A DNA stretch of 64,000 nt, taken from Prostheceraeus crozeri (lineage: Eukaryota; Platyhelminthes; Polycladida; Euryleptidae). The DNA lies in contig CAJQUW010000503.1 of NCBI GenBank assembly GCA_907163375.1, forward strand, positions 248,001-312,000, read 5' to 3'. Under the pieces are notes generated by a model, which was not told the origin of the DNA, did not search any database, and was given only the letters and a program-made list of their open reading frames with translations. The translations under genes and the position numbers were made by a program. Below are positions 1 to 64,000 of this stretch, in pieces (position 1 is the first letter of the stretch; every line of letters begins with the position of its first letter).

Positions 1-3000
1 GTACCATTCTTCAAATCTGCCGCTGGTTATATATTATTAATTATCAAATTAAAAGGCCTGCCTAACTATTTTCTTTGTATCATTTTTGAGTACCCGGTAG
101 TGAAAAAAACGAAAATATTAGTTGACATACATGTACTTATGTTGTTGAGCTGCAGTTTCTCAACAAAGAATTTTATCTCATCGTCGGAAAGAATAATTTT
201 ACAAAACAGCTTGGATGGCCTTGCAACCTCAATAGTAACATCATTATAGCGAGATGCAATAATAGCATATAAGCATGAACATAGTAGCATCGCGCATGAA
301 CATAGTGGCATCGGGGTCGGTTAAGCCGGTACTGGGCCTAAGCCATATGATGTTATCATTCATTTCAAATTAGGAAACACAAGTAGACCTATGACATGCC
401 GTGCAAGCCTCCTCAGCTAACCACAATTGTAAAAAATAGACATTGCAGTAAGCATCGAACATTATATGCCTTCAGTTACTTGAAAAAAATATCAGACATA
501 GCAACTGCGTGATCGCCGAATCGTGATCTCGAAAGGTCAAATTTTCAATCGCGGACCCATGACGTTTGGATAGCGTGCCCAGCTCTGCCGAAATGATGAC
601 TTCAGCCGTCGTTAAACATTCTAACTGCGTGTGGTTGACATCATTTGAATAACACAACATTGAACGACGCAGTTCAGTTCTGTTCAGTTTTTGAAACAAT
701 TATCAATGATCAAACTGAAAACCTGATAGTTAAAGTGGAGAAGCACCCACAACTATACAATACAGCATTGAAAGCTACATAGACATAATTTTGAAAGAAA
801 ATTCGTGGAAAGCAGTCAGCGAATCTTGCGCTATAACCTCCGAGGAAGCACAGAAGCACTTGATCACAGACTTACATGTAGATGTATTTCATACTATGCT
901 AGAGAGATAGGAAGGACCATAATGCGATTCGATTAGTTGATGGTCTGTGAACCCCGTCTCATGGCATCAACACATCATGTAAGCATGCAATGAATAGAGG
1001 CATGATAATTAGAACCATTTTATCCGCACTTATGCGAGCACATGCACAATATCTGCAGATTATGAAGGAGGCAAACAAGGCCACAAATCCATTTAGGCTT
1101 ATTACATTGTACTAATAAGATTCATCCTTAATGCAAAATTGGGCCGATTCAATAAACGCATTTCACCATATTTCATTCTAAATTTGAAAATTTGACGAAC
1201 CGACCACCTCCTTGCATTTCTTCACAATATTGGTGTGTACTGGAGAAGCAGCAGTTGACGTCTCTTGTTCATCGCAGCCGGCATTTTCTTCGATTCAACG
1301 AATGATGCAGTTTGTAATGTACATGCTTACATACAACTGCATAAATAGATAACAGCAGGTGACAACTGCGATCTGCGAACTACAACTTCATTTTTCGAAC
1401 TGCAAGCGACTAACTGCGAACTGCATCTAATGTACACGAAGCTTTATTCACGACCTTGTTTATCAAGTTGCTTTCGATATGCCGTACGATCAAAATCATT
1501 GATAAAAATGCAAGCAAGAGACCATACATTGTGCAGTTTATGCAAGAGAGCATTCATTGCGTCACTTACTAACTATTTTCATGTATTTCTCTGTGAATAT
1601 TGTCGTCATCAGATCCGGGAGTGGTCCGGTCCGGAGCCAGCCTTCCGAGCGACCCTCAACAAGTAAAAATGATCAGTAGGTATATAATTCATTTTTACAA
1701 GCTATATCTGCGCGCGGTCCTCACTAAAGTAAAACATGTAGAACCAATACTGGTCAATGATCTAATAATATATAGCACGATACACGGTAGGCTGACGGGT
1801 CGGCTGACGAGTCGTAAGACATAGGCCTCTCTGGAGTTGGATGAAAAGGTGAGACATACACGTCATTTTATGATTAGCTACGACTTAATTTAGAATTTAG
1901 GCCTGCAAGAGTAATATATCAAAACTACAGTGTTATACGAGTGTGTACGAGTATATTGGCCTGTCAGGCCTTCCACACGAAATACATATATTATACTGTA
2001 CACTATTAGTCTACCTGCATTGAGCTGCTCATTGACTTGACGGTTGACACAAGATGTTCGAATTTCGACAACACGTACTTGCTTTGCTTATACGAGAAGC
2101 ATCGATTAATCGCTATTCAGATCTCATCATCTCAAAGTCAAGGGGAAAACAAATCACCGAGACGCATCGACATGGATTATATTACTATACGGCAAAAATA
2201 GACGCACGGACACTCAGCTGAAATTAACTTAACGGCGCACAGTTGCCAGTCTATAACTGTAAACCACATTCTTTGCTGAAACAATCTCTCGCTGACTTGA
2301 CAGAAGCTCACTGGATCGCTCGGTCCGGTCCGCGCGGTCCGGACTGTGTCGGTCCTCCAGCCCTGGCCGTCATGATGATCTAGCATATAAGTTAGCTCCA
2401 ATTCAGGGTTGATGCGGATCGTGTCAGTTCTGTAATTGATGAAACGCAAAGAAGCCAAAACCTTTAATTAAAGTAGACAAATCTGCTTTTTTCAAGTCCA
2501 ATCGCACTCAGGCCTCACACACATATTTTCCTAATATTAAGAAACATTTGATGAGTGCTTGCTTGTTTATGCGGGCTACCAACTTTGTGTCAATTAGAAG
2601 TAATTCTGATAAATTTTACAACATTCTTAGATTGAGGTCTACAATTTTATTCATAAAATAGCTTTCAAAAGATCTCGATGGTTAGCAAATCATTATCAAT
2701 TTTCTGGGGATATACCAATTCATCAAACTATCACTCACTGAACTGATTGTTTACATTGCATAGTTACAATTTTTCGCAAATTCTGCGCTTCATCACAGGG
2801 TTTAAAAACCATGCTTTTTGCTTTTATTGCTTTTTATTCCAGTACTTTCTTCGTTTCTTTTTTACTTAGCAACCTAGATGTAGCGACAGCATCAAAAACT
2901 GTTTGGAAGTTTGAAATAAAGCGCATGTAATATCGATATCATGTCATTCTGTTTGTTGATTTATATGTTCACACCACACTACTTATATCTGACTTCAATT

Positions 3001-5252
3001 TAAGTTACAACTAATTTTCTAGGAGGATATCTAAAACTGCGCATCTTTCAATTCCACTTCTAAGCAACTTAGGCACGGTTTCAACCATGTTTAAAGCCTG
3101 GTTTTTGAAGAAGTTTTTAAATAGTATTTGACAAGACTTTGCAGTTGTAAATCTTATATCGAATGTCAACATTTGGAATTTTCCAAAATGCATGTTTTTT
3201 AACCAAAACTAATGCCTTTAAGATTGTTATCCATCTTAAGCTGCAAATATCAGCCTGAAAAAAAATTTTGTAATCACCTCTGAAAACATTTTATTGAAAA
3301 ACTATTGATTAATTATTTCTAGATCAGATCTCAGAACTGTATTTAATAAAATGACAGTATGGAATATGATTCCGAAACATCTCACAATGCTTTAAAAAGG
3401 TTTCATCTAATAGGATAAAAGGGCAGATTCAGCGCATACACTTGACGCGTAAATCAAGATGGGAACGCAAATTCAGAGATTTAGTTTTCATGCCAATTAG
3501 CGATAAACGGTGAAATAAGTTCAAGCGGAAAACATGTTTTCACTATACACGTTCCAAAATTCCACCTTAGGCGATGATTATTTCCTAGTGTGCATCTGTC
3601 GTTAAACTATCAAATTTACAATCGATTGGATAAAGTTCCTGCTGAACTTTTTATCGAAGATTCCAGTCATTCCAACAATTGATTAAATTGCTCTGTGTTG
3701 CGTGTTTTACTTCTTGGGAATGTAAAGGAGTATATAATTATCCCTCAATCGGACCATGAGAGATAGTTATGCCTTCGATCTGAAGAGGCAATTAACTCAT
3801 TAAAAAACAAGTCACAGGTTAATTGAGAGACAAACTGGAAGCATAGATTTAATAATATTTTCGTCACGAGATATTCGAATATAGCCATTTATCATGTGCG
3901 ACATTTCAAGAATATAATGGTGAATCTTGAATCAATTACCATACGGAATCAATCATATTCGTACGATCGTACATCGAATTAGTGTGTGGACAAACCTTCT
4001 TACCAAAGTGTGTTAACACTTTTGGAATTAATTTTTTTTGAATTTGCCAAAAGCAAGAAATGAAGTTGTAAATAGTTTTCATAATTTTGAAAATAAATGG
4101 GAGATGTACATGTAGTTGACTCCTGCTCCAGGTAACGGTACTCCATCTGCATTCTACACCATGAAATAACATAATCGAATGACAGTGCCAGGCATTTGAA
4201 ATAATATAACACAGTTTGTTTCTACTTGTCCATGTCTGAAATTGCGATTATAATTGCAATGACATGAATGAACAATTTCTAATATTTTCCTATTCTTGTA
4301 CCTCTATTATCCCTCCATATGTACAACCTCTATATAAGCGACGCGCTAATATGGGATTTGTTTTGGTTTGGATCCCCTTTCTTCCCTTCTCTATTGTGAA
4401 AGATTCTCTCTATTGAGATTCCCTTCTCTCCTGTCGAAAAGCATTTTCATAATTGTTATGTCGTTTTCTTTCGTGACCTACATGCATGTACATGCACACA
4501 GTAGACTTGGCACCGGTCCAGAATTTCTGGGCCCGTGACTAGCCCTGAGAGGCTGGCCCGGTCCGTGTTTCAAGTTCTTTGCCGAACAGTACTATAAGCG
4601 ATGTTAATCGTAACCATCGCAATACGAGGACAGGGAGGAGGACGCTAAACGGTGGTCTGAATTAAACTGCTCCTGTCGATTCTTTGCTGTTCACAATATG
4701 ATGACATTCACGGAATGGTAGGTTCACAGAGATAAATTGCCTTGATGCGTGCTTGAGTCTAGAGATGACGTTTCTCAATACTGATGATCTCGGTGAGAAC
4801 TAGTCTCGAGGGGCAAGAAGATTAATTTTTCATTGAGCATTATGGAAATTTAAGCCTAAATTCTGACGAATTAGAACATGGGTGTACAATCAGTAAATTA
4901 AGATTGTAAGGAGTCGAGCGGTGTGAATAATATTTCTATTTGATGAATTGATCACTAAGAAAAATTGAGTCGAAGACAGGTACTTTTCACTAACGATAAC
5001 GATAGCGATTACCATAACGATAAATTGAAATAAAATCGCTCTGTATGTGTAGCATTGCTGTTGTTCACATTTTTCCTATTTTCTAACTGAATTATTGTTC
5101 AACGATCAATTCGTATCGTAGAGATCGCTATCACAGCGATTTTCTTGAAAGTTAAAAGATCGTCGAATATGCATACCATTGATCAATAACGCTGAAGCAA
5201 GAACATGATGTCATCTCCATGCATACCATTGTCTTGACATTTCGTGCCGAAA
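1..5252. other. Gene-poor flank, no supported gene
   Basis: I see no convincing coding region here. Open frames are under 100 codons, have no recognisable domain and sit in AT-rich DNA with frequent stops. Short GGTCCGGTCCGG-type patches near 1625, 2320 and 4515 look like remnants of a dispersed repeat. A segment at about 4735-4979 recurs at about 22315-22580. Confidence 0.6.
4735..4979 (+). repeat. Diverged direct repeat, left copy (partner at about 22315-22580)
   Basis: This stretch, running from 'cacagagataaattg' to 'aaaaattgagtc', aligns in the same orientation with about 22315-22580, with many substitutions and small indels. The two copies lie on opposite sides of the giant inverted-repeat element but are not adjacent to its ends. 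They are probably copies of a dispersed repeat, or traces of an older local duplication. The alignment was made by eye, so the boundaries are approximate. Confidence 0.6.
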
Positions 5253-5462
5253 TAACGGCATATTGGAGAAACATATTTTTTTAGACGATGTTTTCGTTTT
5301 GCTACCAGATCAGTCGATTGACGTGCCGATTCATGCACAGCTGCGCTGTATTCACCACCCCATCAGTCCAAGCGCGACAATCGAGTTTTGGAAATCTGGT
5401 AGTATGACACTGATTCCGAGCGGTAGAAGGGAGCGTGTTCAGTGTTAGCAATACAAGTGTGA
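5253..5462 (+). repeat. 210-bp direct repeat flanking the giant element, left copy
   Basis: The 210 bp from 'taacggcatattgg' to 'caatacaagtgtga' occur again in the same orientation at 21840-22049, with only a few substitutions. The right copy abuts the end of the right inverted arm. The left copy is separated from the left arm by about 30 bp of AT-rich filler. A short frame runs through it in both copies but I recognise no domain. It is much longer than any usual transposase target duplication. Confidence 0.85.
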
Positions 5463-5559
5463 GTAATAATATACAAGTAATATAATACAAGTGTAGTAAT
5501 CCCATTGCAGACGCAAGTCCGGTGCGGTGCAGTGATGAGTCATCGATGAGTCATCAGGC

Positions 5560-6700
5560 TGACTCAGCCCCCCCCCCTCTGGAAGGAAGTCGCCAAGGAT
5601 GTGATGGAACGATGGGTCCGAGAGGAGGAAACTGTTCCCTCCCCCCCTCTGGAAGGAAGGAATGAGTTTTCCAGCAAGGGGTAGGAAGGGAGAAGGGTAG
5701 GACTGTGTGAGGAATAGAGTGTGGAAAGGGTGGATGTTGGAGGTTTTGGGATCAGAAAGTCCATTTTTCGACATGAAGGAGACCTCGGATGGGAAAACGG
5801 AGTGCAGATTCGGACTCTACGTGAAATGTTGGGTTAGGAAGGATGTTTCCAGCAACATTGGAGAGAAAAAGTTCTGACCTCCCCCCCCCTCCAGCCAAAC
5901 TTCCAACTTTGGTTGCAGACGTCGTAGAAAGTCGTGCAATAGCTCATTTGAAAGCGAAGAGTGAGAAAAAAAGCAGTGGAAAGCTCAGTTTGGACTCATT
6001 TTCTTGGGTTTAGGGAGGAAAATGGCAAGAAACCGTCAGACTTGGAAAAGGCAGGTGTTGGAGGTTTTGGGATGAGAAAACTCGTTTTTCGGGCAGAAAG
6101 AGACCTCGGAAGGGAAAATGGAGTGCAAATTCGGACGTTTTGGTCAAAGTTGGGTTTAGGAACTTCTTCCCAACTCAATCGGAGAGAAAAAGTTCTGACG
6201 TCACCCCCCCCCCCCGACAGCGATCTTCTAACTTTGGTTGTAGACATCGCACAAAGTCGTGCAATAGCTCGTTTGAAAGCTGGGAGTGAGACAAATTCAG
6301 TGGAAAACTTGGCTTGTTCGTATCTGCCTTCGTTTAGAGGTGAGACGTTATTGAAAATTTGGGACCTTGGCGAAAAAACGACAGAGTTAGAATGTTTATG
6401 AAAATCGCTCTAGCGGGTGAAGCAAGCCTCGGACGGGAAAACAGAGACCAGATTTGGAATCAGCGTCACATTCTGCTTCGGCATGCTAAATTTGAAAGCT
6501 TTCGGAGAGAAAAAATTTTTCATCATTTTTCCGAAAAACGACTGTTAGAATTTTTGCGATGGCTTTGGGCTGTAGAGCCAAAACGAAGCATCGGATGGGA
6601 AAATGGAGAGGAGATTCGGATTCAGCGTCAAATTTTACATGGAAATGGCGTATTTCCAGCTCCATCGGAGCACTAGAACTGGAGATAGACGGGTTTTTAG
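5560..6700. repeat. Subterminal tandem repeat block, left arm
   Basis: Several degenerate units share a rough order of motifs: 'gggaaaatggagtgca', then 'agaaaaagttctgac' followed by a run of C, then 'gtcgtgcaatagctc'. About four units are present here. The matching block in the right arm (about 20340-21560) has about one more, which explains most of the 400-bp difference in arm length. The C runs next to CTCCCGAGGG-type sequence are GC-rich islands in otherwise AT-rich DNA. Confidence 0.7.
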
Positions 6701-6744
6701 TGTTTGAATGATGGGTATTACGTCATCAGCTGATCGCCACACAC

Positions 6745-6752
6745 TATATAAG
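6745..6752 (+). promoter_or_regulatory. Candidate TATA box inside left arm, facing inward
   Basis: TATATAAG lies in a non-repetitive stretch of the arm. About 100 bp downstream is a small hairpin (GGTTTCT-gta-AGAAACC) that contains a GTAAG splice-donor-like sequence. The inverted copy near 20250 reads TATATACG on the minus strand. If used, transcription from each arm would run toward the centre, perhaps through a 5' leader exon. This rests on sequence alone. Confidence 0.35.
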
Positions 6753-7919
6753 TGGAAACTCGGCTTGTGGAAATCAGTTCTCCTCCCGACTGGGTTGGGG
6801 TAGGTGAACTCTGGAGCTCTGATGATAGCATTGGAAATCTGAAAAACCGGGTTTCTGTAAGAAACCGACTTAGACAATTTCATTGCTTAGAGGTTCGCCA
6901 GGAGATGGCCTTCGTCTCCAGGCCATAAAAGACTCCAAAACTTTAAAGGCTTGTAACTTTGCTTCTACAAGTCCGTTTGACTTGATTCAAAAAAAGGTTC
7001 GGTTGCTATTGACCTGCCCTAAGTGATAAATTACTTATAAAATTTCATAAGTAGTGCTAAAAAGTTGAAAAATTTAAATTCACTAGTTTTGGAGGTTTTC
7101 TGGGGTGTTCGACCCTGCTGAAGTCAACTAGATGATTTTTAGTGAGCCAGTCTTCTCATGGACTAAGCAGCTTTTCACTGAAAGCGAGCAAGACACGGAG
7201 AGTTTTGCTGTAATATTCCACTGACATGGTGTTCCTTCGGGACGGCGGACGATGCATTAGTGATAAGTGTGGCAAGGGAGTGTGTCATAGTTTAGACCGA
7301 AACCGCTGGGGCAACTCATGTCTCATGTTGGGCATTTGACACAGTTCTCAACGTAGCACTTTGAACGCCAATCGGTTGAGTCTTAGCTATCTTGTCATGG
7401 GTGGCCTCTAAACATCTCCATTGCAAAACGCTGGTGAATCAAGCTCTCTACGGCTTGCTATCAAGTTGCTCAAAGTATGCCAACCTCTTACCAACTCCAC
7501 CGGTTTTCATGTCTGGCGATCAAGTCATGGACGGTGCACGATTTTCGGTGTGATACTTCCTGTGGGTGATTTCGAGACAGCGGTAAAGTCCGTAGCTGCA
7601 CGGGACGTGGGCAATGGTAATCCTTGTGAAACCTCTCTGCGTCATGTTTGCAATTTTTCGTCTCAACGTTGTACTCTGACCGCCAGGGCGACATTTAGCT
7701 ATCTGCCACAGGTTACCTCATAAAATCTCCATTGCACTTGTCTCCCGACAGTTGGCCAACCATGCGAGAATGAACCATCAGTTCTTCTTGTCTCTATCAC
7801 GGAGACGAAATGATGAAGGAATGAAGGGAGGACATTCATGCGCCACACGCAACACATCACAGACTTCTCTCTTTGCTAGTGAACAAGCTCTTGTCAGTAT
7901 CGTACAAAGGTTTTATTGC

Positions 7920-8900
7920 AACACAGGTTGATGTATAGTTAGAAAAGTTTGATCATGGCGTTTTATGAAACACAAATGCCATAAACGTTAGCGTTAGTGT
8001 AGTCAAATAATATTACCGCGACACCCGTTTGTGAAAATAATGTTTGATCATGACGTTTATTCGTGAGTGTCATCAGAAAGTGTATCATGGTTTGTAAAAG
8101 CAAAGTTAGTGTAGTCAGAAACTTTATCATGTTGTTCAAAGGTTTTATTGCAACACAGGTTGATGTATAGTTAGAAAGTTTGATCATGATGTTTTATGAA
8201 ACATATGTCATAAAGTGTAAGCGCTAGTGTAGTCAAGTAGTTTTACTGTGACGTACGTTTGTGAAAGTAAAGTTTGATCATCGAACTTTATTCGTGAGTG
8301 TCATCAGAAAGTGTATCATGGTTTGTAAAAGCAAAGTGTAGTCAAATAATTTTACTGCGATGCACGTTTGTGAAAATAAAGTTTGATCATTGACGTTGTA
8401 TTCGTAAGTCTAGTCAGAAAGTGTATTATGGTTTGTAAAAGTTTTACTACAACACCGGTTGATGTACAGTTAGAAAGTTTGATCATGACGTTTATTCGTG
8501 AGTGTCGTCAGAAACTGTATCATGTTGTACAAAGGTTTTACTGCAGCACAGGTTGATGTATAGTTAGAAAATTTGATCATTGAAGTTGTATTCGTAAGTC
8601 TAATCAGAAAGTGTATCATGGTTTGCAAAGTTAGTGTAGTCAAGTAGTTTTACTGTGACACACGTTTGTAAAAGTAAAGTTTGATCATTGACGTTGTATT
8701 CGTAAATCTAGTCAGAAACTTTATCATGGTTTGTAAAAGTTTTTATTGCAACACAGGTTGATGTATAGTTAGAAAAGTTTGATCATGATGTTTTAGGAAA
8801 CACACATGTCATGAAATGCAAGTGTTAGTGTAGTCAAATAATTTACCGCGACGCACGTTTGTGAAAATAAAGTTTGACCATTGACGTTGTATGACTGATC
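7920..8900. repeat. Irregular tandem repeat array in left arm
   Basis: A mosaic of recurring phrases: 'gttgatgtatagttag', 'aagtttgatcatgacg', 'tttgtgaaaataaag', 'agtgtatcatggtttg' and 'gtgtagtcaaataa'. They recur in changing order every 60-200 bp, most around a TGATCA core. The mirror copy occupies about 18100-19100. It codes for nothing recognisable. Such subterminal arrays could be protein-binding sites or simply expanded satellite. Confidence 0.75.
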
Positions 8901-10669
8901 GAACTCATCACAGCACTAGAAAGTTTTAGAAGGTTTTACTGCACAGTGTAGATTGTCTTGTAACTTACTTTCACAGTGTTAGAAAGTTTTATTGGAGACA
9001 GTTGTCAAATGTTTCCCTATTAGAAAATTCAAACTTCATGACTGTTAGACTCGCTTCATTAGGTTTACTAAAAGCAGTTTTCTACTGCAATGAGAGTTTA
9101 GAATGTTTTATGAAAACAGTGTTCGCCACAGCACTAGAAAGTTTTTATCCTTAGTTGAGATCCGGACTGCAGTGTGTAAAATGTTTTATGTGACAGTCTT
9201 TTCACAAACGGTGAAGTGTAAATTCAGAGTGAATACATCTGTTAGGTAGTCATTAACTTTGGATGTGAAGTAAAGCGAATCTGTGTACAGAATGAATTGA
9301 ATATTAGACAACGCATGCAAGTTTTTGACGACTTGAGTGGTTGAAACCAAGTCTAAGTTTAACATGTTGGATATAAAAGTGAGATGGATAGGAATAAGTG
9401 TTGAATGTTTTATAAAACCAGATGTTGTCACACACGTTGAGTGTGATTCCATGACATTGAATCGCATGGGTTGTAAAGTCCATCATCCAAGGCTAGGCTC
9501 CTCTACGGTTGGATTTAGGGTTTTATATTACATGTGTTAACCGTTCGTGTAGAATACGTGAAGCACATGTTCGCTTAAATGCAAATGTTGAAATAAGTTT
9601 GTAAGAAGTCTTTGACAGGTTGTTGTGAAACTTAGCGAACGTTGAAAAAAGTTTTATGAAATGTTTCTTCAGTCACACTCGTTAGCGTACCGGCTTTACT
9701 AAATGTGTTGTTTGCCTTTATCAAATTGAATGCGTGTGTTTTGTAAATAAAGACAGCGTGTTTGCACTCTGCATCGACAGCATACAAGTATAGACATAAC
9801 AACTTGTTGTTAGTCGAATGCATATGAGATATGAAACATTATGTGTGAGATAAAAATCAACCTGCTAGATGAAGTGAAACACAAAAGTATCACAACTAGT
9901 TTACGGGAAATAAAGAAGAACTGTGACAACGTTTACACTCATCATAGACAGATGAACATACAAATCTGACATTCAAATGAAAGTCGTAAACATGAACTGC
10001 GGTGTAAGAAACCTTATGTCAACAACTTTATGTTTGTAAAACTTTCATAGATTGCAGGCGTGTTGTGCAGGCGTGTTGAAAGCTGATATAAAGACCTGTA
10101 GAAACGCATAAGTCTTAGTTCAACGACTCGATCCTTGAACTCACACAATGAATACGTCTGTGTAGAAAACTCATTTGTAGGAAACAGCATTTTCTGAGTG
10201 AATGCAGACGATGTAAACATGACATTTAACATGGGTTGCAATAGTCAACATGCTGCCATTCAAAATGTTTATCATAAGACCTATCAGTGAAAAAACCCCT
10301 CCTGTGCCCACAAAGAATCATAAGTGCTCTCTGACGCCTGTCTGTCGCACTAGCCCCTCAGCAGATAGAGTAGAACACAAAGATGTACGCGCTCTCTCTC
10401 TCTGACGCCCGTCTGTCACATGAAACAGAGAGCTATCACATCTGTCCAAGGATGTAGGAACGTATCGTAGCACCTGGCTGATTCCCACATAGCTCATTGC
10501 TATCAAGTCGAAGAGATTATCGTGGGCGACTGAAAGGATTCTCACGTTGACAATTCGTTACTGTACACTCCGCGCGCACGCAAGTCACCATTTGCTGTTA
10601 AAGCATGGACACTGCCGATTTGTTCAATTCTTCAATGTCTTGCTAGCCAGTTACAAAAATGTGTGAGAA

Positions 10670-10700
10670 ATATAAGGGAGACGTTCACACTCATTCATCA
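10670..10700 (+). promoter_or_regulatory. TATA box and initiator upstream of 10721 gene
   Basis: ATATAAG at 10670-10676 is followed about 20 bp later by TCATTCA (10691-10697), an initiator-like sequence, and then by the ATG at 10721. The spacing suits an RNA polymerase II core promoter. It lies just inside the centre, about 165 bp from the end of the left arm. Confidence 0.5.
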
Positions 10701-10720
10701 ATTACAAGTCGTTTGAAGCA

Positions 10721-10957
10721 ATGTCTTTCGATATCGCTTTCTTTGACATGAGTCGAACCCTTGAGCTCCGCTGTGGATGCAGGGTGAAGATGGGGAAAGT
10801 CTTTCTCCTAGCTGCTTTGCAGGCAGAGAAAGGCGCAGCAATTCGCTGCCCCGTCTATCTTATTCCACATGAGCTTGTGGAGAACCCTTTATTTAGGGAT
10901 ATGGCGCTAGAATATCTGGCGTTGCTGAGAATTCAGCGTCCGGAATACTTCGAGTAA
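10721..10957 (+). CDS. Small unknown protein of the giant element (78 aa)
   Basis: I do not recognise this protein. It is 78 residues, starts at an ATG 20-30 bp below a good TATA/initiator pair, and has a short Cys-x-Cys pair (residues about 20-22) followed by a helix-rich C-terminal half. It has no signal peptide or membrane segment. The stop codon sits in the loop of a perfect 12-bp-stem hairpin (10942-10969). It is the first gene inside the left arm and reads toward the centre. It may be a single-exon gene or the first exon of a longer one. No GT donor is obvious in the final codons. Confidence 0.5.
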   Translation: MSFDIAFFDMSRTLELRCGCRVKMGKVFLLAALQAEKGAAIRCPVYLIPHELVENPLFRDMALEYLALLRIQRPEYFE

Positions 10958-10969
10958 TCGAAGTATTCC
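10942..10969 (+). other. Perfect hairpin spanning the stop codon of the 10721 gene
   Basis: GGAATACTTCGA (10942-10953) pairs exactly with TCGAAGTATTCC (10958-10969), leaving a 4-nt loop GTAA that contains the TAA stop. A 12-bp stem with a tetraloop at the end of a coding region could act in mRNA 3'-end formation or stability. It could also be a chance or insertion palindrome. Confidence 0.7.
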
Positions 10970-13557
10970 ATCGGTCCTTCCGTGGGCCCGGTCACCAATT
11001 CGTTGGAGGCCACCCTATTAACAAAGAAAAGTTACAGACTGTGCCACACACAAACACTAGATTCAAGGATCTCTATCTTTCTTAGAAAGTGAAGAAGCTG
11101 ATATTAAATTCATCTGATGAGAACGCAACTTCATGACAAGGTGTCCAACACACATCTTCAAAGGTCTAACTGCCATGAAATCATCATGTTTAAAGTTTTA
11201 AAGCCTCTATGATAAGTAGCAAGGATCTTTTACATGATGTGAAATATAAACGTGTGTAGAGAGAGGTTTTGACCTGAAGTCATGAATTTATTTCTTCACT
11301 ACCCCTCAAATGGAAAGAGTAAGGGTGGTGGAAGAATCATCAGAGCAACATGTTCTATAGTAATGCAGGCAATGACAGTCACGGTTGGACTTAGAGATTT
11401 AGCGTTTTATATAACATACATCAATGATAACTGTTGTTGTAGAGTGTATACATGCATTTACTAACTTAGTCATTGGTGAATGACATAGCTAAATTGCTAA
11501 AGTCCATCATCTAAGGGGTAGGGTTACCTACCGTTGGGTTTAGGGACTTAGGGCTTTGGATAACACAAATGAACGATCTCTTTTAGTGTAGAATACGTGA
11601 TGCATATGTTCGCTTTATAAAATGACTTTGAAGGCAAGACTTAATTCTCATGGTGAAAAGACAGATTTCATATCGTTGATGAGAGATAGTTGCATGCTCA
11701 TTATGTTATACACTTTACATTTGATGTGGTCAGCTGAAAGGTGATTGATACATGTTCAATAGAAGCGTTGTATGTAACTTAGTGATTGGAATCATAAGTG
11801 TGTAAAGAGTTGATGAGGAAAATATATAATAGTCAACGCAGGAAAGTTTCTTGTTATCCAAGCTAGGAATATATGAACATCATTCATCAGTCAGTGTTGT
11901 ATTTTAAAAGTCGTATGCTGACAGAGACATAAGTTTACTAAATTATACAGCAAAACTCCTAAATCCATAGGATAGGTGTCCCTGTGTTGAGATCTAAGGA
12001 TTTAGCGTTTTAAAAGTGTAAGTTACATAGATAAATCACTAAGTCCACAGCATAGTCAAGCCTATGACAAGACTTGCCGTTTTATATGATCCATGTTAGT
12101 AATATCTGTTTGTGTAGAATGTGACTCAATGCGTTTAGTCAGACAATGTATCATCAATGTCATTCACTTGGTTAGATGATGAAGAAAGTGTGAGATAGAA
12201 GTGAAAGCGAACTCATAAAGTTTAGAACACATAGTAGTAACATTGTAGGAATAAGTAAAGTGAAAGTTATGTCGTATGAAATGAGTGATACAAGATTAGC
12301 TCACATTGAACTGAATTGTTAGTGAAACAAGAAGCGGTATGGGTTTCAATAACATCATGGTCATACTGTGTCGTTTTCTTTTCACATAAAGTTGGGCTTC
12401 AAACAGAGTGGATTGGCTTAGCAATAAAGTTACAACCATTTTACTGTTTGTAAAGTTTGGAATAATATCAGAATCACTTCAGTGTTTGCAAGATAGGTAA
12501 AGTATAAAATAGTGTCACAAGCATTTCACTGTTTGTAACGTTAGAAATAAAGTTGATGTTTGTAAAGTTTGAAATCATGCTAGAATCCTTTCAGTATGTG
12601 TAAGATAGGGGACGTATAAAATAATGTTAGAATCCTTTCAGCATTTGTAACGTTAGAAATAAAGTTGATGTGTGAGAACTGTATTCCAGTCATGGTTTAA
12701 GTGACAATGTGTGTGCGTGCGTGTGTGTGAGAGATTGAGTTCAACGTCATTGAGAGATATAGCTTCATGCGCTGCGTAAACGAACACTTTATAAGACGAT
12801 GCGAGTCCAGTGAAAGCTTATACACTTGTATAAACACATAAAATTGAAATGTCATGGGAATGCAGTATTGAACTTTTCTAGCATCCTTCGAATGAAACAT
12901 TGAATCAAGCCTCTTCGAAAGTGAGCATGATATAAGAAAACATTCAAATGGTGTAAAGCCCCCAAGTATCATTGTGAGCATCTGTACGTTTGTCATTCCA
13001 TGTATTTTATCACACGCTAGGAACTAGTCAATATTTTCATCTTCGGATACATTCAGTTCACTTAAGGGTCATACAAACTTGCCACTCAGGATAAAGAGAT
13101 CGCTGTCACAAAGCGTGAGCCGAGCGTCATTCCCCTTCCGTCACAACGAAGCGAGAATGTCCATTTACGGCAATTTTGACTCCCTGCATCAGTCAGGAAA
13201 ATTAGCGGTTGAGATTCCAAATATGGTGAGATGAAATCGTTTGAAGGAGACATGACCAAATTTGGACATTGGCATATTTTGTCTTTGTGAGAGAGAAGTA
13301 TGTAAGGCGCTTCTCCCTACCCAATGTCATTCCTATTTCCTCCTTTCGACGGTGATTCGTCTGACGTTTGCTACCAAAAGTTCTAAGTTAGAGATTTAAA
13401 GTCAGATCTTACAGGCATCACTGATACACTTTCAAACACTAGGGTCTTAAGGTTAGGACCATCATTGTCTGTCCTATGCTATTTATTACAAACATGTTTC
13501 TGATAAACAGTGCTTTCTTGTGAGAACTGTAGTAAATAACTAACTTTTATCTTGCAG
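10970..13557. other. Centre of giant element: non-coding, with diverged copies of arm sequence
   Basis: I see no supported gene here. Parts near 11330-11440, 11480-11640 and 11960-12030 are diverged copies of the 'ggttggatttaggg...tagaatacgtga' segment in the arm at about 9480-9590. Between about 12420 and 12670 another set of short repeats recurs ('gttagaaataaagttgatg', 'agaatcctttcag'). The stretch about 12180-12320 has a diverged direct copy at about 15160-15310. The centre therefore seems to have grown by local duplication. Confidence 0.55.
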
Positions 13558-13564
13558 TTTGAAC

Positions 13565-14944
13565 ATGGTTTTATCAAACTCTTCGCGCTACAGCGTCACA
13601 AGATGTTCATGCGATAAAGTATACAGAGGGACCGAATACAAAAAGCACTTGAGACAGGTGGAACACATTGGGGAGCATAAGAAGGTCTCTGAAATAAAGA
13701 CCTGTGTCCATCATGCTGTGGAAGCATTTAGGAAAAGACATGACCAGTGTCCTAGTGCGTCTATTTCTAACTGCCACTTCAAAAAGTGGTTTGATGACTT
13801 GTATAGACAAAGGCAGGAGGAAAGGGCGGCTGTAAGACACATTGTCGACTTGGATGATGATGGGAGCGATCATTTCCTCAGCGATACAAGCAGCAGTGAG
13901 GAGGAAGGGGAAGTACAGGAGGTGAGAGCCGTTTTCATGAGTGGTAAACAGGAATCTGAACATGGATCTGAGCGCGCATCTGAACATGTAGAGGAGCCAC
14001 TTAACACTTCTACGCCAAAGAAAGGCGGTATACGCGAGCAAATAAGAGCTCTAGATAGAGATGAGTTGAAGGCGAAAGCATCACAGCAAGCCCATTACAT
14101 GCTGCTCAAAGATCGCTATGAGGCCATGAATAGACAAAATAAAGAGATGGTGCAGGACATATCCAAACTAGAAATTAAAGTGGGAACGGTGAAAGTCTTA
14201 CAGGAGGAAGTATTACAGCTGCAGAAGAGAGAGGAAACATTAATGAAAGAGTTGATATCCGAGTTGAATCATCAGAGGCAGGAGGTTACAAGACTTGGTG
14301 TAATAGAGAGGAACTGTCAAGGGATGAGAGAAGAAAATCATGAGCTGAAGAGGAGACTTAGTCAGGCTGAAGACATCAACAAGGAAATGAAGAGAAGATA
14401 CGTAGAGGTACACCTGCCAATCTACAGAAACCAAGTATGTGACGTGCCTACTGTTACAGATGATTTAAACACCACACAGGAGTGCTACGAGGGAGGTGAG
14501 GTCACCTGCATTCATATCAGTATGGAGGTAGACGGTAGACTGTGTGATTTTTCTGTGAGAAAAGTGAAGAGGTAAATTCCTAGTAAGTTACTCGAACGTC
14601 ATTGCCTCTCAATCAACTCTAACACTATTTGTCTTTCTTACAGAGATCTTCGAGCAAAAGTAGAGAGGAGTCGGAGAACGCCACAAACAGCTTTCATGAG
14701 GCTAGTGAATGTCCCAAACAGCCTTCATGAGGCTACCCATAATGAGGCCAGAAAGTGCTTTCACTTTCTGACGGTTCCAAGCCCGTTGAACTCAGAGGAT
14801 GGGTTGAAAATTGATGAAAGGGATGAAAGGATGGCCACTCACACGCCAAACTATACAGATATCAAATTTCTATCTTCATTAGTTTGCAATCTCTCTTCAC
14901 AGTGTGATACAAACACTCATCTTCAGCGAGCTAAGAATGAATAA
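13565..14944 (+). CDS. Two-exon zinc-finger/coiled-coil protein of the giant element
   Basis: The largest gene of the giant element. Exon 13558-14571 begins right after an acceptor-like 'ttatcttgcag' and ends at AG|GTAAAT. A 72-bp intron (14572-14643) ends in 'tttcttacag'. The second exon continues in the same frame to a stop at 14944, adding about 100 residues, for about 436 aa counted from ATG 13565. The N terminus has a Cys-x-Cys...His-x5-His cluster like a compact zinc finger (residues about 14-40 from that ATG). An acidic Ser/Asp/Glu stretch follows (about 95-120) and then a long coiled coil (about 165-285). I recognise no catalytic domain. An upstream 5' exon is possible because an acceptor precedes the ATG. 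It may be a DNA- or chromatin-binding accessory protein, but that is a guess. Confidence 0.65.
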
Positions 14945-15780
14945 TCAAAGTCTCCATTAAACTAGAGTGATAAAGTAACTCATACATGTTACTAGACATG
15001 AAGACATCAAATGTTACTCGTGTAAACTGAAATGAACCGCTGAAGCATCTTAGGTTCTCATAACCTTCTCACACCTGAGTAACAGGAATTTACAAGCCTG
15101 GGTCATGCACGTGAATGTGATACAATTCACAACAGTCATTGTACAGTGATTAGAGTGTTAGAATACATGGTAGGGATTGTGTTGAGACCACTGCAGTAAC
15201 ATTCTGGGAATAATTAAAGTGAAAAGTTGTGTTACATGAAATAAGTGATGCAAGATTAGCCCACATTGAAATGAATTGGTAGTGTAACAAACAAGCTGTG
15301 TGGGATTCAGCATATGTTTGAAGACAAGCGCTGTTAAAGGGTTTTGAGATAATGTGAATTTTATCACATCATGTTCATGGATGTAACAGAATGAATGTCT
15401 CTACTGGTTGAGTGTATAAGATAGAACACATATCATAGTTGTATGTAAATTAGAGGTTCATATTCGATGAAAGCAAAGATTGAGATTGCAAAGTTTAATG
15501 AATAGGTAGTGTAATTAACTGTTTGAATCAGTGACATAGTTAAAAGAAACAACAACAGCATATCGAGACAATATCATATAGCATCAGGGCATTTGGTTTA
15601 TTCATGTAAAAGTTAGATAGAAATGTGTTTGTGGCTGCATGTGGTGCAAGAGTGTCCTCCCATTTCATTCCATTCATCATATATCCTTCCCCTCTGCATT
15701 CCATATCCGAAGATATGTGGCGGGCTTGGGACCGCTTTAGCTGCATTAGAAGGAAGTTCTTATAAGAACTCATGGCGCAT
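14945..15780. other. Centre of giant element: no gene seen
   Basis: AT-rich, with short frames only. It includes the diverged direct copy (about 15160-15310) of the segment at about 12180-12320. I see no domain and no clear splice-site pairs. Confidence 0.55.
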
Positions 15781-16080
15781 TCACGAGGAAATGTGGTGAA
15801 ACAGTGTGCTGTATGTGTGCATGATGATTCTATGAACTAAAGAACGCCCATCACTCACTCCATCACTGAAAGAAAACATGAACGAGTTGAGATGATAGTC
15901 ATTCGTATGCATGTGTAAAACTCTTACTTCATCATCCGATATCACAATGACATCCACACTTACCATGTCCTCACTTTCCATGTTATCACTTTCGACCGTC
16001 TCGCTCTCGCTGGTTGCCATCTCGGCCTCGCTGCCCATCGTCTCTGCGTCACTTGCCTCCATCTCAGCCTCTTCTCGCAC
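15781..16080 (-). CDS. Acidic ORF with SUMO-interaction-like motif (uncertain)
   Basis: This minus-strand frame opens without an ATG at its 5' edge, just downstream of TAG-ended acceptor-like sequence, so it is probably an internal exon. It begins with a Met/Glu/Ser/Ala-rich acidic stretch that resembles imperfect repeats. The motif VIVISDDE follows, a classic hydrophobic core plus acidic tail of SUMO-interaction motifs. The codon after it merges with a donor-like GTAAGAG, so the coding part may stop there (about 15930). The last 45 residues would then be intronic. Function unknown. Confidence 0.4.
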   Translation of the reverse strand: MREEAEMEASDAETMGSEAEMATSESETVESDNMESEDMVSVDVIVISDDEVRVLHMHTNDYHLNSFMFSFSDGVSDGRSLVHRIIMHTYSTLFHHISS

Positions 16081-16089
16081 TCGTCGATT

Positions 16090-16230
16090 CTAATCTTCCT
16101 GTAGAGTGAAGTAAAAATAGTACTTCACGAATTCCACAGTGATATCCTCACCATAGATATCACTGTGGAATTCTTCACCGTGGTGTATGATACGAAAAGG
16201 TATCACACACGCTGTTGGCTTCTCAGACAT
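16090..16230 (-). CDS. Small ORF facing inward from right arm (46 aa)
   Basis: A 46-codon frame starting at ATG 16230, with CATATAAAG (16261-16269) upstream on the same strand as a possible TATA box. It contains the perfect 18-bp-stem palindrome at 16129-16173 within its coding sequence. The acidic ORF at 15781-16080 lies downstream in the same frame after the TAG stop, so the two may be exons of one spliced gene (possible donor GTGAAG, acceptor ending GATTAG). The mirror-like position of a TATA-driven small gene inside each arm is notable. No homology recognised. Confidence 0.35.
   Translation of the reverse strand: MSEKPTACVIPFRIIHHGEEFHSDIYGEDITVEFVKYYFYFTLQED
16106..16173. other. Two adjacent perfect hairpins
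   Basis: GTGAAGTA/TACTTCAC (16106-16113 and 16121-16128) is followed at once by an 18-bp perfect stem, 16129-16146 with 16156-16173 (core GAATTCCACAG...CTGTGGAATTC), with a 9-nt loop. A third short stem, TGATAC/GTATCA, follows at about 16188-16205. All fall at the 5' end of the minus-strand genes at 15781-16230. Confidence 0.75.
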
Positions 16231-16427
16231 TATTATGATAGTAAAATGCAAGAGACCCTGCTTTATATGAGAATAATACAGCCTTTCAAATGTCTGATTC
16301 GTGCAATCATATTGCTCTAAACTTATGGTTGGAGGAAGAAAGGGGAAGACATATTTTCATTGACTGCTACCCTCAACCACTCAACAAACTTAGATGAATT
16401 TATCGCATGAATCTCCCTTCCGGCACG

Positions 16428-19400
16428 ATAGCAATGAGCTGTGTGGGAATCGGCCAGGTGCTATGACACGTTCCTGCATCCCGGGACGGATGCGATAGCT
16501 CTCTGTTTCATGTGACAGACGGGCGCCAGAGAGAGAGCGCGTACATCTTTGTGTTCTACACCATCTGCTGAGGGGCTAGCGCGACAGACGATCGCCCACC
16601 GGCTGCGCTGTCATTCATCTTTGTGTTCTACTCTATCTGCTGAGGTGCTAGTGCGACAGACAGGCGTCAGAGAGCACTTATGATTCTTTGTGGGCACAGG
16701 AGGGGTTTTCTCACTGATAGGTCTTATGATAAACATTTTGAATGGCAGCATGTTGACTATTGCAACCCATGTTAAATGTCATGTTTACATCGTCTGCATT
16801 CACTCAGAAAATGCTGTTTCCTACAAATGAGTTTTCTACACAGACGTATTCATTGTGTGAGTTCAAGGGTCGAGTCGTTGAACTAAGACTTATGCGTTTC
16901 TACAGGTCTTTATATCAGCTTTCAACACGCCTGCACAACACGCCTGCAATCTATGAAAGTTTTACCAACATAAAGTTGTTGACATAAGGTTTCTTACACC
17001 GCAGTTCATGTTTACGACTTTCATTTGAATGTCAGATTTGTATGTTCATCTGTCTATGATGAGTGTAAACGTTGTCACAGTTCTCCTTTATTTCCCGTAA
17101 ACTAGTTGTGATACTTTTGTGTTTCACTTCATCTAGCAGGTTGATTTTTATCTCACACATAATGTTTCATATCTCATATGCATTCGACTAACAACAAGTT
17201 GTTATGTCTATACTTGTATGCTGTCGATGCAGAGTGCAAACACGCTGTCTTTATTTACAAAACACACGCATTCAATTTGATAAAGGCAAACAACACATTT
17301 AGTAAAGCCGGTACGCTAACGAGTGTGACTGAAGAAACATTTCATAAAACTTTTTTCAACGTTCGCTAAGTTTCACAACAACCTGTCAAAGACTTCTTAC
17401 AAACTTATTTCAACATTTGCATTTAAGCGAACATGTGCTTCACGTATTCTACACGAACGGTTAACACATGTAATATAAAACCCTAAATCCAACCGTAGAG
17501 GAGCCTAGCCTTGGATGATGGACTTTACAACCCATGCGATTCAATGTCATGGAATCACACTCAACGTGTGTGACAACATCTGGTTTTATAAAACATTCAA
17601 CACTTATTCCTATCCATCTCACTTTTATATCCAACATGTTAAACTTAGACTTGGTTTCAACCACTCAAGTCGTCAAAAACTTGCATGCGTTGTCTAATAT
17701 TCAATTCATTCTGTACACAGATTCGCTTTACTTCACATCCAAAGTTAATGACTACCTAACAGATGTATTCACTCTGAATTTACACTTCACCGTTTGTGAA
17801 AAGACTGTCACATAAAACATTTTACACACTGCAGTCCGGATCTCAACTAAGGATAAAAACTTTCTAGTGCTGTGGCGAACACTGTTTTCATAAAACATTC
17901 TAAACTCTCATTGCAGTAGAAAACTGCTTTTAGTAAACCTAATGAAGCGAATCTAACAGTCATGAAGTTTGAATTTTCTAATAGGGAAACATTTGACAAC
18001 TGTCTCCAATAAAACTTTCTAACACTGTGAAAGTAAGTTACAAGACAATCTACACTGTGCAGTAAAACCTTCTAAAACTTTCTAGTGCTGTGATGAGTTC
18101 GATCAGTCATACAACGTCAATGGTCAAACTTTATTTTCACAAACGTGCGTCGCGGTAAATTATTTGACTACACTAACACTTGCATTTCATGACATGTGTG
18201 TTTCCTAAAACATCATGATCAAACTTTTCTAACTATACATCAACCTGTGTTGCAATAAAAACTTTTACAAACCATGATAAAGTTTCTGACTAGATTTACG
18301 AATACAACGTCAATGATCAAACTTTACTTTTACAAACGTGTGTCACAGTAAAACTACTTGACTACACTAACTTTGCAAACCATGATACACTTTCTGATTA
18401 GACTTACGAATACAACTTCAATGATCAAATTTTCTAACTATACATCAACCTGTGCTGCAGTAAAACCTTTGTACAACATGATACAGTTTCTGACGACACT
18501 CACGAATAAACGTCATGATCAAACTTTCTAACTGTACATCAACCGGTGTTGTAGTAAAACTTTTACAAACCATAATACACTTTCTGACTAGACTTACGAA
18601 TACAACGTCAATGATCAAACTTTATTTTCACAAACGTGCATCGCAGTAAAATTATTTGACTACACTTTGCTTTTACAAACCATGATACACTTTCTGATGA
18701 CACTCACGAATAAAGTTCGATGATCAAACTTTACTTTCACAAACGTACGTCACAGTAAAACTACTTGACTACACTAGCGCTTACACTTTATGACATATGT
18801 TTCATAAAACATCATGATCAAACTTTCTAACTATACATCAACCTGTGTTGCAATAAAACCTTTGAACAACATGATAAAGTTTCTGACTACACTAACTTTG
18901 CTTTTACAAACCATGATACACTTTCTGATGACACTCACGAATAAACGTCATGATCAAACATTATTTTCACAAACGGGTGTCGCGGTAATATTATTTGACT
19001 ACACTAACGCTAACGTTTATGGCATTTGTGTTTCATAAAACGCCATGATCAAACTTTTCTAACTATACATCAACCTGTGTTGCAATAAAACCTTTGTACG
19101 ATACTGACAAGAGCTTGTTCACTAGCAAAGAGAGAAGTCTGTGATGTGTTGCGTGTGGCGCATGAATGTCCTCCCTTCATTCCTTCATCATTTCGTCTCC
19201 GTGATAGAGACAAGAAGAACTGATGGTTCATTCTCGCATGGTTGGCCAACTGTCGGGAGACAAGTGCAATGGAGATTTTATGAGGTAACCTGTGGCAGAT
19301 AGCTAAATGTCGCCCTGGCGGTCAGAGTACAACGTTGAGACGAAAAATTGCAAACATGACGCAGAGAGGTTTCACAAGGATTACCATTGCCCACGTCCCG

Positions 19401-21839
19401 TGCAGCTACGGACTTTACCGCTGTCTCGAAATCACCCACAGGAAGTATCACACCGAAAATCGTGCACCGTCCATGACTTGATCGCCAGACATGAAAACCG
19501 GTGGAGTTGGTAAGAGGTCGGCATACTTTGAGCAACTTGATAGCAAGCCGTAGAGAGCTTGATTCACCAGCGTTTTGCAATGGAGATGTTTAGAGGCCAC
19601 CCATGACAAGATAGCTAAGACTCAACCGATTGGCGTTCAAAGTGCTACGTTGAGAACTGTGTCAAATGCCCAACATGAGACATGAGTTGCCCCAGCGGTT
19701 TCGGTCTAAACTATGACACACTCCCTTGCCACACTTATCACTAATGCATCGTCCGCCGTCCCGAAGGAACACCATGTCAGTGGAATATTACAGCAAAACT
19801 CTCCGTGTCTTACTCGCTTTCAGTGAAAAGCTGCTTAGTCCATGAGAAGACTGGCTCACTAAAAATCATCTAGTTGACTTCAGCAGGGTCGAACACCCCA
19901 GAAAACCTCCAAAACTAGTGAATTTAAATTTTTCAACTTTTTAGCACTACTTATGAAATTTTATAAGTAATTTATCACTTAGGGCAGGTCAATAGCAACC
20001 GAACCTTTTTTTGAATCAAGTCAAACGGACTTGTAGAAGCAAAGTTACAAGCCTTTAAAGTTTTGGAGTCTTTTATGGCCTGGAGACGAAGGCCATCTCC
20101 TGGCGAACCTCTAAGCAATGAAATTGTCTAAGTCGGTTTCTTACAGAAACCCGGTTTTTCAGATTTCCAATGCTATCATCGGAGCTCCAGAGTTCACCTA
20201 CCCCAACCCAGTCGGGAGGAGAACTGATTTCCACAAGCCGAGTTTCCACGTATATAGTGTGTGGCGATCAGCTGATGACGTAATACCCATCATTCAAACA
20301 CTAAAAACCCGTCTATTTCCGGTTCTAGTCCTCCGATGGAGCTGGAAATACGCCATTTCCATGTAAAATTTGACGCTGAATCCGAATCTGCTCTCCATTT
20401 TCCCATCCGATGCTTCCTTTTGGCTCTACAGCCCACAGCCATCGCAAAAATTCTAACAGTCGTTTTTCGGAAAAATGATGAAAAATTTTTTCTCTCCGAA
20501 AGCTTTCAAATTTAGCATGCCGAAGCAGAATGTGACGCTGATTCCAAATCTGGTCTCTGTTTTCCCGTCCGAGGCTTGCTTCACCCGCTAGAGCGATTTT
20601 CATAAACATTCTAACTCTGTCGTTTTTTCGCCAAGGTCCCAAATTTTCTATAACATCTCACCTCTAAACGAAGGCAGATACGAACAAGCCATGTTTTCCA
20701 CTGAATTTGTCTGATTTCCAGCTTTCAAACGAGCTATTGCACGACAAAATCCGTCCACTGGAAGCCAAGATCGAAGCTAGCTCTCCCGAGGGGGGGAGGT
20801 CTTCAAAACTTTTTCTCTCCGATTGCTTTCAAATTCACCATACAGATGCAGAATTTGACGCTGATTCCAAATCTGATATCCGTTTTCCCATCCGATGCTT
20901 CGTTTTGAAGCTACACCCCAAAACGTCCAAAATTCTAACTCTGTCGTTTTTCGCCAATCTCCCAAAATAAATCTTAAATGACGTCTCACATCTAAACGAA
21001 GGTAGATATGAACAAGCCGTTTCTTTCAGCGAATTTGTTTCACTCCCACCTTTCAAACGAGCTATTGCACGAGAAAATCCGTCCACTGAAAGTCAAGATC
21101 GAAGCTAGCTCTCCCGAGGGGGGGAGGTCAGAACGTTTTCTCTCCGATTGAGTTGGGAAGAAGTTCCTAGACCCAACTTTTACCAAATCGTCCGAATCTG
21201 CACTCCATTTTCCCATCCGAGGCCTCCTTCATGTCGAAAAATGGACTTTTCTCATCCCAAAACTTCCAAAACCTGCCTTTTCCAAGTCTGACGGTTTCTT
21301 GCCATTTTCCTCCCTAAACCCAAGAAAATTTGTCCAAACTGAGCTTTACACTGCTTTTTTTCTCACTCTTAGCTTTCAAATGAGCTATGGCACGACAAAA
21401 TCCATCCACTAGAAGCAAAGTTGGAAGTTTGGCAGGAGGGGGGGGGGGAGGTCAGAACTTTTTCTCTCCAATGTCGCTGGAAGCATCCTTCCTAAACCAA
21501 AATTTCACGTAGAGTCCGAATCTGGCCTCCATTTGCTCATCCGAGGTCTCCTTCTGCTCGAAAAACGACTTTTCTCATCCCAACACCACCAACACCCACC
21601 CTTTCCTCACTCATTCCTACCACCTTCCTTCCCACCCCTTGCCTTATCACTCCTCCTTCCTTCCTTCCTTCCAGAGGGGGGGAGGGACCAGTTTCCTCCT
21701 CTCGGACCCATTCCTCCCAACACATCCTTGGCGAACTCCCTCACACATCCTTCCAGAGGGGGGGCTGAGTCAGCATGATGACTCATCGATGACTTATCAC
21801 TGTACCGCACTGCGCTTGCGTCTGCCACGGGGTTACTAC
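16428..21839. repeat. Right inverted arm of the giant element
   Basis: Inverted copy of 5493-10504. The inner 3-4 kb are almost identical to the left arm. The outer 1.5 kb have diverged and carry an extra repeat unit. Contents mirror the left arm: inner unique third, irregular tandem array (about 18100-19100), the 'atctccattgca' duplication, the minus-strand TATA-like site near 20250 and the outer tandem block (about 20340-21560). No gene is supported in it. Confidence 0.85.
20340..21560. repeat. Subterminal tandem repeat block, right arm
   Basis: About five degenerate 330-400-bp units with 'ttttcccatccga', 'ctttcaaa', 'ctcccgaggggggg' and 'gagctattgcacga' phrases. This is one more unit than in the left arm. 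The unit around 20700-21120 appears in tandem here and is single on the left. Unequal exchange within the array is the simplest explanation. Confidence 0.7.
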
Positions 21840-22049
21840 TAACGGCATATTGGAGAAACATATTTTTTTAGACGATCTTTTCGTTTTGCTACTAGATCAG
21901 TCGATTGACGTGCCGATTCATGCACAGCTGCGCTGTATTCACCACCCCATCAGTCCAAGCGCGACAATCGAGTTTTGGAAATCTGTCAGTATGACACTGA
22001 TTCCGAGCGGTAGAAGGGAGCGTGTTCAGTGTTAGCAATACAAGTGTGA
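21840..22049 (+). repeat. 210-bp direct repeat flanking the giant element, right copy
   Basis: Same orientation and length as 5253-5462, with only a handful of mismatches. It begins exactly where the right inverted arm ends. It is either an unusually long target duplication or a host segment already duplicated before, or by, the insertion. Confidence 0.85.
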
Positions 22050-23603
22050 ATGTCGGAGATCAAAGCAGTTTCTTTCATTCTCACCTGTTGACACTTATCA
22101 CTTAGAGAATATAAACATCAAAATTATCACTACCTTGCTGATGAACAATTGCTAGAAAATTTAATGCATAAAATGGGGCTTATTTTAATCGACACTATCT
22201 TCTGACCTTTAATATGACATCAGAATGGACTTATTTTGAAAGTTAAGAAAAAGAGAATACATCCTTCTCAGTAAACAAAAACGATACCGTCCTTGCGGTG
22301 TTTGACGTGTTTCCACAGAGATAAATTGTTTTGTCTGCGTGCTTGGGTCTAGAGATGACGTTCCTCAATTGACGGTAACTCCAGAACTAATCTCGAGGGG
22401 CAAAAAAGAACAATTTTCCATTGAACGTAATGGAAATTCAAGCCTAAATTCTGACGAATTAAAACATTGGAAGCACAATAAGGGTGTACAATCAATAAAT
22501 TAAACTCGCAAGGAATTGTGCGGTGTGAATAACATTTTCAAGCCTGAATTCACGGAGAAAAATTGAGTCAAAGATATATAATTTGCAATTGATAGAACTG
22601 CCTACAATCTGACCGTTGAAGTTTACAAGTTTTCTTATAAAAGCTTCTTTTGCAATGTGCGCGCTTAGACAAGTCAAAGAGAGATGTGAATTTTCGAATT
22701 TTCGAAATTTAAATGACTGTATCCATAATATAAATATCAATTTCTGAATTTTCGGAAATTTAAGTGGACATTTCCGAAATATAAACATTAATTTCTGAAT
22801 TTTCGAAAATACAAACGATGAAGTCTAAAAATACTGTGACGCATTTTTAAACATTGTGACAATGATGCAATATCAGCAGAAGATTCTGAAATGTAGTTGA
22901 TAAGTTCTGAAATAAAAGTGACGTTGATGGAATAGATTAAGATGAAATGACCAATTCTCATTAAAAAAACTGAAAATCTGAAATATATGTTGTATTCAAG
23001 AATATAAATGGTGAACTCTGAAATAAATGTGTAAATGGTGTAGTTGCGATTGAAAAGATAAATCTAGGAATTGTAACCAATAAATAACTCCGCAAGTGTA
23101 TATTGAGCTCTCAATTGTGATTGCTTTTATAGCGAATTTGAAACGTTTATCAACTTAATTTTTTTAAACAAAAATCTCTAAAATTCCCTCTTTACCGATT
23201 CGCAGGTCCCTGAAATATAACTAAGGTTATCAATAGCATTATGGCTTTTATTGTTAGTGCTGTGCACGTACATGTATATGTATTGTCCTTGAATACTCAA
23301 AAGTACCGCTTTTCATTGATAGTTTCTTTCAAGACATTTCCCCTGAAACTGAATTGGACATTTGAAAATCATTAGTCTGAAAAGTTCTGGCATCATAAGT
23401 ATATTTTATCTATTGCGTGAATGCCATTTAATGCCATAAAATGACTATTTTTCCGAAGCAGTTAATTTTTGGATAATCGATCAACTTAGATTAAATCAAT
23501 GAGATAAATACAAAATATCCGAAAAAGTTTAAAAATTCGAAACCAAAAAAGTCAAAAACGTCGGTCGGTTTCGGTTTCAGAATTATTAGCATCCATACAG
23601 AAT
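22050..23603. other. AT-rich spacer, no gene
   Basis: No supported coding region. It contains the right copy of the diverged direct repeat (about 22315-22580), then a stretch with many 'tttcgaa'/'tctgaaat' phrases (about 22670-23060) typical of decayed simple sequence. Confidence 0.6.
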
Positions 23604-24168
23604 ATGAAGGACGAATTTCTCCAATTGCGAAATGATTTGCGTAGGCTTGTTAACCGTATGCTGAGGATTGAAAATTCTGTTAGACATGTTCGAGAAATTC
23701 AAGAATCACAGCAAGAGGAGATTGATGAGCTGCGTCATTTGCTTAATGAAGTAAAGGATTCTTTTAATCTTGAGGGCGTTTTGAGGTAGAGGAACGTGAA
23801 AGACGGAAAAAATCGATGGGTCATTGAAAGAGCGTCAGGAGGTTGACATGAAAAGCATTCAACAAATGTGCGATTATCTTGGACTTGGGCATGTGAAAGC
23901 TGCTACAGTACATCGATTTGGAAAGCTTACTAGAGACAAGGTGCGACCTTTAAAAGGTCGTTTTTAAGACAGCTTCTCGAAGGTAGAATTTTTTCGAAGA
24001 TCTAAAGACTTGAGAAATTCGATCCAGTTCAAAAATGTTTTCGTCTCCAATGACTTTACGAAGCAGCAGCAAGACGAACGATTTCTCCTCCGACAAGAGC
24101 TGAGATGCCAAAAAAGTAGTGGCTTGTAGTATTGTGGTGAGAAAAGCGGCGATCGTAGGACCGACACA
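23604..24168 (+). pseudogene. Decayed LINE ORF1-like gene, target of Polinton 1
   Basis: An intact frame (23604-23789) encodes a coiled-coil segment (heptads between residues about 5 and 55). After frame changes the same gene continues: a segment with 'MCDYLGLG', 'HRFGKL' and 'RPLKG' (about 23870-23965), a stop, then 'VFVSNDFT' and a basic helix (to about 24110). This order, coiled coil then an RRM-like block then a basic C-terminal block, is that of ORF1 proteins of non-LTR retrotransposons and related nucleic-acid chaperones. Polinton 1 is inserted at its 3' end. The sequence past 41705 may be its continuation. Confidence 0.5.
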
Positions 24169-24520
24169 AGTAATGGGCAAAATACCGTTCCAGGACACCA
24201 TAAAATTCAAAAAAATAGTATCTTTAAAAACGACATAAATTCATGAATTTGAACCCTTTTTCAGGTTATTAAGACCTAAATACATGAATTTAGTCCATTC
24301 AAAAAGTACCATTTTTTCAAAAAATGGCATTTTTAAAAACGACATAAATTCATGAATTTGAACCCTTTTTCAGGTTATGAAGACCTAAATTCATAAATTT
24401 GGGCGTTTTTAAAAATACCCAATTTTCAAAATTTTCAAAATCTCAAATTTGAGAATTACAATTTTCACCCTTAAAATCATGACCGTTCCAGGACACCGAA
24501 AATCATAAAAGTTGAGAATT
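24169..24520 (+). repeat. Left terminal inverted repeat of Polinton 1
   Basis: 352 bp matching the reverse complement of 41353-41704 with only two or three differences. It contains the motif CCGTTCCAGGACACC twice (about 24184 and 24482) and an internal duplication of the 'gacataaattcatgaatttgaaccc' segment. The near identity may reflect recent insertion or copying of one end from the other during protein-primed replication. Confidence 0.9.
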
Positions 24521-24592
24521 TCAAATTCATGAATTTTATCCATCTTTCAGGTTTTTAAAATATATCATGCGACTAAAAATATTTCTTTAAAA

Positions 24593-25291
24593 ATGGAAGA
24601 AACAAAAGTGGAAGAAACCGCAAGAAGATATCCTTCGTTATCATATGAACGTAGTTCTACTTTAATGGACATTGAAAAAATGAATAAAGAAAAACACAAA
24701 GATAGAGTACGTTATATGAAAGATAAGGAATCTCAATTATTATTAAGATTAGAGCATTATAAAAAATTAAGAAAGAGATGGACTAAAGTTAAGAATGTAA
24801 CACAAGGAATTGGCATATTCTTAACAATAAATTTAGGCGCTCTCACTATTGTTATATCTTCTGGTGTTTTAGTAATTCCAGTAGTTGCTACAGCTTTAAC
24901 AGGTACGGGTGTTTTTGCAACTTCACTTGTTACAATGTTAGTTAAATCTTTAATAACTAAGAAACGAAAATCATTAAAAACTAAGCAGTTACATATTAAA
25001 GAAGTCTATGACAAATTGCATTACTACTTTCAAAGAGTATGTGATGATAATGTTATTACGTTAGATGAGATTGAAAAATTTGATCAAATAGCTAATGAAG
25101 TAAATCAAATATCATTTCAATTACAGTCAGAAAAAGTTGATGATAAGAATAAACAGGATGGCAAAATTTCGAGTGATGGTAAAACTTTTAGTGATGGTAA
25201 AATTTCTAATGAAGAAAATGATAAAATTTTTTTAGAAGAGCTAAAAACTTTAAGCGAAAATTTAAGCAAAACTTTATTAAACAAAACTTAA
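24593..25291 (+). CDS. Polinton membrane protein (232 aa), element 1
   Basis: First gene of the element, homologous to 49689-50291 in element 2. A charged helical N-terminal region (residues about 25-65) is followed by a long hydrophobic stretch of about 47 residues (about 71-117), enough for two membrane passes with a glycine-rich turn, and then a charged coiled C-terminal part. The C terminus has short DGKISS/DGKTFS/DGKISN repeats absent from the other copy. Near the N terminus is YPSL (13-16), a possible ALIX-binding motif. The ATG follows an A-rich leader (tttaaaaATG) shared with other genes here. Its role is unknown; a virion-membrane or egress protein is plausible. Confidence 0.7.
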   Translation: MEETKVEETARRYPSLSYERSSTLMDIEKMNKEKHKDRVRYMKDKESQLLLRLEHYKKLRKRWTKVKNVTQGIGIFLTINLGALTIVISSGVLVIPVVATALTGTGVFATSLVTMLVKSLITKKRKSLKTKQLHIKEVYDKLHYYFQRVCDDNVITLDEIEKFDQIANEVNQISFQLQSEKVDDKNKQDGKISSDGKTFSDGKISNEENDKIFLEELKTLSENLSKTLLNKT

Positions 25292-25410
25292 AACGAAACC
25301 TTTAAACGAAAAGATGTCAGACAACAAAGCAATAAAAAAATAATTTGTTCAGTAAAATGTTTTTGTTGTATTCCAATGTTACCACAAAATTCAAATATTA
25401 TATTTTAGAA

Positions 25411-26234
25411 ATGGATAAAATTAGAGCTGATAATCAAAAAAGAATTAAACAATTAGAAGAGTTAATAAAACAAAGAAATATTATGAGAGAAAATCATCTT
25501 CAACATAGAATGATAAAAGCTGGTATTCAATCTGATATGTTTGAAAAAATGCAGCAAGCCGAGCAAGTAAAAACTGATTTTGAAAAAACTATTAAACCAT
25601 TTAAAACTCTTGAAAAAGAAAGTACAAATAATGATAAACAAATTGATATAACAGATCCAGAGCACAAAACTATATTAGATGACTATGGATTACTAGAATC
25701 AAACATTAATAAGAAATTACCAAAATCTATGCAATTTGAACATTCTATCTCATTTATAGATGGAAAAACAATACCTAGATTTTATCTCGGACAAAAGAAA
25801 TATTTCCACAACCTTTTCGAGGTTTAATTTTTTCACCAGATAAATCTCCTTTTAATTTAGATAGAAATTTTGTTGATCTTTTAAGAGGAGCAGATTTAAA
25901 TAATTATGCTGTAGAAGATCTCATAAAATATAAAGCTATGTTAGATAGAGTTGGTGCAGTAAAATCTCTTAGACGTTATAAACAATTAGAAAATTTATTA
26001 TCAACGGGAGTTAAAGTAGGAAAAGGTTTATCTGAAAAACAGAAAACAGAAACAACTGTATTCTTACCAGATGATCCGCAAGAATTACTAAATAGATTAA
26101 ATATTTTAATATCGGCAATAAAAGAAGGACATAATTCTAGTTTCAATGAAATTCATGCTATATTGAAAAGACTGCTGGAAAAGAAGATTCTAAATGAAGA
26201 GGATTATAAAAGTATAACGAACCGAATGTTCTAG
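25411..26234 (+). pseudogene. Conserved Polinton protein, frameshifted, element 1
   Basis: Homologue of the intact 276-aa gene at 50349-51179. The first part (25411-25827) matches residues 1-130 of that gene. Then the frame is lost near 25790-25815 and the rest continues in another frame to 26234. The N-terminal third is coiled coil. The C-terminal block with 'AIKEGHNSSFNEIHAIL' corresponds to the best-conserved part. The last codons and the stop lie in a palindromic repeat (26218-26245). It stands between the membrane protein and the penton gene. Function unknown; similar proteins accompany capsid genes in other animal Polintons. Confidence 0.7.
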
Positions 26235-26245
26235 GGCTTCGCCCG
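26218..26245 (+). repeat. GC-rich palindromic repeat, family A
   Basis: CGAACCGAATGTTCTAGGGC followed by TTCGCCCG. The same consensus occurs inverted at 31036-31064 and 33732-33761, inside other genes. Its core GGGCTTCGCCC forms a hairpin. Here it supplies the stop codon (TAG at 26232) of the conserved protein. Confidence 0.75.
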
Positions 26246-26310
26246 TAGCTGAAATATGTTGTTGTTTTTAATTTTTTATAAAAAATGTTTATTTAAAATT
26301 TTAACTAAAA

Positions 26311-27099
26311 ATGTGTTCAGCAGATTTAGACAAAATTAATAATCATTTAGAAAATCTAACAGAGATTTTGGGTTCATCAAAATTTAGTACGACGTTAAAA
26401 ATTATAACAACTACTTCATCACACGCTTGTAATTTAGAACCCATTCTACATTTAGAACAGAATAAAAATTATCAAATTGCATTGACTAGTTTCTCTACAT
26501 TTAACACTATTCAAAACGTTATCAAAGATGTGAATGATCAATTTAGATATTCCACTGATAAAGGCAAAACATGGAAAATACAAACTTTTCTTCCTGGTTC
26601 TTACGAAGTTGAATCAATATCAAATGAAATTAAGAGACATTTAGGTATACCATTTAAAGATAAGAAACAATTACATTTTGCAGTTGAACCGGCAGTTAAT
26701 AAATTTTCTCTTACTTTAGACGAAAATCATCAAGTTGATTTTAATCATGATAGATCACTGTCAAAGCTATTAGGATATAATAAACAAACCTATAGTCAAG
26801 GTTATCATTTAGGTGAGAAGATTCCAAAAATAACTGAAATAAATTCAATTGTTGTACATTGTGACATTATTGAAGGAGGATATATAAATGGTAAATTGTC
26901 AAATTTAATATTCAGTTTTCCAGCTTTTACTGTACCCATTGGTTATAGATTAAATGTATTTCCCCAAACATTAATATATTTTCCTATTACAAGAAAAACT
27001 ATTAACAACATTGGCATTAGAATCACTGATGAGAAAGGACAAGAAATAAATTTTGGAGGTGAAGAGATTATGATAGATCTTTTGGTTCGGGAGGTATAA
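26311..27099 (+). CDS. Penton-like minor capsid protein, element 1
   Basis: 262 residues, intact, about three quarters identical by eye to 51215-52003. The beta-rich C-terminal half ends in alternating strands: 'YFPITRKTINNIGIRITDEKG', then 'INFGGEEIMIDLLVREV'. That is the layout of the single-jelly-roll penton proteins of Polintons and adintoviruses, in which a final 'D..G..I.F.GE.I' strand pair is characteristic. It would occupy the fivefold vertices of the capsid. It starts at ATG 26311 in an A-rich leader and is followed by the packaging ATPase, a common Polinton neighbourhood. Confidence 0.75.
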   Translation: MCSADLDKINNHLENLTEILGSSKFSTTLKIITTTSSHACNLEPILHLEQNKNYQIALTSFSTFNTIQNVIKDVNDQFRYSTDKGKTWKIQTFLPGSYEVESISNEIKRHLGIPFKDKKQLHFAVEPAVNKFSLTLDENHQVDFNHDRSLSKLLGYNKQTYSQGYHLGEKIPKITEINSIVVHCDIIEGGYINGKLSNLIFSFPAFTVPIGYRLNVFPQTLIYFPITRKTINNIGIRITDEKGQEINFGGEEIMIDLLVREV

Positions 27100-27208
27100 A
27101 CTCCCACGCGAAGCTAGAGAAGTTTAATTTTCTTCTTCTTATTATTATTCTTCTTACTCTTTTTCTTTAAAAAGTAAAAAAATTAAAATTGAAATTTTGT
27201 ATTAAAAA

Positions 27209-27977
27209 ATGAGTGAAGTGCTACCATTAAATAAAAAAAAACTTAAATTTAATCATCATCCAAATTTATCTAATAAAGTTTTGTCAGTTATTTGCGGAAG
27301 ATCAGGTTGTGGAAAAACATATCTATTATTTAAAATTTTAACGACTCCCAAATTTTTTGGATTATAACAATCTTATCATTTATACAACAACGGGAGAACA
27401 ACCCGTCTATCAATTTTTTAAATAAGTATTTGAAAAAAATCTTAAAAAAACATCAATTGCTTCATTATTCAAAGAATATGAAAAATCTGAAGATGAAGTA
27501 GAAATAAGTTCGTGGTGTGAAGAAGCAGCAAAAAATAATCAGTTAGTTGAATCCAATAAAAATAAGCATATAAAGATACAATTAATAGATGATAGTGGTA
27601 ATATGCAAGATCCTAGTAAACTAGATAAAACGAAAAAACATTGTGTGGTGTTTGATGATTGTGTTAATGATAGAAATCACGCAGTTCAGAGAAATTATTT
27701 TACAAGAGGACGACACAATAACTGTAGTGTCTTTTATTTGACACAAAGTATGTATTCATTAGATGGAAGTGTTATTAGAAAGAATTCTAATATTTTTATG
27801 CTTTTCGAAATCAACCAAAGAAACCTAAGTGATTTGTTAAGAGACTTATGTATAAGAGATAAAGATGAATTTAAACAATCGTGTAACAATGCTTGGTCAA
27901 ACGACTATGGATTTATCACAATCAATATTGATAAAAAAATTCATGATAGAGTTATAGAACATTTGTTTACCGAGTGA
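27209..27977 (+). pseudogene. Packaging ATPase (FtsK/HerA-A32 type), broken, element 1
   Basis: A Walker A motif (GRSGCGKT) lies about 40 residues from ATG 27209. The distal half (27603-27977) has the Walker B-like 'CVVFDDCVND', the arginine-rich 'NYFTRGRHNN' and the sensor-like 'SVFYLTQ'. These are the signatures of the A32-like genome-packaging ATPases. One extra T in a T run near 27350 breaks the frame, and a further in-frame TAA follows near 27420, so the copy is dead. The last about 300 bp are almost identical to element 2 although the first part is clearly diverged. Confidence 0.85.
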
Positions 27978-27979
27978 TA

Positions 27980-28114
27980 AAAAATATACAAATATAGTGT
28001 TATAATATTTTTTATTTTTATTATTTATTATTATTATTTTTTTATTATTATTTTTTATTATTATTTTTATATTTTTTATATATATCAAATTTGACTATCT
28101 TAGAAATTAGAAAA
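27980..28114. repeat. Low-complexity AT stretch between convergent genes
   Basis: Long runs of TTATTA/TTTTTA between the 3' ends of the ATPase (plus) and polymerase (minus). It probably holds the polyadenylation signals of both, since AATAAA/TTTATT-like words abound, but no single site can be picked. Confidence 0.6.
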
Positions 28115-30286
28115 TTAAAAAGGTGAAGTAGTTATTCCATCAGGTAAAATTTTTCTTTTATCATCAAATGGATCTAATGCCAATTTATGTTCTTCTTTTA
28201 AATACATTTTATGTTTTTTTGAATTAAGTCTATAATTACATTCTGTTTTTATTTCATTATTAAATAATACATTTTTATAATCTTGAAATGTTATTTGATT
28301 AGCCACTGATGCCTTTGAAATTCCTTTTAATGTTTTATGTGTTTTAATATTATTAGTTGTGTTATAGCAATAACATTTAGATTTTAAAAATATAGCTTCT
28401 GTTATGAAATCTTCATTTCCTTCTAATTCATCTTTTACTTTACATAAATCGGAAGGATGAATGATATCTTTTATTTTATTAATTTCTTCATCAAGTGTAG
28501 AATTATACGGTATTATTAATTCTAAGAAAACAGAATCGGTATCTGTAAAGTGTAATTTATAGTTTTTGTCATAAGCAGGTGCTAAATAATCATATATAAA
28601 TCTATACATAAATAGTTTAGCTAATTCTAATATAGTGTTTATCATGTTTTACGCTCATTCGACGTAAATGTACAGCACATAGTTCATCACTAAATCTAGT
28701 AGTTCTTTTATATATAGGTTTCCTTGTTAAATTTTGAAACCTATCTTTATCATAAACTATTTCAATATTTTGTCTATTACGGACATTTTCTAAAGTCTTA
28801 CCATAGAATGCATTATTCATTAATTTGAAGAACACGTTTCCAAAATCATCTTTATTTCTTTTAGCTATTTTACGTTTTTCAATATTGAACTCTATATAAT
28901 CTTTTAACCATCTAGATTTTTGATAAAATAGTTTTCGATGTATTTTGGTGAGAATCATTCCATGTTCTAAATACCAATCTAGCATTCTTCCTTCAACAAC
29001 ATACTTTCCTTTATTGCTTTGTGTTAACATAAGTTTTTTTGTTGGTCTGTATTTCTTAGGAATTAAAGATTTTTGATAATCTGAAAAATCTTCTATATTG
29101 GGAATTTTGTTTTCGGGACAGAAAGGAAAATATTTTGTTTTATCTTTTATTTCATCAGGATATACTAAATCAACTTCATATATATAACCATGATTATAAT
29201 TTCCATCATATGTTTTTTGATAATCAAGAATATTACACCATTCCATCTCACCTGTTGGTAATTCTTGTATCATGGAAGAAGAATATAAGCTATTAAAATC
29301 ATAATATAACAAATAGTTTTCTCTCATGAATTCATCAATTGCATTTTCACGTTCTACTCCTTCTCGTTTCGTTCGAAAAATTTCTAATATTTTTTCTTTT
29401 TCTTCTGGAGATAAAGGTTTCATTATTCCATAATCATCAGGATTTACTTTTTTATTGTAACACTGTACATAACGATTACCTAAAACTGATGAAACTCCAC
29501 CTCTAATTCCAGATTCAAAAAATAATAATTTATCATATGTATTTTCTTTATAATGTTTAAGTTTAACATTTGTATGTTTTAATCCTGCTAACCATGTTAA
29601 ACCTGGTGTAGAATAACAATAACATGGATCTATTCCGTAATATTCTAAACACATATCACGAAAGTTTTCAAAAAGATCAGCAAAGATTAATACATCTATC
29701 TGAAGATATTTCATTGTATAATCATACATTGTTTTACAATTTAACTCTCTCCAATTCTTTTCAGCTTCTGCATAATCTTCTTCAGATAATTGTGATTGTT
29801 TTAATGTTGATTTAAATTTATTTATTGGAGGAAGTTGTTTTTCTTCCATAATTTTATTTTCCCATAACATCTAATGAATAAGGAGTAAAAAATCTAAATG
29901 CATCTAAAATTCTAATACAACCTAATTGCATTGAAAAATATTCTTCTTCTGTTTTACATAGTACATTTATTTGTTGTTGTTGTAATTTTTCAGATGAAAA
30001 TAAATCTTTCATTACTAGATGGAAATCATATTTAGAACCATTGTAGAAATATAAAGGAACAAAGTTATATTTAAATTTATTAGCATTAAGATTACAAGAA
30101 TTATGTGCTGCACCTCTATATAATCCATTTAGATGATCATGATCTTTTACCTTATCAAGATATCTACCTCTGCCATTTTTATAATTTTTTGTAAATTCTT
30201 TTCCACAGTAATAACATTTTGTTTCATTAATAAAATTTAATTTTTCTTTTCTGTTAATGGCATCATTGGAATATTTATTTATTTGT

Positions 30287-30814
30287 ACCAATGAAAAACA
30301 GCACAAAGTGCCAATAACATGTCACATACATCAGTTATAAAAATACACACACGAAAATTATTCAAGAAATTAAAAGTAAAAGTAAGGAGAGATAAAATAC
30401 AAATAAAATACAAAAGGTAACCATCATTATCGGCTACTTTAAAGACTAGAAGAGCGGATGGCTTTTGATATGCAACTTTTGCTGAGACCAATGTCAAAAT
30501 AGTCGATGCGATTTTCATCATTCGCGGCACTCATCACTCGTGGAAAATATGTATTCTTTCTAACAACCAACCGATACGGCTTCATGGAACACAACACTTT
30601 AGCACCCGTATGCCTTGTGCGTTTAGTTGGAACATGCAACGAAAACGAAGAAACAAGATGACACGAATTGATTTTGCCGTGCAAAATTTTGTGGAACATA
30701 ACAGAGTCAGTTATCTTACGTCTTTGTTGCAATGTTGTCAAATTGAACTTGTCACAGAGTTCCACATAACGATCGGTATCATACACAGTATGATTTTGAA
30801 AGGACAAAAATAAA
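30287..30814 (-). mobile_element. 5'-truncated LINE (CR1/L2/Jockey-like) inserted in polymerase gene
   Basis: Between polymerase fragments lies about 530 bp of unrelated, less AT-rich sequence. Its minus strand encodes the typical C-terminal end of a LINE reverse transcriptase: 'LQQRRKITDSVMFHKILHG', then 'VPTKRTRHTG', 'TYFPRVMSAAND' and a short tail, followed by an apparent 3' UTR. The sequence TATTTGT occurs at both borders (30280-30286 and 30815-30821), a possible 7-bp target duplication. The family is inferred from the motif order. Confidence 0.65.
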
Positions 30815-31035
30815 TATTTGTTTCAAGCAATTGTGAAAAACGTCCTTGTAATTCTTCTACTTTCTTTGTAAACATTTCTGAACTATCTTCACCATAGTAT
30901 TGATAATATTCTGATTTAAATAATTCAGGATAATTTGAATGAATGTACATTCCCCAACATAATGGTTTTTGTTCAAATAAATATTTTTCTTTACTTTGTT
31001 CAGCTGCACTTTTTTCAGAATTATCATTTTCAGAA

Positions 31036-31064
31036 TCGGGCGAAGCCCTGGAACTTTCCGTTCG
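31036..31064 (-). repeat. Family A palindrome in frame inside polymerase gene
   Basis: ATCGGGCGAAGCCCTGGAAC (and on to TTCCGTTCG) is read on the minus strand in frame as 'RTESSRASPDSE'. The copy at 33732-33761, in an unrelated gene, is read in the same frame as 'RTEGSRALPDLK'. The palindromic core is GGGCGAAGCCC. It lies just after the exonuclease I motif, in a spot that can probably tolerate a loop. Confidence 0.75.
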
Positions 31065-33134
31065 ATTTTGTGTCATATTAACATTATATGCTTCAAAATC
31101 ACAATAAATAGTAAAGGGTACTTTATTTTTAAAATACCATTTATTGTATTCTAAATAATCATCATAATCATCATAATCATCATAAAAGTATTTTCAACTG
31201 CTTCATTTTGTTGACAATTCTCCAAATGTCTATTCATTTCTTCTTTAGTTCTAAAACTTGTCATACATTGAAGACAAGGAAAATTTGTATTATCTGAAGT
31301 TTTTGTAAATATAGAAACATCTTTACACAATATAAAATGACCCTGATGATATAAAATATTCGCTTGTGCTGGTTGTTTTGTTTGTTTTAATTTTTCAAAT
31401 TTATCTTTATATATTTCATGTGTTTCATCAATTTGTCTTTGTAAATCTTTTTCAGACTGTTGATAATTTTGATTGAATATTTTCAGCTGTTGTTCATATT
31501 CATTATTATATTGTTCTTTGTATTGTTGTAGACATTTTTTAAACATTCATTTAATTCTTTATTTTCTTCATTATTTAATTCTTTATTGTCTTTATTGTCT
31601 TTTTTTAATTCTTGAATCGTTTCTATCTTATTTTGATATTTATGGTGTTATTCTTGTACTAATATTTTTGTTTGTTGTTGATAATCTGTTTTACATTTTT
31701 GTAAAATTTCATTTAAATTTTGTAATTTTTGTTGATATTCTAAAGATAAAGATAGATAATCGGAATCATAATCATAATTATAATTACGTCCTTTATAATT
31801 ATTATGATTAATCATTATTGGTGATAATGTTTTAACAATTTGACATTTTTCAGTACATATTATATTTCCTTGGTAAAAAATATTATGATGCATGTAATTT
31901 CCCATATCATTATATACTATTTCTGATTGACATAAATTTTTATTATTCAAATAAAATTTTTTTGAATCTGAGTAAAGTGGAGTAATTTTACCAATAGAAA
32001 CATAATTCACATTTAATTCAAAAACATTTACTTCAATTAAATTTTTATTCTTTTTATGAAACTTTATTAACCTATTATAATCATATGGAAATTCATGTAA
32101 GCCATCAGAGAGATCAAATTCCTTTATGTATTCTTCTTTATTATAATGACTTAGTCTCTCTTTGTGATATTCTGCAGGATGTAAATGTGCTATAATACTC
32201 CACAGAAAACAATAATCATCTTCATTTTTTATGTTGATTATTTGTGGTGAACTGAAAGGTAAAGGAACATAACTACCACCAGTATTATTTTTATATTTAT
32301 CAATTACTATTTTCTTAGATAGTATTTTAACAAATCTCCAACCAGATTCATGTAACTGGGCTTCAATTATACAATTTTCTAATTTAAGTATCATTTGTTC
32401 AAATATGGGTTGTATATCATTTACATTATGAATTTCTTGTGAATTTGTAAAATGTCCTTGTATTATTTCTTCAGGAATTCCATCAGGTCCATTTTTTGTA
32501 TAAAGTACTTCTACATTCATATAACATTCGAAAGATTCCTTAAATATTTTGAAAAAGTTTTTTAATACATTATAAAAAGTTTCATGGGTTTCATTATGTT
32601 CAACCGATTCATTAAATAAATATTTTATATCTGTTACCGCTTCATCGGTTTTTCTAATTTCGTTTAATTCATCTATTTCGTTAAATTCATCAGTATCGCT
32701 AAATAAATATCTTCCATCTGGTACATGTTCATCTTCACTATTAAAAACTTTTATATATTCCGAATGTGAATAATCATCAAACATTTTTTTAACTTTTATA
32801 TCAGTAGGTAATGCTTCTAGATAGTTTTTATAACTATTTAATTTTAATATATTTCCTTCATCAACTCGTTCTACATTTTGTAAATGCAATCTACTATTTA
32901 AATGAGATTGATAACTTCTTTTTGTTTGCAACTTTTTTTACATAAGTTACAATAAAACTTGGTATTTTCCATTTTTTTATTTTTTAAAGAAAAAAATTGT
33001 GTTTTAATTTTAGATATAAACATTCTAATATCAAGGTCTAGAGAGTTAATATATATATTATTATATATTTCACGTTCTTTAGTTATTTCATTTTCTTTAT
33101 CATATAATGTTTTATAACATTAAGTTTTATCATA

Positions 33135-34499
33135 TTAAGTTTTATCATATAACGTTTTATCAAAAGATAATTTAAATTTATTTTCACTAACTATTGATTC
33201 TTCATCATCATAAATTGATTCTTCATCATCATAAATTGATTCTTCATCATCATCATAAATTACACTTTTTGGGATTGGATACCATTCTCTTATTGGAATA
33301 TCTAACTCTAAATTACATCTTTTATCTGATAATAATATAATAGAGAAAAATATTGGTCTTTGTTCTCTTTTGGAAAATTTAATAACACCACTATAATCTG
33401 AATCACTTTTAGTTTTTATTAAAGATGATAAAATTGTAAATTGATTAGATGTAAATCCTAATTTAAATTTTGTAGACCCGACACATAGTTGTCTAACAGT
33501 ATCTTCAACTATACCATCATTATTATTTTCAATTGTAAGAAAATGAAATTTAGATAAATTTTGATTATATGTAGTATTAATATCATGTACATCAGTATGA
33601 GATATAAATTTTTCTTCACTTAAATTTTTATAATTACTAATATTTTTATAATCTTTCTTACCATTTACACCATTTTCAGATGTTTCAGAATCATCTACAT
33701 TATCATCATTATTATCAGAAGATTCTTTAAGATCGGGCAAAGCCCTAGAACCTTCGGTTCGTTTATTATGATTATGATTATGGACATTGTTAATAGTATA
33801 AGGTGTTGTCCACATATAAATTTTTTCTTGTTGAGCTAAGCCATTTATGTAAGATTTTAATAAATTAATATTTAAATTGGAATACAATCCTATATATGTA
33901 TCATCATCATATCTTTGCGGCATTTCTAATGTTTCTTGTTTATAAATTGTATCTCTATAATATACTTGACATAATAATTCTTCGTTATGCTTTTGACTCT
34001 CGATATGAATATTATATTGGTTTTGTTCATCAACAAATAATCTTATTTTTTCTTTCGAAAATGATTTTAATTTTTTAACTAATTCTTTAATATTGATATA
34101 ATTGATAATTTTATTTTCTATCCACTCAGTATTACTAATCAGCAAAACTGCTCTAATGAATCCGTAAACATTATTATGACCAATGATTACCATATTTTCT
34201 TTATTTAATTCAACATAAGCTACATCATTATATTTGCTTACAATCTCCATAAATTTTATAAACGGGTCTCCTGGAAATAAACAATAGTTAGTTTCTATAG
34301 AAGGTAAACCTTTCGTCTGTTCTCTAAATATTTCGGCTTGTAATTGAAATAAAATATTAACATCTATACATGGATTTGTAATAGTATTATTATTATTATT
34401 ATTATCAAAACATTTATTTCCAAATCCCGTTGATCTCGTCGAATAAGAAGAACAGGATGATGCGGACGAATATAATTTTTTTAAATTTGCTTTATCCAT
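33135..34499 (-). CDS. Unknown 454-aa protein next to polymerase, element 1
   Basis: I do not recognise this protein with confidence. ATG 34499 is chosen because it follows an A-rich leader (aaaaaaATGG). A low-complexity Ser/Asn N terminus (residues about 8-40) precedes a folded region of alternating strands and helices. An acidic Asn/Asp/Ser insert (about 255-290) includes a family A palindrome-encoded peptide. A second folded region follows ('FKLGFTSNQFTILSSLI', 'RPIFFSIILLS'). The C terminus is a tandem YDDEESI repeat and DKTLYDKT. The bipartite strand-rich layout and the place beside a polymerase would suit a processivity-clamp-like factor, but this is speculation. Element 2 has no counterpart. 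It is divergent from the fibre gene, 47 bp away. Confidence 0.55.
   Translation of the reverse strand: MDKANLKKLYSSASSCSSYSTRSTGFGNKCFDNNNNNNTITNPCIDVNILFQLQAEIFREQTKGLPSIETNYCLFPGDPFIKFMEIVSKYNDVAYVELNKENMVIIGHNNVYGFIRAVLLISNTEWIENKIINYINIKELVKKLKSFSKEKIRLFVDEQNQYNIHIESQKHNEELLCQVYYRDTIYKQETLEMPQRYDDDTYIGLYSNLNINLLKSYINGLAQQEKIYMWTTPYTINNVHNHNHNKRTEGSRALPDLKESSDNNDDNVDDSETSENGVNGKKDYKNISNYKNLSEEKFISHTDVHDINTTYNQNLSKFHFLTIENNNDGIVEDTVRQLCVGSTKFKLGFTSNQFTILSSLIKTKSDSDYSGVIKFSKREQRPIFFSIILLSDKRCNLELDIPIREWYPIPKSVIYDDDEESIYDDEESIYDDEESIVSENKFKLSFDKTLYDKT
33732..33761 (-). repeat. Family A palindrome in frame inside the 454-aa gene
   Basis: ATCGGGCAAAGCCCTAGAAC followed by CTTCGGTTCG. Same family as 26218-26245 and 31036-31064. 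It encodes 'RTEGSRALPDL', in the same reading frame as the polymerase copy, within an acidic disordered segment. Confidence 0.75.
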
Positions 34500-34546
34500 T
34501 TTTTTTATTTTTATTAGAAAAAATTTTATTTTTTTATTGTTAAAAA

Positions 34547-35366
34547 ATGATGTTACCAAATGTTGGTGGAGGTGCATATATCCCGAATAATCGTGAATTA
34601 GAAATAGAGATAGAAAATTATATCATAAAAACTGGAGATGTTTTATCTGGTTCATTGCATCTTTCTATTCTTCCGCAACAAAATACAGAGTTAACAAATA
34701 AACAATATGTTGATACACAAATCAATGACTTAAAGGAAAAATATATAAACGATGTTTTGGTTCCACTGATGAATGAATTAAAGTTGCTTAAACTTAATGA
34801 CAAATCATTAAACGAAAAATTATTAAAACTTGATAAAAAGGATAGAGAGCTAGAAGAAGATATAGCAAAACTTTTTAAAAAGATTTCAGAACAATCAAAA
34901 ATTTGAATATTACTTTCTATAGATTTAAAATCTGCGGTCATTAGAAATAAATTTCAGATAAAATTATTGAACTACATTCCAAAAAAGTGTTGATGAATTG
35001 AGTTCTAAAATTACTCAACAAATGAAAAAGATGAATAGAATAATAAATGAAATAAACTCTGTTAATCAAAAAGTTGATAAAACGAAAACTCTTAAAATCA
35101 ATTTAGAAAATGAATTAAAGAAAAATTTACAAGAAAACTCTAAAGAAAATAAAGAACAGTTAGATTCTGTTAAAAGACAATTAGATGTTCATAAAATTAA
35201 GTTAAATGCACTTAAAATGGCATTGAAGATTAATCAGCAGAAAATGCAAGTTAATAGAAAAGAAATTAAAGTACATCACACGCTGCTTGACGCAATAGAT
35301 AAAGTGCAACAGTCAATTAATAAAGTTATCTCGAAGTTGTTGTCTATTCACAAACGTAAATCTTGA
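34547..35366 (+). pseudogene. Fibre-like coiled-coil protein, frameshifted, element 1
   Basis: The N terminus (34547-34906) has 'KTGDVLSGSLHL' followed by 'ELTNKQYVD'. This is the GD-x(3)-G-x-L...xN-K-x-YVD motif seen just before the shaft in many phage and virus tail-fibre proteins. Long heptad repeats follow. A small deletion and frame change (34907-34997) separate it from the C-terminal coiled part (34998-35366), which ends in 'LLSIHKRKS' exactly as in element 2 (58941-59784). It is probably a trimeric spike on the capsid. No receptor-binding knob is visible. Confidence 0.6.
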
Positions 35367-35456
35367 TCGACGAAGTCTTGGGTTTCTAACCTATCGGAGC
35401 GAAGCTCCTCGAGGCTTTAGCCGATCGGACCAAAGGTCCTCAGGTTACTAACCAAT
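35366..35456 (+). repeat. Cluster of GC-rich palindromes, family B
   Basis: Includes TCGGAGCGAAGCTCC, GGCTTTAGCC and CGGACCAAAGGTCC, each a small hairpin, directly after the fibre stop. The same set is found inverted at 37588-37672 and, in several copies, at 61668-61822. Confidence 0.8.
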
Positions 35457-35504
35457 CCTAAACGTAAATCTTAGCGCAAATATTAACGTAAATATTTTTT
35501 TTCA

Positions 35505-35526
35505 AAAGTCAAATTTAATCCTAAAA
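35505..35526 (+). promoter_or_regulatory. Shared upstream motif AAGTCAAATT
   Basis: The word AAAGTCAAATT stands 13-18 bp before the ATG of the pVI-like gene here, before the same gene in element 2 (about 59822) and before the major capsid gene (about 36237). The genes are separately spaced, so each needs its own signal. This may be a virus-type late promoter element. Confidence 0.4.
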
Positions 35527-36093
35527 ATGCCTACAATTTATAAACACAATCTTAAACATTTTGCTTCAAATCAAAGAATTGCTCATGAACCACGTATGAA
35601 TCCTGTTTATCATTATGATAATAGAGAAACAGTCGGAACACAAAAGTTTCTAGGCACCGCAGGTGCCGTTCACACGGAAGGAGCTGGCATCTTCTCTGGT
35701 ATTGGAAGTATCGTTAACTTAATTAAAAATAATAAAGATTTGATTACATCTGCTGCAAAAGGAGCAGCTGCTATAGGTAGTACAGCTAGTGCAATATCAA
35801 ATGCTGTCAAGTCTCAAAACGAATTAAAACAACTAGAAGCTATTCGTAAACTTAGGAATGATCCCGAAGAACTAAAAAATTTAAAAAAACTTTCAGAGGA
35901 AACAAAAAATAAAATTCCTAACATAGCTGTTGGGGAAACCTTGAGGAGCGGAGCTCCGTCTGATAGTAAACATAAGAAGAAATCAGGCGTAGCCATAAAA
36001 CGTTCAATTGAAGAAATAAGAGGAAATGGCGTGAGTAGCAACCTTCGGTCTAACCAGCAAAGCTGTAGCGGAGCTGGTCTAGCAAAATTCTAA
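35527..36093 (+). CDS. pVI-like small virion protein with palindrome-encoded inserts, element 1
   Basis: 188 residues, against 144 in element 2 (59847-60281). The conserved core is a glycine-rich amphipathic segment 'EGAGIFSGIGSIVNLI' followed by an Ala/Gly helix and a charged coil. Together these suggest an internal capsid protein able to act on membranes, like adenovirus pVI. Near the C terminus IRGNG fits the adenain-type cleavage consensus (I/L/M)xGx|G. The extra 44 residues relative to element 2 coincide with palindromes (for example ggcaccgcaggtgcc at about 35653, gagcggagctc at about 35945, accagc...gctggt near the end). The gene has therefore been lengthened in frame by palindromic inserts. 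Confidence 0.6.
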   Translation: MPTIYKHNLKHFASNQRIAHEPRMNPVYHYDNRETVGTQKFLGTAGAVHTEGAGIFSGIGSIVNLIKNNKDLITSAAKGAAAIGSTASAISNAVKSQNELKQLEAIRKLRNDPEELKNLKKLSEETKNKIPNIAVGETLRSGAPSDSKHKKKSGVAIKRSIEEIRGNGVSSNLRSNQQSCSGAGLAKF

Positions 36094-36097
36094 AATT

Positions 36098-36215
36098 ATG
36101 TTTTTTATTAAAATTTTTTTAGTAAAATTTTTTTAGTAAAATTTTTTTAGTAAAATTTTTTTAGCAAAAATTTTTTAGTAAAATTATTTTAGTAAAATTA
36201 TTTTAGCAGAATTTT
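36098..36215 (+). repeat. Short tandem repeats before the capsid gene
   Basis: About six copies of a roughly 17-bp unit 'agtaaaattttttt' between the pVI-like and major capsid genes. A simple expansion. Element 2 has a different tandem repeat ('caaaattctagtag', three copies) at the same place. Confidence 0.7.
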
Positions 36216-36260
36216 TTCTGTGTGTGAGAAAAACAAAAAGTCAAATTATTTTTTATAAAA

Positions 36261-37595
36261 ATGTCTTCGCTTATCGAAAATAAATTTAGATTAGACGATC
36301 CTCCGTTCGTCAGTTGCAATAAAAAAAAGAGTGACTATATAAGAATTGCTATGAATCCCGGATCTTCCAGTAGAGTAAATACTGGAGGTGATTTAATTTT
36401 TGAAGTTGATAATCAGCAGAGTTATATATATCTACCTGATTCATTTTTACACTGTGAATATTCTTTGTATAGTGATGCCAATTTTACAACACCATTACCA
36501 GAAACCGATAATATTGCACTAGAGAATAATTTCTTTCCAAGATTATTTACACAAATGCGTTTAGATGTTGCAACTCAAAATATAGAAACAATAAGTGATT
36601 CTCCAGGTGTAATTGATACAATGCTTAGATTTATAACAATTGGTGAAAATAATAAAAAGTATGAAATCGAAGGTTGGTTTCCTGATACTAATGATGGTAT
36701 AATTGTTGATGATTTAACTCACGCTGGAACAGATGCAGCAGGAATTGCGAAAGATGTAGAAAATATTGCAAAACAATTAAATAAAACAAACAATAGTGTA
36801 TATAAAGAAAGACGTGAATTTAACAAGAAAAGTAAACAGACAGTAAATTGGTCATTGTCTCCATTATTCGGTTATTTAGATTATGATAAAATATCATATC
36901 AATTAAAATTTAAATTAATAATTCGTCGTACAGCAAATAATGAATTAATCTTTTTTGGTAAGACTGGAAAAAAAGCATATTTAAAAATTGATAGACTTGA
37001 ATGGTGGATTAAGCATATTACTCCTAGTTTAGAGGTTGAAACAGCTATTGCAAAAAGATTAAATACTAACAAACCAATTCCAGTAAATTTTCTAAAGCGT
37101 ACTGCTAGTTCAGTAACTTTTTCCGAACAAAGATTTAACTGGCATTTTACTAGAACTGCGAATACTCCAAGATATTTATTACTAACATTTCAAAGAAATA
37201 ATTCTCCAAGTTTTGATAAGAACAACAATATTTTTCATATTAATACAATTCGAAGTTTACAAGTTTCATTAAATCAAACCCGATATCCAATTGATCTATT
37301 AAGATTCGATGATACCAATAATCAATTTATGGAAGGATATGATTGTTATCGAAATCTTTGTACAGAATTTGGAGTTGAACCACAATTAACTCCTGGAGAT
37401 TGGAGACATTTATATCCAATTTTCTGTTTCGATTTAAGTGCACAATCTGAAGATATTATTAAAAATGGTTGTGATGTAACAATTAATATTGAAAAGAAAG
37501 ATTCCACAACTTCATTGATGGCTTATGGTTTATTGCTAGAAGATGTAAAATATTCTATTGAAATTCTTAATGGAAAGATGGCTAGGATAGGCTAA
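36261..37595 (+). CDS. Major capsid protein (double jelly roll), element 1
   Basis: 444 residues, intact, the same length as in element 2 (60342-61676). Beta-rich throughout. The segments 'GGDLIFEVDNQQSYIYLPDSFL', 'LENNFFPRLFTQMRLDVATQ' and 'WWIKHITPSLEVETAIAKRL', and near the end 'INTIRSLQVSLNQTRYPI' then 'NQFMEGYDCYRNLC', follow the strand and helix order of Polinton/adintovirus hexon-like capsid proteins. It would trimerise into capsomers. The stop codon lies within the palindromic repeat GGCTAAAGCC (37590-37599), so the last residues are encoded by that repeat in both elements. Confidence 0.8.
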   Translation: MSSLIENKFRLDDPPFVSCNKKKSDYIRIAMNPGSSSRVNTGGDLIFEVDNQQSYIYLPDSFLHCEYSLYSDANFTTPLPETDNIALENNFFPRLFTQMRLDVATQNIETISDSPGVIDTMLRFITIGENNKKYEIEGWFPDTNDGIIVDDLTHAGTDAAGIAKDVENIAKQLNKTNNSVYKERREFNKKSKQTVNWSLSPLFGYLDYDKISYQLKFKLIIRRTANNELIFFGKTGKKAYLKIDRLEWWIKHITPSLEVETAIAKRLNTNKPIPVNFLKRTASSVTFSEQRFNWHFTRTANTPRYLLLTFQRNNSPSFDKNNNIFHINTIRSLQVSLNQTRYPIDLLRFDDTNNQFMEGYDCYRNLCTEFGVEPQLTPGDWRHLYPIFCFDLSAQSEDIIKNGCDVTINIEKKDSTTSLMAYGLLLEDVKYSIEILNGKMARIG

Positions 37596-37672
37596 AGCCA
37601 GAGGAGCTTTGCTCCTATCGGTTAGTAACCTGAGGACCTTTGGTCCGATAGGCTAAAGCCCAAGACTTCGTC
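37588..37672 (+). repeat. Cluster of GC-rich palindromes, family B
   Basis: GGCTAAAGCC, GAGGAGCTTTGCTCC, GGACCTTTGGTCC and 'gactt cgtcg' in series, overlapping the capsid stop codon. It is an inverted counterpart of 35366-35456. Confidence 0.8.
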
Positions 37673-37689
37673 GATTAATTAATTTTTTT

Positions 37690-37858
37690 TCATAACTAGA
37701 ATAGATTAAAATTTTTTTAGTAATTTGTAATAAAATTTTTTGTAACTAGAATAGATTAAAAATTCTAAGCTTAAGAATTTTTCATAACTAGAATAGATTA
37801 AAATTTTTCGTAACTTAAAAATTTTTCATAACTAGAATAGATTTAAAATTCCTAACTT
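37690..37858 (+). repeat. AT-rich tandem repeat before pX-like gene
   Basis: Four imperfect copies of 'cataactagaatagattaaaatt' with A/T runs. No coding content. Element 2 lacks it. Confidence 0.7.
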
Positions 37859-37876
37859 AAAATTTTTTTATTAAAA

Positions 37877-38361
37877 ATGTCGCAAGCGAAAAGTAATAAT
37901 AATAAAACTGTTGAATTAAAATTACGTAACATTGTTGACAAAAATACACCTAAAACTATTACGATTAACAAAAAAAAGTATTACATAAGTAAACCAATGA
38001 TAGAGAATATTCAATTACAAGAAGAAAAGAATGGCGGGATTCTCCCATTAATTCCACTAATAATAGGTGGCATAGCAGCTGCAGGAAGTGTTGCAGGTGG
38101 GACAGCTGGTATTGTCCAAGCAGTAAATAAAAATAAATCAGAGAAGGCAGCATTAGAAGAACAAAAACGACATAATAGAGAGTTAGAGAAAGTTGCTAGG
38201 GGTGAAGGAGTAGTAGATAATTTTATTAGTAAATTAAAATTAGTTGATGAAGGAAAACGAGTTCTCAAAAAATATTCTCCACAATGTTGATGAGTTAATT
38301 GAAATTAAAGAAACTAAAGAATGTTCTGGAATATATCTAAGTCCTAGTATGATAAGATAAA
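37877..38361 (+). pseudogene. pX-like small virion protein, late frameshift, element 1
   Basis: Matches 61842-62315 until the last third. Then an indel in an A run (near 38268) puts the C-terminal 25 codons, ending near 38361, out of frame and gives an early stop at 38290. The hallmark is 'NGGILPLIPLIIGGIAAAGSVAG', a Gly/Ala-rich hydrophobic helix, followed by a charged coil. Comparable small proteins occur beside the capsid genes of adintoviruses and are likened to adenovirus core protein X. IIGG|I fits the adenain cleavage consensus. Confidence 0.6.
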
Positions 38362-38382
38362 ACATTTATTTTATCTTTTAAA

Positions 38383-39729
38383 ATGAATTCTACAAATTCC
38401 GAAAATTTAATTAAATTAAAAATTGTTAATTTAGATTTATTGAATTATCTATTAAACAAAAATAAAAACTCAAATTGTAAAATTTATGAAGGTAACGACG
38501 ACAAACAAAGTTTGGCTACTATCTACGGTGGTGACATACAAAAAACAATAGAAAACTTTCCTGGTTTTATTTGGAGTAAATATTCGAAAGAAAAACATCT
38601 TCCTGGTCATTCATATACTGGTCCAGGAACTCGATTAGATATAAGACTAGATGAGAATGATAATCCGAAACCAGGTGAAGAACCAATAAATAGAGTAGAT
38701 GCCGCAGCTTACAATCATGATTTAGCTTATCGAAATCATGATCTAAGTTCTCGACATGCAGCTGATAAGAAGATGATTCAAGAATTAGATAGTATTCAAA
38801 ATCCTACATTTAGAGAAAAAATTGAAAGAATGTTTGTTAAGAAAGCTTTACAAGCTAAAATATTATTCGGACAGGGTTTAAATGAAACGACAGCAAAGCT
38901 GTCTGAGAGCAACGCTCGAACCTACGCGTCTGAAATTCATAGGGAATACAGAAGGCCTAAATATTTATTGAAAGTAAAAGTATTTAATAAAGATGATATT
39001 TGGAGTGCTGATCTTATTCATATGCCGAATGAAAAAGATTATAAATACGCATTGACCGTTATAGATTTATATACACGATACGCTTGGGTAAAGCCTTTAA
39101 AAAACAAAAGTGGTCTGTCAGTTAAATATGCGTTTGAAGAAATCTTTAAAGAAAGTAAGAGAAAGCCAAAAAAATTGTTTGTTGATAAAGGGTCGGAATT
39201 TTATAACCGAAACGTTCAGCCAATATTTGAAACTGTTTATTCAACTGAAAATGCAGGGAAGGCTGTAGTAATAGAGCGTTTCAATAGATCATTGAAAAAT
39301 AAAATTTTTAAGAAATTTACTGAGCAAAGAAATCAGAAATGGTTGAAGATATTGCCAGGAATTGTAGAACAGTACAATAATAAAGTTCAGTCAGGTATTG
39401 AAGAAACCCCAAAGAATGCTTCTGACGACCTTGATTTAATACGAAAGAAAATATTCGAGAATAATTATTCGAACGAAAATAATAATTTGAATGAGAGTAA
39501 TCCGAATCTACAGAAACGTAAGCCGAAATTTAAAATTGGAGATAGAGTTAGAATATTTAAATATAAGAATAAATTTGAAAAAGCCTTCGTCGGATACTGG
39601 ACTAAAGAAATATTTGAAGTTTGTAAAATAAACCAAACTTATCCGATTACTTATGAAATCAAAGATTTAGATAATGAAGATATCAGAGGCCGTTTTTATC
39701 AAAATGAATTACAACGAACTGATTTTTAA
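38383..39729 (+). CDS. Phospholipase A2-integrase fusion, element 1
   Basis: 448 residues, intact. N-terminal domain (about 70-150): a parvovirus-VP1-type phospholipase A2 with calcium-loop GPG (80-82), a catalytic-type HD pair (H112-D113) and a following AD (127-128). C-terminal domain (about 200-440): a retroviral-type integrase core with D210, D268 and E298, ending in an SH3-like 'FKIGDRVRIFK' region. The usual N-terminal HHCC finger is not seen. Between them LFGQG (161-165) fits the adenain cleavage consensus, and a palindrome at 38889-38930 encodes the linker. PLA2 would help a particle leave an endosome; integrase would insert the element. The ATG has the A-rich leader typical of these elements. 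Confidence 0.85.
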   Translation: MNSTNSENLIKLKIVNLDLLNYLLNKNKNSNCKIYEGNDDKQSLATIYGGDIQKTIENFPGFIWSKYSKEKHLPGHSYTGPGTRLDIRLDENDNPKPGEEPINRVDAAAYNHDLAYRNHDLSSRHAADKKMIQELDSIQNPTFREKIERMFVKKALQAKILFGQGLNETTAKLSESNARTYASEIHREYRRPKYLLKVKVFNKDDIWSADLIHMPNEKDYKYALTVIDLYTRYAWVKPLKNKSGLSVKYAFEEIFKESKRKPKKLFVDKGSEFYNRNVQPIFETVYSTENAGKAVVIERFNRSLKNKIFKKFTEQRNQKWLKILPGIVEQYNNKVQSGIEETPKNASDDLDLIRKKIFENNYSNENNNLNESNPNLQKRKPKFKIGDRVRIFKYKNKFEKAFVGYWTKEIFEVCKINQTYPITYEIKDLDNEDIRGRFYQNELQRTDF

Positions 39730-39780
39730 TTATCATTATCATTATTATTGGAACTAACGTTTTTCGGGAATTAAATTCCC

Positions 39781-40239
39781 TTATTCAATTCCCTTATTCA
39801 ATTCTAACATAATATCTAGAAATGGTACTCCTTCCTGTAATTTAAAGAAAACATAAAGACATAATTGACCACAATAAGTAGTTCCCGGTTTTTGAATTTG
39901 AAATGTATTATAAATTCCATTGCCAAGTAATTTTTTGACTTCGTTTGTCGGTGGAAGTCCATAAGAGTCGAACCAATAGTTCTCAGCCTCTGGGCGGTCG
40001 AAATAGTAATTATCTCGGTTTTTATTAAAGATACCTGCAGACCAATGTACGCCTTTTTGGTCTGAAGTGTGAAGATTCGTAATGAAATTTACAGTTGGCT
40101 TATTTTTGATCAATTGTAATTCGTCTCTCATTAGAACATGAAAATTCTTTATTCCTAATTCATTTGCGATTTTCTTTAGGTCGAAATTTGTCGTGGTTTG
40201 CGTTCCATATAATTTCAAAAACTCATTTATGTTGCTCAT
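39781..40239 (-). CDS. Adenain-like cysteine protease, element 1
   Basis: 152 residues from ATG 40239. Catalytic residues are recognisable: His in GVHWSA, the acidic residue in WFDSYG, and the Gln/Cys box in TTYCGQLCL. These are the features of the C5/ULP-type maturation protease of Polintons, adintoviruses and adenoviruses. It faces the integrase gene tail to tail, with about 50 bp between them. Its likely targets are the (I/L/M)xGx|G sites in the pVI-like protein and the PLA2-integrase fusion. Compared with element 2 it has a short insertion (NKNRD, RPEAENYW) before the FDSYG motif. Confidence 0.85.
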   Translation of the reverse strand: MSNINEFLKLYGTQTTTNFDLKKIANELGIKNFHVLMRDELQLIKNKPTVNFITNLHTSDQKGVHWSAGIFNKNRDNYYFDRPEAENYWFDSYGLPPTNEVKKLLGNGIYNTFQIQKPGTTYCGQLCLYVFFKLQEGVPFLDIMLELNKGIE

Positions 40240-40280
40240 TTTATAATTAAAAAAATTTCTTATAGGGATCCCTAGAAGAC

Positions 40281-40400
40281 AGAAGGGAGGGGGTATTGAT
40301 TTCAAACTGTTCTCTAATGATGACTTTCCTTACTACTTAGTCAGAAGGGGGGTATTGATTTAAAACTGTTCTCTAATGATGACTTTCCTTACTACTTATT
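40281..40400. repeat. Tandem duplication of a roughly 60-bp unit
   Basis: Two near-identical copies of 'agaagggagggggtattgat...ttccttactactta', upstream of the protease. This could duplicate a promoter region of the minus-strand gene. Confidence 0.75.
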
Positions 40401-41194
40401 CGATTTTGAAATGATTTAATTTAATCTAAATTAGAACGTTACATTGTTACATTTTATTTTTATGAACTCTCATTAAGAGGATATTGTTTGTTTTATCTGT
40501 ATTAAGACAATGGCAACATCTGTTACCACATTTCTGAAACCGCATGATTGTTTTAGGGGATCATACGGGTTGTGCATTCATAACATGGCGTTAATAGCAT
40601 AAAAGCAATCTATTAATTCATTCTCTGCTTTGAGGGAATATTCTGTTGTTATAGCAATCATTCAATACAATATCGCAGTATCGATAGTCGAGACCAATTG
40701 TCGAGCCAAAACCGCAACTTTTCTGGTTTTGGTCGGTAGTTTGGTTTTGGATCTGGCTCGCGTTATGGCCGATGAAATGATTTACAATGCGGTGCAATTT
40801 CCTCATTGTCATTCAAGTACATTTAATCATACGCGTCATGTCATACCCGTATGTTGTCAAGCAAACTTCATACACCTACAATGCCGCTTTGCTTAGATCA
40901 CCATTCATAATTTTCACTTGCTATTTAAACACGCACAATTCATAAAACGTGACACATTACAATCTTAGTTTAAATCTTATCATCACAATGGTTGGATCTA
41001 CTGAAAGATCTGTTCGATTGGAGACAAAGCGGAGAAGAATTCAGAAGTTAACAAGGGAAATCATACATCTGCAAGCACAAAGTAAAATATTCTTACACTT
41101 GGATATGAGAAGAATTTTTGAATACATCGGAGACCCGCACATCAATTATAGGACATGATTTAAGAGAGAGAAAAAATTGTAATTCTCAAATTTG
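40401..41194. other. Subterminal region of Polinton 1, small ORF of doubtful status
   Basis: No recognised gene. A 56-codon frame at 40988-41158 (plus) encodes a basic, helix-prone peptide and follows an AT-rich stretch. It may be a small gene or chance. Base composition is less AT-rich than in the core genes. Confidence 0.4.
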
Positions 41195-41352
41195 AAATTC
41201 TCAACTTTTATGATTTTCGGTGTCCTGGAACGGTCATGATTTTAAGGGTGAAATGTCATAATCACAAATGTGAGATTCTTAACTTTTATGATTTTTCGGT
41301 GTCCTGGAACGGTCATGATTTAAGCGAGAAAATTGTAATTCACAAATTTTGA
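41195..41352. repeat. Extra tandem copies of the inner TIR unit
   Basis: The right end carries two additional, slightly diverged copies of the innermost TIR unit (ending 'ggtgtcctggaacggtcatgatt'), at about 41195-41250 and 41262-41325, that the left end lacks. Confidence 0.75.
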
Positions 41353-41704
41353 GATTCTTAACTTTTCTGATTTTCGGTGTCCTGGAACGGTCATGATTTT
41401 AAGGGTGAAAATTGTAATTCTCAAATTTGAGATTTTGAAAAATTTGAAAATTGGGTATTTTTAAAAACGCCCAAATTTATGAATTTAGGTCTTCATAACC
41501 TGAAAAAGGGTTCAAATTCATGAATTTATGTCGTTTTTAAAAATGCCATTTTTTGAAAAAATGGTACTTTTTGAATGGACTAAATTCATGTATTTAGGTC
41601 TTAATAACCTGAAAAAGGGTTCAAATTCATGAATTTATGTCGTTTTTAAAGATACTATTTTTTTGAATTTTATGGTGTCCTGGAACGGTATTTTGCCCAT
41701 TACT
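41353..41704 (-). repeat. Right terminal inverted repeat of Polinton 1
   Basis: Inverted copy of 24169-24520, ending in GCCCATTACT and followed by the target duplicate gacaca. The last complete CCGTTCCAGGACACC word (minus strand) ends about 15 bp before the terminus. Confidence 0.9.
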
Positions 41705-42160
41705 GACACATGTCGCTCTCCAGCCCCTGTGCATCCGTAGTCCGTGCTCAAAACGAAGGAATACTTGACGGAAGATGTATTAACGCCAAATATTTCGGTC
41801 TGAGGCCTTCGTCAGTGGTGACATAATGAAAAGCACAACCGATTACACCGATAGAACACGTAAGATCATCTCACAATGTACAGAAAGACCGGCAACATAG
41901 TCAAATCATGATGACATAGAAATGGCAGTGACATCGATTGACAATAGAAATGTGGAAGCTAGCCTTTACAATGACGTCATGGTACCAGAACTTGATCAGA
42001 AGCAATAGTGAATAATAGTCAGGCAGAAAATCATAATAATTAAAAAAGGGGAGTGCATAAAAATAATTAGTGACGTAGACCCGACAAAGCAAAAAAGGAT
42101 GACAGAATATGAAATTAGAATAACAATTTGTTTAGACGGTGGAGATCTAATCAGTCAATA

Positions 42161-42420
42161 TGTGTTCAATAAGTCCCGTGGTTACAATCTACAACGAAGA
42201 AATGGTTAAATACTACGTATAAACAATTAAACAATAGGTAATGTTAGTTAAATATCTTTAAGAAATAAGAGCTATAATAATAAGGTCATTAGGTTATAAT
42301 GGTAGCTCTTATTTCTTAAAGATATTTAGCTAACATTACCTATTGTTTAATTGTTCATACGTAGTATTTAAATAACCTTTTATTCGTTGTCGATTGTAAC
42401 CACGTGACTTATTGAACACA
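42161..42420. mobile_element. Mariner-type MITE (260 bp) inside the Penelope-like element
   Basis: Arms of about 115 bp are inverted copies: TGTGTTCAATAAGTC at the left and GACTTATTGAACACA at the right. The loop is about 26 bp. A TA dinucleotide flanks each end (42159-42160 and 42421-42422), as expected for Tc1/mariner target duplication. It has no coding capacity. Confidence 0.85.
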
Positions 42421-42617
42421 TATAGAATAACAATTGCTGTTACAAAAGTTAGCGTAATACTGAAAAAAGGTTGCGGTCTGTTTTGTATGACAGTCTCACA
42501 TTTTAATGCGCGAATGTGCGGAAAATACTTTTTATAAAGCTGTTCATCCTGCCGGTACTACCCGCCGGACAAGTTAGCAGATTGATTGTATTACTAAAAG
42601 ATGTGGTCGACTTGTTG

Positions 42618-42711
42618 AGACCGCGTGGTATGAAAGAACGAAGGGACTCAATACACTTTGACTCCGCGTGGTATGAAAGAACGAAGGGACTCAATACACT
42701 TTGACTCCTTA
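42618..42711. repeat. Tandem duplication, 47-bp unit
   Basis: 'gcgtggtatgaaagaacgaa' and the following bases to 'ctttgactcc' occur twice in a row, duplicating the C-terminal end of the GIY-YIG domain coding region. Confidence 0.85.
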
Positions 42712-44163
42712 CATACTCTTGCACTTTTAGAAAAACAACGATCGATTGCAAAAAATGCAAGATCAGACACAGAATAAACATCAGAAAAATGTGGCACCAA
42801 ACATGAATTAACATTGCGATCACGAATGTCTCTCAAATGCTCTTCGACTCGTTGACGTAAAGGGCTATTGGTTTGGCCGACATAGTGGACATAACAGCGT
42901 TGGCATTCAATTACATATATACAATGAGTGGCGGCAAATGATAAATTAAATAAAATGGGATACAGTTCACTGGGTGAGACGCCTTTAAAGAAATTAAGTG
43001 GCTTAGCGAAATTACATGCGTGGCATCGACCCCCTTCACATCGGGAAAAACCAGAGGACCAGCGTAAGTTAAAGCCAGTTAGGTGCAAGACCTTCTTTTT
43101 AGCATTTCTCAGTACAGTTCAAGAAACACTCTGCTCACGCCAACAAGGAAACACCATCTCCGCAGTATTTTTGAAGTCTGTTCAGTAGACGAGCGGGTCG
43201 CCCATCTCAAGATTTGAGAATAAATTGTATCGCGAAACACATGAGGTGCATGGTGGGAGTCACTGGGCAAGATGGTGTACGAAGCCGAGTCCTTGAAAGC
43301 AATGCGATGCGAAAGCTGCGTCGAATTCGAGGACTTGTATATGAGGTCTAAATAGTGAATCGAGGTGTCGTGAAAATTCAAGTCGACTTGAATGCGTTGA
43401 TCGATGGAAAATGTCTAAGAGAGTCCTCTCCATGGGGCCAAATAGCGAATATACCGTCCTGATGACGTACCCATAGAAAGGGTTTCAGCACAGCACTCGA
43501 AAGAGTTCTCTCCTCCCAAACACCCTCATAGATGTTGGCGAAAGAACCACCGTAGGGCTTACCCATGGCTACACCTGACACTTGTAGCCAACGTTGGTCA
43601 CAGTAGGTGTAATCATTTCGCTGAGTCTTAGTCTTAGTAAATCCAACAGAAGCACATTAGGACGATTACTTTTAATTCTTCAAATGCTGTTGCCACTCTG
43701 CGGATACATTCATCGATTGGGATATATGTATATAGAGAGTGGACATCGAATGTACACAGAAGACTGTCACCCGTTGTCTGAGTTTGGCGAAGGACGGCAA
43801 TTAATTGTTGGGAGTCGCGTAAAAGCTTGGCAAGCGTTTGGCTAGAAGAAATAAAAAGTACTCGATAAATTTCCCAACATTAACACTGACAGACCCAACA
43901 TCGGCCACAATAAGTCTTCCAGGAGGCGTGTCAAGGGCAGGCCAAACTTGCTTGTGAACTTTTGGAAGAATGTAAAATCGACGATCACTTGGGTCGACAG
44001 GTGATAGAAGAAAACGAAGTTCCTTGCGGTTGATAGCTCCAGAGGAATAAATAGAGTTAAGAATATCCTCGAAAACATAAGAAGAGTCCGTTGGGGGTTG
44101 CAACAAACCTCTGTAAAAAGCCTCGTTTGAGAGTTGAGCATTACATTAGTGTTCATAGGAAAC

Positions 44164-44917
44164 CAGGGATGCGGAGTCGGAGTCCCGGAGTCCTATCATT
44201 TTTGCTGGAGTCGGAGTCCTATCATTTGATAGGACTCCGGACTCCGGCCTATAACTAGACCCGAAATACGATACAAACAAATTATCTATTCTCGTGCATA
44301 TAGCTGTCACTGTCTTGATATCAACTTTCTCCGTCAAACAAAAGTACAGAGACAGCAATGCATGCAAAGCTTGAAATAGTTGAGGGAATGACCCGTGATA
44401 GTTAAAGAGATCTTTTCATTCGCCGATTCAGTAGAGAAGACAAGCCTTCGTAGTCTCGATCACACATACGCACCAAAGGTCACATCAGAGACAAAAATGA
44501 AAATACAAGCTTGTTTGAGAACATTACCTCTTACCCTCACTTTTATCGTGTGTGATGGGTCCTCTAAAGCGCATATTAAAATCGAAAGTGTACTCATTTT
44601 TTTTAGAAGGATGAGGATTTTCCTGCCTGGTAGAGACTGGAGAAAAACCGTGTGAAGCACACATCAAGAAGATGGGAGGAGCCGAGTCGAATGCATCCAA
44701 CTGAAAGCGACATTTGATGAACTTCCATCGAAGATGATTGATAATTGATACAGCAATGATCCATAAAAATAGGTTCAGGTAAGCCTATAATGATCTATGA
44801 TGTAGGTTACCAGTTAATTTTTCAAAAAACTAGGCTTTATATACTTGTCACCCGGAGTCGGAGTCCTATCAAAAGCCGGAGTCCTATCAACCCCCGGAGT
44901 CGGAGTCCGCTTCCCTG
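44164..44917. mobile_element. hAT-like non-autonomous element with GGAGTCGGAGTCC ends
   Basis: Left end CAGGGATGCGGAGTCGGAG, right end (reverse complement) CAGGGAAGCGGACTCCGAC. Several CGGAGTC-type subterminal copies lie inside each end. The CAGGG ends and clustered subterminal motifs suggest a hAT-like MITE. I could not find a matching 8-bp target duplication (taggaaac on the left, caactaat on the right), so the boundaries may be off or the flanks altered. No transposase. Confidence 0.5.
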
Positions 44918-46060
44918 CAACTAATCCAAGATTGTCAAATATCCAACTGATTTCTGTATGTCACCTCAGACAGCTGCTTTCTTAGTTCTTCAGCAATATA
45001 TATTGCAATATATTTGTTCTGTTAATATAACTTATTCAGCTAATTTCTTAAACAGATAAATACTATGTTATTGTTACGCAATTAACTGAAACCACATTTA
45101 TGTGTAATTTTTGGATTTGATTTGGCATTGCGCCTTTGAACAATCAATTATTCAAAAATTGCATTATCCCCGGTATACATGTATTTCGGGAGAAGTATAA
45201 ACCCCTCTTCACTCGGCCTCAGTGTAAGATGTTTCAGTGTACAAATATTCTAAGACGAATTCAATTTAGATTGTTCACTGATGCAAACTGTCTCTATTTT
45301 GCCTGGGCTACATTGACCTTCGAAAACCCGGTAAGAGCCTCCTTTGATGTTCCCATAGATGTTCCTATGATTCAATCGTTCCCAAAATTACTGTACAACA
45401 CAATTGACTTGGTATCAGTTTTATATCTACCAAATCGGTCATCACATTGCTACACATAGCAATTCAAAATTTAAATTTCGCTTTTTTCCAAAGCTTCTAA
45501 TTTTTCCTATGAGTACAGGGTGCAGAATAAAAACGTATCTAAACTTTAAAGCAGCACAACTTTCCAATTATGCAACAGACATTAGCTAAAAAGGTCACAT
45601 TTTGAAGCCAATACACATCATTATTACCATAATCAACATTGTAATTATTACATATCCGGGTAAGGTATAATCTTCATGTAAAGCAGAGGACCTCCAAGGC
45701 CAGGAAACTAGATGAAAAGAACAGTGACTGAATGGAAAAGCTAGCCTTCTTCCAATTCTTCACTTACACGATAGTCATCATGGCGACGTCTTTCTACTGC
45801 AGATGATCACAAAACACCAATTGGGTGATGACTGGATCAACCTTCAGCAGAAACGTCTTGTAACCGAACGCCAGAAAATTCGCATTTTCCTGTTTTTTCT
45901 TCCAAAGTATCCACGTCTCTTCCAAGTAAAACTCCAAACATTTGCTGCTTCAAATAGTAGTTTAGGCGAATTGCTTGATGCGAAAAGCCTTCCTGAATTA
46001 AAGGAAAACATAATATAATATTAAACAGCCAAAAATCCTTTAATTTTTGGTGATTCTAAT
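44918..46060. other. No gene seen
   Basis: AT-rich sequence with short open frames lacking domains. It may include more of the 5' part of the Penelope-like element, but I see no motif that proves it. Confidence 0.5.
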
Positions 46061-46075
46061 TAGAATGCTTTATAA

Positions 46076-46370
46076 GCAGGTTGCGGGACTAACCATGGGA
46101 TCCTCTTTATCAAACATTGTGACATCTTTATGAACATCGAGAGAAGAGCACTTCAGAGCATAAATACCATTCATATTTTCAAAATGTATGTTGACGATTG
46201 CTTCGTGCTCACAGATGGACAGGAAAATGCTTTTGCGTTTCAATCAATCCTGAATGCTCAGGGGATTCGTCCAATGCAGCATCTGTGTCTCTTTTATCGT
46301 CTTCTTCCGTTGAAAATGACTAGAATGATTTCTTTCCAACAAGCACAAATGATAAAATTGTGTAGTTGAA
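46076..46370 (+). pseudogene. Second reverse transcriptase remnant
   Basis: In shifting frames: 'GLTMGSSLSNIVTSL' (about 46087-46131) and then 'MYVDDCFVLTDGQENAFAFQSIL' (from about 46184). These are the RT motif pair around the catalytic YVDD, in the form seen in Penelope-like and related elements. It has the opposite orientation to the element at 41747-44163, so it is a separate insertion. Only about 100 codons survive. Confidence 0.55.
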
Positions 46371-46990
46371 CGATTTTATCGTCACGATAAATCGTTACAA
46401 TTTGAACAGCGGAGCCCAACGATAAATCGTTGATCTGAGAAAATGAAGTATCGTCACGATTTCATCGTTGTCGTTATCGTGCTAGTGTGAACGAGCTCAA
46501 GGCCTCAGTCACACTGAAGCAAAGCAAACACGAGCGTCCCGATAATGCTCCTAGAAGATACATGTAGCATCTTCGACATTTGTTATATCTGATACAGACC
46601 TCTTTGTCAACCAGCTAATCTCTAATTAATTAAGCTTAAGGCCTACATTGTTTGACCTCCTGTTATGTTTTACTGACATGTGGGTGACTTGCTAAATGAT
46701 AAAAAAAGCACAATACGGAATTATATCGAAACTATAGATAACCTATTTCGTCGAATTATCTGTGAATTTAGTTCCACTGCAAATTCACAATATTGACTAG
46801 TTCAATATGAAAATCTATCCACGCGAAGCTCATGGACAAAGTAACAAACTATGAAGGCCCCTACATTGTACATTCTTTGCATTGCAGAACATAATAATTT
46901 AAGCACTCAGTCATCAGTGCTTAACCAAAATTTATTTTCTACATTTTCATTTTCATATAAAATCATTACATTTTCTACGTTTACGCACTT
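46371..46990. other. Non-coding, with ATCGT-rich inverted patch
   Basis: About 46370-46480 is full of ATCGTTACGAT-like words in both orientations ('cgataaatcgtt', 'atcgtcacgat'), like the end of a miniature transposon. A comparable cgataacgatagcga patch occurs at about 4990-5030. No gene. Confidence 0.4.
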
Positions 46991-46996
46991 CAATTC

Positions 46997-48160
46997 TAGG
47001 ATTCCCCATACTGGGATGGGACCTAATCCCAGGAGTGAGAGCAAAATCCCGGGATTGAGACTTTAGCAGGATATCAGCATTATTCCGTCTAAAGAAAGAA
47101 AGAAAGAAAATTTGACGAAGATAAAACCACCACAAATTTACACACTACATACAGATATAGCTCTTCAAACGTCAATTTAATCATCAAGAATTGAATTCGA
47201 GCTTGCCATTTGCTCAACCATAGTAACATTCGAAAATATGACCAATTAGGATGAACATTGGCGAAATAGGTCTACACTAAACCGGGATGAGGAATCAAGC
47301 TAATTCTAGGGATTGATCACTAGAGCAGCTTTAGCTTACATCATTAGCCTCTGGCCAAAAATCAATCTCGAAATCAAATAAATCCCGAGACTGAGATGTT
47401 CAGGGAGAATTCTTCACATTCAATATTTGAACGCAGTTGTTTTTCACAGTATTAGCTTAACTCACTGTAAAATGGCACAAGATTCGTCAATCCCGCTATC
47501 CCAATCTGCTAGTATATTGCTAGTGCATGGAGTAATTACTTATAATTTTGATAAACTTGTCACTTTACTTGCAGTTGATGGCAAATGACGGGAGGTTGTT
47601 TGATTTCATTGTGAATCTCTTTTCAGTTTAGTGATTCTCTTAGTTAGAGATAAGTAATTTTTCTTTAATAAAATAAATAACAAAAATAAAGTAAATAATT
47701 TTTGCAGCAAGCCTATTTTTGGGGAGACGAAACACAATTCACACTACTTTGCTTGTAGCTGTACAGCTGGTGTGCTTCTATTTTAACAATCTCTATCCCG
47801 GAGTGGCGCTTGTAATCCCGAGTTGGATCAATAACAGCTAGAGTTTTATTGGCATTTTTTCCGCATCTTCACTCCACCAACCACGAGTCTCAAGAAATTG
47901 AAGATTGAAAGTGCAAAAGTCACGAATTTCCAACTGTTCGCTGCTGTCTATGTTGCTATCATCACTGTGAAAAATCCTGTAGTCATTGCAAGAAAGTCCC
48001 ATGTACATCATGTAAGTAAAGTAAACCTTACTTTTGGCAATTCCAAATATCTGCTAGTCCCACACCACGACATCCTGAATTATCAACAGATCTATGCTTT
48101 CTGATAGCATTTGTGCGATTCTACCCAGGACTAAGATTTTCCGGGATTTTGGAATCCCTA
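46997..48160. mobile_element. Possible MITE with TAGGATTCC ends (weak)
   Basis: Left 'TAGGATTCCCC' and right 'GGAATCCCTA' form short inverted ends. Several ATCCCGG/CCGGGAT/ATCCCGAG words lie near both ends, as in the subterminal sites of hAT-like elements. No matching target duplication was found and there is no transposase gene. Confidence 0.3.
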
Positions 48161-48312
48161 TCTATGTCTCAAAGTCATGAGCTTTGTAAGTAAGTATGTA
48201 AGTCATGACTTACACTGATTTTGATGAGGGAGTTAGTGATGATAATTGAAGAACACAGATACAAACTAACCTCAGCTGGTCGTGTTCAAAGCTTTAATAC
48301 TCCGCTATCCTC

Positions 48313-48336
48313 ATGTTATGTTCATGAACATAACAT
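48313..48336. repeat. Perfect 24-bp palindrome
   Basis: ATGTTATGTTCATGAACATA followed by ACAT is its own reverse complement. No associated gene. Confidence 0.9.
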
Positions 48337-48375
48337 TAATGTTCAAGAGCATTACATTAAATACATGTGTATATA

Positions 48376-48600
48376 CAGGGTATTCACGCAAATTTGAATG
48401 AAAAATTCCAGGTGTTTTCCAGGATTTCCAGGGTAAAATTAATTTTCCAGGTTTTCCAGGGAAATTTACCAAAAATCGGGGGTTAAATTTGAACGAAAAT
48501 TTTCAGACTTTCTGCAAGGAAATTTTGCTCAAATACATGCGTCAAATTTAAAAGAAAAATTCCGGGAAAAATCTATCTAAAGTTCTGTGGCTAAGGAGCC
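48376..48600. mobile_element. One end of a hAT-like element (fragment)
   Basis: CAGGGTATTCACGC starts a stretch with repeated TTTCCAGG and AATTCC(A/G)GG words. This is the usual look of a hAT end with subterminal binding sites. The other end was not located. Confidence 0.35.
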
Positions 48601-49348
48601 TACACACCATAAAATTAATATTATTGAAGACAAAAATTTGAAAAGTGTCGTGAAATTGGTTGAATTTTTAAGGCGCACGCGATTCCAAATAAAAAAATCC
48701 AATATGCATCAGACGGCTACATTATATTTATAAAAAAATGAAAATACAATCGATCGTAACAAATTTAAGGCTTGCGGATTGAGGAGAACTAAATAGAGAA
48801 GGAGCATGACAATAAATAACGAAAAATATAGGACTTAACAATGAAATGTAACATTAACGGAATATCTGTAAAGTCCACTCTATAATAAAATGCAACAGGG
48901 TGAACGTCAGAGCGCTGTCATTCAGATAAGATCATTTGAACTGAAGCATTGCAGCGTGAATCCGTGGAAGGTGGATGACCAAGAGCCAGAAAGAGGAACA
49001 TAATGGTTGATGTGCTGCATATGCATGAGAGTAATCACAATCAGTTTAAGAGAATGACACAGAGAAGAATTGACCGAGGAAAGCTCATTGGCACACTACG
49101 TGTCGGGAATAATATATCTACATATTGAAAACCTACTTGAAATGTGTTTGAAAATATTCGATATTAGCCTCGGATCATTCGGAACAAGCCTGGTGCCTAA
49201 AAGAAGTTTATATGTTCAGCACCATTTTGCGTCAGTAGATTCTGTCACACGGCAATCAAGTGTGCAATAGCATTAATCCTAGATTACGGCTCCTACGTGC
49301 GTAGTTCCCCATACCACACGACGTTAATGAGGGAGTCTACAGCTCATA
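48601..49348. other. No gene seen
   Basis: Short open frames only, and no domain or repeat I can support. Polinton 2 begins at or near its right edge. Confidence 0.5.
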
Positions 49349-49434
49349 AGTAGTATAGGGTACGAGATCCGGCGCCTTCGCTTCGCTCGCCACCGGATCT
49401 CATACCTAGGTAGATACAAAAATGAAAAATGAAA

Positions 49435-49655
49435 AAATTAGGGTCCTCTTGAAATTTATGAAAAATTGTTAAAGTTAGGGTCCTCCTGAAATTTATAAAA
49501 AACAGCTAAAATAGGGTCCTCTTGAAATTTAACAAATCAAAATGTTAAAAATAGGGACCTCTTGAAACTTAGCAAATCCAAATGCAAAATAGGGTCCTCT
49601 TGAAATTAACAAATCAAAAATGCAAATAGGGGCCTTCTGAAATTTAGCAAAAACA
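49435..49655. repeat. Subterminal tandem array, unit about 45 bp
   Basis: About six copies of 'tagggtcctcttgaaattta' separated by A-rich spacers ('caaatc', 'aaaaatg'). It lies between the presumed terminus and the first gene, as subterminal repeats do in Polintons. Confidence 0.85.
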
Positions 49656-49688
49656 AAAATGAATATGAATAAAAATATTCATTTAAAA

Positions 49689-50291
49689 ATGGAAGATGTA
49701 AAAACAAAAGAACCATCAGCCCCCTTATATCCTTCATTATCATATGAAATGGATATAGCAAAACACAAAGATAGAGTCAGGTACATGAAAGATAAGGAAG
49801 CGCAATTATTACTTAAACTAGAACATTATGATAAATTAAGAAAGAGATGGACGATAGCTAAGAATGTGACACAAGGCGTTGGTGCATTTTTAACAATTTC
49901 TTTAGGCGCTCTCACTATTGTCATTTCATCTGGCGTTCTTACAATTCCTGTTGTTGCTACAGCTTTAACAGGTACAGGTGTTTTCATAACGTCACTTGCA
50001 ACAGTGATAGATAAATCTACAATGTGTAAGAAACGAAAATCCTTAAGTAAGAAACATGCCCATGTAAAAGAAGTATATGATAAACTACATTACTACTTTC
50101 AGAGAGTGTGTGATGACAATGTTATTACGTTAGATGAGATTGAAAAATTTGATCAAATAGCTAGAGAAGCAACTAAAATACCTGTTAAATCTCAAGACAA
50201 AGTAGACAATGCGGCTTTTTTAGAAGAAATAAGAACTTTATTAAAAACGTTAGAACAAAGTTCCATAGGACAAAAATACGTTTTTCAGTAA
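49689..50291 (+). CDS. Polinton membrane protein (200 aa), element 2
   Basis: Start chosen at ATG 49689, which aligns with the start in element 1 and has the same leader (atttaaaaATGGAAG). An in-frame ATG lies 30 bp upstream. It has a charged helix (about 20-55), a hydrophobic stretch of about 45 residues (about 60-105) for two membrane passes, and a charged helical C terminus. Near the N terminus the sequence PSAPLYPSL (9-17) combines a P(S/T)AP motif and an LYPxL motif, the short linear signals that recruit TSG101 and ALIX of the ESCRT pathway. Element 1 keeps only YPSL. A role in membrane wrapping or egress is inferred. Confidence 0.7.
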   Translation: MEDVKTKEPSAPLYPSLSYEMDIAKHKDRVRYMKDKEAQLLLKLEHYDKLRKRWTIAKNVTQGVGAFLTISLGALTIVISSGVLTIPVVATALTGTGVFITSLATVIDKSTMCKKRKSLSKKHAHVKEVYDKLHYYFQRVCDDNVITLDEIEKFDQIAREATKIPVKSQDKVDNAAFLEEIRTLLKTLEQSSIGQKYVFQ

Positions 50292-50348
50292 AGTGTTTTT
50301 GCTGTATCTCTATGCTACCACAAAATTCAAATATTATCTTATAAAATA

Positions 50349-51179
50349 ATGAATACAAATGAGACAAATGAGGCAAAAATAAAACAACTAGAAGAATTAA
50401 TAAAACAGAAAAATATTATGAAGAAAAGACATAGACAATATCGAATGCTACAAGCTGGCGTTCAATCTGATATGTTTGAAAAAATGCACCTAACTGAACA
50501 AGTGAAAAATGATTTTGAAAAAGCTATTGCGCCACTGAAAACTCTTGAGAAAGAACTCGCAGTTCATGATAAACGAATTGATATAACGGATCCAGTGCAG
50601 AAAACCATCATGGATGATTATGGTTTGTTAGAAGCAAACATAGACAAGAAATTACCAAAATCTATGCTGTTTGAACATTCTACAATTTTTCTTGGTGCTA
50701 AGCCATCACTTAGATTTTTCTTGGGTGGGGAAGAATTATTTATAAATACTAAAGAAAGTTTAATTTTTGCACCAGACAAAACAGCTTTCAGTTTAGACAG
50801 AAATTTCGTGGATTTATTAAGAGGAGCGGATTTAGATAACTATCATACTGATGATCTACTGAAATACAAAATTATGTTAGACAAGGTTGGAACTGCAAAA
50901 ACTCTTAAGCGTTATAAAACTTTGAATGACTTATTGGCAATGCCCTCGGCTCCCCCGCCGCCTGGTTATGCTTCACCTGTTGTAGTTTTGTCAGATAACC
51001 CACAAGAATTACTAGTGAGATTAAATATTTTAGTAGCTGCAGCAGAACAAGGACATAACTCCGGTTTTACCGAAATACATGCAATCTTAGACAAACTATA
51101 CAAAAACGGCGCTATAACTGAACAAGACTACAGAAACGTATCTAATCATGTTATGGGCCTCAGCACAAGAAGCACATAA
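50349..51179 (+). CDS. Conserved Polinton protein (276 aa), intact, element 2
   Basis: Intact version of the broken gene at 25411-26234. The N-terminal third is coiled coil (about 8-75). Then comes a beta-containing middle ('FEHSTIFLG...', 'SLDRNFVDLLRGADL'). A Pro-rich linker PSAPPPPGY (199-207) contains both a PSAP and a PPxY-type late-domain motif. The C-terminal helical block (about 220-265) has 'LNILVAAAEQGHNSGFTEIHAIL', the best-conserved part. I believe it belongs to an uncharacterised family found next to Polinton capsid genes, but I cannot name a function. It overlaps nothing, and lies 57 bp after the membrane protein. Confidence 0.7.
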   Translation: MNTNETNEAKIKQLEELIKQKNIMKKRHRQYRMLQAGVQSDMFEKMHLTEQVKNDFEKAIAPLKTLEKELAVHDKRIDITDPVQKTIMDDYGLLEANIDKKLPKSMLFEHSTIFLGAKPSLRFFLGGEELFINTKESLIFAPDKTAFSLDRNFVDLLRGADLDNYHTDDLLKYKIMLDKVGTAKTLKRYKTLNDLLAMPSAPPPPGYASPVVVLSDNPQELLVRLNILVAAAEQGHNSGFTEIHAILDKLYKNGAITEQDYRNVSNHVMGLSTRST

Positions 51180-51214
51180 CTCTATCTGTCAATATCTAAT
51201 TTTTGGTTGAAAAA

Positions 51215-52003
51215 ATGTCTTCGGCAGAACTAGAAAAAATTAATAAACATTTAGAAAATTTAATCGAGATTTTGTCCTCATCAAAATTTAGTACGTCATT
51301 AAAATTCATAGCAACTACGTCCTCGCATACTTGTAATTTAGATCCTATTATTCACTTAGAACAAGACAAACATTATGAAGTAGCATTAACTAGTTTTTCA
51401 ACATTTAACACTATACAAAATATTATCAAAGATGTAAATGACCGATTTAAATATTCAAATGACAAAGGTACAACTTGGAAAGAATTAACTTTTCTTCCTG
51501 GATCTTATAAAGTTGAATCGATTTCCAATGAAATAAAAAGACATTTAGGCATTCAATTTAAAGACAAGAAACAATTACATTTCGCAGTTGAACCAGCAGT
51601 AAATAAATTTTCTCTTACTTTAGATGAAAATCATCAAGTTGATTTTGATATTGACAAATCTTTATCAAGACTATTAGGATTTAAAAAGCAACTCTATGCA
51701 CAAGGTTTTCATATCAGTGAAAATATACCTAAAATAACTGAAATAAATTCAATCAACGTTCAGTGTGATATTATAGAAGGTGGTTATGTTAATGGAAAGC
51801 TAACAAATAATATCTTTAGTTATCCAGCATTTACAGTTCCGATTGGTTACAGTTTAAATGTAATCCCAAAATCATTAATATATTTTCCCGTGACACGAAA
51901 AACAATTAATTCAATTACTATTAGAATAACAGATGAGAAAGGAAAGGCAATAAATTTTGGCGGCGAAGAGATTATGATAGATCTATTATTACGAGAGGTG
52001 TAA
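51215..52003 (+). CDS. Penton-like minor capsid protein, element 2
   Basis: 262 residues from ATG 51215, the same length as the element 1 copy. Ends in 'YFPVTRKTINSITIRITDEKG' and 'INFGGEEIMIDLLLREV', the strand pair diagnostic of Polinton penton-type single jelly rolls. The N-terminal 30 residues form a helix that could anchor it inside the shell. The packaging ATPase begins 21 bp later. Confidence 0.75.
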   Translation: MSSAELEKINKHLENLIEILSSSKFSTSLKFIATTSSHTCNLDPIIHLEQDKHYEVALTSFSTFNTIQNIIKDVNDRFKYSNDKGTTWKELTFLPGSYKVESISNEIKRHLGIQFKDKKQLHFAVEPAVNKFSLTLDENHQVDFDIDKSLSRLLGFKKQLYAQGFHISENIPKITEINSINVQCDIIEGGYVNGKLTNNIFSYPAFTVPIGYSLNVIPKSLIYFPVTRKTINSITIRITDEKGKAINFGGEEIMIDLLLREV

Positions 52004-52023
52004 TTAAAAATATTGACTTAAAA

Positions 52024-52795
52024 ATGAGGGAAAGCAGTTCTGTAAATTCTCCACTAAACAGGAAAGTGAAATTCAATCATCACCCAAACCTATCCAATAA
52101 AGTTTTATCAGTTATCTGTGGAAGATCAGCTTGTGGGAAAACGTATCTATTATTCAAAATTCTCACGACACCCAAATTTTTGGATTATAGCAATCTTATC
52201 ATTTATACAACAACAGCAGAACAACCTATTTATCAATTTTTGAAATATGGTTTTCAAAATAATCTTACAAAATCAGCTATAGCTTCACTGTTTGAAGAAT
52301 ATGAAAAATCGGAGTATGAAGAAGAAATAAGTTCCTGGTGTGAAGAAGCAGCGAAAAATAAACAACTAGTAGAACCCAATAGAAATAAACACATAACGAT
52401 GCAATTAATAGATGATAGTGGCAATATGCAAGATCCTAGTAAACTAAATAAAAAAACATTGTGTGGTGTTTGATGATTGTGTTAATGATAGAAATCACGC
52501 AGTTCAGAGAAATTATTTTACAAGAGGACGACACAATAACTGTAGTGTCTTTTATTTGACACAAAGTATGTATTCATTAGATGGAAGTGTTATTAGAAAG
52601 AATGCTAATATTTTTATGCTTTTCGAAATCAACCAAAGAAACCTAAGTGATTTGTTAAGAGACTTATGTATAAGAGATAAAGATGAATTTAAACAATCGT
52701 GTAACAATGCTTGGTCAAACGACTATGGATTTATCACAATCAATATTGATAAAAAAGTACATGATAGAGTTATAGAAGATTTGTTCACTGACTAG
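52024..52795 (+). pseudogene. Packaging ATPase (FtsK/HerA-A32 type), frameshifted, element 2
   Basis: Walker A GRSACGKT is near residue 40. The frame closes early at 52473, and the rest, with VFDDCVND and FTRGRHNN, runs in another frame to 52795. A net 5-bp deletion relative to element 1 near 52455 causes the break. This differs from the lesions in element 1, so the two copies decayed independently. From the break to near the end the DNA is almost identical to element 1 (one mismatch in about 300 bp by eye), unlike the first half. The stop codon is followed at once by a palindromic insert. Confidence 0.85.
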
Positions 52796-52849
52796 GCTTC
52801 GCCTCGAGGGGCTTCGCCCCGACTGAAAGTCAATAGAAGATTTGTTCAC
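52772..52849 (+). repeat. GC-rich palindromic insert with 17-bp target duplication
   Basis: ATAGAAGATTTGTTCAC occurs at 52772-52788 and again at 52833-52849. Between the copies lie 44 bp that begin TGACT, end AGTCA, and carry two hairpins, GGCTTCGCC and GGGGCTTCGCCCC. The element 1 gene has no such insert at this place. This is direct evidence that these palindromes insert into DNA and duplicate the target. Confidence 0.85.
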
Positions 52850-53478
52850 AGAGTTATAATTCCTCTTCCCAGTCTTCACTATCAGCGTATTCAATTATAT
52901 CACATTCTTTTTTTATTCGTTGAAATATTTCATCTTGAACATCTTCTCCGTTATAAGGTAGCATAATACCATTTGCATCAGGTGCTTGACGTTTAAGAAT
53001 ATTTATTTTACCAGTGAATCTTTTTTCTTCAGTGTTATTATTTTTATCAGGAATACTAATACCAGTTTCTAAAGATCTTTTCCATGGTTTATTAACAATT
53101 GTTGTCAATGTTTCGCCATGGTATAATTGAATGAAATCTTCTACTTTTACTTTAGTTTTTGTATAACCCTTAAATGTTTTCTTTTCACTAAGTCTCCCTT
53201 GTTCATCTACAGTAATACAATATTTTATTTTGGGAGCGATAAACAATCCATATATAATTCCCCCATTACCATAATCATTTTCCCCTTGACATAATTCCCC
53301 GCCAACATATCCAGCGGCATCTAATTTATTGAAGAGTTCATTGGAAATGTATATGGAATCAGTATCTGTGTAATGTATGTGTTTTTCTTTAAAACCATTA
53401 ATTTCTAAAATAAAGTTGTTCATGATTCGTCTAGAGTGAGCAAGAATAAAAGAACCTAAACGTGATGGCATGAATGAT

Positions 53479-53511
53479 GTCGCAGCGTAGCTGCTCAGGC
53501 CTTTGGCCGTC
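53479..53511 (-). repeat. Family C palindrome in frame inside polymerase gene
   Basis: On the minus strand GACGGCCAAAGGCC followed by TGAGCAGCTACGCTGCGAC: two small hairpins, GGCCAAAGGCC and GCAGCTACGCTGC. Encodes 'TAKGLSSYAAT'. The linker of the PLA2-integrase gene carries a related sequence (38889-38930, 62781-62822) encoding 'TAKLSESNARTYAS'. Confidence 0.65.
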
Positions 53512-54284
53512 TTTTCAGTGTCTGTAATATTAGCTTTAAGAAATTCATCATCTTCCATTTCTACTTTCACTAAGAATTGTTCATCATTTACTTTTTCAAA
53601 ATCTTTTACTTCTTGAGTGAAATTTTTTCTCAATGTATTCTCATTCCATAAATGATATTTAGTGGTTATGTCTTTTTGTACGGTTTTTCCATATAGTGAA
53701 TTCATTAATAATTTAATTAACTCATCGCCTACAGTGTTTCCTTCTATTTTATATTTTTTTCTTAAATTGAAGAGCTTTTCAATGTATTTGCGAAATGGTG
53801 AAATGTGATAATTTTCTTCATAAATTATACCATCTGTAATAGATAATATTTTCCCGCCACATCTAACAATTTCCTGTATGTCTACAGAAGTGAATACATC
53901 ATAACACATTCCATTCCTAAACCTTATTATTTCTTGATTGCAATTGTTTTCATTCTTTACCTTATCTTTCGCAGGAACTGGTTGAAAAAACATCTCATCA
54001 GGATAATGAAACACAACTGTGAATATTCCAGTTTTAGGACGAAATGATTGAGTGTTAAATTGATATAATACTGCTTGTTCTTCTTCTTGTCTAAATTTTC
54101 TAGCGGATTCGGCTTTAGGGTATTCTGAATGTTCGTCATACATAGCTGATGGATATAAAGATGTTGCATCAAAATCCATTAAGAATTCATTTCGTTGGTC
54201 GAGTAGTTTATGTTCAATTTCTTTACAAAGAGCATTCTTGTCTTGCAACTGATTATACTGCTTCATTAAATCTATTAAATTATT

Positions 54285-54321
54285 ACCTGGGGGCAAAACC
54301 CCCTCAGCGTAGCACCCAGGT
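54285..54321 (-). repeat. Palindromic insert in polymerase gene near the stop
   Basis: ACCTGGG ... CCCAGGT with an inner GGGGGC/aaaa/CCCCC stem. It is read in frame as 'YLPGCYAEGVLPPGN' about 50 bp downstream of the premature TAG, in the linker between the conserved KGGR-type motif and polymerase motif A. Confidence 0.7.
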
Positions 54322-56364
54322 AAATACCTCCGTAATATTGGTAGCAAGATGTTACAAAATGGAGATTCCTAATGTCTTATATTTGCTGAAATTCTTCCAC
54401 CTTTAACAGATTTTCTAATATAGTTTCTAGTCCATAAATCAGTATGTGAGTGTATAAGTGTATTGTCATCTTGTACGTTCTTCATCCAACCGTTAAAGGT
54501 TAAAGCAGAAGATGTTAAATTAGTAGTTATATCTTCACCAATTAATTCTTGCATTACTTGATTATACTTGTAGATACAAAATGCTAATGAAAGAACATCG
54601 TTAATTAAATACGGTTTCCATTCATGTTCTTTTTTCTGATAATTGTCATGTGTAATTTCGACAATTTCATAATTTAATTTACACATATTGGTAGGGGTTT
54701 TAAAATTCTCGCACCATTTGGAAAGACTTGTTTTCACGTGTTGATAGCTACATTTCATTACAATAGTTTGTAAAGGTTTGCTTGGTTTTATGTTACGTTT
54801 TGTAGAGACACCTAGTTGCTTAGATCTAGAGGAACGTTGGATATACTTACTAACACTTTCAGTTGTATAAGGATTTTGTAAAGAAGCAGTGAGTATTCCT
54901 CTTGATGTTTTAAGCGGTGGTTTATTTAATTTAAAATTAGATTTGAGTGGAAAATATGCATCGAATCCTGATGAATTATGTGATATTAAAGTTACTTTCG
55001 AATGATTAAAAGAACCAAGGTTTTTGAAAAATTGATGTATCGGACATACGTCCTCTGGGTTTCCCCCGAACGGACATTCATCTTGTTTCCTAATAAAGAT
55101 TTGCACACAATGTTGAAGTTTGTTAAGTTCTGCTCCAGTTAAGTTGTTGTATTCACTTATCTGTTTCTTAAGTTCTTTAATTTCCGCTGGATCTTGACTC
55201 TTTTTTAATTTCATCATGTCACATAATAAACGTTTGTCCACTTCTGACAATCTCCGTTTCGGTAAGCAACACATGAATTTATTGAAATTGATAGCGCCTA
55301 AAGCATAAGGAATAGGATGAGCTGTTGGACAGCGAGGATCTGGATAAGTTTCGAGATCCCATATATATGTTGAACCATAGTCAATTGGTTTCTTTGTTAT
55401 GGTCTTATACGGAAGTGTTGTTAGATTTTCATCAGTAACAGTTTTATATATTGGTTTGAAATTATTTTTAATTTCTCTAATAGCTTCTCTTTTGTAGAAC
55501 TTATTTATTAAACAGTAGTGTCCTATTGATGAACCTTCGTAAGAATAATTGTAATAAACGTAATTATGCGACGTTGTAATACCTCTAGGATTTAAATGAC
55601 GATTAGTACGGCTGAAATACTGAACACATTCTCCAAAGTATTTATTGAATTGAGAAAACCTGCAGTTTGTCATTACTCCTGTTCTAGATGTAGCTTTCTC
55701 TTTATATAAAAAGTCATTAAACATCTCGAACATAATTTTAGCTTGTTCTTGATTGAACCCACGTAAGGCGTTATAACATTTTATGAAGCAGAAATCTTCA
55801 GAAGGAATGTAACAATATTGACCGATGTATTCTTTGATTCTATATTTCATATTAATACCAGCGCCTCTATGTGATCTTTGTACTAGTTTCATACCAAAAT
55901 CTTTGTATTTGATACTACCTGTAAAAACCCATTCATTGGTATCTGATTTGTGATCTAGATTACGAAGCCATGTTTCAAATGAATTTTTATTATAAAATGT
56001 AGCATAAAAGTTTGGTATTGTGGTTCCATCTTCTTTGTTTATTACACCCAATAAATTTAAAACTTTCCCATTGCGTAACAGCTCACGTATATCATTTACT
56101 ACATTAGTAAAAAGTTCATTTTCATACGTGATGACGATCGGATTAAACAGATTCAATAGATCATCGCCAAGTCTATCATCAGAGAATATGTCACTAATTG
56201 GTGTGGCTGATGTTTCCTTTGTTCTACGGTTCTGTTTTTTAATATTACGTCTAATACTACGCCTAGTACGTTTCTGTTTTTTAATACGTCTACTACGTTT
56301 AATTTGTGCATCAAATTCATCAATTTGTTTCTTGATGAATTCGTCAATCGCGTGTTCTGGTCCT

Positions 56365-56742
56365 TTAACATTTTCCATTATTTACGTTTTTTAATAAAAA
56401 AGTTATGTTTTTCACGTATACAGGAATATTTAGTTGTGCTAATGTTTCTAAATCATAAACAGTCAAATGTTCTTTATTAACCAACCACCATAAATTAGTA
56501 TACGCTAAAAATACTCTGAAACTTCGCAGACAAAGGGGGAAGTCTTTTGTTTTCGCGTAACTTCTTATACCGTGTTTTATTTTATAGTCTTTCACGAATT
56601 GCATATATTGACGATGGTAATGAAATTTAACTTCATGTTTCGGGGTGAGAGGGTTTGTAGGATGACGATAATTTTTTAAAACTGGTACGTATTCTATTTT
56701 ATAGGCCTTTGTCCTCTGAGTTTCACTCACCTCATTAATCAT
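56365..56742 (-). CDS. Small unknown protein between ATPase and polymerase (125 aa), element 2
   Basis: Not recognised. Start taken at ATG 56742; a longer frame upstream has only a non-ATG start. It overlaps the polymerase start by 14 bp and follows the membrane ATPase by about 15 bp, so the three genes are tightly packed in one direction. It is basic and aromatic-rich in the middle ('HYHRQYMQFVKDYKIKHG'), with a C-terminal hydrophobic segment (about 80-120). The position suggests a replication or terminal-protein role, but the sequence does not show it. Confidence 0.55.
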   Translation of the reverse strand: MINEVSETQRTKAYKIEYVPVLKNYRHPTNPLTPKHEVKFHYHRQYMQFVKDYKIKHGIRSYAKTKDFPLCLRSFRVFLAYTNLWWLVNKEHLTVYDLETLAQLNIPVYVKNITFLLKNVNNGKC

Positions 56743-56756
56743 TTTCAAAACAAAAA

Positions 56757-57968
56757 TCACATTTTATTTACTTCCTCTATTATTGGACGCATAGCACTTA
56801 ATGTATTTTTGGCATCAGAGACTAGAGGTTGTACATTCTTTAATACATCACGGAGATCATTAATTCCTGTTCTAATAACATCTAGAGTATCTCTACTCTC
56901 TAATCGTTTCGGGGTTGGTATCTTTAGTACATTATTTAAATAATGATCGAAATAGAAATAAAATGTTTCAGGTATGATAGTTAGTGGCTCAAGTGATTCG
57001 TTCTCTAGAAAGATAGTTATTTCTTTTATGTTATGCGGTGATAAATTCTTAGCTCCTACGTATGTAGTTATATTAAAATCAGAAGAATTATTATATAAGT
57101 CATGTTCGGTGTCTAATAGAATATTAAGTTCTTTATCATATACTTGCATTTTATTCAAAATTGTATCAACACGTATTATACCGTATTTAACATGCGCATA
57201 TTTTGCTAAAGGTAAAGTTAGTTTATAATTCTTTTTAATGTCCTCAAAGAATGCAATATTATTTTGTGTAGTAGTATAAAATGTTTCTACATTTTCTCGA
57301 ATCTTATTATCCACATCACAAGCTTTATGAGCTAAAACTATTATCTGTATATTATGGTGACGACCTTTTGTAAATATTTCAGATATGTTTTTCTGTTTAA
57401 CTAAACTAATTACATCATCTAATACTAGTAAAGACTTTTGTGCATATGTTCCAGCAAAAGTTTCCATATCTTCTAACATACATAAATCATGTTCGTTATA
57501 AACATTAGAAAACTCTGGCCATTCAGCTTCCTGTAGACAAAACACATGTACGTTTGTTTCATCAGGATAATGTTCATTTATATACTTTCTAAGAAACGTA
57601 GTCTTTCCACTTGCAGTCTTGCCATAAACTATAAAATGTAAGTTTTCTTGTGTAGTACGTCCTTTCTGTTTATTCATTTGGCGCGCAGGTGATTTCCAAC
57701 CTTTAAAAGTTTTAGTTTGGTCTTTATAGAACGTAACCTTCATTTGTTCTGGGGTTTGTAAGAAACCTAACCAATTTACAAAACTATAAGCAAGATAAAT
57801 TATGACACATATGATAATAATTTTAACACAATGAAATTTTAGAAACCCAAAGAATTTTCCAAGATCTGAATTCTCTGAAAATAAAGTTTTTTCATTAGAT
57901 GGACGGTACTGATTAACTAAAGGCAGTGGCTTGGGCAACACAGTGTACGCATTATCTCGAAGATTCAT
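56757..57968 (-). CDS. Membrane-anchored P-loop ATPase, second ATPase of element 2
   Basis: 403 residues from ATG 57968. One hydrophobic segment (about 46-66, 'IIIICVIIYLAYSFVNWL') is followed by a P-loop domain: Walker A YGKTASGKTTFL (about 115-126), Walker B SLLVLDDVISL, then 'IFTKGRHHNIQIIVLAHK', the arginine-rich and sensor region of A32/FtsK-HerA packaging ATPases. The C terminus has helices that could oligomerise. Element 1 has no equivalent. It stands in the same direction as the polymerase and belongs to the replaced replication block. It may pump DNA across or at a membrane; it may also substitute for the dead packaging ATPase. Confidence 0.75.
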   Translation of the reverse strand: MNLRDNAYTVLPKPLPLVNQYRPSNEKTLFSENSDLGKFFGFLKFHCVKIIIICVIIYLAYSFVNWLGFLQTPEQMKVTFYKDQTKTFKGWKSPARQMNKQKGRTTQENLHFIVYGKTASGKTTFLRKYINEHYPDETNVHVFCLQEAEWPEFSNVYNEHDLCMLEDMETFAGTYAQKSLLVLDDVISLVKQKNISEIFTKGRHHNIQIIVLAHKACDVDNKIRENVETFYTTTQNNIAFFEDIKKNYKLTLPLAKYAHVKYGIIRVDTILNKMQVYDKELNILLDTEHDLYNNSSDFNITTYVGAKNLSPHNIKEITIFLENESLEPLTIIPETFYFYFDHYLNNVLKIPTPKRLESRDTLDVIRTGINDLRDVLKNVQPLVSDAKNTLSAMRPIIEEVNKM

Positions 57969-58059
57969 ATAATCTAGACCCACACGAACACCTACGTCCG
58001 GGGCCCAAAACGAAGACGTAACCACTCACCCGGGCTTATGGAGGGCTCTAAACTAGCAC

Positions 58060-58128
58060 AGACACAAAGTTACTTTCCCACACCCAAAGTTACTTTCCCG
58101 CACCCAAAGTTACTTTTCCCACACAAGT
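58060..58128. repeat. Three tandem copies of 'cacccaaagttactttcc'
   Basis: A short tandem array between the membrane ATPase start and the end of the zinc-finger gene; the last copy overlaps the C-terminal codons of that gene. Confidence 0.8.
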
Positions 58129-58909
58129 AACTGAATGTCGTTGGTAGCTTTTCTTCAATAAAACTGTGTTACAGCTGGGGCATCTTACTTGTACCTTTAA
58201 ACAATCTTTACATTGGTACTTACTTGCATAAAATTCTGATTTCAGTTTGATCTCCCCACACTTATTACACTTTCGTGTGTTAACAGAACATGCATTGTAA
58301 TGATTTTTAAACCTCTGACTAGTGAAAAAATTATTACAACACGTGCATTGTCTATCTTTTATTATAGCCCGTGGCGGTAATTGACATGTCCTTAGGTGAC
58401 GAGCGAAATTCTTCGAGGTTATACTTTTTCCACAGTCATTACATGTCTTTCTCTTCTTGGCTTGTGTTACATTCTGTTGTACTGGCTCTCCATGTAGGGG
58501 GGTGCACTGGCTGGCCATGTGGGGGGTGCACTGGCTGGCCATGTGGGGGGTGCACTGGCTGTCCATGTAAGGGGTGTGCTTGCTGTCCATGTAGGGGGTG
58601 TGCTTGCTGTCCAGGGTGCACTGGCTGTCCATGTAGGGGGTGTACTGGGTGTACTTGCTGTACTGAGTGTACTGCCTGTTCATGCCCCTGTTCATGGACT
58701 GGGTGTGCTTGCTGTACTGAGTGTACTGCCTGTTCATGCCCCAGCTGTTCATGGACTGGGTGTGCTTGCCGTACTGAGTATAGTGGCTGTACTGGGTGCA
58801 CTGTCGCATGAACTACTTTCATATGTTTATTTAATAATGGTTTATTACGAAAAGATAAATTACAGATTTCGCATAGAACCTTGGTTCCGCCAACTTTGTT
58901 GGATAACAT
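58090..58909 (-). pseudogene. Zinc-finger protein with minisatellite, frame shifted in the repeat, element 2
   Basis: From ATG 58909 the frame encodes a C2H2 finger (CEICNLSF...HMKVVH) and then a His/Pro/Gln-rich repeat. A second frame shares the repeat DNA and then encodes four Cys-rich modules (CNDCGKS...H..C, CTCCNNF...H...C, CNKCGEI...CKDC, CPSCNTV...H..C) up to 58090. One ancestral protein with fingers at both ends, joined by a repeat whose copy number has shifted the frame, is the simplest reading. Overlapping genes are possible. It is divergent from the fibre gene only 31 bp away, so the two may share a promoter. It may regulate transcription of the element or bind its DNA. Confidence 0.6.
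58490..58800. repeat. Coding minisatellite
   Basis: Units such as 'ggctgtccatgtagggggtg' (about 24-27 bp) and longer composite units around 'tgtactgagtgtactgcctg'. Open in several frames on both strands, so every frame looks like a gene. GC-rich against its surroundings. Confidence 0.85.
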
Positions 58910-58940
58910 ATTTTTAGCAGAAAAAAATAATCTAGAAAAA

Positions 58941-59784
58941 ATGATGTTAACAAATGTTGGCGGGTGTGCTTACATTCCGAATAATCAAGAATCAGAAATA
59001 GAACTAGACAACTATATCATGAAAACTGGAGACGTTCTAACAGGACCGTTACATCTTTCTATTCTTCCACAACAAAGTACTGAGTTAGCAAATAAAGAAT
59101 ATGTTGATAAACAGTTCGATAGAATTGTGGCACTGCTGTCTCCACTAATGAAAGAAACCAAGCTTCTAAAGCAGAATGATGAAAGACTGCAAGAAAAGCT
59201 AACAGACCTAAGTAGCAAACATGGAAATATAGAAGCAGATATATCAAAACTTCATAAAAAAATAACAGAACATTCAAAACTTGTAATCCTGTTATCACTA
59301 AATTTAAAGTCTGCCATTGCAAAGAATACAAATCAAAATAAACAACTGAAAGAAGAGTTAGAAAAAGTTAGCGAAAAGAATCGAAAATTATTACAACACT
59401 TTCAACAGCTGCAAACCACATTCCAAAAAAGTGTTGATGAATTAAGTAGCCAAATCACACAACAAGCAAAGCACATAAACAGAATGATAAATGAAGTTAA
59501 AGCACTTAAACAAAAGGTTAGTGAATTGAAGACCCTTAAAACGAATTTAGAACATGATTCTAAAGGAATTCTAAAATTCTAAAGGAAATAAGGAACAGTT
59601 GAATGCTATTAAAGTTCAATTGGCTGCTCTTAAAACAGAAGTAAAGAAAAGTGAGAAAAAATTAGAAGTAAATGAAAAAGAAATTAAAGTACATCACACG
59701 CTGCTTGACGCAATAGATAACGTGCAGCGGAAAATTAATAAAGTTATCGCGAAGCTGTTGTCCATTCACAAACGTAAATCTTAA
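58941..59784 (+). pseudogene. Fibre-like coiled-coil protein, frameshifted late, element 2
   Basis: From ATG 58941 the N terminus is 'NVGGCAYIPNN', then 'KTGDVLTGPLHL', a linker and 'ELANKEYVD'. This is the tail-fibre pre-shaft motif (GD-x(3)-GPL...NKxYVD), here in its classic form. Heptad repeats follow to the end ('LLSIHKRKS'). A partial duplication 'ttctaaaggaattctaaaa' near 59565-59590 ends the frame at 59582, and the rest continues at 59599. It is closely similar to 34547-35366 but keeps about 90 bp that element 1 has lost. Likely a trimeric spike fixed on the penton. Confidence 0.65.
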
Positions 59785-59846
59785 TAGAATTTAGCCGTCC
59801 ACAAACGTAAATATTTTTCACAAAAGTCAAATTTAAGCTTAAAAAA

Positions 59847-60281
59847 ATGCCTATAATTTATAAACACAATCTTAAACATTTTGCTTCAAATAATAAAATT
59901 GCTCATGAACCATCTCTGAAACCTGTGTACCATTATGATAGTGTAGAAACTGTTCAAACAGAAGGAGCTGGCATCTTTTCTGGTATCGGCAGTATCGTTA
60001 ACTTGATTAAAAATAATAAAGATTTGATTTCATCTGTTGCTAAAGGAGCAGCTGCTATAGGTAGTACAGCTAGTGCAATGTCGAATGCTGTTAAGTCACA
60101 AAACGAATTAAAACAACTAGAAGCTATTCGCAAACTTAGAAATGATGCAAAAGAAATGCAAAAAGACAAAAAGCTCTCAGAGGAAACAAAAAACAAAATT
60201 GCCAAATTAGCGAAGACGGAAAGTAAACATGATGAAAAAACAATTGAAGAAATGAGAGGAAATGGTCTAGCAAAATTCTAG
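59847..60281 (+). CDS. pVI-like small virion protein, element 2
   Basis: 144 residues. Ser/Lys/His-rich N terminus, 'EGAGIFSGIGSIVNLI' amphipathic Gly-rich helix (about 37-52), Ala/Gly helix, charged coil, and the C-terminal 'MRGNGLAKF'. MRGN|G matches the (I/L/M)xGx|G consensus of adenain-type proteases. Cleavage would free a five-residue tail ending in Phe, reminiscent of the C-terminal cofactor peptide released from adenovirus pVI. It lacks the palindrome-encoded inserts of the element 1 copy and so shows the ancestral form. It lies between fibre and major capsid genes, downstream of AAGTCAAATT. Confidence 0.6.
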   Translation: MPIIYKHNLKHFASNNKIAHEPSLKPVYHYDSVETVQTEGAGIFSGIGSIVNLIKNNKDLISSVAKGAAAIGSTASAMSNAVKSQNELKQLEAIRKLRNDAKEMQKDKKLSEETKNKIAKLAKTESKHDEKTIEEMRGNGLAKF

Positions 60282-60341
60282 TAGCAAAATTCTAGTAGCA
60301 AAATTCTAGTACCAAACTGATTTTTTCTAATAAAAAATATA

Positions 60342-61676
60342 ATGGCAACTCTGATTGAAAGCAAATTTAGATTAGACGATCCCCCGTTCGTTAGTTACAA
60401 TCAAAAAAAGAATGACTATATAAGAATTGCTATGAACCCCGGTTCTTCAGGTAGAGTGAATACTGGAGGTGATTTAATTTTTGAAGTTGACAATCAACAA
60501 AGTTATTTATATTTACCCGATTCATTTTTACACTGTGAATATTCTCTATATTCAGATGCTGATTTTACAACACCATTACCTGCTACGGATAATATTACAT
60601 TAGAAAACAATTTCTTCCCAAGATTATTCACACAAATGCGTTTAGATGTTGCAACACAAAATATAGAAACCATAAGTGATTCACCTGGTATTATTGATTC
60701 AATGCTTCGATTTGTTACAATAGGTGAAAATACTAAAATGCATGAAATCGAAGGTTGGTTTCCTGATAACCATACCGGCATACTTAAAGATGATTTAACT
60801 CACACTGGAACAGATGCAGCAGGAATTGCGAAAGATATAGAAAACATAGTGAAACAGTTAAATAGTACACAAAATAGCTCATATCAGAAAAGACGTAATT
60901 TTAATAATAAAAGTAAACAAACTGTTGATTGGTCATTGTCTCCATTATTCGGTTATTTGGATTACACTAAAATATCATGTCAATTGAAATTCAAACTCAT
61001 AGTTCATCGTACTTTAAATAATGAAGCAATATTTTATCGAAAGGCTGGGAAGAAAGCATACCTAAGAATTGATAGACTTGAATGGTGGGTAAAACATATT
61101 ACTCCTAGTTTAGAGGTTGAAACAGCTATTGCGAAAAGATTAAATACGAACAAACCAATTCCAGTAAGTTTTTTGAAGCGTACTGCGAGCTCTGTCACTT
61201 TTACTGAACAAAGATTTAACTGGCATTTCACAAGGACATCAAATACTCCAAGATATTTTTTACTCACTTTTCAAAAGAATGAAACACCTAGTTTTGATAA
61301 GAACAATAGTCTTTTCCATATTAATTCAATTCGAAGTTTACAAATTTCATTAAATCAAACACGTTATCCTATTGATCCATTGAGATTTGATAACACCAAT
61401 AATCAGTTTATGGAAGGATATGACGCTTATAGAAATTTGTGTCGAGAATTTGGAGTAGAAGCACAATTAACTCCTGTAGATTTGAAGAATTTATATCCTG
61501 TTTTATGTTTCGATTTAAGTGCAAAATCGGAAGATATTATTAAGAATGGTTGTGATGTGGCAATTAATATTGAAAAAACAAATTCCACAACCTCATTGAT
61601 GGCTTATGGTTTATTGCTAGAAGACGCCGAATATTCTATTGAAATTCTTAATGGAAAGATGGTTAGGATCGGCTAA
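60342..61676 (+). CDS. Major capsid protein (double jelly roll), element 2
   Basis: 444 residues, intact, collinear with 36261-37595 without gaps and roughly 80-85% identical by eye. Conserved landmarks: 'FRLDDPPFVSYN' at the N terminus, 'NNFFPRLFTQMRLDVATQ', 'WWVKHITPSLEVETAIAKRL', 'SIRSLQISLNQTRYPI' and 'NNQFMEGYDAYRNLC'. It would form the capsid facets. The stop is again inside a GGCTAAAGCC palindrome. Full length and no in-frame stops indicate selection until recently. Confidence 0.8.
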   Translation: MATLIESKFRLDDPPFVSYNQKKNDYIRIAMNPGSSGRVNTGGDLIFEVDNQQSYLYLPDSFLHCEYSLYSDADFTTPLPATDNITLENNFFPRLFTQMRLDVATQNIETISDSPGIIDSMLRFVTIGENTKMHEIEGWFPDNHTGILKDDLTHTGTDAAGIAKDIENIVKQLNSTQNSSYQKRRNFNNKSKQTVDWSLSPLFGYLDYTKISCQLKFKLIVHRTLNNEAIFYRKAGKKAYLRIDRLEWWVKHITPSLEVETAIAKRLNTNKPIPVSFLKRTASSVTFTEQRFNWHFTRTSNTPRYFLLTFQKNETPSFDKNNSLFHINSIRSLQISLNQTRYPIDPLRFDNTNNQFMEGYDAYRNLCREFGVEAQLTPVDLKNLYPVLCFDLSAKSEDIIKNGCDVAINIEKTNSTTSLMAYGLLLEDAEYSIEILNGKMVRIG

Positions 61677-61822
61677 AGCCAGAGGAGCTTCGTTCCGATA
61701 GGTTAGTAACCTTAGGACCTCCGATCGGCTAAAGCCAGAGGAGCTTCGCTCCGATAGGTTAGTAACCTTAGGTCCGATAGGCTAAAGCCTCTGAACAAAA
61801 GTGATCGGCTAAGCCCAAGACT
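61668..61822 (+). repeat. Cluster of family B palindromes after the capsid gene
   Basis: Two to three successive copies of 'GGCTAAAGCC agaggagcttcgctcc gataggttagtaacc ttaggacc'. More copies than at the equivalent place in element 1 (37588-37672), so the array expands or the insert recurs. Confidence 0.85.
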
Positions 61823-61841
61823 ATAAATTTTTTATTAAAAA

Positions 61842-62315
61842 ATGGCGCAAGTGAATAATAAAACGGTTGAATTAAAACTACGTAACATCATTGACAAAAA
61901 TACCCCTAAAACTATTACGATTGACAAAAAGAAGTATTACATAAGTAAACCAATGATAGAGAATATCAAATTACAAGAAGAAAAGAATGGAGGGATTCTC
62001 CCATTAATACCACTAATCATAGGTGGCATAGCAGCGGCAGGAAGTGTTGCAGGTGGGACGGCTGGTATTGTCCAGGCAGTAAATAAAAATAAATCAGAGA
62101 AGGCAGCATTAGAAGAACAAAAACGCCGTAATAGGGAGTTAGAGAAAGCTGCTAGAGGTGAGGGAATAGTAGACAATTTTATTAGTAAATTAAATTTAGT
62201 TGATGAAGGGAAACGAGTTCTTAAAAATGTTTTACACAATATTGATGATTTAATTGAAATAAAAGAAACAAAAGATGGATCTGGCATATATCTAAATCCT
62301 AGTATGGTGCGATAA
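61842..62315 (+). CDS. pX-like small virion protein, intact, element 2
   Basis: 157 residues. Basic N-terminal part (1-50) and 'NGGILPLIPLIIGGIAAAGSVAG' (about 49-71), a Gly/Ala hydrophobic helix with an IIGG|I adenain-type site. A charged helix (75-105) follows, then the C-terminal 'DGSGIYLNPSMVR'. This combination is found in small proteins beside capsid genes in adintovirus-like elements, compared by others with adenovirus pX. Element 1 has the same gene with a late frameshift. Confidence 0.65.
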   Translation: MAQVNNKTVELKLRNIIDKNTPKTITIDKKKYYISKPMIENIKLQEEKNGGILPLIPLIIGGIAAAGSVAGGTAGIVQAVNKNKSEKAALEEQKRRNRELEKAARGEGIVDNFISKLNLVDEGKRVLKNVLHNIDDLIEIKETKDGSGIYLNPSMVR

Positions 62316-62370
62316 GATTTTATCTTTAAAAATCAATTTGAATAACTTAAGAATAACAAATCTAGATCTA

Positions 62371-63603
62371 ATGGATTATCTCTTAAAAGTACATAGAACC
62401 TCAAATTGTCACCACAGCGGAGGCGACATACAAAAAGCATTAGAAAACTTTCCTGGTTTTATTTGGAGTAAATATTCGAAGGAGAAACATTTACCTGGGC
62501 ATAATTTTACTGGCCCCGGCACAAGATTAGATTTAAGATTAAACGATGATAACACACCTAGAGAAAATAGTAAACCAATAAATAGAGTAGACGCCGCCGC
62601 TTATAAACATGATTTAGCTTATCGAAATCATGACCTAAGTTTTCGACATGAAGCAGATAAGAAAATGATTCAAGAATTAGATAGTATTCAGAATCCTTCC
62701 TCTAGAGAAAGAATTGAAAGAATGTTTGTTAAGAAAGCTTTACAAGCTAAAATATTATTCGGACAGGGTTTAAATGAAACGACAGCAAAGCTGTCTGAGA
62801 GCAACGCTCGAACCTACGCGTCCGAAATTCACAAGGAATACAGAAAGCCGAAATATCTATTGAAGGTAAAAGTATTTAATAAAGATGATATTTGGAGTGC
62901 AGATCTAATTAATATGCCTAATGAAAGAGGGTTTAAGTACGCATTGACCGTTATAGATTTATATACACGATATGCTTGGGCAAAGCCTTTAAAAAACAAA
63001 AGTGGTCTGTCAGTTAAATATGCGCTTGAAGAAATCTTTAAAGAAAGTTTTAGAAAGCCAAAAAAGCTATTCGTTGATAAGGGGTCGGAATTTTATAACC
63101 GAAACGTTCAGCCACTATTTGAAACTGTTTATTCAACTGAAAATGCAGGGAAGGCTGTAGTAATAGAGCGTTTCAATAGATCATTGAAAAATAAAATTTT
63201 TAAGAAATTTACTGAGCAAAGAAATCAGAAATGGTTGAAGATATTGCCAGGAATTGTAGAACAGTACAATAATAAAGTTCATTCAGGTATTGAAGAAACC
63301 CCAAAGAATGCGTCTGACGATCCTGATTTGATACGAAAGAAAATATTCGAAAATAATTATTCGAATGAGAGTAATCCGAATTTACAGAACCGTAAGCCGA
63401 AATTTAAAATTGGGGATAGAGTGCGAATATTCAAGTATAAGAATAAATTTGAAAAAGGTTTTGTTGGATACTGGACTAAGGAGATATTTGAAGTTTGTAA
63501 AATAAACCAAACTTATCCGATTACTTATGAAATTAAAGATTTAGATAATGAGGATATCAGAGGCCGATTTTATGGAAACGACTTACAGAAAACAGAGCTT
63601 TAA
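62371..63603 (+). CDS. Phospholipase A2-integrase fusion, element 2 (start codon altered)
   Basis: Collinear with 38383-39729. The frame extends up to 62338, but the position of the element 1 ATG is not an ATG here; the first ATG is at 62371. Counting from 62338: PLA2 calcium loop GPG (59-61), HD pair (91-92), AD (106-107); cleavage-like LFGQ|G (140-144); palindrome-encoded linker (62781-62822); integrase D189, D247, E277 and C-terminal SH3-like 'FKIGDRVRIFK'. The spacing from second D to E is 29 residues, shorter than the usual 33-35. Long tracts of the integrase part are nearly identical to element 1 in DNA. Confidence 0.85.
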   Translation: MDYLLKVHRTSNCHHSGGDIQKALENFPGFIWSKYSKEKHLPGHNFTGPGTRLDLRLNDDNTPRENSKPINRVDAAAYKHDLAYRNHDLSFRHEADKKMIQELDSIQNPSSRERIERMFVKKALQAKILFGQGLNETTAKLSESNARTYASEIHKEYRKPKYLLKVKVFNKDDIWSADLINMPNERGFKYALTVIDLYTRYAWAKPLKNKSGLSVKYALEEIFKESFRKPKKLFVDKGSEFYNRNVQPLFETVYSTENAGKAVVIERFNRSLKNKIFKKFTEQRNQKWLKILPGIVEQYNNKVHSGIEETPKNASDDPDLIRKKIFENNYSNESNPNLQNRKPKFKIGDRVRIFKYKNKFEKGFVGYWTKEIFEVCKINQTYPITYEIKDLDNEDIRGRFYGNDLQKTEL

Positions 63604-63614
63604 CTTCGCTTGAG

Positions 63615-64000
63615 TTATAGATTGTTTAACTCTAACATTATATCTAGAAATGGTACTCCTTTTTGTAATTTGTACAAAACGAATAAACATAATTGTCCAC
63701 AATAGGTAGTGCCTAGTGTTTGAATTTGAAACGTATTGTATGTTCCCGTTCCAAGTAATTCTTTTACTTCATTTGTAGGGGGCAAACCGTATGAATCAAA
63801 ATAATAGTTCTGCTGATGATTTTTAACGCCTGCTGACCAATGTACCCCTTTTTGGACTGAAGTGTGAAGATTTGTTATGAAATTTACAGTTGGCTTATTT
63901 TTGATCAATTGTAATTCGTCTCTCATTAGGACATGAAAATTCTTTATTCCTAATCGATCAGCGATCTTATTTAAATCGAAATTTGACGTGGCTTGTTTGC
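63615..64000 (-). CDS. Adenain-like cysteine protease, 5' end beyond the window, element 2
   Basis: The frame is open to the window edge, so the start lies outside. Catalytic features: GVHWSAG (His), YFDSYGLPP (acidic residue) and TTYCGQLCLFV (Gln and Cys). It lacks the small insert seen in element 1 before FDSYG. Tail to tail with the integrase gene, as in element 1. Expected to cleave virion precursors, including perhaps the PLA2-integrase fusion. Confidence 0.85.
   Translation of the reverse strand, partial: KQATSNFDLNKIADRLGIKNFHVLMRDELQLIKNKPTVNFITNLHTSVQKGVHWSAGVKNHQQNYYFDSYGLPPTNEVKELLGTGTYNTFQIQTLGTTYCGQLCLFVLYKLQKGVPFLDIMLELNNL

Follow-up and report, generated by a model that had tools for sequence, protein, structure and literature searches.

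The accounts of Polintons available to us in part (PMC5803895, PMC4642659) already place phospholipase A2 (PLA2) domains in these elements. In the available text of PMC5803895, a Spodoptera Maverick/Polinton carries a parvovirus-type PLA2 alongside an integrase, a protease, PolB and an ATPase, but this PLA2 is the N-terminal part of a 'CAP' protein whose ORF is separate from that of INT, and INT itself has a chromodomain. The corresponding passages of PMC4642659 report that some Polintons have gained a PLA2-type lipase related to the parvovirus PLA2, for which a role in entry was proposed, and do not mention a fusion to integrase; a legend in PMC3671162 names the PLA2 domain of the parvovirus capsid protein. 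The initial annotation of the locus described here had likewise treated the two domains as known from separate proteins, which agrees with the Maverick paper as far as its available text goes. Against these sources, the present locus is a variant on the known PLA2-carrying Polintons, in which PLA2 and integrase form one reading frame.

The window, that is, the whole stretch of DNA analysed (64,000 nt of Prostheceraeus crozeri, contig CAJQUW010000503.1, positions 248,001-312,000, forward strand), contains one complete Polinton-like element (element 1, 24169-41704) and one truncated element (element 2), whose fusion copies we call E1 and E2, respectively. The features of both are collected in Table 1. 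Among the hallmarks of Polintons/Mavericks, an rve integrase is present (PF00665 above cut-off, DDE complete), a double-jelly-roll capsid protein is encoded by both elements, and element 1 has terminal inverted repeats and a 6-bp target-site duplication, the right end of element 2 lying beyond the window. Polymerase and ATPase frames are disrupted at 28115-34577 and 52448-54371, with the fusion frame intact in both elements. Two pieces of the shared ATPase-like gene (27603-27974 and 52024-52470) gave no Pfam match above cut-off, and the poxvirus A32-like ATPase gene of element 2 has no counterpart among the element 1 proteins scanned. The two elements have flanking gene blocks in common and differ in their polymerase modules (27973-34542 versus 52791-58936), between which blastn found no match; the PLA2-integrase gene remains linked across this module exchange. 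A frame between the elements (42648-43088) encodes a GIY-YIG domain (PF01541 1.5e-5) and perhaps belongs to another retroelement.

Table 1. Features of the two Polinton-like elements, in window coordinates
Feature	Element	Position	Strand	Remarks
Left terminal inverted repeat	1	24169..24525	+	357 bp
Right terminal inverted repeat	1	41348..41704	-	357 bp, 99% complementary to left
Target-site duplication GACACA, left	1	24163..24168	+	6 bp, exact
Target-site duplication GACACA, right	1	41705..41710	+	6 bp, exact
ATPase-like gene common to both elements	1 / 2	27239-27973 / 52063-52791 (wider limits 52024-52795)
Type B DNA polymerase	1	28115..30306	-	PF03175 2.4e-13; broken into several frames
Type B DNA polymerase	2	52854..56378	-	PF03175 3e-23 and 9.8e-13; different type, stop splits frame
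Poxvirus A32-like ATPase gene	2	56757-58025		Polymerase-side block; above Pfam cut-off
Double-jelly-roll capsid protein	1	36261..37595	+	PF21738 2.4e-18
Double-jelly-roll capsid protein	2	60342..61676	+	PF21738 6.5e-18
Small core-protein-like gene	1	37877..38290	+	Upstream of fusion; weak Adeno_PX similarity, below cut-off
Small core-protein-like gene	2	61842..62315	+	Below cut-off
PLA2-integrase fusion ORF, copy 1 (E1)	1	38383..39729	+	One frame, 448 aa, ATG start
PLA2-integrase fusion ORF, copy 2 (E2)	2	62338..63603	+	One frame, 421 aa from TTG; first ATG is codon 12, 62371
PLA2 module, E1 residues 49-165	1	38527..38877	+	PF08398 match 70-150; GPG 80-82; HD 112-113
Candidate adenain-type site LFGQ|G, E1 residues 161-165	1	38863..38877	+
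Candidate site LFGQ|G, E2 residues 140-144	2	62755..62769	+
Variable-length linker after LFGQG, E1 residues 166-181	1	38878..38925	+
rve integrase core, E1	1	38992..39276	+	D210, D268, E298
Adenain/Ulp1-like protease gene (putative)	1	39781..40305	-	Convergent with fusion; HW, FDSYG, GQLC motifs by eye
Adenain-like protease gene (putative)	2	63615..63998	-	Runs off window; motifs in alignment

The one-frame fusion of PLA2 and integrase is real. As the initial annotation had proposed, both elements encode a PLA2 with GPG and HD motifs and a D,D,E integrase in a single frame, with all motifs complete and each domain above its Pfam cut-off: PF08398 (Phospholip_A2_4) scores 35.9 bits in E1 and 35.2 bits in E2 (cut-off 23.9), and PF00665 (rve) scores 40.1 and 41.9 bits (cut-off 32.6). 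The features of a parvovirus-type PLA2, namely a calcium-loop GPG, a catalytic HD and a domain above the PF08398 cut-off, are all found in this predicted phospholipase. The last two residues of the integrase triad are separated by 29 residues; the canonical retroviral D,E spacing is 35. The window contains two occurrences of a DNA pattern for the PLA2, and 100 shuffles contain none. Between E1 and E2, dN and dS are 0.11 and 0.48 for the PLA2 and 0.035 and 0.27 for the integrase. Structure models of the fusion were poor (mean pLDDT 40.2 and 56.5) and unusable for judging the junction.

The fusion recurs throughout the source genome (2.05 Gb, 14165 contigs). Our search scored 94 of 24,796 first-look candidates and listed 95 matches, of which 93 are full-length fusions at separate places of the assembly. 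Ninety full-length copies were examined, the window copy included; the other three, and the two pieces at contig C2020, were left out. The DDE triad is present in all 90 copies, HD in 87, and GPG and LFGQG in 85 each; since most copies of the family are closely related, the 85 occurrences of LFGQG are not 85 independent observations. A small core-like gene lies upstream and a protease-like gene convergent downstream at every one of the 30 best loci. A broader search for the PF08398 family gave 6835 candidates in the source genome, of which 150 were scored, all above cut-off; none of the 14 control genomes gave a match. Twenty-two of the scored matches were picked by hand for inspection, twelve of them for their short frames. 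In 21 an integrase lies directly downstream on the same strand, and the remaining one, L153, has no integrase within the stretch inspected; L153 aside, none of the 22 is a PLA2 gene standing alone by design.

A pattern scan of prokaryote assemblies returned five further loci (L045-L049), all in metagenome-assembled genomes, which we infer to be foreign DNA in the bins. In L049 (7163 bp, bin labelled Muriicola), the only fusion copy found in its bin, PLA2 and integrase again share one frame (912-2117), with both domains above the Pfam cut-off and 57% identity to the window fusion (integrase 57%, PLA2 55%). A protease-like gene, a core-like gene and a polymerase follow 3' of this fusion on the same strand, whereas the protease-like gene in the window is convergent. 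The L049 polymerase matches the element 1 region (tblastn to 2e-101); tblastn against the element 2 region gave no match at 1e-3, and blastp related it weakly to a single polymerase piece of element 2 (22%, E 4e-4). Judged by its sequence, L049 is a distant second lineage with the same fusion layout.

The remaining four loci, L045-L048, are ordinary Polinton integrases, 30-34% identical to the window copy and like it in the rve core and the C-terminal region that follows. All four combine rve with a chromodomain, and none has a PLA2 match; three visibly have a GSYGGV/GSLGGV-type N-terminal domain, and the frame of L047 starts inside this domain. The PLA2 of the fusion therefore occupies the place of the N-terminal domain; E1, E2 and L049 also lack the chromodomain, giving no Pfam match to one. 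Scans of viral contigs found no Polinton relative. A PLA2 pattern scan yielded 44 loci, mostly unrelated frames, of which four match the window PLA2 (tblastn E < 1e-5) and resemble phages. L014, L023, L037 and L044 look by eye like phage contigs, L044 having portal- and capsid-like genes. Beside a small protein they encode a PLA2-like protein that carries the motifs GPGTEL and D.AA..HD.AY and is similar to the window PLA2 (tblastn 8e-8 to 1e-6). In tblastn against phage and plasmid sequences (8 and 97 records), it was mainly the integrase part that matched among the 8 and 20 matches listed, and the annotated ones among these were mostly IS3-type transposases.

The PLA2 module ends in a motif resembling a protease site. 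According to the available text of PMC4246237, the adenovirus protease recognizes (M/I/L)XGG|X or (M/I/L)XGX|G; P4 can likewise be Gln or Asn, and one substrate is reported to depart further. LFGQ|G satisfies the second form. From 103 junction sequences, 8 without a pattern match were dropped; LFGQ is present in 92 of the 95 read (the window copy counts double, under the names E1 and L050), and its Leu, Phe and Gly codons change synonymously. The linker after LFGQG ranges from 8 to 30 residues in source-genome copies and comprises 4 residues in L049. Insertions in this linker were seen in L112, L139, L140, L142, L147, L148, L160 and L161, several of them containing units like YASEMSNDPSR. The constancy of LFGQG beside a linker of variable length favours constraint on the motif. 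The junction of L049 reads KLGM|G, which keeps both glycines and, with Lys at P4, falls outside the stated consensus. The initial annotation had noted that LFGQ|G fits the adenain consensus, had proposed that a precursor could be separated there during maturation, and had looked to other species for the fusion with a conserved consensus. The motif does fit the rule and is conserved in the source genome, and the fusion does recur in a distant lineage, but there without the consensus site; separation during maturation is thus plausible and LFGQ|G a candidate only. A protease next door had also been claimed: a protease-like gene does adjoin each window fusion frame, on the opposite strand. Its identity as adenain-like is putative, resting on motifs, with no Pfam match above cut-off for either window gene and a Peptidase_C5 match under cut-off for the L049 homologue (E 0.068).

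We also counted strict cleavage motifs. The E2 fusion has one site versus 0.28 expected (P 0.25, unremarkable) and the E1 fusion two versus 0.20 (P 0.018); of the 90 family copies, E1 alone has its N-terminal strict site, IYGG|D. We rejected an additional N-terminal cleavage site, at the GG preceding DIQK: the strict motif is matched in E1 (IYGG|D) and in L049 (LHGG|K), whereas E2 has HSGG|D, most copies carry Thr at P4 (TYGGD in 82/90), and L145 and L149 have lost the GG. The non-polymerase proteins tested contain 7 strict sites versus 2.19 expected by shuffles in element 1 (11 proteins, P 0.007) and 5 versus 1.65 in element 2 (8 proteins, P 0.027); the polymerase-region proteins of element 2 contain 0 versus 1.17 (P 0.31). 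This excess over shuffles is weak evidence, because several sites fall within Gly-rich hydrophobic segments, the elements are related to each other, and proteins of the polymerase region do not stand clearly apart.

On the sequence evidence, we lean towards cleavage at the junction in this lineage. In the model we propose, a Polinton-like virus lineage would make a parvovirus-type PLA2 and a retrovirus-type integrase as one polypeptide, which would be packaged in the capsid as a precursor; during maturation, the neighbouring adenain-like protease would cut this lineage's precursor at LFGQ|G. Parvovirus VP1 and retroviral Gag-Pol suggest, as analogues, that the PLA2 may then breach the endosomal membrane and the integrase travel with the genome to the nucleus. 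That the fusion is a packaged precursor which the neighbouring protease probably cuts, we regard as an even prospect.

The main rival, close behind the precursor reading, is that the fusion is never cut, the PLA2 being the N-terminal module of the integrase in a bifunctional protein and LFGQG only closing the PLA2 fold ahead of a flexible linker. We take this to be a serious possibility, though short of an even one. The conserved GxG may simply terminate the PLA2 fold: L049, with its four-residue linker, lacks a strict site and yet keeps both GxG and the fusion, and the varying linker length in the source genome, in some copies through repeat-like units, also suits an uncut protein. What an uncut protein accounts for less readily is that LFGQG is kept within the genome while the adjacent linker varies, and that a protease-like gene adjoins the fusion in 30/30 loci examined.

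The integrase might instead also be made alone, from an internal start in the PLA2 tail (Met150 in E1). This methionine is common to E1 and E2 (Met129 in the latter), and no further in-frame ATG comes before the first catalytic Asp; its position is, however, occupied by Lys in L144 and Val in L049, and in E1 it lies behind seven out-of-frame ATGs. Because Met150 is not kept and no in-frame ATG follows it before the first catalytic Asp of E1, internal initiation is unlikely. More improbable again is a decay product, in which a stop between two genes was lost in an ancestor of the copies. Other genes are indeed broken in both window elements, but such an origin is already contradicted by the second lineage at 57% identity and by the state of the family itself. 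No internal stop is found in 57 of the 90 copies, and the 41 stops in the remaining copies (N-terminus 5, PLA2 7, linker 2, integrase 27) are spread as expected from segment length (chi-square P 0.40), with no clustering at the junction. The 22 intact copies among the 30 best give dN/dS values of 0.19 for the PLA2, 0.09 for the linker and 0.14 for the integrase; both the PLA2 and the integrase domain are under purifying selection. Four short-frame copies carry frameshifts near the junction, and these breaks are not the same in any two of them, as expected of decay. The initial annotation had considered that relatives in which a stop separates the domains and each domain has its own start would mark the fusion as shared decay of two copies; no relative of this kind is present in the material examined. 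An assembly or annotation artefact is scarcely credible: misassembly can fuse genes, but the 93 full-length matches listed stand at separate places of the assembly and the same fusion occurs in an independent one.

A PLA2-integrase fusion is not described in the available text of the Polinton and virus literature searched, including PMC11071296, PMC4061559, PMC11071308, PMC12220804, PMC10120064 and PMC8097293; most subscription papers and the protein databases lay outside this search, so a database record of the fusion may already exist. Polinton particles were unobserved at the time of PMC8097293, according to its available text. With a stable fusion of PLA2 and integrase and a candidate maturation site that is conserved, this lineage offers a direct test of the integrase as a virion protein and of the coupling of entry to integration. 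To our knowledge, it is not settled how Polintons bring their integrase into a new cell.

In Foldseek searches with a low-confidence model, the integrase part appears similar to the integrases of a MELD virus (A0A8S5L5R7, 327 aa) and of mavirus (A0A1L4BK86, 358 aa), with alignments of 272-274 columns; the names of these proteins do not include PLA2. The best PDB match, by sequence and by low-confidence model, is the foamy virus integrase. Retroviral integrase is made within the Gag-Pol precursor and released by the viral protease. In the present fusion the partner of the integrase is instead a PLA2, and cleavage is a candidate only. We suggest, with more reserve than for either account of the junction, that a DNA virus lineage may follow a retrovirus-like logic, in which the integrase would be packaged through a precursor with an entry phospholipase and the capsid protease would free both within the particle and thereby couple integration to escape from the endosome.
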